Below are positions 1 through 64,000 of a DNA stretch of 64,000 nt, piece by piece. How positions within the stretch are numbered: the stretch's first letter is position 1; each line of letters opens with the position of its first letter. A model generated the notes under the pieces. The model was given only the letters and a program-made list of their open reading frames with translations. It was not told the origin of the DNA and ran no database searches. The DNA lies in NCBI GenBank assembly GCA_009823395.1, contig CM020514.1, positions 7,152,466-7,216,465 of the forward strand. Direction: 5' to 3'. The DNA is from Thamnaconus septentrionalis (lineage: Eukaryota; Chordata; Actinopteri; Tetraodontiformes; Monacanthidae). The position numbers and the translations under genes were made by a program.

Positions 1-2659
1 ACAACGAGCCACCGGCGAGACGACTCCAGCTGCCTTCACACACGGGGCTGTAAATGCTATTTGACAGTTTGAGGCACACCTACCCAAAGCTATTCTGCCT
101 GACCTTATGCAGGGCCACGCTCATTTCCAGCAGTTATTCTTTTTTTTTCTCCACGTCAACTTGGGAATTCGATATCTCGGGCCAAAGTCTTGGCACGGCG
201 ATGATGAGGTCCTGCCAGCTTAAATGGCACCAGTTCAAAGGATCACCAGCAGAATCTTTCTCTCTTTTTTTTTTTTTTTTTTTTCACACGCGCACATTTT
301 CAAATGTCGCTCGCTCGCATCGAGGCCCTCGTGTCTCGCCTGCAACAAAGCATGAGCTCATCCGCAGCTGGGCCAACAAGGGGGAGGCGACTATAAATGC
401 AGGCACTTAACAGAGGATTTAAAACAGTGAGGTCATGCCTCCGGGCCACGCTTGCTCATCCTGATTTGTGTCCAAAAAAGACAGGAGCAGGAAAGAGAAG
501 GATTTTTTTTTTTTTTTTCCGGGAAGGCAGGTGTCCTCAGAGGGCCCTTCTTTACGCCTCCCACAGGAAGACTGCCGGATTAGCGGCGAAATGCGGCGCG
601 GCCACGCCGCACAGTGACGCAACGCGCTGCTCGGAGGAACAGTCGGACAAAAAAAAACAAGAAGAGCTTCAGCCGAATCAAATGAGCGCTTTGAAACCTT
701 TGCCTTAACGATGGAACGTCTTCCAGGGTTTCTAGGAAATACGTGGAAAGCTTCCAGGTGCTGTTGTGCAACGTAAAGGAAGGGAAAACATGCGTTGCGA
801 CCCCAATATGTCTGCACATCATCATCCGTTCTGCAAATTCTTTCCGAAATGGGCCGCGAGCCACGCTTGCCGCTTTTTCTGGCTCAATATTTTCAGTTTT
901 GTTGACACCCACTCAACCCTGTCAAAGTAAGTTATTAAAGACGGATGATGCGGCGATTATAAATGCCAAATGTCTCACGGTATTTGGGTTTGCAATTAGT
1001 TTGGGCTGTTGCTCATTTGAATTCAGTGTCGCGCCTCCATTGCTTGGAAGAAGAACTCCTCGGCCTCTGCGCCTCGGATTCCGTCCGCTTTCCAAATCTG
1101 CTCCCAAGAAATCCAGCGGCTTAATACAGGATAATTTACTGGGATTCCAACCAGATGAGAAAAGTCGTGACAGACACACTTGCAAAACATGAACACAAAC
1201 AACACGAACCTTGCAGATCTGCTCATCAAGGACACAGGCTGACTGATAATGGCCTCAGCTCCAGACTTGAGCGCTGGTGCAGAGCCAGAGAATATTTTTC
1301 GACCTGCAGCCTGCAAGCAGAGCCACACCGGCAGTTTGAAACATTACATCACCCCACTTAAAAAAAATCATGCTGGGTTATTTCTATTGCTCCCGCCCGC
1401 CTCTCAAAAAAAAAAAAAAGAAAAAAAAAGCCAATCTCAGTGGAATCAATGTTGTGAGCAACATATTTTTAAAACTGGTCACTGACTTGTGCCTCCGCAG
1501 GAAGAAAGTAATGGATGTGGTGGGGGACGGAGGGAGGGAGGGAGAGAGGGACGACAACGCAGCTGTAACAAGTGCAGCTTTCCTGGAACTCAGCTGCGGC
1601 AAAGGTAATTATCGACACTGCAGCCTTTACATTTTTGCAGGGTGACGCTCTCTAGCGGGCTGGACCTGCACTCGACAGGCGATGGACGTGAAAGCAACTG
1701 CAAAGCAAAACACATTTTCCCTTTGCGTCTTAGACGTGTTGGACGAATACAACCGGTTGAGTGCATTACAACACGATACCTGTTTTCATAGGTCGCTATG
1801 CAGATCCCACGAAAATTTGGATATTGTTAGTGGAATATACGGGAATAAGAAGGGCAAGAATGTATAGTCACATTCAGTGCCGATTGGGATTACTCCATAA
1901 AAGTAATCCAACTACTGATTACTCCTTAAAAGTAATCTAATTGCTTCTTTAACGACTTTGTTTTAGTATTCAATTACTTATTACTGATCACTTTAGTTAA
2001 AAAAGATAAAGTAACAGTTGTTCAGTGCTTCGGAATGAACCTCATTAAAGTGTAAAATTTAGCAATTGCAAATATTGCCTCTGTCCTCTTAACATGAAAG
2101 AATGTTTTGCTCTCTGAACACAAACTGCACATTTCACAGAACAAACTCTGCACTGGTGCCTTTTGCACTGCCCATATTGCTAAAATAACAAAAAAAAACA
2201 AATTGCTTTCGGTTGTTTTTCTAAATATTGTGGACTTTTGTGGATAATAAGACATCTTCAGCTTGGAAAATATTTTGGAAAAGTAGCCGACTCGTTTTAC
2301 TGACTCGTTAATTATGATAAAATTATCAGTTTTGCCACAGTAATCCCGTTACATTACTCCGTTATTAAAAAAAAAAAAAAGTAGCTTGATTACAGTAGTG
2401 GATTATTTAGTAATAGATTACTCGCCAACACTGGTCACATTAAGTGAGTTAATTAGCAGTTTACATTTTCACATCTTTCAGCTTCCTTCTACAACTGATG
2501 CTTTTTTTTTTTGGAGCTTTCACATGTTTGGAAGTGGGGATTGGTTCAGACAGCAGTGCCAACAATTTGCTGGGTGGGTTAGAGCTAATCACAAAAAGTC
2601 GAAAAAGAAAATATACCAAGATACAGTTGCCCTTTTCAAGTCCCCATCGGGGCTTATGA
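1..2659. other. non-coding region beyond slc49a4
   Basis: The six-frame open stretches are short and resemble no family I know. The sequence has poly(T)/poly(A) runs (260-285, 506-519, 1407-1429), a GGGA repeat (1531-1550) and the hAT-type MITE at 1875-2433. Around 2460-2600 is a decayed copy of the family that elsewhere carries the GTGATGTCAC palindrome. Confidence 0.5.
1875..2433. mobile_element. hAT-type non-autonomous element (MITE), 559 bp
   Basis: The ends are CAGTGCCGATTGGGATTACT and AGATTACTCGCCAACACTG, imperfect inverted repeats starting CAGTG. It is flanked on both sides by the identical 8-bp sequence GTCACATT (1867-1874 and 2434-2441), the duplication length typical of hAT transposition. 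The interior is A/T-rich with repeated AGTAATC-like words and has no transposase. Confidence 0.85.
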
Positions 2660-2685
2660 AAAACACAGCGGTTATTGCAATAATG

Positions 2686-2691
2686 TTTATT
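2686..2691 (-). terminator. slc49a4: candidate poly(A) signal of slc49a4
   Basis: AATAAA on the minus strand, about 1.85 kb past the stop. It is followed in transcript direction by a T/G-rich stretch around 2660-2672. It is the first canonical hexamer I see after the stop, but there is no transcript evidence. Confidence 0.35.
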
Positions 2692-3381
2692 AGAATAAGG
2701 TGCTGGGAATATTCAACAGTCACAGCTCTTTGTTTTACCTTCCCCCCGACATGAAGGACATTTAAAACCCATGACAGTCCACGAAGCCACACCGTGCAAC
2801 ATGAGAACATGACCCTCGACAACACAGACGACACAGTCACAGTGTGGAAGAGGGGGAGGCAGGATGCACTGCACCTGGGCATGTAAGGCAACACGTTAAA
2901 TAGGTGAAAAATCTATTATTATTTTTTCTTTGTACAAGGAGGTAAAAAGAACAATAATCTTTTTTTTTTTTTTTAAGGAAAAGAAAAGCACCAGGAAACA
3001 CACAACAGAGCTTCTATAAGGGAAAACGCATGAGAACACGTAAGACAGCTGCTGTGCAGGAAACAGTCACAAAAAAGGAATCGAGTTAGAGGGGGAAAAA
3101 ATACCCCTAACAGATGTTTTTCATTTGCTTCTATGCGGTTACATCCCTCCAGGTCTGCAGCTTTTGTTTTGTTTTGGGTTTTTCTTTTCTTCACAGAACC
3201 AGTTTTATCAGCGAGGAAATCCATGAAAATGGCAACATGCCTTTGTTCATCCCTTAAGGTTCCTTTTTTGTCAGTGTTGTCCGCGCAGAGACATCTGCTG
3301 GTAGTTTGGAGGAGCAGCAAAACAAGAAAGACCCCCGTGCATGCATGAACGCTAACTAGGTGCCCCCAGGTTCCAAGTTAA

Positions 3382-3744
3382 AGGTCCTGTATTATGTCAA
3401 ATTCCCTTTAATAGTTTCTAACGATAAGTTCTCTAGTTTGTAGTTTGTCAGTTAACTGTCAGTTAACTGTCAGTTAACACATGGTTCTAGATGGCAACCC
3501 CTTCATGATGTCACAAAGGGTAAGAGTACATCTCAGTGACCACATCTGCAACCAGTTGTTGGCTCCTCCCCCTGAGAGTGACTTTTTTTGTGGAAAGTCC
3601 AACAATGTATCAGATTTAGCCAGAAGCTAAAACCCAGTATTTTAGCTGAATGCTATAAACAGAGAACTAAATACAATTATTCAAGTTAGGCTGATCCACA
3701 GGAGTCTGGGATGAAGCTCTCAAAATAGGCAGAACATGGGGCCC
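3382..3744. mobile_element. TTAA-flanked MITE-like element with CRE-like palindrome
   Basis: It begins AGGTCCTGTATTATG, ends AACATGGGGCCC, and is flanked on both sides by TTAA (3378-3381, 3745-3748). That would fit a piggyBac-type duplication, but the terminal inverted repeat is weak. It contains TGATGTCACAAAG (3506-3518), shared with many related relics in this window. Confidence 0.45.
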
Positions 3745-4543
3745 TTAATCTGAGTGAGAACTGTGTGACTGCTGATTCGTTTTTAGTAAAAGGTGGTTGC
3801 AGAGGAAAATATTTTCACCAATATTTTGAAAGACTATTCTGTTAAAAAAAACAAACACCGAAAACTTACACTTAAGTTACAGTAAAAACTATTCCCTTAG
3901 AAGCTCACTAAATTAACCATAAATAAACTGGACAATGTCTGAAATGTCAAGTCATCCTTGTTCAACTGTGTCAACTTTTACCCCACTTTAAAAGTTCATT
4001 GGCTGGGGTCAATAAAGAGATTGCACACAAGTTTAACCGAGCCTATTGTCAATGACCAGCTTGGTCATCCATCATAGGAGGCCAAAAAAATCACAGAATA
4101 CCTCAGAGAAAGGCAGACAAACAGGTCAAAATGTCCCTCTTAAATCCCCCGTCGTGGCTGAAGGTGGGAAGTGAGTCCGGCGGCCACAGGGGGGCGACAC
4201 CTGGACCGACTTTTAGCATAATTTCATCTGTCAACAACCACGAGACAGTTCGTTGTGCAGCTTCCACCGATGAGACGTAAACGTATGTTCAAAAACAAAC
4301 AAACAATGATTGACAGTTAAACACACACAAAAAAAACAACAATCAGGTAAACGTTGGCGTCCAGTCTCCCGCTGGATCTTCTCAGCAGCCCATCACAGCT
4401 GTTACAACCGTTATTTACATTTTATAAACATCGTCTAATAAAATAGCCGTCAGTTGGCACGTCCCTTTTTTTTTTTTCCTCCACGTTGGCTGTGCAAGTA
4501 GAAACGCTCCAGTCCTTATTGTTCTCGTTTCAGTCCCTCCGCA

Positions 4544-4659
4544 TCACACGGAGACAAAGACGTCCACGTAGAGGCGGTCGTACGACTCCCTGAAGAAGAG
4601 GATGAGGACCAGGCTGAAGAGGCAGGAGCCGGTGAGGCACCAGTTCAGCCAAGACAGAT
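4544..4659 (-). CDS. slc49a4: slc49a4 exon 9 (C-terminus and stop)
   Basis: 116 nt ending with TGA (4546-4544). It encodes [20 protein letters not shown] then [17 protein letters not shown], the conserved C-terminal tail of SLC49A4. The acceptor is CATTCAG. Confidence 0.96.
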
Positions 4660-7600
4660 CTGAATGAGAGGGGAGAGACAAAGAGACGTGTTCAGGTTGG
4701 GATCTTCCAAGTCTGAGAATCTCGCTCGTCCATCTTGCCAACCTCTAACAGGAAACACTTCCTATTCAACTGAAGGTCCGAGAGGAAATACGGGCAGTCA
4801 CCACAGTGGCCCAGCTGAGGCCGTGGAGATTAGCGTGGACGCTAGACACTTGCGGCTGGATGACTTTTTTTTTTTTTTTTAGTATTTTGCTTACATTAAA
4901 CCAAGAACAAAGCACCTTCCGTGGGCTCTTCACCCGATGGATACATGAGATAAATCCAGAGGGTTTGGGAAACGTTCCAATCTTTGCACAGCGGCTTCAG
5001 TTTAGGGTCAAGATTTTTCAAAGAGAGGGGCACTGTGAGCTGAGATGCTCTATCCCAGCAATTAGAGATAAACAGAAGCGACCAAACAGGGGTTGCAGCA
5101 CCGCCTACTGGACACTTATGCTAACATACTAAATAAATGATGATAAATGATTTTATTCTTTATTTAAGAGATAATAGCAATACTTAAATGTTGCCTCTGC
5201 GATATGCAAAATCATGTGCATTACTAACAACACAAAACAGCATTATATAATGTAACAACAACTAACAGGTAGTCACAGCAACAGCTGTGACTTAAATGGG
5301 TTTATTCTCTGGAATGAACTTGCAGTCTGCCCTGTGTCTGAACATACACAGGTACAGTAAGTTGCTTGTCTGATGTAGTGTAACTGCTGTAAGACAGTCA
5401 ATGTGTACCGACAGCTTAATTAGAATCCTTTGTTTGCGCGCTTTTGCTCCTCTTTAGGTGACATCAGTGGCCGGTCCCTCCACTCTTCCACCATCCCGGC
5501 TGCTGAGACTTCGAGAAAACTGAGGTGACCCCAATTAATTCCCGCCTACCGTGGCGAAGCGGGTGCCTATTTGTCCAGCGAAAAGCATGACGCAGCAACA
5601 GCCCTGAGACAGCAGAACCGGCTCCCGAGCCGTCAAGGCTCATAGTGAGCCGGGGATCATTTAATAGTATTGACTATAGTCTTCCCGTCGTCATTGACCC
5701 TGACTTGAACCCCCCAAAAACACAATGCAGAACGAGGTGTTCCATTTCCTCTGTTGTGTTCAGGCTCCATTAGGCACAAGGAGAGGTGTTCAGGCTGTTG
5801 GCGATGACGCTCAATCTGGTTGAAGGAGGGCAGAGGGGGGATGAGGCGGGTGCGGCAGGGCTGGAAACCACAGGAGCTTCAACTCCAACTCAACGTCCAT
5901 TTTGGAGACTTCAAAAAAACTTGCAACCAAGTAGTAAGGCTGTGTTCAAACTGCAGGCGAATCTGATTCAAATCAGATTCCTTCTCAAATCTGATTTTTA
6001 GGGCTGACTGTCCACACTGTTTTTAGCAAGTGCCCAAATGGGATCTGGCTTTATTTAGACTGGACCACATTACAGACCCATCTTGACAGGTTGCTGTAGC
6101 AACGACGTCAGAGCGGAGGCGGCGTCCAGCATAGCGTGTAGTGTGTGACGTCATATCATTGTGAGAGCGGCACTTGTTGCAATCTGGATGGGCTAAAAAT
6201 CGGATTTTGGCTGGCAGTCGGAACGTGGCCTAAATCATCAGTGCTGGTCACGAAATACAAAATAAGTAAAAGTATTATTCGGGGCTAAGAGGTGAAAGCA
6301 AAAGATGCACATCGGGGTGGGGAGGGTGGCGGGGAAGATGCTCGAGATGGAGCTGAGGGTTTTCGTTTGAAGGGAGGCTTGTCCAGGCTCCCGAGCGGCC
6401 TCATTAATCAGGAGTGTGCGGCGCGGACAGCAATTGACCCGGCGTGGAGGCGGGTTAATGGAGTTGTGTTTATCTAACCTGCCATCTCCTCCGAGGGAGG
6501 CCGCCGCGGCTTCTCACACACGTCCACGGGAGGGATCGGCCGTTCAGAGAAGCCCAGCGGGAATGTGTGTGTGTGTGTGTGTGTTTGTTAGGCCCGCGGC
6601 TGCTAATGAGGGACTGGCTAATTGCGTAACTTAATCCGGAAGTGTTTTGAATATGAACAAGCAGGTGATACCTGAGGACGCTTCAGGAGCAAAGTGCGGA
6701 GGGAAACCCAGTCAGAGGTGATGGAGGAAGAAGGTTGGAATGAACGACGTGAGAGGAGGGAGGCAGAAGTCGCTTCTGATCCAAATCGTGACTCGCACAC
6801 TGATCGAAAGACCTCTGATCACCAGTGAACGGAATAGTTTAGGTGTCAACCAAAATCTACTTTGCCTGTGTTTGTAAGTTATATGAATGTACTGTTAAAA
6901 ATGCCAATAAATGTATGCAGCCTGACGTTGAACTTCCCAATAAATGTGTTTTTCAGAATTCAGGTGGTGAAAAATCTCTTAGTGATGTCATAGACGGCAC
7001 CGATTTCTCACTAAAACATTGTTTTTGTGCCACCCCTAAGACGTAGAAGGCAGGAAGCTCACAAGAAGCATTTCAGCAGACGGCTATAAACAAAGGGCTA
7101 AATGCTTTCTGGAAGAACGGCGCCCTTAAAATTTTTTACTCAATCCCAATTACAATCGTTAAATATTTGCCAGAGAATTTTCTTTGTTTGAAAAAAGGTT
7201 CAACACAGAGGCACTCCAACAAATGGAAATGATGTTTCTCTTTGTTAATAAGAAGAGAAAAAAAAGAGAATATGTTGTTGCGCTTTTGTGGATGTGTTGC
7301 AAGGGACGTCATCCTCCTGAAACATCCAATTCAGCACGTGCAACTCGTGGGTAAAAGCTGTCGACTGCTTGATCAAATTATTTTTTTTTATTATGATGAT
7401 TATTTTTCAACAGAAGAGAATGGCGGAGGGAGGCGATGAGAGGGGAGGAGCCCCGGGGTCGGGCTTCGAGTGAGCCGTAACGTTTGGACGTGAGACACCG
7501 AGGACCCGTCCATCAATCACCGCTGCCATTTACTAACGACGGGTTTCAATGTGACAGTTTGATCGGTTCGGAGGGCGTCGGCGCGAACGTCGACCTGTTC

Positions 7601-10600
7601 ATCACATTAGCGTCGCCGGCAGACGTCTTCTGGCCCCAATCAGTCTTAATTGCGGCGCTGCATCTCGGCTCTCCTTCACGCGCTCTTCGGCGGAGTACAC
7701 CCGCCGCCCGTTCCCGCCCGGTCGAACCTTAGCTCGCGCGTAAAGGAGGACGTGCGTGCCGCAACGAGTCCTCGTTTAAATAAGGCGATAGAAAAAACAG
7801 CAGCGAGTCTCCCAGGAACGAGCGGAAGGGAAGGAGTCGTTCGCGTTCGCGTAAACACCCACGCTCTTCTTCACAGACGGTTGGGAAAAGTGAGACAGCA
7901 AAGGCGTCTTCCCCTCAGATGAGACACTTTAGAAAAAAGTTTGGCAGAAGAAGAAAAAAAAAAACTTTTTGGGGACAAAGAAAATTGCAGTAATTGTGCC
8001 TCTCCCCACCCCTCCCCCGATGAAGCACATTCACAGGATGAACCGAGAGTTGAAGCCTTCTCTCCCCGGCTTCCTCCTCCTCCTCCTCACCCTCTTCCTC
8101 ACCCACCAAAAGACATGTGAGGCTCTTTTGCATTCCAATACGGCTGCTTTGTACCCACTCACCATGCTTGATGAGGAAACAAACAAACAGGAAATGAAAG
8201 TAGAGGGAGAAATGGAAACAAGGCGAGCTGTGAAGTTCACTTCAAGTTTCACCGACGTGCTCTAGTACTTATCTTTTGGAGAAAAAAAATTTTGACAACA
8301 AAAATAAAGAGGTCAGGTGGGTTCCCACCGAACCGAGACACTTGCCGCATGGATATTAAAATGGACCAGGGGGCCACATTCATAAAGTCCCCTCACTCGC
8401 AGCGGAAAAGGGAGCCGTGACTCGGGCAGCCGGCAGCCGAATGGGGAGAAGCGCTAAAGCGAACCGTAAACTGGAAATAGATGGAAATCTTTAAAGGCCG
8501 GCGTTGCCAATTTTCAATATCAGGAGGCAAAAATGACTTTGAAAAGACGCGCCCTCATGCACAATTCATCAGCTATGAAGGTTGCGCGTTATTTACCGCA
8601 TCCATTATGGAAGTACGGAGAGGAAATTAAAGTAATGAGACAACCCCCTAGAATACATCCTGGGGATTTACATAATAATCAAATTAATCTTAGCGGGGGG
8701 CGGGAGGGGGCGTCTTCTGGAGAAGAGAACAGAAAGATCTGCAAATAGGACATTTCACCCGGGCCATTACAGAAAATTGAAGGGTTTAAAGGTCCCGCAT
8801 TACATAAAATTCACTGTACTTCTGTTTGCACTGGTGTTTCCTAACAATAATATACGTCTTTATCCTGTCAGGAGTGAGGGAGCGTCCGTCCTTTTCTCCA
8901 TTTGCTTGCGGCACTTTTCAAAGGGTGTGTCACTAAAAACACAAAGGGCACTAATTTCTTGTTCATGCTTCCCTTCCAAACAAGTGGATGCACCAGTTTT
9001 AAATATGCTGCTTTGTGGGTGTTTTTTTTTTTTTTTTTTTGGACAACCCATTTTCGACTCTTGGATGAAAAATAAAAATGTAGGCCTTGAATATAAAAGG
9101 GACTTTTTTTGTGAAAGTAAAAATGTGAGGACATATGCATGCAACGGTTACATACAGTTCATTTGAGGTAACTTTCTCAGAGAAAACAGGACCGGACAAA
9201 GCTGACAAGTTTCTGTCCTAGGATTAGCGTTGGCCTTGAGAAGGAGTTCACCGCGGGTGATGGCACAAAACATATCCTTGGATAAAGTTGTTTTGAGGTA
9301 TTCATAAGTCCGATTTGATCAGTATTTTGTGCACTTCCCACCTCTGCTCTTCGCCTACTGCAGCGAGAACCAAACTGAACTTTGCGGCCTGGAAACCTTA
9401 TCATTTCAAACTTTGCAACCGCCACGCTAACAATACTGCCACCACCCTCATGCGGAACACATTGTCACCCAAAGCTGTCGAGTACAACCAATTTGGCAAG
9501 CGGCAAATCCACTGGACAGGGTGGGATTACCAGCTTTGCTCTGGGGAACCTGAGTAATGAGGAAGTGGCAACAGTCATTTTATTTTTATTTTTTTTACCT
9601 TCCCTAGCCAGATTAATCCAATCCAGAGGATTTAAACCTGTGATCTTCTGCTCTTTGAACCGGCTCGATCTTTGGTGGCAGCGCAGCCCTCAGCTGGTGA
9701 CTGGCAAGCTGGCGGTAAAACGTCTACGTCGCGCCTTCGGCAGTCGGAGCTCCAACTCCGCCAGGCGGCTTTCGGGCGAGAAAAGGAGCAAAGATCATCT
9801 TGGCTTGATGTTTTCTCCAGCTGTCGCACCGGCCTTGTCGGGATCCATCTCGGCACTTCAACGCCGCCCACACTCGGGTACATGGGCACCAAGCAGTTAG
9901 TCAGTCAGTCAGTCGGTGTGGCGGAGAGGAAGTATTGAGCTGTGGCTGCACCATGCATTCTTTATGAGGGTCTGACACATGTGATTGTCAGTGTGTGAGC
10001 CAGTAGCAGCTTTATCCACTAACACCTGTCCTACTGCTGTCTCATTTATGTTTCATGTCCATGCCAACATTGTCCCAGTTCACATACAGGTCAGTAAAGC
10101 TGCACATGAATCCTCGTGACTCTAAAAATATTCTCATTATTTGATTTTTCTTTTTTTTTGTTTGGGATTGTTTCAGTCGTTCGACGAAGAAAGAAGAAGC
10201 GATCGTTGGGCATCTTGCGGTGGAACATTTCAGCGACTAAAAGGCCCAAACTGTCCCCTCAGGATATCTGAATTCAAGCTGATGTGTTCGGAATGAATAA
10301 TGTGATTCTCAGGTATTCCGCACTCACGGACCCATAATAGACCCACAATGTGGCCAAGCGGGGCGAAAAGAAATCCCAGCCAATCTCGGACGTGCTTGTT
10401 GTGCGCGGTGGACCTCGACTGATTCCAGGCCGGACCGCTGCACCGCCTTAATTAACTGCGCCCCTATCTAATTGCCTGCGGGGCAGCAGGCAGTTTATTC
10501 TAAGTGCTGTGGCGCTGCCCCCTGAAATAAAACACCTATACAAAAGCACGAGGGCTCGTTCTCAGTTTTGTCTCGTGAGTTAACCCGGCCGCGCAGGGCA

Positions 10601-13193
10601 AAGCGGAAGCTGTCGAGTGATGCAAGACGTGCCGATAGGTTAAACCATTGGTGGGATCAATAATTCCAAAATATCCCTTGATGCACAATGATTTGACACG
10701 TTCATTACATGGATGAATTCATTCCTTGGGAAACAAATGAGGATACAGAGCCTGCTTGTTTGTTGTTTTTTTTACGCACCATCTCTAGTGCCTCTTCACA
10801 GCCAATCGACACGTGGAGAAGCAAGACGTGAATGACGGACAACACTTTGTGCAAGAGGCCTCTTTTCAGCTGCACCGTTAGATTAACTGAAACAAAGCTG
10901 CACTACAGGTGCTACTATACACGCGGTTTATGATAACACGTTGTTTTAATGTGCTTTTTACAATCAAAAGGGAAAACCAACAGATCTCTCCGGACAAAGG
11001 AAAATTGCTCCAGTATGAAAAAACCTTGAGCAGACCCAGACGGTCCTGAGCCACTTCACCATGCAAATTGGCCGCGTGCGCTAAGTTTTCCCCGGAGATT
11101 CATTTTAAGCCGCTGGCGCATTTCGTCAACGTTCTTCAATCCTGCGCGGCACTGTTGCACTGGCTTCAACTTCCATCTACCTACAAATGAAACCTATTAA
11201 AAATGCATTAAATGGAAAAAAACAAAAAAACAAAAAAAAAAACCTGATGGGATCGTGACGGAACTGATGAGTAAACAGATGGAAAAGCTGAACACACAGC
11301 AAGCTGACCCTCCCACCCCCAGCCCTGAGATTTCTCTGAGGGCGGAATAAAAAGAAGGAGGGAAAAAAACCTTCCTGTTTGTTGCATATGTATGTGGGTA
11401 GGTGTTGGGGAAATGTTGCTGTGTCACTGGCTGCCCGGGTCAGACAAGAATCATACCAACCAGCGCCGGCGTGACAAGCCAGAAGGCAGAACAAGATGCA
11501 GCTGTCAGGCAGCGAGCTTCCAGTCGTCTCCGGGCAATCAGTGGGGAATCAGCAGGGGGGAGGAGGAGGAGGAGGAGGAGGAGGAGGAGGATCATGTGTG
11601 AATAGTTATAAAGATTGAAAGTGGCTCTGTTCTTCTTCTCCTTCTTCTTCTTGAATAAGAGCGGCAATTAAATGTTTTTCAAAATCTTCTTCTTCTCCTT
11701 CTTCTTCTTCTCCTTCTTCGATGCGGTCACTCTTGTCTCGGGGCGGGTTAATGAAGCCGCGCAGGACAGGCGTGTTGTGATTTTTGCCTTCACGCTGAAG
11801 CACCGCAGGCAGCAGGAGAGAACCTGACGGCATCTCTCGACGGATGATATGAATTCAGTCAAACAAACCGTCGGGCAGCTGACTGAGAGATAAATCGGCG
11901 GCTAAATTGCAGCCCCCACCCCTTTTCTTTCATTCTCTCTTTCGTCTCTTTGTGCTCAACGTTTCAGTTTCACCGCAACCCAATTTTCCCTCGACGTCCA
12001 CATTTTATCTGCAGCTTCTGCGGTGCCGGGGATTGATTTTTTTTTTTTTTTTTTTTTTTTTTGGGCAAACAATGGCGGCCTCAGCCGCGCGGGTTGCGCA
12101 GGAGCTTCTCAAGGAATTCACACTTTGTCATTGACGGTAATAAGAAGTTAAAAAAAAAAGAAGACACATTTTCGACGCCGCAAGTCGTGGCGGGCATGCT
12201 AAAAAGGATCGGGCAGGCGCCATTATGAATCGGTTATCACAGGTATATATAAGTTTTCGGAGTGTAGCTGCAGGAAGCCCATAATGTGCTCGCTGCTGTG
12301 GCAGAGGGCGAGGTGTGCGTCGCACGCGCACCAGCGGAAGCGTCTTATATTGAGCGTCGCAATCTTATTATATTCGTCTGCGTGAACATGAAAAAAAAAG
12401 CCCAGACTCGCCATATAAAATGTCAAAGTCAAAAAAACCCAGATACAAATCATGCGGAAGTTTCAGAAGGAAGTATTTGATGTCGAGAATACAAACAAAT
12501 AAAGGCCCGAGGCCGCCGCCGACTCACCTGAGCAGTAGAAGGAGAGGAAGACGAGCAGGAGGCCCATGAAGAGGTTCTGCAGGAAAGTGACCACCCCGCA
12601 GGTGATGCCTTCAGGGACCGGGTAGACCGTCTCGATGAAGAGCTCGAAGAATATCGGCACGCTGCTGTTGATGAAGATGCCCAGCAGGATGCAGGACGTG
12701 TAGAGGATGGCTGCAAAGTCAGAGGCAAAGCGAAGAAGAAAAAACGAAGATCAGTTTGAGGAGACGCGTTAAGAGTTTGGTGGCATCGGTAAAAGTTAGC
12801 GAAACATACTTCTTTCTCTTCTGCTTTAACAGTGGGAACTACGCAGTCTGCACCGCAGCTTAATTCTCAGCTTTTACGCCACGTTCAAATCTAATTCCTG
12901 ACCCGCTGATGCTCTCCAGGTAAACATCGCGTCTCGTCGGGCCTCAGCGGAGGCTAAAAATTGATGCCGTCCACATTGTTGGCTGTCGCCCGTTTAATTT
13001 AGCAGATGAAGTGCATCCCGACGGAACCGCTGTATACACGAGTGAATCCAATTTCATCTTCACATTCGAAACCCATATTCGGGATTGGATGTGTGCAATT
13101 CAATTTGCTTGCGCCATTTGATGCTACTTGCCCTCATCAAGTGTCTATGTGCGTGAGACATTTAGACTTGTGGGGAAAATTAGGAAAACAAGT

Positions 13194-13235
<42 letters not shown>

Positions 13236-16200
13236 AGAGCTGGGAGAGCGTCGGGTCAGCTGGCAGTTCCAGCCTCGGCTTTGGTCCCTTGGCAGAGGCC
13301 TTGAGGTAAAGTGGATGAACGGGGGAGATTAAGCCATCACCTCCAGAGCATCACTGCGCCCTCCATCTCCCTCATCACTGCCGACGGGTCCAAAATGAGC
13401 TCCCCATTAGCCCGACCGTCCCCCTAACTGCGAGGCCTCCCAGGGCCCTCCGCCGTCCGCCCGCCTTGATGGCCGAGCCGATGCGACGGGGAACCTCGGA
13501 GCCACTCGAGCCCGCCGGCTTGAAGACGTCCCTCGGCCGCTGCTCATCTTTATTTAAGCGCCGGTGGAGACGCTCATATCAAGCACTGAGAGCGCAGCTC
13601 TGCATCCGTCCTCAGAGTGATTGAATCAGGCTACGTGTTGGGGCATTTTTGTTGAAGGTTGTGTGCGGCGAGGTCGACGGCGGAGGACAACACACATGTG
13701 GCTCGGCTGCATTAAGCTTCATGTAGGAAACTCCTCTTTTCGGAACTTAATTTTTTTTTTTTTTATGTTATACAGGACTCCACCAGAGGACAATAAATTA
13801 AATTACACAATGTGATTACTTATCCAAGGAAAACTGATGCTTTGTCTGACTTTCCACAAGGAAAGGAAGGGGATTAAGGCTGCGTTCAGACTGCAGGCAA
13901 ATCAGATTCCTTCTCAAATCCGGTTTAAAGGGCTGACTGTCCACACTGCTTTTAGCAAGTGTTGTTGCTGTTGTGTGTTGTGCTGTTCAGACTGAGATGC
14001 ATCTTTCCAAATGCCATTTGAAACTACCTCCCGAAGGTGGTTTCAACACGTTTTGCAAAAATCGGATTTCATGTGATTTGTGACTGTTCAGACTACAAAA
14101 GAGCCATCCGGTTTCAATCTGGATGGGCTGAAAATCGGATTTTGGCAGTCTGAACGTGGCCTAAAGACAAGGCCATCTCATATCACAAAGGGCTGACTTC
14201 CACGCTGACAGGCTTGAAGCTCATGCAATTTTTTGACAACTCTCGTAAAATAAATTTGGCATAATTGGGACTATTTGAACATTTCTTCTCTGATCAGTGG
14301 TCCAAACATCTGTGTCGAGCGAAACCCCAATTCTAGTTTTGCAGAATATTTTCCCAATATGTTTCCTACTGAACTAGACGCGACTCTGAAAACCGACCGC
14401 GACAGTCGCGGAATCCCACCGTCGTTGTTTTCATCTGCCTGCTGGTTTTAAGCGCTGATGCTTTTTTCCATTTCATCTGTATTGACTCAGAACCCTGACG
14501 TTAACATGTCTGATCGTGAGAGAAAAAAAAAAAGGGCAAGAGTGATGATAGCATATCTACAGCGAACAGTGAAATACACAGTGCGCGGTGGATTATGAAG
14601 CAAAACATTTGCCTGGGAACTTTAGTGGAGCGGAAAATTAAAGTGAGATAACTTTGAACTGATGTTGCAAGCTCCGAGTATTGATTCCCCGTCTGCCTTA
14701 TTTATTTTTATTTTTTTTCAAACCAGTAATTCACATTTCCACCACACTACATATTGGCGAAATGGATATTACCGACCATCCCGAGCTGGGAGGGAGCTTC
14801 TCCCGGAGCGTCACGCCAGCCGCCTCCGCTTGTGCGGAGCGCCAGGTGGAGGAACGGACGCGGCAGCGGCCTGGCTGCCGCCGGCTGCCAGCTCCTGGGG
14901 ATAAGAGGACGCGAGACGGCCGGCGGGGCCGCGCCAAGGCCTGGAGAATGATGATGGATGATGATGACTGGCAATCAGCGGCTGTGAGCGGCACCCTTAG
15001 CACGCTTATTGGTTTGGCTAAAGGGAGAGGCAGCTGATTCCAGTCAGACGTCCCTAATGGGTTTATCTACAAATGGATTGGCTCAGCTGAAAAAGTGCCA
15101 AAGCGAGAATTTGGAGAGTGAGGTGTTCAGGCTCAGAGGACTCTTTTTTTTTCCTTTTTTTCGCAGAGGAATAAAAAAAAAACTAAAAAACAACTTTGGT
15201 TCACAGTGATGATTCCAAAAATAATTTGTGAGCGAAGCTGTCAAAGTCAAAACACCAGGGGAGATAACAGGCTGCAGATGTCTTTGAGTCATGGGATTGA
15301 CTGCGCGCTGAAAAGGCATAACATACCATGCTGTTTGTTGTATACCAAACAAAAAAATAATATTTACCAGCATCTAACTGTCAGAAACCAATTTTCCACA
15401 AATTTTTCTTTTTTGGAATTTTGATTAGAAGGAATCGATTTCCCTGAGGGAAAGAATCCCTGGTTATATTTGTGATTTGCTGCGGTCCTTCAGCTTCTTG
15501 TAATCTCGCTTTAGTTTGTTCAGGATTGAACAAGTTCGCTTCAACATATGGATACATTTAGCTCCGCCAGCTTGCCAGCTATTCCTCTATACACTTGATC
15601 ATGTCTGCAGGAGGCTGCACGTGCGCTCCACTGAGCAGCGTTCTGCAGCACACACACACAAGTACTAGGTACTTCCATTTGGGAAAATTTGGGGATTATT
15701 TCTTACAAAATCCCAGCTAAACGATGAAAGTGGGAAGGGAGCCTAATGAAGGTATGAGAAAACTATGGCCTGGGGGCCATTTGCTGCCCATTAAGCTTTT
15801 TAATCCAGCCAGCCAAACTTAGAAATTATATTCATAATAAGTAAGTCATAAAATAGCCGTATTTTATCCATGTTTTCAGATCAATACCGTGAAGCTTCAA
15901 AGACACAGATTTTGTTGTAACTTCTTGTTTGTTCATTTTCAATAGACATTAAAGCACCTGTTGTCTCCATATCCCATGATATATTTATTTCTCTTATGAG
16001 GTGGGTCACCAAAACATCACATTTTAGAACCCATTGTGGCCCTCCAGTCAAAAAGTTTGCCCAGCCCTGGGCTAATGTGACCTTACATGCCAGTGCGCCG
16101 CTGTGTACTGACCTGCTGTCGTGGGGAGGTGCGTGAACTGGCTCAGGCAGGTGAGCGTGAACCACGTGGAGGCCAGCGAGGCTCCCGCCAGCATCAGCAC

Positions 16201-19200
16201 CAGGATCAGCTTCAGCATCCCGCGAATGGAGTCGGCAAACCTTGGGAGTGAGGCCAGAGGGAGGACGTCAGCTCAGGGGAAAACCGCCGAAGGCAGAGCT
16301 ATAAAATCTATTTAGGCCGCCGATTCCGAAACACGGCCGGGTGAACGGCGGACGCGTTTGCCGAGGTGCGCGAAGACAGCTGCTTCGCAAACAAGAGGCA
16401 ACCCTCCACGCAAGCATCCGCGTCCCGGGAGACTCATGTCGCCGTCTATTACTGGAGACGCGCGTCGCCCGCCGAGCGAGCCAGGATCATTCCCATCATC
16501 CTCCTTGTTTTTCGGGGGGCGGGGAGGTTTTCCCCTCTGCGCACACACTCGTCATTACGCGAGCAGACCCTATTTTCCCAGGCTTTGATTCGATTTATCC
16601 CAACAGCTTAAAGATCTGGCGTGTGAAGGTTTTTAAGGAAGCCCTGCCTGACAGCGCGTTTCGTAGGCGGGCTTCCTGAAAGAATAGCGATGCAAAATGG
16701 CAGCTAACAAGACCCTTGTTGCTCTATGTATATTCTTATATATCGTTAGCCTACTAGCATAATTGCCTAAGTCATTTTTTGGCCAAATTGTGATACCTGC
16801 CTAACTTTACCAATGTGCTAGCTGAAAAATGTGTTTTTTCGTGTTTTCCGAAAACGTTCAAATATGACTTAGGCGGCTATGCTATTAGGCTAACGATATA
16901 CGAGAACCATTCTGAGGGTAGAAACACCAAATGACTTTCATTGTACTGCGAGTTTTCACTTTTATTAATGTATTTATGCGCAGTATGTTAAGCTTTTACC
17001 AGTACAAAAGTCATAAATGAAGCTAAATTTGACACCCTGGACCTCTAAACAGGCGGGTTGGAGACGGAGGAACGGGCCCGTTTTTTTCCCCCGAAGCCTC
17101 TCAAGCGACCGCGGCTTCTCTTTGTGAGCGCTCGCTGTTCATCGACTCCGCCGCCGCTCCTCTGGGTGTTGGCGTGTTTGCTCGGGAGAGATTAGATGAA
17201 GTTACAGAAGCCTGGAGCAAAGACAGACACTAATTACTTTTGTTTTCCGCTGTTCACAGACAAGACACTTAGGGGAAGGGGAGGCAAGAACGCGCCGCCG
17301 GGTTTTTGGACGATAACCTTAAAGCGAGACTAGAGCAGGAGGGTCGGATGTGTCGGATTAGGCCGGCTGGGTTACGCGAGCTACGATTGGCTGCATGGGT
17401 AAGACATTGGTTTAACTCTGAGAAAATAAAGCATTTCAGCAAATAAGCATGGCAAATGTAAAACTGTGAGCACAACATTGACATGAACAGCCATTTAACC
17501 TCACATCAAGTTGTTTTTACATCAGGATTTCTTTCAGATTCACAGCTGTTTTAAGTTATGTGAAAAACTTTGGGGAACTGAACCCCTTAGCTGCTGATTG
17601 GTCTGTTCCGACTCCCAACAGGCGGAAAACAGTTCAGGAGATTCTTAAGGGGGATTTGGAGAGAATTACCACCTAAAATCTCGCCCATACAGCTGCCCTG
17701 CTTGATTGATAAGTTGTCAATCACGGCGACATCAACGGCATAGTTCAAAAGGCTTAAGCTAACTCTCTCTCTTCTTTTCTTTTTTTTTTAGCCAAACGCC
17801 TGGACTAAAAACGAGCTGCCGCAAATCTCCTCCAAACGGGCGCTTGTCACCACGCGAACACGTGTCGCTCTTTTGCTCGGAGCCGGTCCGTCAAATCCGT
17901 CACACCCCTCTGCTGCTGCTGCTGCTGCTGCTGACTGGCTCACTTCCACTGAGCCTTCGACCAGCCCCGGGTGAGAGAAATGGAACCCTTCCCCTTGCAC
18001 CCCATCAAACGGTCAGTCCCCTTTGCCGTGAGGATCACAGGCCACTTCTCTGCTTCCACTCCAGTGTGGGGAAAAAAAAAAAAAAAAAACTACATAAGCA
18101 GCTTATTTCCTGCTCCAAATCTGATGGACCCCTGACTCCGCTTGATAAACAGCGCCGATTTGCACTGCGGCACGTGAGCAGGGTCTGAATTTCGGGCACT
18201 GCTCTTGTACAAACACCACGATGCCGTTCGATATATTTTTTTCTCTCTCTCCGATTTAACCTGGGAGGTTTTTGCAACGACACTTTTCAATAAAACCTTG
18301 AACCAACAGAGGGGAACCTGACGAGGCAACGGCAGAATAAAAAGGCCAATATTTTCACCCTGCCATTAAGATCGTCGCAGTCAGATGCCATTTTCCGCTC
18401 CGCCTGCAACGGGGTGGGAGGGATGAAATATCGCCGTCCATATGATAGCGTCACATGGGAGCCGTCCGTTGTCGTTTATGATCCAAGAGCCGGCAGCCCA
18501 GGAGGAGCTACAGGTGGACGGCACAAAAGGCCGATTAGTATTCCGCCACAGATTGTTCCCGTTTTGCGAAGATAACAAATTTAGACGGCAGATGGCTGAC
18601 GGACAGTTGCGTCCTCGCCATCTCGATTGTTAGTATCGTCTGGCTCCAAACCTTTGTGATGAGAGGCAGAATTAGCTGCTTCCCCAACCACCACCACCAA
18701 CAGCTTCGCCTTTTAACCTCGGAAAATAACGAGGAACAATTGTTGGTCATTCTTTTCACCATCCTGAAAAAAAAAAGGCGGTGAGGAAAACAAAACAGAA
18801 GGCGGAAGCTGACGTCCAGACTGTCTCCACACAATTGGATGATTGTCAGACGATTCCCCGTGATGGGCGCCGCCGCGCCTTGGAGCGTCAGCGGCTAATT
18901 GAACGGGCCGCGCTAACCCCCGTGAATTCAAATGTCAACTCGGCGAGATAGCAGACGGGGTTGGGGGGGAGGCTGGAATATTTTTAGGCAGGCGGTTTAA
19001 AGGCCAAACGCTGATCCCGTGAGAGAGTCGGCTGTGCCCATAAAATACAAGCTGTAAAATGCAACGCCGCGTCACCTTCAGCATTTAAAATAAAAAAAAG
19101 CATTTAGCAGGTGCCATTTTCTGCTCCGCGCAGCAAACCTGTGCTCGTTATTGATATTGTGCCCACCGAGGGAAAAAGAGACATGAACATCCTGAGGGGG

Positions 19201-22200
19201 GTGGGGGCAAGACAAGAGGCAGAAATGTCTGTCCGCTTTAATCATCAGCACAGCAGCGTGTCTGGCGACGTGACGTCGAGAGTTCAAGGGTAGCGATTTT
19301 TAAACTTCTATCCCGCCTGATGCGCGCACTTTTAACAATTAGCTTGTCAATTTCGCCACAGGACGTCAATAGCTGGAGGCGGGGGCGGGGGGGAACAGGA
19401 AAACTGTCAACAGGCTGACTGATGATAATGAATCACTCTACTGTTGCCTACTACTGTTGTGTGCGGCGTTAGCGGGGAAGCGCTTCTGTCAAATCCGTGT
19501 AACTCTGCTTAAAGGGGCTGCATGTGATTTTCGTCATTGTCTCGACTCCCTGCCCTCCTCCCGCCTGTCGGAGCAGCTGCCCGAGATGCAACAGGCTCTA
19601 CGGTGGGCAAACACGCGGCAATGTCAGTAAACACAGGCAAATAGCATGAAATAAATGAATGCTAACGTTAGCTAAAATTATGCTGGGTATCGTCATAAAA
19701 CCGGGGCGTCGCCTTCTGTTTCCAGAGCTGTTACAAAGTTGTGTTTCCAAAGGCGACAACATCCTGCATCCGACACAGCGCAGTGCTAACATACATAAAT
19801 GTTTTGGTTCTATTTTAATTGACTTTGGATGAATAAACCTCAACAAACACTAGGCAGGCAGGGAGGCGGGTCCGTCACTGATGGTGAAAAAAAAAAAAAG
19901 AAAAAGATAGTGGCCCCCTTGGAAACTCGACACTGTAATAGAGTCCTGGTAACAGAAGGCATCCCCTCCATACTCAGGTTGATTTGATGATATCCAGCAT
20001 AATAATGCTAGGAGGGCGAGCGTGAAGCCTCTTACTTTTGGGTTTACATGCTGTTCTCAGCTGTGCTCTCTGGCACAAAAAAACAAAAACAAAAAAAAGA
20101 AACGTACTAGTTAGCTAGCTAGTTTCCATCTCGAACCAGAACTGCACTGATACAAAAACGGTCCTAATTTAAAGGCCCCCTAAATATTAAAAATATGTAC
20201 CTGTTGCTTCATTGTAATGTAGGCTGCATCTCGGGCAACAACTGACAACTATTTTCAGTTGATTACACTATCCATTAGTCAAAACCACTGATTACTCAGT
20301 AACTCTTGTGACGGCCACCCATAGCCGAGCCTGCTTTGTGTTTTCCCCTGTGTGTGTGTGTGTGTGTCCCAGCAGGTATCGCAGTGGGCGGGGTTTACTG
20401 TGATTGGGGAGCACCTGGCCAGTCTCCCCAAGACCTATAAAGCCGGCAGTCAGCACCCAGCCGCTCTCTCTCCAGCATCCGACAGATCTGCTCCTCCATA
20501 CATTTTCGTTAATCTTTTATTTTGAGGCTTAGGCCTATCTAATTGCATTTCACACTCTTCAACACTTGCATGCATCACACTAACATTTGCAAACAACAGC
20601 AGACACACTGACAAAGCCATAATACACATCCCCTTTAGTTTTTGTGATTTATTTGAATAAATCAATATTCTTTTGCATTGACCCACCGCGTGTTCCTTTT
20701 TGTCATGGCTTTTTGAGAGCCGAGTCGTGACACTCTTGTTTAGCTCTTTCAGGCCCGTCTGCAGGAAAAAACATGACGCCACTTCGAAAGCTCCCCATGC
20801 ATCGCCGAGGCGCTCCCACGCAATACCAATGCAGCAGCGGGCCCCATTATTTGCTGCGTCGATGTACCGACATTCTTCAGATGTTCGGCTGTGTACTCGC
20901 GATACGTCTGCCGCCATAGCAACAGGTTTGCATGGCACAGAAAAAAAAAGCTAATTTTGCTCCTGTGAGTCCCCGAAGGTTTCTCACTCTTAGACTCCCT
21001 CGGCGAACGTGACGAGATCACTCTCTTGGCGATGTCATTGTCTCTATCATTGTTGCTATTTGACAAGTGTGCGACGACTATATATGGAAATGAAATTTGT
21101 CCCATTGAAAAATTAATGAGAAAGAATTGAAATAACATTTAGGGAAAACACAGAATCATGTGCACATCGTTTATGCATGTAGCATGTTTCCGGAATTGAC
21201 AAATTGCGCTTTCTAAGCTCGCATCAACACGTGAAAAAAACGAACAAATGCGAAACAATGCGACGTGTGAGCAACTCGGCCGTTGCTCCTCAACGACAGA
21301 AGGGGAAGCTCGTCGCTTCGGCGTAACCAACGGTGCTGTTTACGCGCGCTTTCATCCCGTGTCGCCAAAAGCAGCTCCATTGATTAACACGGCGAGTTAT
21401 GGGCTCATTCCCCTGATTACGACTTTTAAGAGCAGGGCGGGGCCGAACGTGGATGTGCTGATCGGGGGTGGGGTGGGGGGGCTGCCATAAAAATATATCC
21501 GTCAGGCCGGGAACGACTTGTGCAGACTCCACACTTTGTCTTCGCGGCGTGGCTCCCCCATCCATCAGCGAGGTTAAAGTGGCTGTTGCATTAGCATCTA
21601 TCGCCCTCGCTCTATCAAAGAGTCACCGGCCAAGGATTGTATATTAAGAGAGGGTGAGTAAGCGGGGGGGGGACAACAACTTGCGGGTCTCTAATCCTGT
21701 TGGAAAGGCAGCAAATGCGCAGTCAAACCCATCACAACATGTTCTTCTGCAAGGGCAAATATTTGGTTTTCAGCCATGTCAGTTTGTGACCTGCATACTC
21801 AGTTGAGTGGCACTTGTAATATGTGGGCTTTACTGCTATGGCAGGTCAAAAATGACCCGAGTGTCACTATTTAGTAGGGAAAAAATGATAAATACCAGCA
21901 CGGGCACCTCAGCGTCACGTCAGTGCTTCATTTAAAATGGCACTTTTTTATTGAAACACTGAAGCCTCCTTATTGCCACTGTGACGATGGCCTGGCCCAC
22001 ACAAACGCTGCGTCTTCGATGTAGTCTGGCCCTTTTTTGTCAAACAGAAGCTAGGGTGAAAAACTGGTGTTTTTTGTATTTGTCTTTTTTCAAACCTGCG
22101 GTTAGCCGGTCTCTTCTGGTTGTGACACTTTTTTTTTTTTTTTTTAAGTTTGCGCCACGGCAACAGCAGATAAATGCCAGAACACCAGCCAAATGTTGTT

Positions 22201-25200
22201 GTTGCTGTTGCTGTGGTTTAACCTTTCCAACGAGACTTTTTAACACCAGACAAAAAAAAAAAAAAAAAAATCATCATGTACTACTCCCCCACTGTATGTG
22301 GGATGTAATTTTCGTGCTTTTTACCAACTTGGCATGTAGAAGGCATTAAAAGAAAAAACTATGTGTGACCAAAGCCTGTGGGGTGAGGGCTTCGGCGGTA
22401 ACTCACCTGGCCAGCGCCACTCCAAATATGCAGCCGCCGATGGTCGACCAGAAGCCAATCCAGCCCGCGCCGACCTGTGCATTTGGGGGGCAATGGAGGG
22501 GAAGGTGAAAAAGAAGAGCAGGGAAGGACAGAGGAGGGGAGAGAGGAGAGGAGGTTACTGGTGTTTAAAATGCAGTCCGTGACTGTGAGGACAGAGTCGG
22601 ACAAAGAGCAGCCGCTAAGTGTCTGAGGTCCGCCGAGGCCTGTCAATCACCGGCTCCGCTAAATTGCTGTAGGAGACGCTGCGTGTGTGTGTGTGTGTGT
22701 GTACATGCGTGAAAGTGTTTTTTCCTGCCTTATTTACGACGAAGATGCATACGCAAAGCCTTTTCAGTCAGGAGGAAGGACGCCACGGCCGCGGCCGCGG
22801 GCAGCGGGATCGATACGGAGCAAAGTGCTACTCGCTCAACCGCGGCCGCTCAACCTCGCGCAGCCAATAGGAAGGCAGACGAAGGTGTTTGGTTGCCGTC
22901 AATCTCCACCGCACACGTCGACAACATAAATTTGTGTCGACGCGTCGGGTTATTGTTTTTGTAAATTACAGAATGTTAAAATCACACTCCTGCCGCTACA
23001 GTGCAGTACTGAGCGCTGAGGGTGGCAGTGTTGCATCCTGCGAAAAAACAAAGAAGAACGGCTTCTTCTCTGAAAACGCTCGAAAAAAGTTCAAACTTCG
23101 ACTCATCGAAAAAAAATAATCGATAGACTAGTTAACAACAGAAATAATCGTTGTAGTTGCAGACCTCCTCTGAAACAGGATACTATTGTCTTTCCCCCTT
23201 CATCACACTCTGCAGCGAACGGTCATAAGAGTCCACAACCGAGAAAAGTGGACTATTGGAATTATTAAACGGTAAAAGTCGCATCTAGGAGGCAACAAAC
23301 GCGTCGGAGAGTCATTATACGCGATCGAAACTCAGCGACCCTGCTGCTTGGGACGAGGACGACATTGAAAGTTCACGAGAAAAAGACGTTTGGAAGTTTT
23401 TTTTTTGCGTTGCAGTAACGAACAGTGTCCGAAAAAGAAAACCCAGAGTCTCTTTGTGCATTCATATTATTTAAACAGTTTGCATTACGTTCCATGAGAA
23501 TGAAAATGTAAATGCGATGCCGCCCTTTCGGACAATGATAAGCATTATTAAAAAAATAAATAAAAGAAAAAAGTGCAAAGTGTAGCCACCTTGTTTCTAT
23601 CCCCTTCCAAAGATGTGGACGGTCAAAAAAAAACAACAACCACCAATTCCAGGAGGACAGTATTTGAAATGAGCAGTTTGCTGGAGAGCAAAAGTGGTAG
23701 TTGGTAACCATGCAAGGCTACTCTACTGTCGTCTCTGGTGTAAAATATTTTTTTTTCACAGCATACAATACAATCAAAAGGCTTTGGCCAGATAATCAAT
23801 AAGAACAATCGCAATTTTAAACAAAAACCAAGAAAAACACAGTAAAAACAAATGAGTATCCTCTGCTCCACATTTATATCATAACCCACTAGGGAGAGGG
23901 CATTCCAAAAAAAAAAAAAGAAAGAAAAAGAAAAATTGGTTGCATTAAAGCAAAAGGAAATGGCAAGACTAAAAATGCTGCGCTGAAGAAAAGCGCCAGA
24001 TGCTTTCAGCTCCGGCCAGGCAGCCAGCTGCTGCGTCTGCAGGGCTGAAGGCATTTAGTGGCTGTTAAATGCTCACTTAAACTGGATAAAATTGAACTTC
24101 TCCACTTGAGGCCCGGGCTCATTTACACATTTTAACGGAAGGAGTCAAATCCACCGGGTTAAAACCGTGCCCCGCACGGGCGCCGCCGAGGTGGCCTTTG
24201 TGTGTGCGTGTGTGTGTGTGTGCGTGCGACGTCTTCCTCTTCATAGAACCAGAGTCAATTTCAGGTTCGCTGAACTCTTGAAACCCCCCCCGCCCTCCCG
24301 CCCGGCGTGGCAGCTGGAAGCGGAAGACCCAGCTCGGGGGCGGAGCGCTTTTTTCGATTTCCGCAGGGTTGGTTAGGTTCATTTGCCCCTCCCCCCCCCG
24401 ACCCCTCCTCCCTCCTCCCACCACCCTGCACCCGGCCGCTGTCGGTGGAATCGTTTTAACAACTCTGGCGAGCTTCAGACGGGACCTCTGCCACGAATTA
24501 GTGCCAGTTCACGTTCAGGTTGGCCGCGCCAGGCGGCAGCTGACCCACATGTTCGCCTCAGCACGCACGGCTAGCCGTGGATAAAAAGTTGACGAAGGAG
24601 AGAAACGAGGTCACAGACGTATGTGACGGAAGGGTGGCCGGGGGCCGGACGGAGGCGGGCTTCTTCGTAAAGACACTGACGGGGCCATCGATGGCGATAA
24701 AAACAGGAGCGTGCGGCGTCCAAAAAAAAAAAGAAACTTGGTGCCGCGAGAGCGAGCTTAGAAAGCGCCTAAGTAGGACAAAGACGGTGGGAGGAAAAGT
24801 AGGGGGCGGGAACGCGCTTCACATTTTAGCGTTTGTGTAAAATGCTAATTTCGTCTCCCCGAGCCGCGTCTTCCTGCTTCCCGCGTCGGGGATCTGACGG
24901 AGGCAACAAAGCTCGCGAGCTCGAGCCCACCGCGGCTTCTCAGGCGAGTTTACGAAAAGGGAGGAGACTTTAAGCGTTTGTGTCTTTTTCTTTTTCTTCT
25001 CCTTTAATCTTACTTCTAACCTAACTTGGAGTACAAAGACCCTGTCGGCGGGAGAAACAAGGAGGCGCTTCAGAAGCGGGAGCTCCTCGCCCTCGCAGCG
25101 TGTTTGGATGCTCGGCGCAAAGTTTTAGCACCCGCGGGAGGAGAAGGAGGGGGCGGGGGGGCGGGTGGGTGCTAAACCTGTAATGTAGCTCAGCTCGTTG

Positions 25201-28200
25201 CAGCACACTTTCCTTCTCGACTCAGACGCGTGAACCAGGACGGATAAAAGCGGCGCGGGGCGAGGGGGGGGGGAAACTTTCGAGAACAAACGGAAACCCA
25301 AGAACAATTCGGTGAGCGAAAACTGCCGCCGCTGCCGCCTCCTCCGTGTGATCTCGTCTCAAGCAGCGCCCATCTGATGGCAACCTTGAAGAGACGCCCT
25401 CCACCCCCCACCCCCACCCCACGCTGCCACCACCACCACGACTACACACACCGGGGGGATGATGTCACGCTGAGACCTTTGCGAACGCTCTCAGTCCCAC
25501 TCAGCTCGTCCTCGTCCCCTTGGTCGGCGCGCCTCCGACTGCAGTCGGCGGTAAATTGCAATTGATTTACCTCCACCCATCCCCCACCTCCCCCCACACA
25601 CACACACACACACACACACGCACATCCTTCACAAAAAGACAGGACGAGGAGCTCAGAAGAGGTTCGATGAGTGTGACACACACAGAAAAGACGGCGGATT
25701 GTTTTTTCGGCTCCTTGATTTCCCCGTCAAACGCCCGCCCGCCCGCTCGCTCGCACTCTGTGGGCGCTCAAATTTTGAAGTGGGTTTGCAGGAATTTAAT
25801 AAAGGCCCCGGCAGAAAGAAAAGGTTCAGCTGCCTCGGAGAGTGGCGTTGAACGCTGAACGCCCCACGCCGTCGAGCAGCAGCCTCGAGGTTAATTATCG
25901 CGCAGGCACGAAGCGGTTGCAGAGTTTTTCGGGGTCCATTTTGGCCGCCGCGAACAGCGGAGGTTGGATGTTGAACAGCGTGAGAGGCGACTTGATGGCT
26001 ACTTCAGGGTTTAAAAAAAACAGTGGGGATTCACGGCAGGAAGACGTTGCACTTGCGCTACAGAGAAAGGCAAAGAGACGTCGGCCAATCCCCCCCGAGT
26101 GGGTCATCGATGCTGAGGAATGTGCCGCATGTACTGAGGAAGGACACTGCAGACTGCAGGGCCACACTGCCACCAGTATCGGGCGACGTTTGAAAAGCGA
26201 GCTTGCACTAAACCCGCATGTAATTCTAAGTTGACGGTCGTTCGTATGAGTTACAGGTTGTTTTTCTTCTTTCATCTATTATACACATCCTCCTGCTAAT
26301 AGTTTTGCAGCTTCTCATAATAGACAAAGTCTCTGTGTTGCGGGTTTGTGCATGTGCGTGTGTGTGTGTGTGTGACGCATCCGGCCTACCTGGCTGACTT
26401 TGGCCGGCGTGAGGATCATGTCGAGGACCCCCGTCCAGCCTGCGATCACTCCTGTTGGGACTGCGTAGGCCATCGCGATCATCAGGAACCTCACATTACT
26501 GCGTGAAAAAAGAAAAAGCCAAATGTTTAAAATAAATAATTCAAATGAGCGCCGAATAATCCATATTCAGTTCACGACTTCCTTTCCTCTCCCTAAACTG
26601 GAGTTTTTTGGGGGCTAATTGGATCTAATGCGCCATTAGTCCTTTTTTACTCATGGACTCAACAGGACAGCTGGACACACAACCCTTTTTAATATTTTGT
26701 AGAGGCAAATGATGACGTATGTAACCGACAGTGCTTTCATTTGTCCACATTACGTTGAGAGGTTTTTCAAAGTTTAGGTGTTTCCATTACCTGTTTTTTA
26801 TCAAGAACATCCCTGCAAATGTAGAGCAGAACTGACACAAATTTCAGATTTTACTGTCATTTCTACGTCGAGCTGGACACGTGTGCTACACTCCATGTCT
26901 ACAATTGCCTGCTCTTGACTGTCGAGGCTTTTATTTTTTATAGCAGGCCTCGGCCACAAAGATTAAAAAGACCTCTTAAGAGTTTCAAAGCACACCAATC
27001 GCTTAACGCAGCAGTTTGCTTCAATCAATATTGAAAGTACAGAAGGATGTGATATCATCAATGTACATTTATGATATCACATCTTTTCACAGAGAGAGTA
27101 AATGGAAGACATTCAGCCAATTGAGTCTACAATGTGTGGGGGGAAAAAAAAACAACACGTGTCGGAATCTACAGAATCTAGTCCCATTTCTGTCTGGATG
27201 ATGTACTTAGACATTAAATGTAATGTAATGATCAGTTGTTTACTTGGCAGTGAATCGCCTGTTTAAATAAAAAAAATTTAAAAAATGACAGCGCTGCTAA
27301 ATGGAGCAGTTGTCACTGTTTGCGGCACGTCGTGGGAGAGGGAGGGAGGAGATTTAATGCTTGCTGGCTGAAGTAAAAAAAACAAACAAATGTTGTGTAA
27401 ATGAGACTGCCGTTTAATTCGTCCGGCGGACAAAATTGGATCGCATCTGCAGCTCGCAATCGCTTTTCAGGCGCCGCGGTGTCACGCCGGAGGACGCCAG
27501 CGGCGGCGTTCCGGCTTGACAAACGACCGGGCTGATTGTCGACTCCGTCAACTGACCGCTCCGCTCGCCGCCGTGCCGTTGATGAATGACGGCGCTCGGT
27601 CCGAGCGAAGCACGAGGGCCGCGGAATTAAGATCATCGTTAGCGGCTTCAAAAACTGAACTAGATTTATCGTGTCTTTCGGGCATAATTCAAGTCTGCTG
27701 ATATGTCGCAGGTTCACGATACTCTGCAAATGACAATAGAAATGTGTCTAGTTGTGCATGCGCGACACGTACAAACGCGCTTGTGCACACACGGCGAGCG
27801 CCTGTTCAAAATACAGCAGGCCGCAACCCTCCAATCACATGCAAAACCAATCGCAATCACGCCCAACGCCGACGCTTAATTGCCTCCGCCCGGCGAGGTG
27901 GCGTGCTGATGAGGAGCGGCGCCAACTCCTCAACCCACAACAGTGTGACTGGAATCACAAGCCGCCTGACAGACAACGACGAGAGCAGCGGGGCAGACCA
28001 TGGAGACACCGTCTGTTTATTTTTTCCCCCTTTTTTTTCCTTTGTTTTTCGGACGCCGTTTAACCCCCGCAATGTATTCTGCCTCCGCCTTGTGCATCGT
28101 AAAACTCTTGGGAAACAGTTCCGGGGCCTGTTTTGTTTATCTCTGCTGTGATTATATTAAAAAAAAAAAGTGAATTCAAATGTACACAGGGAAATAAGTA

Positions 28201-31200
28201 AATAAACAGGGTCTCTGGGCACTGGGTGATGTGGGCGTCGGCGGCAAATATTAAAGCAACACTGGGTATTTTTTCATTACCTTAAAAAAATAGTTCCCAA
28301 TTTTTTTTTTTCAATACATTGACCTGTAACATGGAGAATGGAACCCCTGCTAACAGCACAGCGCACCCAGCTGGGCTGCTATGGAGCTATCAAACTCTGG
28401 TTGCGTGCCCAGCACCTTCTTGCCAGGTCGCCCTTGTCCGGCTGTTTGAAGACTGAGTTTTTCTTCTCTTTCTTGCCTCTCCCCAGTGCGTTTTCTCCAG
28501 TTTTCCCGGTGCCTCTTCCATTATGAACAGGAAGAGAATAATGAGCTAGCATTTTGTAGCCGCGCGAGAGGTGCTGATGTTGGTGTGGGAAGCATCTCTG
28601 TGAAGTGAGCGTGTCCTTGCAGGCAACCCACGTGATAACAGGCCAGGGCAGCTGAATCGTAAAAATGATTTTGAATTTTGAATTTTGACTTTAAAGTAGA
28701 CGCCGAGTGTCTCTCCACTATGAGGCCGTCCTGTTTCCGTCCCATTCTAGCTATATGGAAGGTCCAACCTAGTATCAGTTTTAGCAGCAGGCTAATTATG
28801 CTTAATATGCTGTTTTCTGGAGATGTGTAGAACTTTTTTTTTAGGATATTTATTCATGCATGTCCAGCATGAGAGACGATAGTCACACTGGGTCTTTGCC
28901 AAAGTGTTGCCGAGGTATTCAGTTCACGACAAAGAAACGGATGGATGGAGTCACAATGCACCTGTAACAAACACATCCTGCCTTCGTCCAAATCTCCTGT
29001 CTCCTGTCCAAGCGGTGTGAAAACTGCACGGCCTTGGAGTGAGAGAGTGCGCGCATGGGGGCGGGGGGCGGACGGTCATAAAAGGCTCCGTGATGGAGCA
29101 CTCTTCCTGCCTCTCCAGCAGCACCCCTTTCATTAACCTTGCCACAACAGCAGGAAATCAATATCCGTGGACCTTTTTCCCCCCTGTCTGGGAGCTTATT
29201 TAGATAACCAAACGAAAAGAGGCCCATGTTGGGGTAAAAAAAAAAGGAGCAGGTAGGGTTTTTTTCTTCTTCCCCCCCTCTCCGTCCTCATTCCTTCGCT
29301 GCCTCTGACATATTTTCAAAAGGAGTCTCAAAGCCGGTTGTGTCATCAGCTAAGTGCTATTTGTCCTTGGCGCGCCCCGCAGGGGATCAATGCATCAGGA
29401 TGACAAGTTTCAAAGCGAAAGTGAGTACGACTGCGGAGGAGGGCGTCATCAATAGCCGCGCTCGGGGGGTTGGGGGCGAAGGGGGCTGTTTAGCATTCCC
29501 CCGCATGGCGATCGTGACGCAATGATAGCGCTGCGCCACGTGCAGAGGCGTCCGGCCTTCTAATTAGGCTGCCGCTGTGGAAGCAGATGTGTGCAGCTGG
29601 AAAGCCCCTGATTGCGCCCAAGATCATTAGCCAGCGCTCCGAGCTTGGCAAGTTTAAATGGATGGAGGCATACATCACCGCCTGTATACCAGGCTACCAA
29701 CCGTTAGTTTTCCGTTAGCATTGACAGCCTGCGCTACTTGAGCTCCCGCTGGGCTTTCAGAAAACAAGAGGGATGTTTCCCGAAGAAAAACAAAGACACA
29801 GATTTGTTCACTGTGGCATCTGCCAAAGAAAACTAAACTCACTGAGAAGACTAAAGTTAAATATCCACATCAGAGCACAGCATCTTTTCCTGTCTCTTCC
29901 ATGGCTGAGAAGTACAACAATCTACGTGTATGTATAAAAAAAAAAGATCGATGCAATTATTTCCCAGCAGTACAGCTCAGTAGCTTTTATATACTGATGC
30001 TTTGCCTTTTAAAATATTTTTACAGTGCTAGTAAAACTGAGCTCTGGTATAAGGCCCGCACGGTGGCTAATGACAAGGCTATCTGGCGGAAAGCAAACTG
30101 TACCTCGGATTATACGCAGTGAATGAATTTAATTTGGTGATATAATTAAGACTAACGTGCAAATAATTGACTTGAATATGTTGACTTTCCGCCTCGTCTG
30201 AGCCCCGGTATGAGACGACCCGACTCTTTAGTGCAGGTGCTACTCCAGCAGCGACGGCGCCGCTAACCACAGACGACCCCGTCAGTCCGTCCCTCCTCCT
30301 TGTCTCATTAAATAAACACAAACCATTGTCTAACCAGTGAGGCACAACAACCGATTAATCAACCAGTCAATCAGGAGGCTACAGTCCATCCTGCTTATTA
30401 GTGCCTCCGCAGCAAAGGTGGGAAGTAACCAAGTACAAATACTTGGGTACTGTTCTTAAGTATTGGGTATCTGTACATTACTTGAGTCAATGCTAAACGT
30501 TTTCCTTTATGCTAAATTGTCAGCAAATGTATTGTTTCATTAAAGGCAAACAATAAATCAATTTTTTTTTTTTTTTTTTTTTACACAAGTATCAGTACTT
30601 TTACTTAAGTACAGAATATGAATGTTTTTGCAATCTCTGCTTTGCAGAGATGGATTTCCTTTTTCTCAGATGATGCATCGCACTATGCCAGTTCCCTTCC
30701 TCAGACTCTGAGCTTGTTGGACAGAGATACAACAGGAAGCCCAAACCGGCCGCTGGAAGGCGTCCTATCACAAGCGCAGCAGAAACCCTGGAAGCAAGAA
30801 CGGCCCGTTTGTTTCTGCCGGCCGGAGGTGAGGCCAAAGTGAGTGTCGGCTTGACATCATCGGCCCGCTCGCTGTCATCTGAGAGTCTGAGAGCTCCGAC
30901 AAAGACTCGGGCTTCTTCTCTCCGTGCCGGGTGACAAGCGCGGCACTGTGAAGAAGCAATTGGGGGACCGGCGGCGGGCCACAGAGCTCCGCCAGCCACC
31001 CAGCTGTCATCACCAGAGCCTCTCCTGTCTCTCCCGCAGCCAGTTAACGCCCACTCACTGCCAGCGGCGAGCTTCCTCTGCGGCTGGAGCTGCCGGTTGC
31101 AACGCCGCCAGAGTGGACAACAAAGTACTCATATTCTGTGCTTAAGTACAAGTATTGGTACTTGTGTAAAAAAAAATATATATATATGTAAGTAAGCAAG

Positions 31201-32182
31201 TCAGTCAGTAAGTCCTTTAATGTGAAATACTGAAATGTAATACTGAAATGTACTTGAATAACAATTTTTTTTGCCATTAATGAAACAACACATCTGTTGA
31301 TAATTTTGCAAAAATAATAAAGCTTTGGTACGCTCAATACATTTTTTTTGTCTTATTTAACTGCAGCACAAACAAACTGTAATCACTTTTAGCTGTGACC
31401 AGTCAGCCATTATTCAATGTTTACATTTTTAATAACAAGAACAAAAGTTATTATTTTCTAAACTTTCATTTTTCAGTGTACTAAAGAGGTACTGCCGAAC
31501 AGCATAGTTCAAATAGCTCCACTTCAAGCAATAACTATAAAATAATAAGTGAATTACTTTGAAAAGACTTAGTATCTTTTAAACACAGAGGTAAAACGCC
31601 TGTTTATTCGATGTAAGAAGTAGAAAGTACAGATATTTGTGTACAAATATATGGAGTAAAAGTGAAAAGTTGTCAGGAAAAGAAAAACTCAAGTAAAGTA
31701 CAGATACCTGAAAAATCTACTTAAGTACAGTGACAAAGTATTTGTGCTTAGTTAATTCCCACCTCTGAAAGACGCTGCCTCGTCTCCTGCGCCGATGAGG
31801 GTTGAGGAAACTGTGGTGGGGAGGTGCTGCAGGGTAACCGCGAGCAAAATCAACGCGTTTTGGTTTTTTTTGATGATTCATTAACACAAGTGTTGCACTG
31901 GTGAGCTCCAGGAACCCCTGTTAAAACATCCCAGTCCTCTCTCCCTGGCGGCGAGAAAACCTGCAGCCAGTAGCGGTGACTGACCGGGACTTGGACCAGG
32001 GTTTGGTTTCCACACATCAGCGCTCGGTAATTAATCTGGAGGGAGGATCGAGGTGTCTCTTTGATAAGAACCCCTAACAGATGGTGAGCGGCGGTCGTCT
32101 TCATTAAGATTCCGCAACCTCTCCCCGGCCGCGAGTTCCTCACAGCGGCGAGCGCACAATGTATCGGTGCAGAGGAAACATG

Positions 32183-32218
<36 letters not shown>

Positions 32219-33198
32219 GGACCGACGCAAAGGTGCTAATAATGAACGTGCCTCGCTTGCTCTGGAGGGATCAGTTGATGATAATAATATTAATAAGAAT
32301 AATGCTAATATGTTATTAATACGTTATTATTATGTTAATGATTGCATTTATATAGTGATTTTCTAGACACTCAAAGCACTTTACATTGAACCGTCACCCA
32401 ACCACCCAACATCCACTGACATTCGTACGAGGCAATGTGGGTTAAGCGTCTTGCCCAAGGACACCATGGCAGACTGGGATGGAGCGGGATTTGAACCGCC
32501 AACCTTTCGGTCATTGGACAGCCTATTGGACAACCAGTTGGTGTCCAAAGCGCTTCGAGATGCCATTGGATGTGATTTGGCGCCTTGCGAGTGAAAGTTG
32601 AATGATTGATTGATTGAGTCTGACGCGACAGTGCACGTTAATAAACTTTACGTACAAGATTCAGTGTAAATACGCCGGAATTAGCAACTAGCGTAGTTAA
32701 AAACACTCACAAGTTCATATATTGGTGGATGGCTTGTTCCTGTTCATGCTGCCCTGAACTGACAGCACATTTTGAGCAAATGTTGTACATCTGAACTGCA
32801 CATTACAAACCCCTTTGGAGGCAGCTCGATTCCCAATGCCCCTGTGGGGGTTTTCTTTTGATGAATTCTTCAAACTTTTTATATGACGCACACCTGTTTG
32901 AAAAACTTAATCGACTGATTGAAAGAGCATAAGAGGTGGTGCACAAAGCTGCTTTAAGAGTGCTCTCTTTTCTGATTTAATGTAGCAGGAACAACGACCG
33001 AGAGTGATTTCAAATAGACTCTGCAGGCTCGAGGAGGAAGTTCCTCAGCTCGCCGGGCGGACGCGGGGCTTGAAACGAAGGACGCGGCGGGGACGGCCAT
33101 GAATAATGTACGGAAGATTTCGTTCCACCCCTAAAAGTGTCAGATGATATTGCATTTTTGCAGGTGACCTCGTGTTCATGCCACGTCAGCATGTTCTT

Positions 33199-33234
<36 letters not shown>

Positions 33235-36200
33235 TGTGCTTATACCTCAGAAGCCGGCAGATGCTGGTCCTGTAACTGAGCCTCTGGCTGGCGCGGCCAC
33301 GCTGGGAGGCAGCGGGGGGCGGGACGGGAAGTACAGCAGGACGGCGGCAAAGAGGAGGGCGACTGCAGCCAACTCTGCAGGCGGAGAGGACACGACAAAG
33401 ATTCACAACAAGCCCGATCGATGCGGCGCGACGTAAGGCGGCGGCTAACACGTTCGACACGAGTCCCTTCTGGCTACGGATGGAATCGCAGGACGTTGTT
33501 CGGAAAAAAACGAAGAAAAAAAAAAAGAACTCGGGGCAAACAAAAAGACAAGAGATTCAATTTGTCCCGTCATGCAATGTTTTCTCACGAGAATTCTTTT
33601 TTTTAATTTTCGGAAGCCCCGTTAGGCACGACCGTGTCGACTATCAACTTTTCGGAGATAACCGGCGGTTCGGCGGAAAAAAACTCCCACAATCCCATCA
33701 ACAGATGCTATTTATCTCCCTCGACAGCGCCGACAAGATGTCAAGATGATGTGCTATCGATCGCCCCCCCCCGACTCCCCGCGCGCCCTTGGCGGGTTTC
33801 TGCGCGCCGCTCATACCTGCATACATAACCAGCTGGATGCTGTCTCGTATGGAGCTGTCGGACATGGTCGGCGCCTCCGCCCCCGCCGCCTTGGGGGCCG
33901 TCGCCGTGCTGTTGGGGGCCGGCACGGCCAGGGGGCCGACCAGGAAGGAGGCGGCGCCCCCCAGGTAGGAGAAGAGCGTGGCCAGGGCCGTGGCCGTGGC
34001 CCTCTGGTCGGGGGCGAACCACGTGGTGGAGAGGTAGGGGCCGGCGCTCATGATGGTGGGGCCGGCCAAGCCGTTGAGGAACTGGCCTCCGTGTATGAAC
34101 CTGCAGAGAGCGAAGAGAGGAAATGAAATCACGCGCCTCCCGCTGGGAGGGAAAAGTGGCGCGAGCTGCTGTGCTGCACTCTCAACCTTGAAATGACTCT
34201 CGCGTTACACGAGCGGAGACTCCTGCGGCGCGGAGACGACGCTTTGAGGATCCGGCACCTCAGCGGGTCCACGTTTGCGACGCGGCCGAATCGCCGACAC
34301 TTCAAGTCTGAAATCTTTCTGATCCACTGTCCGTATCCATCTCGGAAAGATTAGATCCGATCAGATTGCTTTCCGTATGTCTGAGTAACTCCATCCCGTA
34401 AGCAGACGTGACAACACACACGTTCAAAACCTTGGAGTCACTGACTCATTTCTTTATTTAACTCTGCCATAACCATCTTCATGAAATAATCTATTGGAAT
34501 GTTCTAAGAACCTTACTAGTGCTCGAAAATCAGCAAGGATGTGCTGAACTCATTATGGGATGGCTTTGAGAATTTGTTGCTTTGAATGTTTAATTGAATG
34601 TGATTTTAGAGAATGAATCAAGGGTGCACTATGTGGCCATTGTTCCAGAAGTTGAAAGATGGGCAGCTGTTTTGCTGCTAAACAGACTGACAGGAAGTTG
34701 TTTGTCAGAACAGATGGCTCGTCCAATCACCTTTCAAGTTTTGATTGTCTCACCTTTCCAAATGTTTTTTGGGCTTTTTTTTTTTTAATCTCCCAGACAG
34801 ATAGAGGAAATTAATTAAATTGATTTTTTTTCTGATTGTGTATTTGAAAAACAATAGCGTTTGAACATTGAGGCTGCCATCCTTGTTCAAAGACCTTTTT
34901 TTTTCCCCCCAAGATCAGCAGCTCTTAGCACTGAGAACATTTCAGCCTGTTTGCCTTGTTTTTCTTCCAACCTTCTGCAGTTCCATTTGCACATGACAGA
35001 AATGAAAAACGACGGAAAAGTTGCAAGTCAGTTTTCAAGTGCTTTTGTCAGCTATGTCGCTTTTCACCTCGTCGGGAGTCTTGACTGAAAGGAACATTAT
35101 GGTTTCTTTTTTTTTTAGGACTTTGGATGCACTAGCCTTTCTCCCTGTTATTTCTTCAGCTCCCCAAAAACAGGAAGTAATGACCAGAGGCAATAACTTC
35201 CGAACAATGATGAATTTGCGGTAACAGTCAAAGGCTACGGAGTCATCTCGGGGGACGTGAGCGATAACCCGCTCGAGCTGCGGTCCAAGTCGCTGCGTAC
35301 AATCTCAGCGGCGCACCTGCAGACTAATCTGTTGGAGATGTACTCTCAGATGTCCCCTGATGCTATCGGACCTCGCAGCGCCTCTCTTTCCCCCCCACCC
35401 TCCAGAAGTGTCTGACACAGACAGCTGGCCCCCAGAGACGAGCCCCGCGGCTGATTGTCTCCAGGCTCGGCCGGGGCGTCGTTCGTCTGAGAGCCGTCTC
35501 AGCACGGGGCAGCCAGATACAGCGGGGAGGCAGGAGAGGCGGGGGCGGGGGAGGAGAGGGGCAGCGAGTTCACTCAAGTCTGCTCTTCACTATTTAAGGT
35601 CTTTGGAAATCTCGGTAGATTAGCAAAGTCAAAGTAAAAAAAAAAAGAAGGTATCATATTAGACCCCTTTTTTTTTTTTTACATCTTTGTCTTTCATTCT
35701 GGATCGCAGTAAAGCAGTACTTCATGAGCAAACATTCAAAAAAAAATCACCTGTGAACAGTATATTTAGCCCACTGTTTACAGCCTCCATCCAAAACTCC
35801 TGGTTTTACCTACCTTCCAGCTAAAACTGATGCCTTGCTGGATCTTTTGACATATTTGGAAAGGGACAAGAACAAGCTAAGGGTGTTGTCACTAACTTGG
35901 GAAAGGCGTCAATGGGGTATAAGTGCCTTTTGTGACATCACAAAGGGATAATATGCAGCGTTGCATGGTCTTATTCACGTTTTCAGCACAGGGGCAAAGG
36001 TTGGACGTTTCCCAGTTCAGTGAGACTACTGACATGTATAAAAAAAAGGCAGATTTTGCATAAACATTGTACTTGGTATCAAAGAACCAATGGGATTCAG
36101 TGCTAGCAGTATAAAAAAAAAACATGCAGCACCTTTTAACTAAACACATAAAAAGTACCACTTTCATCCTACTCTTTGCAGTTTTCACACTTTTCAACTC

Positions 36201-39200
36201 TCTACTCCCTCTGACTTTGTCTGCTGCCTCGGGAGCTCAGGGATGGATGCGTCATAGCCCAACACACAGAGAGATGATCAACGGTGGACTGGCTGGAGAC
36301 GCAACTCTCCTTCCTACGTCTCAGACCTGCTGGCCCCTCCGAAAATACTCCGCGAGTCGCACTTTATTTTTTTATTCTTCCCACTCCTCCTGTTGCAGGG
36401 TTCTTTTATGTGAAAAGAACCCTGCATTGTTTCATGGGTCAAACTCTAACCTGCACAATTAACTGAAAGCGTTGTGTTTTAATAGATGCCTATTGAAATA
36501 ATGGGGCTTCTGTGCCTGTAACTATGTTAAAATACTGCTGTCCTCTGGGCATCATGTCGTAATCCATTAGAGGCATTTTATCATGGTTTCATCATCAGCA
36601 TAACTCCCAACTCATATTTTTGTGAGTCACATTTTCTTCTCCGTCTCATGATGTTGAAGATGAATGTATCATCTAATGATAATTATCTTCCAATCATTTG
36701 TCATGTTGTGTGTTGTGTTTGTTTGGCATTATTTATATCAGACATGCCCACGCTGACATGTCTAACCATGGGCCTTTAGAACGTCGGCCCATGTTCCTGC
36801 AGATGAAGAAGCACTGCAGTCTCACAGCTGACTGCTGACTTTGTAAAGCTGTCAGTTCGCCACCTAATTGCACAGTTAGCCCGCTGTTTACAGCCTGGAG
36901 TTTCAGCTTACTGCTTATACCGATGGATCTTTCACATGTGTGGAAGGGGACAAACCAATGCAGAGCCAACACCTAGCTTGGGCTGTTGGCACGAACCTCG
37001 GGTGATGTGTTTGTGCCCTTTGTGACATCACAAAGTATGAGCATTGAATAGAAATCCAAATGACAAAGTTATTGTTTTGTTTGACCGTATTCACTGTGGG
37101 CATTGGTAACAATTAAATCAGTTTTCAGATGTTTATCCATATACCAGTCACCAGTAAAGCTGTCAGTTAGCCACCTAATTGCATAGTTAGCCCGCTGTTC
37201 ACAGCCTGGAGTTTCAGCTTCCCTCTTATACTGATGGATCTTTCACATGTGTGGAAGGTGACAAAAGAAGGTGGAGCCAACACCTACCTGGGGCTGTTGG
37301 CACGAATCTAGGCGGACGGGCTTGTGCCCTTTGTGACATCACAAAGAGCCGAAATCTAGAACTATGTGTTTTCGCACATTTGAGGCTGCCAAACACGTTC
37401 TAAAGACATCTTGTTGGGGTGCTTAATGCATCCATGCACTAGCGGCACTATGTACATGGCCTGGGTCCTTCAACTAACTGCAAACTGCCGGAGGTACAAT
37501 TGAAAACTTAACGTCATCCTGCTGTCTGACTAGCGAACACACAACAACCTTGAATGTGGCACGCAATGAGGATTAATGGCGAGCGCCATCGGGGGAGGGG
37601 GCTAATATTCCAACAGAGAATTTATTTATTTTTTTTTTTTTTTTACACAAGATGATTAAGTTAATAAGTATTGATGAATGCTGTCAGACCGAATCTGAGC
37701 CCGAGCGAGACAAAGACGCCAGGCGGGGCCGGTTGTTCTGCCGCTGAGAAAATGTCCAGGCCAATTCTGTCCAGAAAATGACACAGTGGCAATCACGGGA
37801 GTAATAAGAAGCCTGCTGCGGGACTGATGTGTTTTGATCATCAGTCATTTGTCTGATCTGGCATCTGATCGCTTTAAATGCAGATGGAAAGGAGAGTAAT
37901 GGGGTGGGGGTAAAGACATTAAAAAGGAGCACTATAAAAACAATCGAGATAAATGACGCTAATTTAAAAGGAGTCTAAATCACGGCAAACGGTGATGCCG
38001 CAGTGCCGTTTCTTCCCTTATCCAAAATCTGAACTTCCTTTTTGAAGCGGTGGAAGCAGAGCTTTCACACAAGGCGCGGCGGAGACGAGGAGAACTTCCC
38101 CTGCACACTACTTCACAGCTGCTTTTGATTTCTTGAAAAGAAATAAAAAAATATATATAAATACAATGGGAAAAATTCAAAAAAAGAGATGGTTTACTTT
38201 CTCGGGAGAGTTTCACAAAAAAAAAAAAAAAACAGCCGGAGAGGTAGTAGCCTTTCAGACATGAAACGGGGATGTGGAACAAACAGGGATCTGCAGGGGG
38301 GCCGTCGAGGGGAACTTCTGAAGGCTGGATGTAACTGTCGCCACTTGTCTCCTGATCACAGGAGGAGGGGGAAACGCGAGCTCGGCTTTTGAATGCAGCC
38401 GGATCTCCCTTGAACCCGGCACAATTAGAGAAGTCTGGAGCCGGCGAAGGGACAACAGCGCAACAGTACATCATCTCGACCCGGATGAGGCTGAGGAGCA
38501 AGGAGGGGGGAGAAGAAACCCTGCAAACTGGAGGCGGCGCTCGATGGAACAAAGAGCAAAGTGTGAAGCGGGGACTTTGAAAAGTAAAGACTGACATCTG
38601 CTGGTCCTCCAGGGAACTGCAGGATCATATCAAAGAAAACTTCAAATGGATCATCCCTCCGACGCCATCCTTTAATGTGACGGCTTGTGGAGATGTGGCC
38701 CATCACGTTTAAAATGCAAATCTGGCAAAAATTAACTTCTAACGTGTCGCCTTTTGCCTCCATTTTTTTTTCTTCTTTCCTTAATTAGGGAACCGAATTC
38801 ACAATAGCTGACGCCTGTGAGGGGTCGTCCTCGTCGTGGGATGGACACGGCGGCTCTGAGCCGGGCAGCCCTCCTTCAAGTTGGAGCGTTTCTTATTCGG
38901 AGGTCCGCAGACGCTGGCGACGAGCAGCAATGCCGACACCGAACCGCAGAGTCAAGCGCTGTAACCGTTCAAGGTTGAGTCCACCTGTGTGGATCGAATC
39001 TATGATCCACGGGGGGATTCTCATCTATTTCCAATTAACAAGAGCCATTTATTTATGACTGTAAAGGATTCTGGGGAGGTGTTGGGGAGGTGCACTCTTG
39101 AGGATGACTAATTCTACCCTCTGAAATGAAAAAATAAGAGGGCGTAGACGTTTCGGAACACAGGCAGGATTGCGTTCGTTCCGAAAACAGTTTCATTATT

Positions 39201-42200
39201 AATCGTGTAACCCTTTCTATTTTTTCTCAGTTAGGATTTTTCTTCCAAAAAAAAAAGTACCGAGACGAATCTCAGCATCTGGGATGCTTTGAGGGGGAAA
39301 AAAGAAAAAAGACAATCAAAATTAAAGGTGGTCTTACTTAAACTTGATTTCTGGCAAACGGAAGAACTTTTACTTTAAGTCACCTCAGACAGGTTTGTGG
39401 TTTTCAATAAAAAAAAAAAATGAAATAAAAAATTCAAACTATTTTGTTTTATTACCCACATCTGGCTTCAATATCCTAATGTCCCCCTTTTTTCTTTATT
39501 CTTTCCCTGGCATTCTCTCACACTCTCGGCTCCGCTCTTAATGCCCACAGATATATAAAAGATTACATGGATAACTTCGCCGCTCAGGGGGAAGCTCTCC
39601 TCTCCGTTTCCCTTCAGCTCTCCACTCTCCAATCTCTCGTCACGTTTTCATCTCCTGTCCCTCATCCTCCTCGGTTTCGTGTCTCTGCCTCTCATCGCTC
39701 ATTCTCTTTCACTCCTCGGCGTCCCCTGGAGGCCGGCAGATCGGCCTGAACTGTGTATTGTTTTTTTCCTTTTTGTTTTTTTGCCGAAAGGCAACTAAGG
39801 TCTCGTCCTCATTATGAAAACGTCATTATATTGAAGGCTTGTTCTCAATACCATGCAAAGAACAAACACCAAAAGCCAAACAACCCATTTATGGCCACTT
39901 TTCAGAAGGTCTGCTGCAAAACATGCAGCTGTGAAAATAGAATCAGCCCCTTGTGATGTCACAAAATGCCCGGAACCTCTCCCAGCCAGGTGTCAGGTCA
40001 AACCATCTAAGACGTCCTTGTGGACGCCTCCTTTCAGACCCAGTTCCAAAAGGTCAAACAAGATTAGATTCATTAGATTTTATTGTCCCCCAATACGGAA
40101 ATGATTTTTCCACAGCGCACCACACAGCTTGACCAACATTCAGAACAAACATCATTACACTTTCAAATACACACTTTAGACAGAACATATTGACATAGAC
40201 TTGGGCGCCACGGCGCAGTTCACCTCCTGTCTCTCCGGTGTCTGTTATTCAGAGCTGCTGCTGGGGAGACTGATTATCTCACTGGTCTTATTGGTGATGG
40301 ATGTGAGCTTGGAGGGGTTTTTGACTGAGATGTTGCTGAAAAGGCAGGTTGGAACAGTACACTAGGATGGGCTGTATGATTTCTTTATGCAGTGGTAGAA
40401 GGAGATGGGGTGCAACGTGGAGTCCTTTAAGTTAGCAAAGCATCCGTTCAAGCAGGAAGTCAAAAGCGAACACCCTGCAGGCCATATATGCTGTTTTCTG
40501 GAGATCTATAACAACTTTAGGTTAATTAATCATGTACGGCAGCCCCACTAGATCTTAAATTGGGTTTGGTAACCCTGACCCGGAGTCAGACCTCCTAAAG
40601 AAAGCAATTTGCACAAAAACTGCATTTTTGAATAAGTTAAAATAATGATTTCATACACACGCTGGCGCAGTGGTAATCGCTGATGGAGACGTTGCAGGTT
40701 TGATTCACACCTGGATGGTGGGATTTACACGTTTTCTCTGTTCTCTCCGGGTACTCAGGCTACTTCCTCCCTTAATCTGAGGCGTCCACGGTAGGCTAAC
40801 TGATAACTGCGAATGTGAGTGCGACAGGTTGTTTGTCTCTACGTGGCCCTGCGATAAACTGACCTCCTCCTCTGACCCTGAGCGTCCTGTGTGACATAAC
40901 TTGAGGTTTTGTCTCCATGTATGTACAAGACCACACTGTCATGTTGTGCAACGTATAAATCTATAGAAGGTTGGGTCTTAGATAAGAGACCGTAAACATG
41001 TTCCCAGTATGTGAAGAGGGGGATCCATACTAGAAACGCAGAGAAGACAATGAAGTTTTATTCGAAGCTCAAACTGTGCATTTTCCTCCAGCCTGCCATC
41101 ACTCAAGGAAATTCAGATTTTCTTTTAACTCCTATATTTAGCTCAAATTCACCAAGGCCTCCATTAATGACATTCTAACCACCGCCTCCTTTCGAACAGA
41201 GAGGGAGCCATTACAAAAGGCCAAGGAGCGCTGTTCATTTACCTGCGAAATTATTCTCGAAAGCCGCCGAGCGAAACCGATACGAGATTCCTTCCGTGGC
41301 GCGACACCTCTCCTTTGATATTTCACATTATATACCTCATTGACAAGCTCAATGGGGATCGTCGGCAAGATTACGGCTGGGAAACAGTGGGCGAAATTAA
41401 AAAATGTAAAAAACAAGGGCAACGAATAAATGAGCGGACCTTGCACTTTGTGAAAGACAGCCCGAGAATAGAAAGTGAAAACGAAACAAAGAAAACAATG
41501 GGATTCTTGTAATGTTTTCTGACAATGGCGTCGTCTGATAAGAAGGAAAGGAAAAAATAGAAATGCGGTTTCACGGCCGTCTGTCAAACTCCTCTGGCAC
41601 CTAAATGCTGTTATTTGGTTATTACGGTCTCATGTCTGATATATATGTTTTACCCCATTTAGTATTGACATTAATGTCTGCCTGATGGTCAGTAGTCGAT
41701 ACTTGAGTATTCCATCTTTCAATATTAATGCTGTTTAGGTTGGTTGGTTTGGTTGGTATTGGTTCAAAACACCTATCTGCACTCTTTTCAAGTAAAATTC
41801 TTATTTAGGAAGTGTGAAAGGTGCATCCCCTTTTCTTTGGCTTTCACTTCTCTGAAATTTGTAACTAGAACAAAGGGCAAATCATCCCTTTCTCAAGCTA
41901 TAACAAGCACTGACGTCTCTTCCAGGACAGTGGCAACACCTCACTCCGCCCTTTTGAGACCACCTTGTTCTTGTCTCCTTCCAGACAATGACACTGGGCC
42001 TAAACAGAGGGCTAAGTATGCTGTATGGGGTGTTTTCGCAGGCCTGAGCAAGGCAGCTTCTAAGAGACATTTCAAAGAAGAAGTCTGCAGGGTTCACTTC
42101 CTGGTTTCTTCTTCAGACAGGTCATGGATGTGGTGGGAGTTTCTCGAGGCAGTTTGTCAGTGCCGCTGCGTCTGCTACTGTGCGCAACCTGGCTCCAAGG

Positions 42201-45200
42201 CCTCACTTTCTTTATGTCTGAGCTCTTTAACTTGCTAATTCTGAAGGCAATGCCATAAATTACGGTAACCTCGTTAGACAGGGGGAGGTTGGCAAGCATT
42301 TCTGCAGCCCTTAAAGTCTACCCACGGCCCGTGGCAGCTGGTCGGAGAATATTCCCGATAAATCAAATTATGGAAATTCTCCTAAGTCGCACAACTGTGC
42401 TGGATATCACAAGACCCTCCTGGAAGAAGCCTCCATAATGATCAAAGAAGAGTCCTACCATCGTTTGAGTTTCAAGTCAGCCAGCGGGATGCTCCTCAAA
42501 GCCGCCCCGAGCAGCATGAAGAGTCCGGAGAGCAGGAGGGACGACCGCAGACCTGCAAGACCCAAAAGAATAAATGAATAAAGACAGGTGAAGGAAGATC
42601 AGAGGAACAAACGAGGACAGATGAGGAATGTTGGAGGTGAGAAGGGAAAAATAGTCAACTGCACGTTGAACCAACGGTCACGAAAATACAAAATAAAAGC
42701 ATTCTGCAGTGTTTGAAGTTACTACTGGCTCTAATATTCTTTGCATAAAGCCAAATGCAACTCAACCCCATTATAATGCCATTATAATTTAAAGTATATA
42801 GTTTGCTCCAATTCAGTGACACATATAGAAGATATTTGAGGCCTTTTTCCCGCTGAGCCGAAGAGAACGGCACCACACGACAAGGTTCCACGGGCCTCTC
42901 CAACGTTCAACATCTGACCGTCGGAAGAAAACAAGTCCAATAGAGGAAGATGTTTACCAAAAGACATGCAGCTGTGGGAATTAGCACTTTGTGATGTCAC
43001 AAGGGGAGCTAAAGCCCCTCCCAGGAGTCTTTTTTTCCTAAATATGATAAAGAAAAACAGCTCTGAGAATGCCAGACATTATAAGACATGATGTGGCTCG
43101 TTCAACCAACTTGTATAAATGCCTGTCAGCAACAACCGAAATGTGACCAGCACAGGACAAAGCCTCTTTCATTGTCGCTCTTGGTTTCATCCACATGATG
43201 TCCAAGAGTGGAAAGTCCAGCTGCTTCCCTCCTTCCTCTTGTCTCTTTCTCACTTTCCATCGCGATAAAGTGTCAAAGCAAGCTAGGAAAATACGAAACC
43301 GTTGATGTGACAGAACTAGTATATGTCTGAGGCTGACACATCGGAAAATTCTGAAAAATAAGAAGAAAATATCTGCTGAGCTACACTGGCTGGGTTTACA
43401 TGGAGCCCAATATTCCATAATACATTCGAGTTAGAAGCACAAACTGAATAATAAAAATGCTCCATATAAACAAATCAATCAGGATAAACAAAGCCTAAAC
43501 CGAATGGAATTTCATTGGCTTTCACAGGGGTAGAATATTCCTTTTCCTGATCAAAAGTAAAATTATTATTATTATATTTATCATATTTATCATGTAAGCG
43601 GTGAAACAGAAAGTTGTCCGACTGCATTCTTTATGCGCATGCTGTGTCGTGACGTAAATGCACAGTGACGCACTCTGGGGGCTTCCACAGAATTAGCTGT
43701 TTAATAGAACCTCACTGAGCTGAACATTAACACACACTACTTAGATGAAAGGAAAACAAGAAAAATAGTGAACTGAAAGCCGGCTGTATGCCTTCTTTGG
43801 TACTTCCAGCAGCAGTGCCTTGGTATCAAGCTGTTTCTTGCATAAAGGTGCAACAACAATTGCAACTACTGTGCTGATCAGACGATAAACGTTGATCTAT
43901 GATCAATTACGTGATGTTTTCATCAATCTGTACAGCTGTTGAACAGCTGTTCTGATTAAATGTAGTGGCACCAGTTCGGAGGGATCACGTCACATGTAAA
44001 TAGTCGACCGCAAATGTTCAATCAGAATGGAAAAAAACAAAGAAAGTTTGCATAGTAAACCTGGCTACTGATGTAAATACTTGTAACACAGGTGAGTCCT
44101 CAGGGACTGGGTCATCTGAGGCGTGTGAGGCCGTAGTGCAAGCTTAGCAGTGCTCCACTGATTCTGGCTCCCCTTCACAGGCGGCTAACAGTTTGAGTTC
44201 AGCCAGTTCACTCGGGCATTCATAAAACCCTCCACGGATCCGCTCCACCTCTGACTTATCATGCAGTTCTTTCCTCTTCCCGTGTCGTGACTTTACGCTG
44301 ATGGGTTTCGGCAGCAACTTCCTTTTCTTCTTTACGCCTGTATAAAAAAAGCCCTTCGCTCTGCACTTGAAAACCGGCCACTTAGGGGCTCTTTTCGAAA
44401 GACGAACTGGCGCTACAAAACATTAAACGCAAGACCAGGGAAAGCCAGCGACCAGCCTCGGCTGATCGAGGTGGCTGGTGGCTGTAAAGAGATTACAGTT
44501 GTGTAACCTCGCACTTAAAAGGGTGAATCAGCCCTCTTATCTGTGGCATCAGCAGACAATGTGAAAGTGCGACACGTCCTAAAAAAAGATATAGGCTAAT
44601 TGCTCCTGCGCTAAGGTGTAAGAGAAACTGCCCCCGATACTCTCCTGGATGGCAACTGCTGTGGTTGTTTTCCATCAGCCGCGTGCAGCGTCGGGGAGTT
44701 GGGGTCCCAGAGGGAAAGTCGAGCATTTGCTTCAACCCGTGCAGAGCAAGGGTGTGCGTGTGTGTGGGTGTGTGCGTGACAGAAAGAGAGAGGGAGGGAG
44801 GGATGTCACGGTGCTCACAATGCGGCTGAGCAAATAAAATAAAAATGTGCGAGAGCTGCATCTCAATGAGTGATTTAGAGGAAGTTGAGCAACTTCCATG
44901 CATATGAAAGGAGAACACACGGCTGGGTTCAATCCGCTTAATATGTGACCTCACGTAGGAAGTCACGGAAAGTTGGAGTCAGGATCACAAGACGAGTTGT
45001 GTAATTTCTTGGCAAGCCTGTGCGTGATGATGTGGGTTCATCACCAACATCGCCTCGTTGCTTTTTTTGTTGTTGTTGTTGTATGTGTGTGATGCCGTTG
45101 ACGTTGCTCTGGCTGTTTTGTCCGGCCAAGTAGAGTGAGAGAGTGGGTCAGGTGACGCAGAGGAACTGGTTTGGCGAGAGGCGCCGACTACACAGCGCAG

Positions 45201-46544
45201 CTTAGGGTCGAGAACCCTTCAGCTGGAGAAGGCACTTTGGGGAAAACCTTGTGTTGTTTTTAGTCCGGGGAGTGTTGCTCTTTCGGAGGAGAGAAGCCTT
45301 AAGAGTCATCCTGAGTGAGCACATAATCACTTGAATGGGTTCAACCTTAACTGCAAAATTGCGAACGGAGAAAGGCCATCGCGGAAAAGGGTGGCATTGA
45401 AGGAAAAAAATCACTGAAACCATCTGTGTGGATGCTCCACAGTAAATATCAACAATACATCTGTCATTTCATGTTGCACCAAAAAGGATGGCAAAGCATA
45501 GGAACACCTGCTTGAAACATTTCACAGTGAAATAAGAGACAGATGAGATCAGGATTCCAAACAGCACAGTAGGGATGCAAATTATCGATTAATGCATTAA
45601 TCATTAGTTAACTGACTTCAACGATCGGTTAACGATTAATTGACAAGCGTTAAGTTCCTGAGAACCTAAATTTCACAATAAAAAATGTTTAAGGAACACA
45701 TTATTTAACCATTGAATAATGTTGAGGGTCCGGAACAGTAAAAACACCCTAAACGTTTATCCTCTGACTTTAAGTTGACTTCTAATGGGTTACATTTCAA
45801 CTTTTTCTTTTAAAAAAAGTTGCTTAAAAGTAACTTGTTCTAGATATGTAATGAATTGCTCGTTCCTGCCTGTTATAATGATATTAACTACCCGTGTAAA
45901 AAATGTTCAATTCATTGCGATTCATTTAATTTCATTTAATCTATTAAATTCTTAATCGACAATTAATGGCTAATTGATTAATTAAGGTTCTTATTATTAC
46001 ATCGTCAAAAAGAATTGAGTACATGTGATTGTATAGATTTTTTTTCTATGTGTTGTTATGATAATGGACATTTTTATATTTTGTCGAGTTTCATCTCACT
46101 TTGTAAGCACTTTGGAAACCTTGTCTTTGTTAAACAGGGCTATACAAACAATATCCATTGTGTTGGACATCATCTTCGTGGTTGACCGGGGGTGAAAACG
46201 ACGAGACAAACACCACAGACGAACATGGGACACAGTGTACCAAACTCACCCTTTTTGTCCATCAGCCACATGAACAGCAGCCAGGGAATGAAGCCAATCG
46301 GGCCCCACAGCACCAACACGGCAATATCAGACTTGGAGAAACCAAACGCTCGAACGGCCGAGTTCTGAATGGGACCCCAGAAGTTCCACACCATTCCCTG
46401 CATGAACCCCAGCAGGGAAAACAAGCAAAGAACCAGCCATCTTCTCCGGTACACTCGGCTGTTGACTGGCTGGTCGTTGGTTGTCGGACGAGTTGGCGTT
46501 AGAAGAGGCTCCCTTTCGGCTTCGGTGCTCGGACCGGCACCCAT
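4544..46544 (-). CDS. slc49a4: SLC49A4 (DIRC2) lysosomal MFS transporter, 9 coding exons, with an apparent 1-nt frameshift in exon 4
   Basis: Major facilitator superfamily member of the SLC49 family. The human protein is a lysosomal membrane protein reported to export pyridoxine with protons. Coding exons run 46544-46250, 42552-42459, 34100-33817, 33374-33246, 26498-26390, 22474-22407, 16240-16113, 12710-12528 and 4659-4544, all with GT-AG borders. Family landmarks seen are the N-terminal acidic dileucine EREPLL (Leu14-Leu15, a lysosomal sorting signal type), WGPIQNSA after TM1, [54 protein letters not shown] and the C-terminal [12 protein letters not shown]. The product would be about 468 residues (human 478, from memory) with about 12 membrane helices. 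Exon 4 is one base short, so the sequence as given shifts frame after about residue 252 and stops after about 266 residues. The start is ATG 46544 in a good Kozak context; the in-frame TTG codon 54 nt upstream is not a start. It is divergent from hspbap1. Identity is very secure; integrity is uncertain. Confidence 0.95.
5938..6230. mobile_element. Harbinger-like MITE, copy 1
   Basis: The ends are GGCTGTGTTCAAACTGCAGG and GGCAGTCGGAACGTGGCC, an inverted repeat. They are flanked by TAA on both sides (5935-5937, 6231-6233), as expected for PIF/Harbinger insertion. Internally it shares GGGCTGACTGTCCACACTG and AAAATCGGATTTTGGC with the copy at 13878-14161. Confidence 0.75.
11560..11591. repeat. 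(GGA)n microsatellite
   Basis: Ten near-perfect GGA triplets, followed 45 bp later by a long TTC/CTT tract on the same strand (11632-11725). The two tracts are complementary purine and pyrimidine runs. Confidence 0.9.
11632..11725. repeat. TTC/CTT-rich microsatellite region
   Basis: Interrupted polypyrimidine tract of TTC and CTT triplets in intron 8 of slc49a4. Confidence 0.85.
12528..12710 (-). CDS. slc49a4: slc49a4 exon 8
   Basis: 183 nt. It encodes [20 protein letters not shown], then [20 protein letters not shown] and [12 protein letters not shown], almost identical to human. The acceptor is TTGCAG and the donor is GTGAGT. Confidence 0.96.
13197..13234. repeat. (TG)19 microsatellite
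   Basis: Uninterrupted TG dinucleotides in intron 7 of slc49a4. Confidence 0.95.
13878..14161. mobile_element. Harbinger-like MITE, copy 2
   Basis: It lies in intron 7 of slc49a4. The ends GGCTGCGTTCAGACTGCAGG and GGCAGTCTGAACGTGGCC form a good inverted repeat. TAA flanks both ends (13875-13877, 14162-14164). It is the same family as 5938-6230 and in the same orientation. Confidence 0.8.
15750..16070. mobile_element. probable hAT-like MITE relic
   Basis: The left part reads AACTATGGCCTGGGGGCCAT; the right end reads AAAGTTTGCCCAGCCCTGG. The outer flanks share CTAATG (before the left end and after the right end), close to an 8-bp duplication. The interior is A/T-rich with no coding potential. 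Confidence 0.45.
16113..16240 (-). CDS. slc49a4: slc49a4 exon 7
   Basis: 128 nt. It encodes [20 protein letters not shown] then [19 protein letters not shown], matching human [13 protein letters not shown] and [16 protein letters not shown]. The acceptor is CCCAAG and the donor is GTCAGT. Confidence 0.95.
16739..16901. repeat. imperfect inverted repeat (about 36-bp arms, about 90-nt loop)
   Basis: The arm 16739-16774 (TATATCGTTAGCCTACTAGC and onward to GCCTAAGTCA) is complementary to 16865-16901 (TGACTTAGGC onward to GGCTAACGATATAC) with few mismatches. A transcript from either strand could fold here. It may be a short MITE whose ends I could not define. Confidence 0.75.
17910..17933. repeat. 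(CTG)8 trinucleotide repeat
   Basis: Eight perfect CTG units in intron 6 of slc49a4; CAG on the transcribed minus strand. Confidence 0.95.
20307..20732 (+). mobile_element. solo LTR of an LTR retrotransposon (probably Gypsy-like), 426 bp
   Basis: It starts TGTGACGGCC and ends AGTCGTGACA (TG...CA). CTCT, or ACTCT if the last A is shared, flanks both sides (20303-20306, 20733-20736). Inside, in order, are a TATA-like CCTATAAAGCC near 20438 and AATAAA near 20656. This is the promoter-then-poly(A) layout of an LTR. No internal gag/pol or second LTR is adjacent, so it is a recombined solo copy. The family assignment is an inference. Confidence 0.8.
22407..22474 (-). CDS. slc49a4: slc49a4 exon 6
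   Basis: 68 nt. It encodes [14 protein letters not shown] and CIFGVALA, matching the human [13 protein letters not shown] segment. The acceptor is TGCACAG and the donor is GTGAGT. Confidence 0.95.
22475..26389 (-). other. slc49a4: slc49a4 intron 5
   Basis: 3.9 kb. It contains TG/CA tracts (22681-22702, 24197-24222, 25597-25620, and 26359-26374 beside exon 5), GC-rich stretches around 24280-24420 and 25130-25440, and A/T runs. No exon is recognised. Confidence 0.6.
26390..26498 (-). CDS. slc49a4: slc49a4 exon 5
   Basis: 109 nt, phases 1 and 0. It encodes [20 protein letters not shown] then [16 protein letters not shown], close to human RFLMIALAYAIP and GVLDLILTPAHVSQ. The acceptor is CACGCAG and the donor is GTAGGC. 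It continues in the family frame, not in the shifted frame of exon 4. Confidence 0.95.
30413..31767. mobile_element. hAT-like inverted-repeat structure around a GC-rich insert
   Basis: The outer ends CAAAGGTGGGAAGTAACC and GTTAATTCCCACCTCTG are inverted repeats. A second inverted pair lies inside. Near 30583-30622 the sequence runs ACACAAGTATCAGTACTTTT then TACAGAATATGA. Near 31124-31165 the complement of that stretch occurs. Between these inner arms is about 490 bp of GC-richer sequence with no AGTACTT words. I found no clean target duplication. Confidence 0.6.
32187..32216. repeat. (CTG)10 trinucleotide repeat
   Basis: Ten perfect CTG units in intron 4 of slc49a4; CAG on the transcribed strand. 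Confidence 0.95.
32275..32600 (-). mobile_element. tRNA-derived SINE-like element
   Basis: The minus strand contains GGCGGTTCAAATCCCGC, a good RNA polymerase III B box. It then reads TGTCCTTGGGCAAGACGCTT and the fish-typical tail AATGTAAAGTGCTTTGAGTG with CTATATAAATGCAAT, followed by A/T-rich ATT repeats. The same tail occurs on the plus strand at 53940-54000. Confidence 0.65.
33200..33236. repeat. (TG)n microsatellite beside slc49a4 exon 4
   Basis: About 15 TG units followed by CGCGTG, ending 10 bp from the donor end of the frameshifted exon 4. The repeat could have complicated assembly here. Confidence 0.9.
33246..33374 (-). CDS. slc49a4: slc49a4 exon 4, carrying a 1-nt deletion relative to the family frame
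   Basis: 129 nt between a good acceptor (CTGCAG) and a donor (GTATAA). The first 27 codons ([10 protein letters not shown]..., [13 protein letters not shown]) match human SLC49A4. The next match ([15 protein letters not shown]) lies in the neighbouring frame. Phase 2 at both ends with 42 codons requires 130 nt. The break falls at GCCGCGCCAGCC on the minus strand, about 33291-33296. Read as given, 14 unrelated residues follow and then TGA at 33249-33247. Confidence 0.9.
33375..33816 (-). other. slc49a4: slc49a4 intron 3
   Basis: 442 bp, the shortest intron of the gene. Nothing recognisable besides A/T runs near 33505-33535. Confidence 0.7.
33817..34100 (-). CDS. slc49a4: slc49a4 exon 3 (HGGQ...RATATA core)
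   Basis: 284 nt encoding [20 protein letters not shown] through LVMYA. It includes the strongly conserved [14 protein letters not shown] and GPLAVPAPN segments. The acceptor is CTGCAG and the donor is GTATGA. An Ala/Pro-rich luminal loop after APN is about six residues longer than human. Confidence 0.95.
35760..35950. repeat. relic of the GTGACATCAC palindrome repeat family
   Basis: It shares TTTAGCCCACTGTTTACAGC, AAAACTGATGCC and TTTTGTGACATCACAAAGGG with the copies at 36842-37346. Confidence 0.65.
36842..37346. repeat. direct duplication of a palindrome-bearing repeat unit (2 x about 194 bp, 311-bp period)
   Basis: 36842-37035 and 37153-37346 are about 90% alike by eye. Both start GTAAAGCTGTCAGTT, share CACAGCCTGGAGTTTCAGCT or near forms and CTTTCACATGTGTGGAAGG, and end CCTTTGTGACATCACAAAG. 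The family recurs across the window. Confidence 0.8.
40050..40430 (-). mobile_element. 3' fragment of a LINE (L2/Rex-like)
   Basis: On the minus strand a degraded frame reads [12 protein letters not shown], stop, [20 protein letters not shown] then SITNKTSEI. This resembles the C-terminal end of fish LINE reverse transcriptases. It is followed by a short tail with GGGGGACAATAAAATCTAAT and repeated AATCTAAT-like units. Family placement is tentative. Confidence 0.5.
40664..40890 (+). mobile_element. degenerate tRNA-derived SINE
   Basis: It contains CTGGCGCAGTGGTAATCGCT (A-box region) and GCAGGTTTGATTCAC (B-box-like). It then has the common teleost SINE body: TCTCCGGGTACTCAGGCTAC, GAATGTGAGTGCGACAGGTT and GGCCCTGCGATAAACTGACC. 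Confidence 0.7.
42459..42552 (-). CDS. slc49a4: slc49a4 exon 2
   Basis: 94 nt, phases 2 and 2. It encodes [20 protein letters not shown] then [10 protein letters not shown], matching the human stretch that ends in IPISDLILKR. The acceptor is TTGCAG and the donor is GTAGGA. The codon spanning exons 2 and 3 reads Trp (TG+G) where human has Arg. Confidence 0.93.
42553..46249 (-). other. slc49a4: slc49a4 intron 1
   Basis: 3.7 kb. It contains a palindrome-family relic (about 42890-43010), (TG)n near 44752-44778, a GTT-rich tract near 45069-45081 and the MITE copy 45572-45990. No exon is recognised. Confidence 0.6.
45572..45990 (+). mobile_element. MITE (TAGGGATGCAA family), copy 1
   Basis: It starts TAGGGATGCAAATTATCGAT and shares AAAAGTAACTTGTT, CCCGTGTAAAAAATGTTCAA, TTCATTGCGA and TTCTTAATCGACAATTAAT with the opposite-strand copy at 60487-60779. 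The far end was not defined precisely. Confidence 0.65.
46250..46544 (-). CDS. slc49a4: slc49a4 exon 1 (start codon, TM1-TM2)
   Basis: 295 nt: 98 codons plus one base. ATG at 46544-46542 follows GCTGCC and precedes G. It encodes [15 protein letters not shown], with the dileucine at residues 14-15 as in human, then VYRRRWLVL and the first helix, WGPIQNSA and LWGPIGF. The donor GTGAGT lies immediately below 46250. Confidence 0.95.
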
Positions 46545-47494
46545 GGCAGCGGTCTTTAGGTCCGTTCGGTTCGAACTGTGCTTCTTGCGGTTGGGCAACG
46601 GCTGGAAATCGACGTGGTGCCCGAACTTGAGTCGAGCTCAAAACAAAAACAGCCGATGGCTTGTGTTGCTGTAATGGAACGTGCTTGCGCATGCCCGGGC
46701 GGAAATGGCGTCATTGGAAACTGCGGTCGTTGGACCGCCATTTTGGCCCGCCTCGCCCTTTCCCATTAGCGAGCTCTTGGCGCGGCCGCGGAGCCAAAAT
46801 GGAGCAGATTCCCGGTACTGGAAAGACGTTTGAAATATATGCGGAAAACGAATACAGTCATGTGAGGTTTGTTTACTTCCGCACGTACCCCCTTTGCACG
46901 TGTTACTCGAACGGTGGGCATCCTGTTCCTGTGTGTTTCTCCCGAAAGACCCGTCTCGTTTCCCGAAAGCGGGCCTAAATGCGAATCATCGATCTGCCTT
47001 GAGCTCACGTTACCGAAGTCAAGATTATTCCGGACGATCCACCGGCGTCCCTAACCGAGTTCACCCCCGTATTGGTAACAAGAGAACGGCTTGTCGGGAT
47101 ACATTGATTTCACTAGGAAGTGTACATTAAACTGACTTCAAAGATGCTTAAAACCTTTTTTTCATGCAATAGTCATGGTAAATAATGTTGTGCGAGATGT
47201 TAGTTGGAAAACATGTTTCCACAATTCAAAGTAATTGAATACTTTAATTGAGAGGCATTTATTAATACATTTATCACCTGGTTTAATGTCTGGTGCAATT
47301 TATGTGATCATAGTACCTCTTGTGTGACATTTCTGCGTAAAAGTAACACCACTAACAGTGGACAATGAAAATCAAAATCGCTGACAAAATAAGAGAAATA
47401 CCTATAGACTTATGCATTTTGTTGTATAAATAGATCAAATCAAAACATTAAATCTGTCTAAAACGGTCGTTGCCTACGTTGCAGCCCAGGGACG
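46545..47494. promoter_or_regulatory. bidirectional promoter region between slc49a4 and hspbap1
   Basis: 950 bp separate the two start codons. The section 46686-46805 is CpG-rich and lacks a clear TATA box. It contains an NRF1-like TGCGCATGCC (46687-46696), an ETS-like GCGGAAAT just after it and an inverted CCAAT box ATTGG (46713-46717). Two YY1-like motifs are also present: CCGCCATTTTGG (46735-46746) and GCCAAAATGGAG (46793-46804). Such TATA-less motif sets are common in housekeeping divergent promoters. The role is inferred from position and motifs. Confidence 0.7.
46799..46866 (+). other. hspbap1: possible upstream 5' exon of hspbap1
   Basis: A short open frame (MEQIPGTGKTFEIYAENEY...) starts right after the promoter motifs and reaches a donor-like CAT|GTGAGG (46861/46862) or GAG|GTTTGT (46866/46867). 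An acceptor-like ACGTTGCAG ends at 47484, ten bases before the hspbap1 ATG. The second donor would keep the frame open into hspbap1; the first would make this untranslated. No direct evidence. Confidence 0.25.
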
Positions 47495-47693
47495 ATGGCC
47501 ACTGACCACTCAAGCAGCAAACCGTTCAGTCCAGATGAGATCCAGAAGATCCTGCATCACCTGCAGCAACCGGCCGTCTTCACCGGCATGACCGCTAACT
47601 GGCCTGCCCTCCAGTGGACCGCAGAGCACCTCCGTGGCTGCCTCGGACACAAACCCATCCGGTTCAGGCTCGGCAGGAAAGAGGAGAGAAACG
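47495..47693 (+). CDS. hspbap1: hspbap1 exon 1
   Basis: 199 nt: 66 codons plus one base. ATG follows GGGACG and precedes GCC. It encodes MATDHSSSKPFSPDEIQKIL then LQQPAVFTGMTANWPALQW and IRFRLG, matching human LQQPAIF and IRFRMG. The donor is GTGAGA. An acceptor-like CAG ends ten bases upstream of the ATG. Confidence 0.93.
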
Positions 47694-50600
47694 GTGAGAA
47701 CCAAACACCGATTTCCAGAGGATGGTGCGAAATCATCCAGTTGCAATATACACTCTTTAGTGTGCAATCTGCTCTCTTTTTATGGTTTTTAATTGATTGC
47801 AACAGTGCGCAGACCCCATCTGTCAGTGTTCTTCCCCCTCATCTCGTGTTTACAAAACATAATAATTGGCTGCATTGTTTCCAAGTTCACACCGCGACAC
47901 GATGATTTACAGGTCGGGCCGCAGTCATCAGAACGTAGTGAAGGCTGCGGAAGGGGGCGGCTGCGTAATCACCCCTTTGTAAATGTTACTCAGGTGAAGG
48001 GCGACGACAATGGGAGGGAGGAAGAAAAACCAAATGGGTTTTCTGTCATGGAGCATCTGGAATGTTTTTCCCGCCATGTGGCCCTGACTCGGCTCCGGTA
48101 ATCACTCCTCCTGCGATGAGTAACGAGAGCGTGTCTTCCGATGAAAGCCACTTAATTAGTTTTCTAAATCATGCTTTTCAGCTGTTACATTTGACAGGGA
48201 GCCATTGCACGCAGTGGATTATAAACGATGTCACTCAGCAACACACACACACACACACTTTGTTTATGGCGACGAAAGCGTGCGCGACACCTCAGCTGAT
48301 TTATTTTTCACATAAAAAGCGAGAGAAATAAAATTTCACGCTCGCGTAGAGGTGCATTCGGCACATCATTTGAATATTTTTCTACCTTATTGCAGTCTTG
48401 CAGCGATCGCTCTCTTGTCTGCGGCCCCTTGTTCTCTCGCAGGGCCTCTGTTCGAGACCCGCTGTGCCTACGTGGAGGCCACGCTGGAGCAGTTCCTCAG
48501 CTGGACGCGGGACGACGCTGCTGCAGACGTGGGCCCCTTCTGCAAATACTCCACATCAGAGTACTGGGCCTATGCCGACTACAAATACATTGCCATGTTA
48601 TTTCAAGATCTGCCTTCCATGTTTGAGGTAATCCCCCCCCCCCACGATTTCAATTTAAATGTTTGTCACCTGTTTTCCTTCAAAGTGTTGATCGAAAATT
48701 CAGCAGGCATATTATGTGCATTTTGTTGAACTTTTTTTGTTGAAAGGTTTTTAACAAAACAATCTATATGCATTCCCGAATTTTTTATAATAAATGAATG
48801 TATTTTCTGTTTAATGTTTCTCTTCCTGTCCTCTGCACCCCTCAATACCTCCCTTTCTCCTTATTCTATTTCCCTATTCTTTTGGTAAGAGTGGCTTATT
48901 TTAATTTCCATACATAATGTAAAATAAATTATATATGAAAGGAATCTGTTGGCATGAGATGATAAAGTCTCGGCAGCTGGATAAAGTCCCTATAAATAAA
49001 TAAATTGTATTTTTATTTGCTTATAATGAGCATCTCTATTTGCATAACAAAGTAGGTCCACTGATGAGGTAGCCAAAATGAAAACACAGGTATTTCATGT
49101 TGCCCACAACAGGAAATACAGGTTGGTGATTTTTCCCCTCACTCACATCTGGCGTCAGAACAATGTCAGATCAATTGGGACAGATGAAAATGGATTAACG
49201 TGGACAATTCATGAATTAGCATGAATGAATTTGTCCATCAGGTCATTCTATTGGCTTAGCTGTTAGTTGATGCACTTTTGGCTCTATCGGCTGTTTGAAG
49301 AAAAAAAAAGACCCAAAAAAGCAAATCCCACCAAAATTATATCTAGTCTTAATACTTAAATGCATTATATTCTGTCAATCACCTGCCGTTTTTGGCATTT
49401 TCAATTAACGTGTTAATGGTTTGCTCATTTTGACAGCGTATTAGCTGCCTTTCTTGTCATCTGGAACACACAAAGGGCACCGTCCATCCTCCTGACAGGT
49501 GTTTATTTCCTTTATTTATCTCAGCGACACATGCATCCACATGCAATTATTCCCTGCTGACTTTCATACTTTTGAGGCAGACGGACGGACGGACGGGCCT
49601 TTCACAGGATAAATGGCACGGCAAAAAGCGGGGCCGCCTTAAGACAAGATTGACCAGTCTGTCATTTACAGTCGCCCGAATGCACGATAATGACTTCATT
49701 ATTCAGAGTGCCGGAAGGATTGCCGCACCTTTTGTAGTCTGACAGGACATGATTGACTGGGCTCTTTTCCCTGGAAGGTGACAAATACTGTCGCCGCGCA
49801 CACAAATTTCCAGCGGGCCAACTTTAATAGGTCCTGTCGGAGCAGCTGATGAGATGGGCTGACATCTGTGAGCTGTGGCATTTGCCGAACTGTGTGTCTC
49901 GTACCCCCGGCGTCACATCATTGCCTCAGAAAGAGACATAAATTGTGACTCGTAATTAGAAAAATCTCACTCACGGAGCAACAGTTTGGATTGATAATGG
50001 TGCTTTGTGTTTGCAGGATGTGAAGTGGTGTGACTTTGGTTTTGAGGGACGTAATGGGAAAGAGAGCACCCTATGGATCGGGACAGAAGGGGCCAACACG
50101 CCGTGCCACCAGGACTCCTACGGGTACAACCTGGTACTGCAGGTGCAGGGACGGTGAGACAGAACGTCTAATCCGATGGTACTGACAAGAATGAACAATT
50201 CTAGTCCAATTCCAAGTAGTTAAATACCACTTGAACGTTTGAAAATCTCTATGTCTGTATTCTGTAAATATACTTCGCAAAAATGACAAACGCCTGTCCT
50301 TCAGTTTTTTGTTTGCTTTTGCTTGCTCCACCTGTCAGGAAGAGAAAACAATTAAGATAGAATGTTTTTTTTCAAGTTTCCAATTTGAGAATAAAGTTGA
50401 AATTTTGAGATTAAAGTCGAAATTTCGACAATAAAATGGGAATTTGCAATTCATTTCAATGTGAAGTAAGTCAAAATGTCGAGAATAAAGTCCAAAGGCT
50501 CTGCGCGCAAGTCTAGTGGAGTACTTCCGTTTTCATCAGTTTCCTGATTACTCTGGGTGAACCTTGGATACACCTGTTTCCAGCAGTTTACTTTTAATTT

Positions 50601-53600
50601 TGGGTAACTGGGTTAATCCATCATCCATTTCATTAATCTCAAAATTTCAACTTTATTCACAAAACTTCCACTTTGTGTCAACTTTATTCATGAAATTTCT
50701 ACTTTATTCATGAAATTTCGTCTTTTTTTAGCGTCGACTTTATTCACAAAATTTCAACGTTATTCTCGAAATTTTGTATTTTATTTACGTTGACTAAATT
50801 TATTCATGAAATTTTATCTTTTTGACGTCAACTTTTTTCACGAAATTTTGACTTTATTCATATTTTTTTAAGGGAACAGAGGGCTCAATAATTAATTGTC
50901 AGGGATAAAAACCAAATGTCTGAAAATTTTAAATCAGACTTAATTTTTATTACAATAATAATAAGAAGAAGAAGTTGCTGTCCTTTTGTGAGCTGTGTCA
51001 TCTTTACACAAGTCATTTGTCAGTCCCTGAATACAAAAGCGTTGTATGTGAGCCAACACAAGGATTTATTGACTTCCGCTCTCTGGCAGTGGCGTCGCTA
51101 CTCTACCTGTAAATCATTTAGCTTGACCCGCCAGGCGCAGGGCCGCTGTAACTGCTTCCGCAGCACGAGCTCTGCCCTCTCCGCCCTCCGAAAAAGAAAA
51201 AAAAATTTAATTTGCTGCAGAGCTGGCTTGAGCCGAGAGGATATGGAGTCGGGGGCCGGGGAGCTTTACAGGGCACCAGGAGTCAGGAGACAAAAGGGAG
51301 AAGTCGCTCTCCTTTCCGCCTTATCTCGCTGCCGCCCGCTCCCTCAGGGAGTTGGTGTTTTATCTCCCCCACCACCAACCTGTCTCACCCTCCAGCTCAT
51401 AATTGGTTCTACAGCTCCTTTCATTTGGTGCCCATCTCAAAAGTGGAGTCAAATTCATCTGGAGTTGATTTGACACCGAGCCCGGTTGAGAGAGTTCACC
51501 AAATAAGCATACAAACAAAGCTTAAGACGCCACCAGGATTATTTATTCGAGAAATAAAACAATTAATTTGCCTTTTGGCGCAAAAGCAGCAATTTTCTCC
51601 AATTTGAAAAGGTTTTAATATTTAGGTAATCCATTATTGTGTGGGTTTGTGTACATGTTTTTTTATGAGCAGCTGAAGGGCTTTAATTAATTTGACATTT
51701 TCAGGATGAATTTTTTTTTTTTTTGCCTTTTCGTCACCTCTAAATGCTGTCTTAGGGGGGGAATTTTCATCAACATCATCAACCTGTGTTTTTGTTTTTT
51801 GTTGTTTTTTCAGTGCCAGAATATGAGACTCAATCATTTGTGAGCCGACGCGTTATGCTCCATCCCCGCAGGAAGCGCTGGCACCTCTTCCCCCCAGAGG
51901 ACGCTGCCAAGCTGTACCCAGCCAGGATACCTTATGAGGAGTCCAGCGTCTTCAGCCAGGTGGACGTCCTGCGCCCGGACCTCGCCAGGTTCCCCGCGTT
52001 CGCCGGGGCCAGGCGTCACGTCGTCACTCTGCAGCCAGGGCAGGTCAGAGTTACTGCAGCCAGGGCGACAGACTCACACAACATATGCATTTAAAGTCTT
52101 GCAGCAGACCTTGTTAAATTTCTTCAGAAGATTTCATTTTTTTCATTTTTTGATTCCTGCATTTCAACCGGCATGCAATTCTCAAAGCTTGCTGTCATCC
52201 TTGAACCTTTAACATTTAAACTTGTGTTTTGAGACATAAAAAAACACCTGGCATTATTTACCAGGGCAACGCCAAAGTGTCGCATTTATAGAGCAATTCC
52301 ACCGAGGAAGAAGCAGGCGCAGCTGCGAGGTTTATTGGCTGCAGCGCCCCCTCATGAGGGCTAATCAGCGTCTCGTGTTCCGATGACAATCTTCTCACTC
52401 TTGTGCTGACTCAAAATCTTTCGGCAAATAAGGAAGAGGTTTCAGTTGCATAACAGCGGCGTGTGCGAGCACTCACCATGACCTCGTCATGTGAGTGCCA
52501 GTCGCCGTCCTGACAATGCAGCAAGTGTTGCCTTTCGCCTACTTCGTTGTTTTTATTTCTCTTAAAGAAATGTCCCTGCGCAACTTTAAGAGCTGTGTTG
52601 TTTTTGCTCCCAACGTCAACAATTAAAGGCCCCACATTCCACCTAATTCCAGGTCTTTATTCTCCGCCATGGACGCCAGTGGAGCAGTCCTGCACTGTTA
52701 TTTATTTGAAAACACATGATAGATCTCCAAACATCATTAGTTTACTGCTAAAACTGATGTTTTCTTGGACCTTCTGCATGTTTGGAAGAGGAGCCAAAGC
52801 CAATTTGACCTTTTTGACTTTGCCCTTCGTGACATAGCAAGTGACTGTTTTCGCACACACTTTCCGAAAAGTCGAAGAGAGAAAGAAGATTAGTCTCTTT
52901 TCATTTCATCAAGACACATTATTATCAGAGAAAAAACATGTTTGATGATATCATGGGAGCAGTGCGACAGTGCTGGAACCTCGCAGAGTTGTAGGCAGAG
53001 CTTCCTCTGGCTGCTGTCAAGTCCCGCTGACATTTGACACATTTGTTTCCCCCTCCGCCGCCTGCTGCTGTCCTATTATGGCAGCTCCAACCCAGGATAG
53101 TTTTGGTGTCGGGTCAGTCAGAAGTGATTCGGAGCGGCGTGCCCATCACTGACCTTCGACTGGAACATCCGCCTCTGGGCTGAAGCAGCCGCATGTGGAT
53201 GTTTGTGTTCAGGCTCACACGCCACCTTCTGGCAGAGCGTAGGAGGGACACGCTGTGGTAGGGTTCGATAGAAGGATGTATGCTTCCATCTAGTGGACGA
53301 TCTGCAGAGGCTCAGGAGTGAGTTATTACTGCCCATATTTTACCCATATTCAGATTTTTTGTTTTGTTTTTACCCACTTCTGGAGTCTAGTTTGGCACCC
53401 TTCCACAATAAAGCGTCCAGGTAAAAGTTATACGGACAAAAGAATCTGAAGACACAACTAAACTAAAGCTTTATTGGACCTTTCACATGTTCGGTTGGGG
53501 ACAAAACAAGGGAGAGTGGAACAAACACGTGGCTAGGCCCCTCTGTGACATCACAAAGGGTTGGATTCCAGAATAACGTGCAATTAATGTGTAAATCATG

Positions 53601-54013
53601 CACTTCTCTAATTTCTTGGAAGTTCCCTGACTGTGGAGACAGATCACTGTTCATATTATGAATACTGGTGTAGTCAGTTTTCTTAATAAAGTCTTCTTTA
53701 ATCTTTTCTGGCCCAGGTGCTCTACGTGCCCAGACACTGGTGGCACTACGTGGAGTCGGTGGATCCCGTCACCATCAGCGTCAACTCCTGGATCGAGCTG
53801 GTAAGCGGCCCCCATCGCACATGGTGGTCGGAATGGCTGTTTGGTGTAGACTGGCTGCCAGGCTTCCGTCAGTCTGCCCACCCCAGGGCAGCTGTGGCTA
53901 CGCATGTAGCTTACCACCACCAGTGTGAATGTGGTGTGAATGAATAATGGGTTCAATGTAAAGCACTTTGGGTGTCTTAAAAAGTGCTATATAAATCCAA
54001 TTTATTATTATTG

Positions 54014-54055
<42 letters not shown>

Positions 54056-55599
54056 GCTGGCAACGAGAAGCTGTTCCACTAACTGTGAGGCGGAATCTGG
54101 TAAACGTGCACGCTCAAGGTTTCCTCTGGTCTCGCGCGTTACAGTGTATAGTTCTCGCTCCCGGCTTTGACAAATGAAATGTTCCCTTTCACTGTGTTAT
54201 GAACCGCCTTCACTAAATATCATACCAAAGGTGATTCTTTGCGTGCTTTACCTCTGTATCCTTGACATCTTCCGACGACGACTCCCCTTTTGTCCGTGCG
54301 CAGGAGGCGGACGACGTAACGAGAGTCAGCGAGGCCGTGGCCAAGGTTGTGGTGTTTGCGCTGAAAGGGGCGTCAAGCGGAGACAACGCCGACGACTGGC
54401 TCAACCCCACGGAGGTAGCGCTCGAACACCAATCACATGTCAGATCAGTAACTTTGTGGGGGGTTTTTTACGCGACATGCACAAACTCACAATGCGTTGT
54501 ACTTGTAAAACATTTGCACTTACCGTTGCTTTTAGTTTTAGTTTGTTTTATTTCGCGAGCGGACGCCACAAACCTCTGATATATTTTTTTTCCCGCCATG
54601 CGTCAACTGTCCAACACTGCCCCCATCTGGCCAAAGTTGTGTACTCCCAATCATGCGCGCACCAGCCGATGATATTCGCAGGTTCCGCTCAGCGCTGCCC
54701 GGCTCAAAGAGACCTTTTAATGCAAATGCTTTCCTTCAGTGAATGCCGCGTTGCTGAGGAATTTTAATCAGGCTTTTGAACGCAGCACGCCGCTGGAAAG
54801 GTGACTAAACAAAGTGGCTAAATAATCAGTGAAATTGAGGAAATTGTATTATTTCATAGCTTAGTTTTCAGCTATTTTTTCCCCTGAAGGTCCAGAGGGG
54901 AACACTTAGAAGCATCAAATAGTCAGGAAGTATTCATCCATCTATTTCCAATACGCGCTTCTTCCTGAGCTCAGGGTCACGGGGGTCTGCTGGGGCCTCT
55001 CCCAGTTGTCATAGGGCGAAGTCAGAGTGACACTATGTGCACGTATTTAGAACATGTATTTAGATATCTTGCCTGTCAGCTGTTTTCACTCTGTGTAACA
55101 TTACTTGTATATTTCACAGGAAAGAGTGACGTCCCACGATGAGAATATGCAGTACTTGAATCTGGCGCTGCGAGCCGTCCAGCCGGGCCGCGGCGACTCG
55201 ACCCGCGGCCTCGGAGACGAGCGCCCGGCCGAGCGTGACTCCAGGGCACAAACGAGGAAGCGCGCTCACTCGGCTCGTGGACCCGACCCCTTCGGCGCCC
55301 CGTTCGGGCCGAACCTCGCTCCTGTGCGCCAGCAAGATCTGGACGTGGGCTCCGCGGCGGCGCCTGAGCACGGGCCTGCCAGAACCCAGCCGCGGAAAAT
55401 CCAACCCAGCGCTCCCCTAACTCAATCTGGACTTTGCGCCCGTGCAGGCGGGGCATCGGACGACCGGGAAGCAGCGCACAGGGCGGTGACTACTAATGAC
55501 CTGTTAGACTGCCTGGCGCATCCTGATATCATCGCGCGCGTCACTGAGCTTTTGTTGGAAAGGCACGCAGGGAAAAGCTGGAACGCTCCTTTCTGCTGA
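47495..55599 (+). CDS. hspbap1: HSPBAP1 (HSPB1-associated protein 1), JmjC-fold protein, 7 coding exons
   Basis: Coding exons 47495-47693, 48443-48627, 50017-50153, 51872-52043, 53717-53800, 54304-54414 and 55120-55599 join in frame to 455 residues (human 488, from memory). HSPBAP1 binds the small heat-shock protein HSP27 and belongs to the FIH-like JmjC fold of Fe(II)/2-oxoglutarate oxygenases; its substrate is not established. The core matches human throughout: LQQPA.F near residue 22, YVEATLE.FL, FWAYADYKY-type SEYWAYADYKY, ESTLWIG and KRWHLFPPEDA. The metal triad is present as His159-x-Asp161 (PCHQDSYG) and His241 (PRHWWHYVES). The Arg/Pro-rich C-terminal third diverges until NDLLDCL..P near the end. 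The start gives MATDHSSSKPF, matching human KPF. It is head-to-head with slc49a4 and tail-to-tail with slc15a2. Confidence 0.96.
47694..48442 (+). other. hspbap1: hspbap1 intron 1
   Basis: 749 bp with a short (CA)n tract (48239-48259). Nothing else recognised. Confidence 0.7.
48443..48627 (+). CDS. hspbap1: hspbap1 exon 2
   Basis: 185 nt encoding PLFETRCAYVEATLEQFLSW and SEYWAYADYKYIAMLFQDLP. Human has YVEATLEEFLTW and FWAYADYKY. The acceptor is TCTCGCAG and the donor is GTAATC. Confidence 0.95.
48628..50016 (+). other. hspbap1: hspbap1 intron 2
   Basis: 1.4 kb of A/T-rich sequence with a C9 run just after the donor. I see no element or exon. Confidence 0.7.
50017..50153 (+). CDS. hspbap1: hspbap1 exon 3 (HxD metal-binding motif)
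   Basis: 137 nt encoding DVKWCDFGFEGRNGKESTLW and CHQDSYGYNLVLQVQG. It provides the first His and the Asp of the JmjC metal site. The acceptor is TTTGCAG and the donor is GTGAGA. Confidence 0.96.
50154..51871 (+). other. hspbap1: hspbap1 intron 3
   Basis: 1.7 kb containing the hairpin-forming AATAAAGT repeat region (50385-50875). The open frame 50916-51473 has no resemblance to a known protein. Confidence 0.65.
50385..50875. repeat. inverted array of AATAAAGTYGAAATTT-type units
   Basis: The left half (50385-50495) has units such as GAATAAAGTTGAAATTTTGAG. The right half (50630-50875) has the complementary units, such as AAATTTCAACTTTATTC and variants. The halves can pair across about 140 bp. 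The left half holds several AATAAA words on the coding strand. Confidence 0.75.
51872..52043 (+). CDS. hspbap1: hspbap1 exon 4
   Basis: 172 nt encoding KRWHLFPPEDAAKLYPARIP then YEESSVFSQVDVLRPDLARF and RHVVTLQPGQ, very close to human. The acceptor is CCCCGCAG and the donor is GTCAGA. Confidence 0.96.
52044..53716 (+). other. hspbap1: hspbap1 intron 4
   Basis: 1.7 kb with two relics of the palindrome repeat family (about 52624-52850 and 53455-53565, the latter with CTGTGACATCACAAAGGG). No exon is recognised. Confidence 0.65.
53717..53800 (+). CDS. hspbap1: hspbap1 exon 5 (second metal histidine)
   Basis: 84 nt, 28 codons: VLYVPRHWWHYVESVDPVTI then SVNSWIEL. The His of WWHY aligns with the distal metal-binding histidine of FIH. 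The acceptor is GCCCAG and the donor is GTAAGC. Confidence 0.96.
53801..54303 (+). other. hspbap1: hspbap1 intron 5
   Basis: 503 bp, about half of it the SINE-like element 53804-54056. The remainder shows nothing recognisable apart from a C/T-rich run near 54275-54296 leading to the acceptor. Confidence 0.65.
53804..54056 (+). mobile_element. SINE-like element with (TTA)n tail
   Basis: The body includes GGTGTAGACTGGCTGCCAGG and CACCACCAGTGTGAATGTGG. The tail is CAATGTAAAGCACTTTGGGT then GCTATATAAATCCAAT and (TTA)n to 54056. The tail family matches the minus-strand copy at about 32275-32600. Confidence 0.7.
54304..54414 (+). CDS. hspbap1: hspbap1 exon 6
   Basis: 111 nt, 37 codons from EADDVTRVSEAVAKVVVFAL to DDWLNPTE, matching human ALK and AWLNPTE. 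The acceptor is GCGCAG and the donor is GTAGCG. Confidence 0.95.
54415..55119 (+). other. hspbap1: hspbap1 intron 6
   Basis: 705 bp. It contains a minus-strand SINE 3' end (54938-55022); the rest is unremarkable. Confidence 0.65.
54938..55022 (-). mobile_element. SINE 3'-end fragment
   Basis: The plus strand reads CATCTATTTCCAATACGCGC, CTGAGCTCAGGGTCACGGGG and TCTCCCAGTTGTCATAGGGC. This is the reverse complement of the usual 3' half of teleost tRNA-SINEs. Confidence 0.65.
55120..55599 (+). CDS. hspbap1: hspbap1 exon 7 (C-terminus and stop)
   Basis: 480 nt, 159 codons plus TGA. It begins ERVTSHDENMQYLNLALRAV. The middle is Arg/Pro/Gly-rich and poorly conserved but keeps FGPNLAPV (human FGPDLVPV). 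It ends with TTNDLLDCLAHPDIIARVTE and LLLERHAG, matching the human terminal segment. The acceptor is TTTCACAG. Confidence 0.94.
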   Translation, partial: ERVTSHDENMQYLNLALRAVQPGRGDSTRGLGDERPAERDSRAQTRKRAHSARGPDPFGAPFGPNLAPVRQQDLDVGSAAAPEHGPARTQPRKIQPSAPLTQSGLCARAGGASDDREAAHRAVTTNDLLDCLAHPDIIARVTELLLERHAGKSWNAPFC

Positions 55600-56257
55600 A
55601 CCTCAGCATTCACCACTAGGGGGAGGCAAGAGTCTGCTCCGGGGCCGGTTTTTCAATGAGCTGATGTGAAAATACCACCACCAGGGGGCTCCGGATGTCT
55701 CACCCTGGTGGGGAAAAACGACTTTGAAACAATCCATCCCTCACCCTGAAGTCCTTGTTAGAAGTGAGAAGATGAGCAGCTGTCCTCGCCGCTCTCGGCT
55801 GCCTCCTGAGACCGACTCCGCCAGACCGTCCTCACCGCCTCCCTAAACTCATTAGCTACGCAGCGAGCGATCAGCCGCTTCCGTTTACCTCGTTTCCGTG
55901 CTCGCGCTAACCCTGTTTGGCCCCTCCGGAGGAGGAAAAACCAAACGCCTAAACGAGTTATGAATGGAAATGAGCGGCGTAATTCGAGGTGATACTCCGG
56001 AGACGTGAAGGTTGCCTCTTTTTTGTTGTTAACTGTTGTTACTGCGGTACGACAGACTGATAAGCTCAGTGATTCAATGGCAGATCGACAGCACGATCTG
56101 CCACTCATTTCTCGTAACTTTTGTAAATTTTAAATCGTTTAATGTTACTTTAGATGGAGGCTTCTAATAAGCCTTTTGTGGGTTTCCCCCCCTCCCCCCC
56201 CTGCACTACTTATAATTTGTTATCTTGTTTCTTTGTATACTTTTTAAACTGTGCAAA

Positions 56258-56263
56258 AATAAA
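56258..56263 (+). terminator. hspbap1: candidate poly(A) signal of hspbap1
   Basis: AATAAA 659 nt after the stop codon, the first clear hexamer downstream, followed by a T/G-rich stretch (GCTAACGTGTG...GTTGGTCGTGTG). It implies a 3'UTR of about 0.7 kb. Confidence 0.55.
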
Positions 56264-56726
56264 AATGTAAGCTAACGTGTGAGAGCAACACAAGAGGTTG
56301 GTCGTGTGCACAAAGAATGTCACATGTTCATGTTTTCTATTAGGAGTTGCATTCAGCAGATTGAGAGTACAGTTCACACATTCAACAGGAAAATACAAAT
56401 TGTCACTGGGGTTATCAAAAATTTAAAAATAACAAAAAAAAACATTCCGACTATTTACAGATCTTATAGGATAACAGTATTGTTAATACTCCCCATACAT
56501 AACAACTTTCTTCTTAAAAGTACTACCATTCAGTTGCTTTTGCGTGATTGGACAATTTAAACGATTCTATACACAGTACTTGTACAAACAGCTAAACGTT
56601 GTGTTTTTACAGCATGTAAACTTTCATTGTGCAGAAAAATTAAAAACATTAAAAGGTCCACGTTATGCAAAATTCACTTACAGATTTGACAGAAATGGGA
56701 AAAAAAAAAGAAGGAAATCCCTCATT

Positions 56727-56732
56727 TTTATT
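56727..56732 (-). terminator. slc15a2: candidate poly(A) signal of slc15a2
   Basis: AATAAA on the minus strand 708 nt after the stop. It would leave about 460 bp between the two convergent poly(A) signals. Confidence 0.4.
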
Positions 56733-57439
56733 TTTTTTGCCCGCTCCACATTTCCAGAAAGTGCACCAACCAAACATCCACTGACTTTGGAAATGAAAAT
56801 CAAAGAGCTAAAGCTGAGTTTAATTGTCTCGAGTTGTCTCTTTTGTAATGTGAATATTTCACGCTGTCTTCCAGTAATACTATCAGTTTTCTATTGCCGC
56901 TTGTCTCTCTGCTCTCAGGGTCTGATACATCATGGACAAGTATCCAACACAGACAAGCGACCATCCACAGACGCCACACAGCAAGTGTTGGGGATCCAGC
57001 CCACGTCTTTTTGTGCTCTTGAGCTTCCTCTCAAAAATATCTTGCAAGGGGAACTTTACCGTTTCCTACTGAAATTCAAATATAAGATCTCACTTGAATT
57101 AGCTGCAAAAACAGCAGCGCTGAGTATTTTAAGAATGTCTTGTCCCAGACAGTCTTGTAAAAGACTTGTCAACATAATGCAAACACAACATTTTGTCATT
57201 TGACGCATTACACAACTAGTAAAGACAGGAGGTGATGTTCAGAGGTATTAATGCTATAGATAAGAGTCTATTAACAAAAACGTTATGCTTCTGGTCTATG
57301 GTTAAAAAAATAATCTTAAATTAACTGGAGTGTTAACATGATTTGTCCAAAAATAAAAATACAACAGATCACAACAGATTCATATAACTGAGCCAGTTTT
57401 TCACCTTGAACTGACTGAAACTCGCAGAGCATCGTGCAG

Positions 57440-57643
57440 TTACATTCTGGTGCTGTTTGTTTTTTTCTCCATGTTCATACCGTTCTTTGTTAGCTCTTTG
57501 TCATAATCGTCCTCATCCTCATTGTCCGACTCGTACATTTTGAGGATCTTGTCAGGGTCAACGTACTCGTAGAAATAAGCCATGATGGAGAAGATGACGC
57601 AGACGGCCACCAGCAGGGCGGCGAACAGCACAAACTCCTTCCA
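57440..57643 (-). CDS. slc15a2: slc15a2 last exon (TM12, acidic tail, stop)
   Basis: 204 nt including TAA (57442-57440). It encodes [20 protein letters not shown] then [20 protein letters not shown] and an Asp/Glu-rich cytosolic tail ending NSTRM. The acceptor is TTTCAG. Confidence 0.95.
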
Positions 57644-57712
57644 CTGAAACAGCAAAGAGCCTGTCAGTATGCCTTGAGGTCTGACAAGCATATATATATA
57701 TATATACGTGTG

Positions 57713-57783
<71 letters not shown>

Positions 57784-60700
57784 ATATATATATATATATA
57801 CACAATATATATATAAATATATATTGTATATATATATACATATATGTATACACATATTATATATATATGTGTATATTTGCATATGTGTATACATGTAAAC
57901 ATATACATATATATATATACACACACACATATCCATATACATGCGTATATACGTACGTAAATATGAATGTGTACACACAGAGAAATATGTATATTTTTTC
58001 TTCATGATGCTTCAGGTTACCTGTGCTAGCCCCGCCCCCTCCGCCACAATCAGCACAATCACGTTCCCAAAGGCGACGGTGAGCAGCCAGCCGCCCTGCA
58101 GGACTGACTTCATGTTAGCTGGAGCCTGCGGAAGAGAGACGGAGGTCCAGGATGTTTTAGAACTGTGACAGAGTAACGTCTTCAAAAGTAGGAACAGGAG
58201 CTTCCTGCTGGGTTTTTTTTTTAATTATTATTACCTGCGAGTAGGAGAACTCCAAGCCCGTGATGGAGAACATGACCTCTCCCATAGTCATGAGGGCGTA
58301 CTGAGGGACCTGCCAGGCGACGTGCACATTGTTGGCCATCACGTCCTCCACGACGACAGGCGTGATTTTGTCCGCGTCCTGTTCAAACGCACAAACGCAC
58401 ATGGGGCTCGCACCGCTTCGCACATTGTTGGCGCCGCGTTCAACTCACGACGGTTTCTCACCTGTGTGAGAACGACCGTGTAGGCCGCTCCGAAGTCCAG
58501 CAGGCCCAGGTTGATTGTCTGAGAGTTGCACTTGACATTTGAATATCTACTCAGCAGCAGTGCAAGGGAGGGAGACAAAAAAGGGTCGAGTTTTCACATT
58601 TTGAATGCGCTTCAAAAAAACGATGTGTGAAAAAAACGCCATCCAAATTAATATATGTGAAGCTAATTTTATGTAATGGCATTATAAATGACTGTTGTTG
58701 TTGTTGTTGTTGTTGCCACCAACAACTCTCACACTAACCCTAACCCTAAATGCATCACTTAGGGTGTGCAGAAAAGATGCAGGAGACTTAAAATATGAAA
58801 TTCCAAATATTCTGCAACAGGATTTTGGTTGACATCCACCAAACCTGCTCATCCTGGGACGGAAGTTAAACAGAAAATCTTTGTTGGTTTAAGTTCTCCA
58901 CGTTTGGTGTGATGTCAGCACGGATTTGAAGAGAAAGAGGTTTTCTTCTTTTATTTTTGTTGTATTTTTTGCAACTTGCTGATAAAAATAAAAAATATTT
59001 AACTAGAAAAAGATTTATACTTCATCAAAATTAAAATACCGTGCGACCCTGAGTGCAGGAAAAGCACTCATAGAAAACAGATGTGTGGGTGGCAAAAATG
59101 AAGTAATAAAATCATTCCTTGAAATTAAATGGTTAAAAATTTGAATTTGAATTGTAATTGTTATACTTACACCCCGACAGGGATTATTATTCAAACAGAA
59201 GAACAACACAGTAAAATGAAGGTACGCGTGGTCACAAATGTTTTCTTTTTTTTAAACGACTGTTCACTAGTCTAAGTTTTATGACCTCTACAGCAGCCAA
59301 CCAGCAGGGGGCGATCTGAATCTCTATGTCAGTTGGTCCCTCCTGTCCTGTCAGCGTGCACGGCTAACTGAGCGAAGGCTGCCAGGTCTACTCACATGTT
59401 CCGATCCACTGCCTGGATCTCAGACATTTGACTGGGAAGAGCATGGAAGGCCACATCTCCAACAGTCAGATGCACTTCCTCCTGCAGCGTGTTGTAGAAC
59501 CTGTTGGGCCAAATAAACGGGAGCACGTCACGTATGTTCTCACAGAAGAAGAAGAGGTTGAAAAGGCTTCAACGGTCAAATCTCTGAACGTACTTACCTG
59601 ACAAAAGGACTTCCTGTGTCATTTTTCAATATATAGTCTTCAGCCTACATGGTTATCAAGAGAGAAAAAAAGACCTGTTTTATGTTGGACATGAGAGCAA
59701 ATGATTTCTGGAAGCTCCAACAGTGCGCCCAATCAGAGGGAAGGTTGTACATTTTTTTCTTTTTTTTCCACAATCCTGTGGTTTGCACTGTTGACACTTA
59801 ACAAGACAGACCAGAGATTGAATTCCAACCCTGCGACCTCTCTGCTTACGGTTTGTTTCGATTTCTTTTTCTTTTCTTTCTTTCTTTCTTTTTTTTTGCT
59901 TGAGTTTCCTCTGTGGGAAGTTCAAGTTTCTCAACCTTAGACGCCACGTTGAATTTTTCAGTTAATCGTTTGGATTTATATCACACTCCAGTGTGCTTGA
60001 GAGCCAAAAGAGATTATTTGAAATAATAAAAAGGAAGGCAAAGCTTGGAAACTGAATGGATGAACTTCAGATGAAATCAGATTTGTTACTACACAACATT
60101 TGCATGTCATCAATATGTTAAAGGTTTTTCCGTAGCATCAAAAATATCCATGCATTGTACATAAACACAAAAAATAATCTACCTTATAATCACTTAACAA
60201 TATTATTTACTCCTGGTATAATTTTAGCACAGTACTCAACATCTGCTGAGAGTTCTTCAACAACCAAATTGCATATCGACACTCACAATTTTGCATTCGA
60301 CGCCGTGGAATCCCGGCGTGAGAATGAGCGTGTAGGCCTTCTCCTGGTGCAACAAGTGGTAACACTCCGAGCTTTCCCCACCTGAAGTGACTTCAATCCT
60401 TTGAACACTGCTGCTGCTCCCATTAAGTGAGATCCTCTCATATCTTTCAGGGTCCTGATTGAGAATGATGAAAAATCAAAACAATTACTGGACGTTAACA
60501 ATTAGTCGATCATCGATTAATTGTCGATTAAGAATTGAATCGATTCAGTTAAATTAGTCGCAATGAATTGAACATTTTTTACACGGGTAGTGCAGTGTAG
60601 CGGCAGGAAAGAGCAATTCACTTGTAGATACTGTGATGGTCATAATACACCTCAAACAAGTTACTTTTAAACAACTTTTTAAAAAAAGAAAAGTTGAATC

Positions 60701-62826
60701 ACTTCTCAATTAATAGTTAATCGATCAAAAGGGTCAATCAACTAACGATTAATGAATGAATCCATCATTTGCATCCCTAATTACGATGCAAATGTTTTGT
60801 CTTTTGCAACTTGTGATGTCACTTCTCACATTTAAATCAAGGTATCGGAGAGCTGTCGGGTATTACAAGAGGCTTAATGCGTGCACGGCGCATCGTTGTG
60901 TTGCGTCAAATGTTCAGCAGCAGGGTAGTTTGTTGGCTTTTCTTCTGTCTGGTTACCTGCAGATGAGAGATTTCGGGCAGTGACAAGTCGCCGCTGGGGA
61001 ATTTGACCGAGACGGGATTTTCGGCCAAGTTGAGGACCTGCAGGAGACACTGGCCACGGGGGGCAGGATCCACCACCGTTTTCTAGCCGACAGACAAATA
61101 CAGTGGCATGCAGATCAATATCGCCGCGAGCAGTGAAACACTCACACAAGAAGGCTACTGTGTGGTAATAATGGAGAGACGAGACAGCACCACGTTATTT
61201 TTTCTGTATATTATTATCACTGTTAGAATTTTTTATTCTTTTGCAATCAGGTAATTGCCCTAATGATGCAATGCGCTTTCAGAAAACCCCAGAGTTCAGA
61301 GGAAATTCATCTGTTTGACTCAAACATCTGAAGTCTGCGGGTTTATTTGATCCAAACGACTGACTGGAGCTTTTATACCTCAAACTTTGCACTTATTTTA
61401 ATATGAACTGTTTACTTTAACCGTTTTATACTAACAAACCATTGTTGATCATGTCATCATTCTTATCCGTACCGCACTTTTTTAAAGGCTCATGAGTCAA
61501 TCATTTTCTCATTGACTTGTTATTATGATGTGTTGCATCCCAGGAGCCTCGTTTATGACCGTGACACTGCAGACATACAACACCACAGGGGGCCGATACG
61601 TACCACCACGTTTATCTCCACCAGCGTGGCCGCCGTGAAGGCCAGCGCCGCGAAAATCATCCCAGCCGCCATTTTCCTCAGAGGCCTGAAGGACACGCAG
61701 ACGTCTCGTTAGCGCTAGCCAAGGCGTCGGGACGGTCGAGACTTTATGACTTTATACGTCTGTATGAAGCCATAAAGGGGATTTTGACATCGCCGTTCAG
61801 CAATCGCGCTGATAAGGCTTTGATTATTTTGTGACGTTTTTAATCTCCCATCAATCTTTATCTGTCCATCTACCTGAAGGCCTCTCTGGAGGCTCTCGGG
61901 CCTGTTTTCCAAAAGCCATTCAGTCGATTAGAAATGATGACAAAAGTCAAAAGCTCTGCAGATGATCAAAAGCAGGCCTGGTTCCACCGACAGTTCTTGG
62001 GATTTTCGACTGAGAATCACCAAGATTGCCACGGTACAATTTGTATACAGTACTACCCAGAAAACTAGAATATCCTGAAAAGGTTGTTGTATTTCTGCAA
62101 TTCAACTTAAAAGGTGAATTTGGCATATTATATAAACGAATAATATGCAAATCAATATATTTCAAGTTTTTATTTCTTTGGATTTTGCTGATCAGGTCTT
62201 GCAGCTTAAAAAAAAAAAACCCTCAAATTTTATAATCATTTTCTGAGTTTGTGGGTTTGTGGTTTTAATAAGCTGAAAATCTTAATCAGCAAAGTTACAA
62301 CAAGGAACTGCTTGAGATGTCAATTTGCATGGAATGGCTCAATAAAAATTTGTTGGTTTCATCTTTTATGTTAAATTGCCAAAATAAAACAACTTTTACT
62401 TGATATTCTAATTTTTCGGGTAGTACCTGTAGATTCAATCAGTACTTTTCTGCCGAGGCTCATTTCTGCCCCCCCACCCCCCTCCCCCTTGCGGAGTCTG
62501 CAGGAAACGCTGCCCTCTACTCACGTGACGTTGATTCTGCAAAGGGCGACGAGGGGATATATGACGAGGTCAAAGACGGGCACGAGGAGGAGAATCAGCA
62601 GGGCATTCAACATCTAGACAACAGAGAGAGAGCGGGGGTGTGGGGGGTGGAGGAGGGTAAGCTGCCTTTTAAATGACCCTATAAAAGCTGGAACTCATAA
62701 AATCATAAAGGTCGGAGTTTGCAAAATATCATTAAGAGCCATAAAAAAAAAAATGACAGGTGCACTGTTGGCTGAGGCGTCCTCAGTGTCTTGCATGAGT
62801 GCTGTGATTATTGGAGTGCGTGTGTG

Positions 62827-62857
<31 letters not shown>

Positions 62858-63970
62858 GTAGACTTTGGCATTTCCAGATGTGGATGCCTGACGTGCACAA
62901 TAGTCTGCTGGAGTTGGAGCTCAGCGGTGATAGATGAGTATCAGGTAGGTGACTATATTGCACGGCGTTGATAAGCCAACTGTGATTAGGGAAAAATGGA
63001 GGTGGCCATGCAAGACACAGTCAAGTTATACTGACAATCAAAGGCCGCATATTCAGCAAATTTCAGTTCATCAGTCACGCAAACATATGTCTCTCCATGT
63101 CGCCAGTGGACCTCCAGAGTGGAGGAAAAAAAAAACACCCAGTAGTGCTTTTGCTGAGTCAGGAAGTCAGTGATGAAACACTGGGTTCTGAATATAAGCC
63201 CCAAGTGATGTCACAAAGGGCGGTGATACCTCTACCAGGACAGCCACCAGCCAGCTCTTGGCTGATGTGAACACAGGGCTGATGTGCAACCCTGGAAAAC
63301 TGTTACTTTTTTCCAGTCCAAGGTTTTCAATAAAGATCTAATACAGGTACTACCCAGAAAATTAGAATATCCTGAAAAGGTTGCTGTATTTCTGCAATTC
63401 AACTTGAAAGGTGAATTTGACATATTATATAAACGAATAATATGCAAATCAATATATTTCAAGTTTTTATTTCTTTGGATTTTGCTGATCAGGTCTTGCA
63501 GCTTAAAAAAAAACTCAGATTCAAAAACTCAGAAAATTTTGTTTGTGGGTTTGTGGTTTTAATAAGCTGAAAATCTTAATCAGCAAAGTTACAACAAGGA
63601 ACTGCTCGAGATGCCAATTTGCGTGTAATGGCTCAATAAAATTTGTTGGTTTCATCTTTTATGTTAAATTGCCAAAATAAAACCTTTACTTGATATTCTA
63701 ATATTTCAGGTAGTACCTGTATATGAGATCGTTAAGTATCGATTCAAAAGCGTAGTAGCCTCGCTGAGTTTGCAAGGCAAGAGTCATTTTCACTCCCTGC
63801 ACGGCTGAAAATATAAAAGTCAAGGTCCGACACTCAAAGCTCTGTTTTAAGCTGCAGAGGCTGCAGAATATTGTCAGTCCAAACCCGGTTCTTCCCATGT
63901 CTGTGCATTAACGGGTTGGTGAATTTGCACCCACCTGAATTTGGTCCGGTTTGATGCTAAAGGAGTTGCC
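57440..63970 (-). CDS. slc15a2: SLC15A2 (PEPT2) proton-coupled di/tripeptide transporter, 3' part (last 11 exons), 5' end beyond window
   Basis: POT/PTR family transporter that takes up di- and tripeptides with protons at the plasma membrane; in mammals PEPT2 is the high-affinity renal and brain form. Exons 63970-63935, 62613-62525, 61685-61604, 61082-60957, 60454-60287, 59644-59598, 59500-59396, 58546-58462, 58378-58235, 58125-58021 and 57643-57440 join in frame to 396 codons plus stop, roughly the C-terminal half of a protein of about 730. Seen in order: KPDQIQ, TM8 ([12 protein letters not shown]), TM9 ([15 protein letters not shown]), the large extracellular domain, TM10 ([20 protein letters not shown] then EFSYSQ), TM11 ([20 protein letters not shown]) and TM12, then an acidic tail. 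[20 protein letters not shown] fits PEPT2 better than PEPT1. It is tail-to-tail with hspbap1. Symbol confidence is high, but a PEPT1 paralogue cannot be wholly excluded. Confidence 0.93.
57644..58020 (-). other. slc15a2: slc15a2 last intron, mostly (TA)n/(TG)n microsatellite
   Basis: 377-bp intron. About 270 bp of it (57690-57960) is repeat. Confidence 0.85.
57690..57960. repeat. compound (TA)n / TATG / TGTA microsatellite
   Basis: An uninterrupted TA run of about 25 units (57717-57770) is followed by (TG)n, further TA runs and degenerate TATATG, TACATA and TACG words. Long Tyr/Ile-rich frames across it are artefacts. Confidence 0.95.
58021..58125 (-). CDS. slc15a2: slc15a2 exon encoding TM11
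   Basis: 105 nt, 35 codons: [20 protein letters not shown] then [15 protein letters not shown]. The human counterpart is AP..MKSVLQA.WLLT.AVGN. The acceptor is CCGCAG and the donor is GTAACC. Confidence 0.96.
58235..58378 (-). CDS. slc15a2: slc15a2 exon encoding TM10
   Basis: 144 nt, 48 codons: [20 protein letters not shown], then [20 protein letters not shown] and GLEFSYSQ. The PQY...[15 protein letters not shown] signature is diagnostic of the family. The acceptor is GAACAG and the donor is GTAATA. Confidence 0.96.
58462..58546 (-). CDS. slc15a2: slc15a2 exon, end of extracellular domain
   Basis: 85 nt encoding [20 protein letters not shown] then [18 protein letters not shown] is conserved in vertebrate PEPT2. 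The acceptor is GAGTAG and the donor is GTGAGA. Confidence 0.92.
58547..59395 (-). other. slc15a2: slc15a2 intron between extracellular-domain exons
   Basis: 849 bp. It contains a (GTT)n tract at 58693-58716; otherwise A/T-rich with nothing recognised. Confidence 0.7.
58693..58716. repeat. (TGT)n microsatellite
   Basis: About eight TGT units in an slc15a2 intron, followed by ACTAACCCTAACCCTAAA (only two telomere-like units). Confidence 0.85.
59396..59500 (-). CDS. slc15a2: slc15a2 exon, extracellular domain
   Basis: 105 nt encoding [20 protein letters not shown] then [14 protein letters not shown]. The acceptor is CCAACAG and the donor is GTGAGT. Phases are 2 and 2. Confidence 0.88.
59598..59644 (-). 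CDS. slc15a2: slc15a2 small exon, extracellular domain
   Basis: 47 nt encoding [15 protein letters not shown] and part of Arg. It was chosen because its phases (0 and 2) bridge the neighbouring exons exactly. The acceptor is TGTAG and the donor is GTAAGT. Confidence 0.85.
59645..60286 (-). other. slc15a2: slc15a2 intron
   Basis: 642 bp with T-rich and TTTC runs near 59865-59900. No element or exon is recognised. Confidence 0.7.
60287..60454 (-). CDS. slc15a2: slc15a2 exon, extracellular domain
   Basis: 168 nt, 56 codons: [20 protein letters not shown], then [20 protein letters not shown] and [16 protein letters not shown]. The phases fit both neighbours and the region is weakly conserved in the family. 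The acceptor is AATCAG and the donor is GTGAGT. Confidence 0.85.
60455..60956 (-). other. slc15a2: slc15a2 intron with MITE
   Basis: 502 bp, more than half of it MITE copy 60487-60779. The end nearest the acceptor side holds TTGTGATGTCACTT (60811-60824), a CRE-like palindrome variant. Confidence 0.7.
60487..60779 (-). mobile_element. MITE (TAGGGATGCAA family), copy 2, opposite orientation
   Basis: Read on the minus strand it starts TTAGGGATGCAAATGATGGA and contains AAAAGTAACTTGTT, CCCGTGTAAAAAATGTTCAA, TTCATTGCGA and TTCTTAATCGACAATTAATC, in the same order as 45572-45990. It is shorter by an internal deletion. Confidence 0.7.
60957..61082 (-). CDS. slc15a2: slc15a2 exon, start of extracellular domain
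   Basis: 126 nt encoding [20 protein letters not shown] then [20 protein letters not shown] and LQ. LQVLNLA is shared with human PEPT2. The acceptor is GGCTAG and the donor is GTAACC. Confidence 0.9.
61083..61603 (-). other. slc15a2: slc15a2 intron
   Basis: 521 bp, A/T-rich; nothing recognised. Confidence 0.7.
61604..61685 (-). CDS. slc15a2: slc15a2 exon encoding TM9
   Basis: 82 nt encoding [20 protein letters not shown] then LVEINVV, matching human LRKMAVGMILACLAF and VEIK. The acceptor is CTTCAG and the donor is GTACGT. Confidence 0.93.
61686..62524 (-). other. slc15a2: slc15a2 intron with Tc1/mariner-like MITE
   Basis: 839 bp. 62048-62429 is the transposon copy; the remainder is unremarkable apart from a C-rich run near 62470-62488. 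Confidence 0.7.
62048..62429. mobile_element. Tc1/mariner-like MITE, copy 1
   Basis: The ends are CAGTACTACCCAGAAAACTA and TTTTTCGGGTAGTACCTG, flanked by TA on both sides. The interior shares TGAAAAGGTTG.TGTATTTCTG, TATTTCAAGTTTTTATTTCT and AAAATCTTAATCAGCAAAGT with copy 2. Sub-terminal inverted repeats (GCTGATCAGGTCTTGCAGCT against AGCTGAAAATCTTAATCAGC) let it fold. It has no transposase. Confidence 0.8.
62525..62613 (-). CDS. slc15a2: slc15a2 exon encoding TM8
   Basis: 89 nt encoding [20 protein letters not shown] then LVALCRINV. The VP.FD.V.YPL motif is typical of animal PEPTs. The acceptor is GTCTAG and the donor is GTGAGT. Confidence 0.93.
62818..62858. repeat. (TG)n microsatellite
   Basis: Interrupted TG tract in an slc15a2 intron. 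Confidence 0.9.
63344..63719. mobile_element. Tc1/mariner-like MITE, copy 2
   Basis: The ends are CAGGTACTACCCAGAAAATT and ATATTTCAGGTAGTACCTG, with TA on both sides (63342-63343, 63720-63721). Terminal repeats pair over about 30 bp. It lies in the same orientation as copy 1, 1.3 kb away in the next intron, and the two look about 90% alike. Confidence 0.85.
63935..63970 (-). CDS. slc15a2: slc15a2 internal exon ([12 protein letters not shown])
   Basis: 36 nt, 12 codons, with acceptor TTGCAG and donor GTGGGT. It aligns with the PEPT family stretch ending PDQMQ just before TM8. Earlier exons are outside the window. Confidence 0.85.
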
Positions 63971-64000
63971 CTGCAACACAACAACAACAAAAAAAAAAAA
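63971..64000 (-). other. slc15a2: start of the next upstream slc15a2 intron
   Basis: Ends in ACAACAACAACAAC and a poly(A) run (poly(T) before the acceptor on the transcribed strand). The window stops here. Confidence 0.7.

What the first reader, a model, noticed from the sequence alone, without database searches (positions are those of the whole stretch)
33246..33374. Apparent 1-nt deletion in slc49a4 exon 4
The acceptor-to-donor span is 129 nt. The flanking exon phases (2 and 2), and the 42 codons counted from the remembered human protein, require 130. The translated homology switches frame exactly at GCCGCGCCAGCC (about 33291-33296), and the shifted frame hits TGA at the end of the exon. 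All other exon joins in the three genes are perfect. If real, it truncates this lysosomal transporter after about 266 residues and would probably trigger mRNA decay. If not, it marks an assembly error in a GC-rich site next to a (TG)n tract. Alternative acceptors within the exon do not restore the frame.
Basis: partly seen in the sequence, partly recalled or inferred. Interest (0 to 1): 0.75.

Follow-up and report, generated by a model that had tools for sequence, protein, structure and literature searches.

The report
One-base assembly error in fish gene
A lysosomal vitamin-transporter gene in a filefish genome appears broken by one missing base, but apparently same-species RNA-derived sequence reads straight through, so the break is most likely a sequencing or assembly slip and the finding is ordinary.

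Summary
On the minus strand, slc49a4 exon 4 (33374-33246) is 129 nt where its phases need 130; the coding sequence is one base short and stops after 266 residues. All 120 homologues listed keep the uninterrupted spacing. P0002, from unnamed contigs of at most 3,379 nt, equals the window's protein at 421 of 421 residues around the break but is intact across it. Those codons span about 42 kb and eight introns here, so the contigs are inferred to be spliced RNA. One genomic locus was found, and the shifted tail is in none of 145 fetched proteins. Assembly size resembles a published Nanopore filefish assembly (474.15 against 474.31 Mb). One of 32 connexin loci here is also frame-broken, in the other direction. 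A heterozygous null allele in the sequenced fish is not excluded. Two side claims need correcting: a tandem acceptor does restore the downstream frame, and the missing base cannot be identified from protein.

The parts
33246..33374 (-). slc49a4 exon 4, 129 nt, one base short of its phases
   Evidence: acceptor ctccgcctgcag, donor gtataagc; phases and length
33286..33300 (-). site of the frame change, minus-strand GTGGCCGCGCCAGCC
   Evidence: homology changes frame here
33247..33249 (-). premature TGA, one base before the exon 4 donor
46250..46544 (-). slc49a4 exon 1 (start codon at 46544)
42459..42552 (-). slc49a4 exon 2
33817..34100 (-). slc49a4 exon 3
26390..26498 (-). slc49a4 exon 5
22407..22474 (-). 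slc49a4 exon 6
16113..16240 (-). slc49a4 exon 7
12528..12710 (-). slc49a4 exon 8
4544..4659 (-). slc49a4 exon 9 (coding part, with the normal stop)

Best explanation
slc49a4 is an ordinary, working nine-exon gene of a filefish. The single base absent from exon 4 is an error of the consensus sequence: a deletion left in a GC-rich stretch (exon 4 is 68% GC) of what is probably a Nanopore-based assembly. Shown: the missing base, the resulting stop, an intact and otherwise identical protein from short unnamed contigs, and a single matching locus in the genome. Inferred: that those contigs are transcripts of the same species, that the assembly is the published Nanopore one, and that the error arose in base calling or polishing.
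For: P0002 is identical to the window's protein at 205/205 residues before and 216/216 after the break, and is uninterrupted at it. The tool reports 9 contigs for it, longest 3,379 nt, while the same codons span about 42 kb here (46403 to 4547), so the contigs must be spliced or from an intronless copy. Only one locus in the genome matches, nine pieces, all on contig C14, and the exon 4 DNA was found once, so no second copy explains the intact sequence. A search with the 266-residue product listed 120 of 332 hits, and none of 145 proteins fetched holds the shifted tail. The rest of the gene shows 8 good splice junctions and no other lesion. Assembly size is 474.15 Mb against 474.31 Mb listed for the filefish assembly of Bian et al. 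2020, whose title names Oxford Nanopore PromethION. Passages of PMC8011154 describe systematic Nanopore errors as mainly indels in homopolymers that shift reading frames. One of 32 counted connexin loci of this assembly also has a frame break in an otherwise open gene.
Against: No raw reads or transcript DNA could be seen, only a translated protein, which begins at residue 48 of the window's protein. The break is not inside a homopolymer in the sequence as given, while the paper passages read stress homopolymers. The connexin break runs the other way (one extra or two missing bases) and is not itself proven an error. A GPCR scan of the same assembly listed no in-frame stop in its rows (154 matches reported, some not listed), although only 147 of 899 candidates were scored, which favours intact genes.
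Confidence: 0.85

Rival explanations
1. A real null allele that the sequenced fish carried, probably heterozygous, and that the collapsed assembly happened to pick. The mRNA from it would be cut by nonsense-mediated decay, so RNA contigs would show mostly the intact allele.
For: The stop lies upstream of five exon junctions, so decay could hide it from RNA data (inference). Everything else in the gene is intact, as expected of a young allele.
Against: The shifted tail is in none of 145 fetched proteins (both searches were capped lists). From general knowledge, not from a call, consensus indels in assemblies of this type are commoner than null alleles of conserved genes.
Confidence: 0.11
2. A fixed loss of slc49a4 in the window's species, with the intact RNA contigs coming from a very close sister species.
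Against: 421 of 421 residues are identical, while another filefish, Nelusetta (P0001), differs at 17 of 468. No other lesion and no weakened splice dinucleotide is seen in the nine exons. All 120 listed homologues are intact here.
Confidence: 0.03
3. The 129-nt exon is real and tolerated because splicing restores the frame, for example through the tandem acceptor two bases into exon 4 or a GT/GC donor inside the exon.
For: Starting the exon at 33372 gives an open 467-aa ORF; an upstream acceptor (start 33444) gives 491 aa; donors ending the exon at 33326, 33335 (GT) and 33293, 33311, 33314, 33338 (GC) give 437-452 aa.
Against: The acceptor options scramble the first part of exon 4 and the donor options remove part of it. 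P0002 has the standard residues throughout exon 4. Of 145 fetched proteins 144 have the standard stretch at the break and one lacks it.
Confidence: 0.01

Closest known systems
SLC49A4 (DIRC2), lysosomal H+-driven pyridoxine exporter of the SLC49 family
   Same: Translation matches fish slc49a4 along its whole length (90% to Nelusetta ayraudi over a query lacking exon 2); N-terminal acidic dileucine sequence EREPLL at residues 10-15
   Different: As written in the window it stops after 266 of 468 residues
Residual indel errors that fragment genes in Nanopore assemblies (PMC8011154: passages seen; PMC12007338: search listing only)
   Same: A small indel that shifts the frame of an otherwise intact conserved gene
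   Different: Those texts concern microbial or small genomes and stress homopolymers; this site is GC-rich but not a homopolymer as given
FLVCR1/FLVCR2 (SLC49A1/A2; the SLC49 numbers are recalled), solved structures
   Same: Related by sequence, E 4.2e-19 at best
   Different: A separate branch: at most 72 bits, against up to 908 bits for slc49a4 proteins

Membership tests
SLC49A4 (DIRC2) | Full-length homology to annotated slc49a4 proteins of fish | tested here: met
   120 of 347 hits listed, up to 908 bits; most rows that bear a name are called solute carrier family 49 member 4 or disrupted in renal carcinoma 2; some are hypothetical or unnamed, and one (P0069) is called ETS translocation variant 6/7
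SLC49A4 (DIRC2) | Major facilitator superfamily domain | tested here: met
   PF07690, 34.4 bits against a cut-off of 33.4, on the joined translation with X at the break and without exon 2
SLC49A4 (DIRC2) | N-terminal dileucine signal for lysosomal targeting (role from PMC9719028 abstract) | tested here: met
   EREPLL at residues 10-15; L14 is nearly invariant in alignment A1; targeting itself not tested
SLC49A4 (DIRC2) | Open reading frame over all exons | tested here: not met
   Stop after 266 residues in the sequence as given; open in P0002 over the 421 residues it covers
SLC49A4 (DIRC2) | Pyridoxine transport driven by protons | not testable with these tools
   Needs a cell assay
Gene-breaking assembly error | Independent sequence of the same gene and species lacks the lesion | tested here: met
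   P0002, 421/421 residues identical and intact; species inferred, not named
Gene-breaking assembly error | Raw reads disagree with the consensus at the site | not testable with these tools
   No reads on hand
Gene-breaking assembly error | Other breaks of the kind in the same assembly | tested here: inconclusive
   1 of 32 counted connexin loci has a frame break, in the other direction and not itself proven an error; the GPCR list shows none but is biased
Pseudogene | Further lesions or decayed splice sites | tested here: not met
   8 of 8 junctions with AG and GT, no other stop or indel

The most novel reading that the evidence does not exclude
The deletion is real: a segregating or recently fixed null allele of the lysosomal vitamin B6 exporter in a filefish, hidden from transcript data by mRNA decay. 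It would be a natural knock-out of DIRC2/SLC49A4.
Probability: 0.13. Interest if true: 0.35.

Novelty: not a real feature. Interest (0 to 1): 0.07.

Why it matters
It matters mainly as a warning: gene annotation on this assembly could call slc49a4 truncated or a pseudogene, and a gene-loss study could count it wrongly. If the deletion were real, it would give a natural animal lacking the lysosomal pyridoxine exporter.

Tried and rejected
Second gene copy as source of the intact sequence: not found, one locus only (the tool scores only its best candidates). Broken form present in public proteins: the shifted tail is in none of 145 fetched proteins, from lists capped at 120 of 347 and 120 of 332. 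Shorter slc49a4 proteins of other fish are listed (288 to 327 aa, for example P0122, P0137, P0140, P0142, P0144, P0145), without that tail; why they are short was not followed. Conserved 129-nt exon in relatives: not supported; 119 of 120 by pattern plus P0108 by eye keep the five-residue spacer before RL. Of the 145 proteins, 144 keep it (143 by pattern, P0145 by eye) and one (P0141) lacks the stretch altogether. Rescue by splicing: possible on paper but not seen in P0002. Skipping exon 4 also breaks the frame, giving 226 residues. RNA family scan of the window: no match at gathering score. DNA of related fish exons was not sought: by their descriptions the DNA collections open to me hold prokaryotes, viruses and plasmids, and no metagenome scans were allowed.

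GPCR family scan as an error-rate yardstick: of little use, because only 147 of 899 candidates were scored and the best-scoring ones are the intact ones. For the connexin count, out of 56 rows, I took the 31 rows that cover at least 200 of 225 profile positions in one frame without a stop, plus the one locus (two rows) split by a frame change. The other 23 rows (short, holding stops, or split with gaps) were left out. The gaps were taken as introns; of these only L033 and L034 were read, L035 was fetched but not read, and the rest were not looked at.

Full report
What was checked. The gene lies on the minus strand of the window, from the start codon at 46544 to the stop at 4544, in nine exons; all eight junctions have AG and GT. 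Exon 4 is 33374-33246, 129 nt. It begins with two bases that finish a codon opened in exon 3 and ends with two bases of a codon finished in exon 5, so its length must be 3n + 1, that is 130 nt for 42 full codons. The joined coding sequence is 1,406 nt instead of 1,407. Translation runs through 252 native residues, then 14 foreign ones, and stops at TGA 33249-33247, one base before the donor.

Where the frame changes. Before the site the homologous residues end ...PPSVAA, and after it they resume [15 protein letters not shown] one frame over. The change lies within minus-strand GTGGCCGCGCCAGCC (33300-33286). All 120 homologues listed have an uninterrupted stretch here with the same spacing (119 by pattern, P0108 by eye). 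One search matched 347 proteins and listed 120.

The main comparison. It begins at residue 48 of the window's protein. It equals the window's translation at 205 of 205 residues before the break and 216 of 216 after it, and it is uninterrupted at the break. Nelusetta ayraudi differs at 14 of 252 and 3 of 216 residues. The codons of P0002 are spread over about 42 kb and eight introns in the window, so contigs of 3.4 kb can only be spliced transcripts or an intronless copy. No such copy was found: all nine matching pieces lie in this one locus, and the exon 4 DNA was found once. As a check of species identity, hspbap1, the neighbour gene, matches another such protein, P0146, at 454 of 455 residues, with no frame break inside any of the seven exon pieces. 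That P0002 and P0146 come from the same species as the window is an inference from this identity. Their DNA was not seen.

Search for the broken form. A search with the 266-residue product listed 120 of 332 matches. None of the 145 proteins fetched contains the shifted tail; 144 keep the normal spacing and one (P0141) lacks the stretch.

What the assembly probably is. The window lies in a genome of 474,147,460 bases in 132 contigs. A table in PMC11740861 lists a Thamnaconus assembly of 474.31 Mb, citing Bian et al. [quoted passage not shown] The paper itself was not seen. The match of size is suggestive, not proof. Passages of PMC8011154 say that systematic Nanopore errors are often left uncorrected, are mainly indels in homopolymers and shift reading frames. 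Exon 4 is 68% GC against 46% for the window; the break is not in a homopolymer as the sequence stands.

A rough yardstick. In a scan for connexins, which are mostly single-exon genes (recalled), all 85 candidates of the first look were scored and 56 rows returned. Thirty-one rows cover at least 200 of the 225 profile positions in one frame without a stop. One further locus (C19:13510924-13511575) is split by a frame change in the middle of an otherwise open gene, by one extra base or two missing, the opposite direction to slc49a4. So such breaks occur at one in 32 loci of about 0.7 kb, or about one in 20 kb of conserved coding sequence, on a single event. Whether that connexin break is an error or a real lesion was not settled. 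A GPCR scan listed no in-frame stop, but it scored only 147 of 899 candidates, did not list all of its 154 matches, and favours intact genes.

Splicing alternatives. In fact the AG two bases into the exon does so, giving an open 467-aa frame with 27 scrambled residues. An upstream acceptor (exon starting at 33444) gives 491 aa, and two GT and four GC donors inside the exon give 437-452 aa; no alternative exon 5 acceptor in the range scanned does so (one site changed at a time). P0002 shows the standard residues, so these carry little weight.

Conclusion. The gene has no second lesion, its splice dinucleotides are normal, and an apparently conspecific, apparently transcript-derived protein is intact. 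The simplest account is a one-base consensus error. A heterozygous null allele remains possible, because decay of its mRNA could hide it from transcript data; genomic reads would settle it. If it were real, the protein would lose its second half and could hardly export pyridoxine from lysosomes (inference), the function reported for the human protein (PMC9719028, abstract seen).

Noticed in passing
L032 (G000 C19:13510600-13511900), minus strand: A connexin gene is split by a frame change (...YLGHVIH | VVHKENK...; one extra base or two missing), profile positions 1-107 in one frame and 108-225 in another; otherwise open.
   Followed up: partly
window 47495-55596, plus strand: hspbap1 lies head to head with slc49a4, with 950 bases between the start codons (46544 and 47495), matching P0146 at 454 of 455 residues; the one difference is Ile in P0146 against Thr in the window at residue 42.
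   Followed up: partly
window about 57440-58444, minus strand: Exons that look like a peptide transporter of the slc15a1/slc15a2 type, recognised by eye from remembered sequence; not searched.
   Followed up: no
window 33374-33372: Tandem acceptor at exon 4: the second AG, two bases on, would change the frame of the exon if used.
   Followed up: yes
protein search: Several slc49a4 proteins of other fish are listed as short forms of 288 to 327 residues; annotation artefacts or real isoforms was not examined.
   Followed up: no
literature: A review table (PMC11740861, passage seen) lists the 474.31 Mb assembly under Thamnaconus modestus but cites a paper titled for Thamnaconus septentrionalis.
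   Followed up: no
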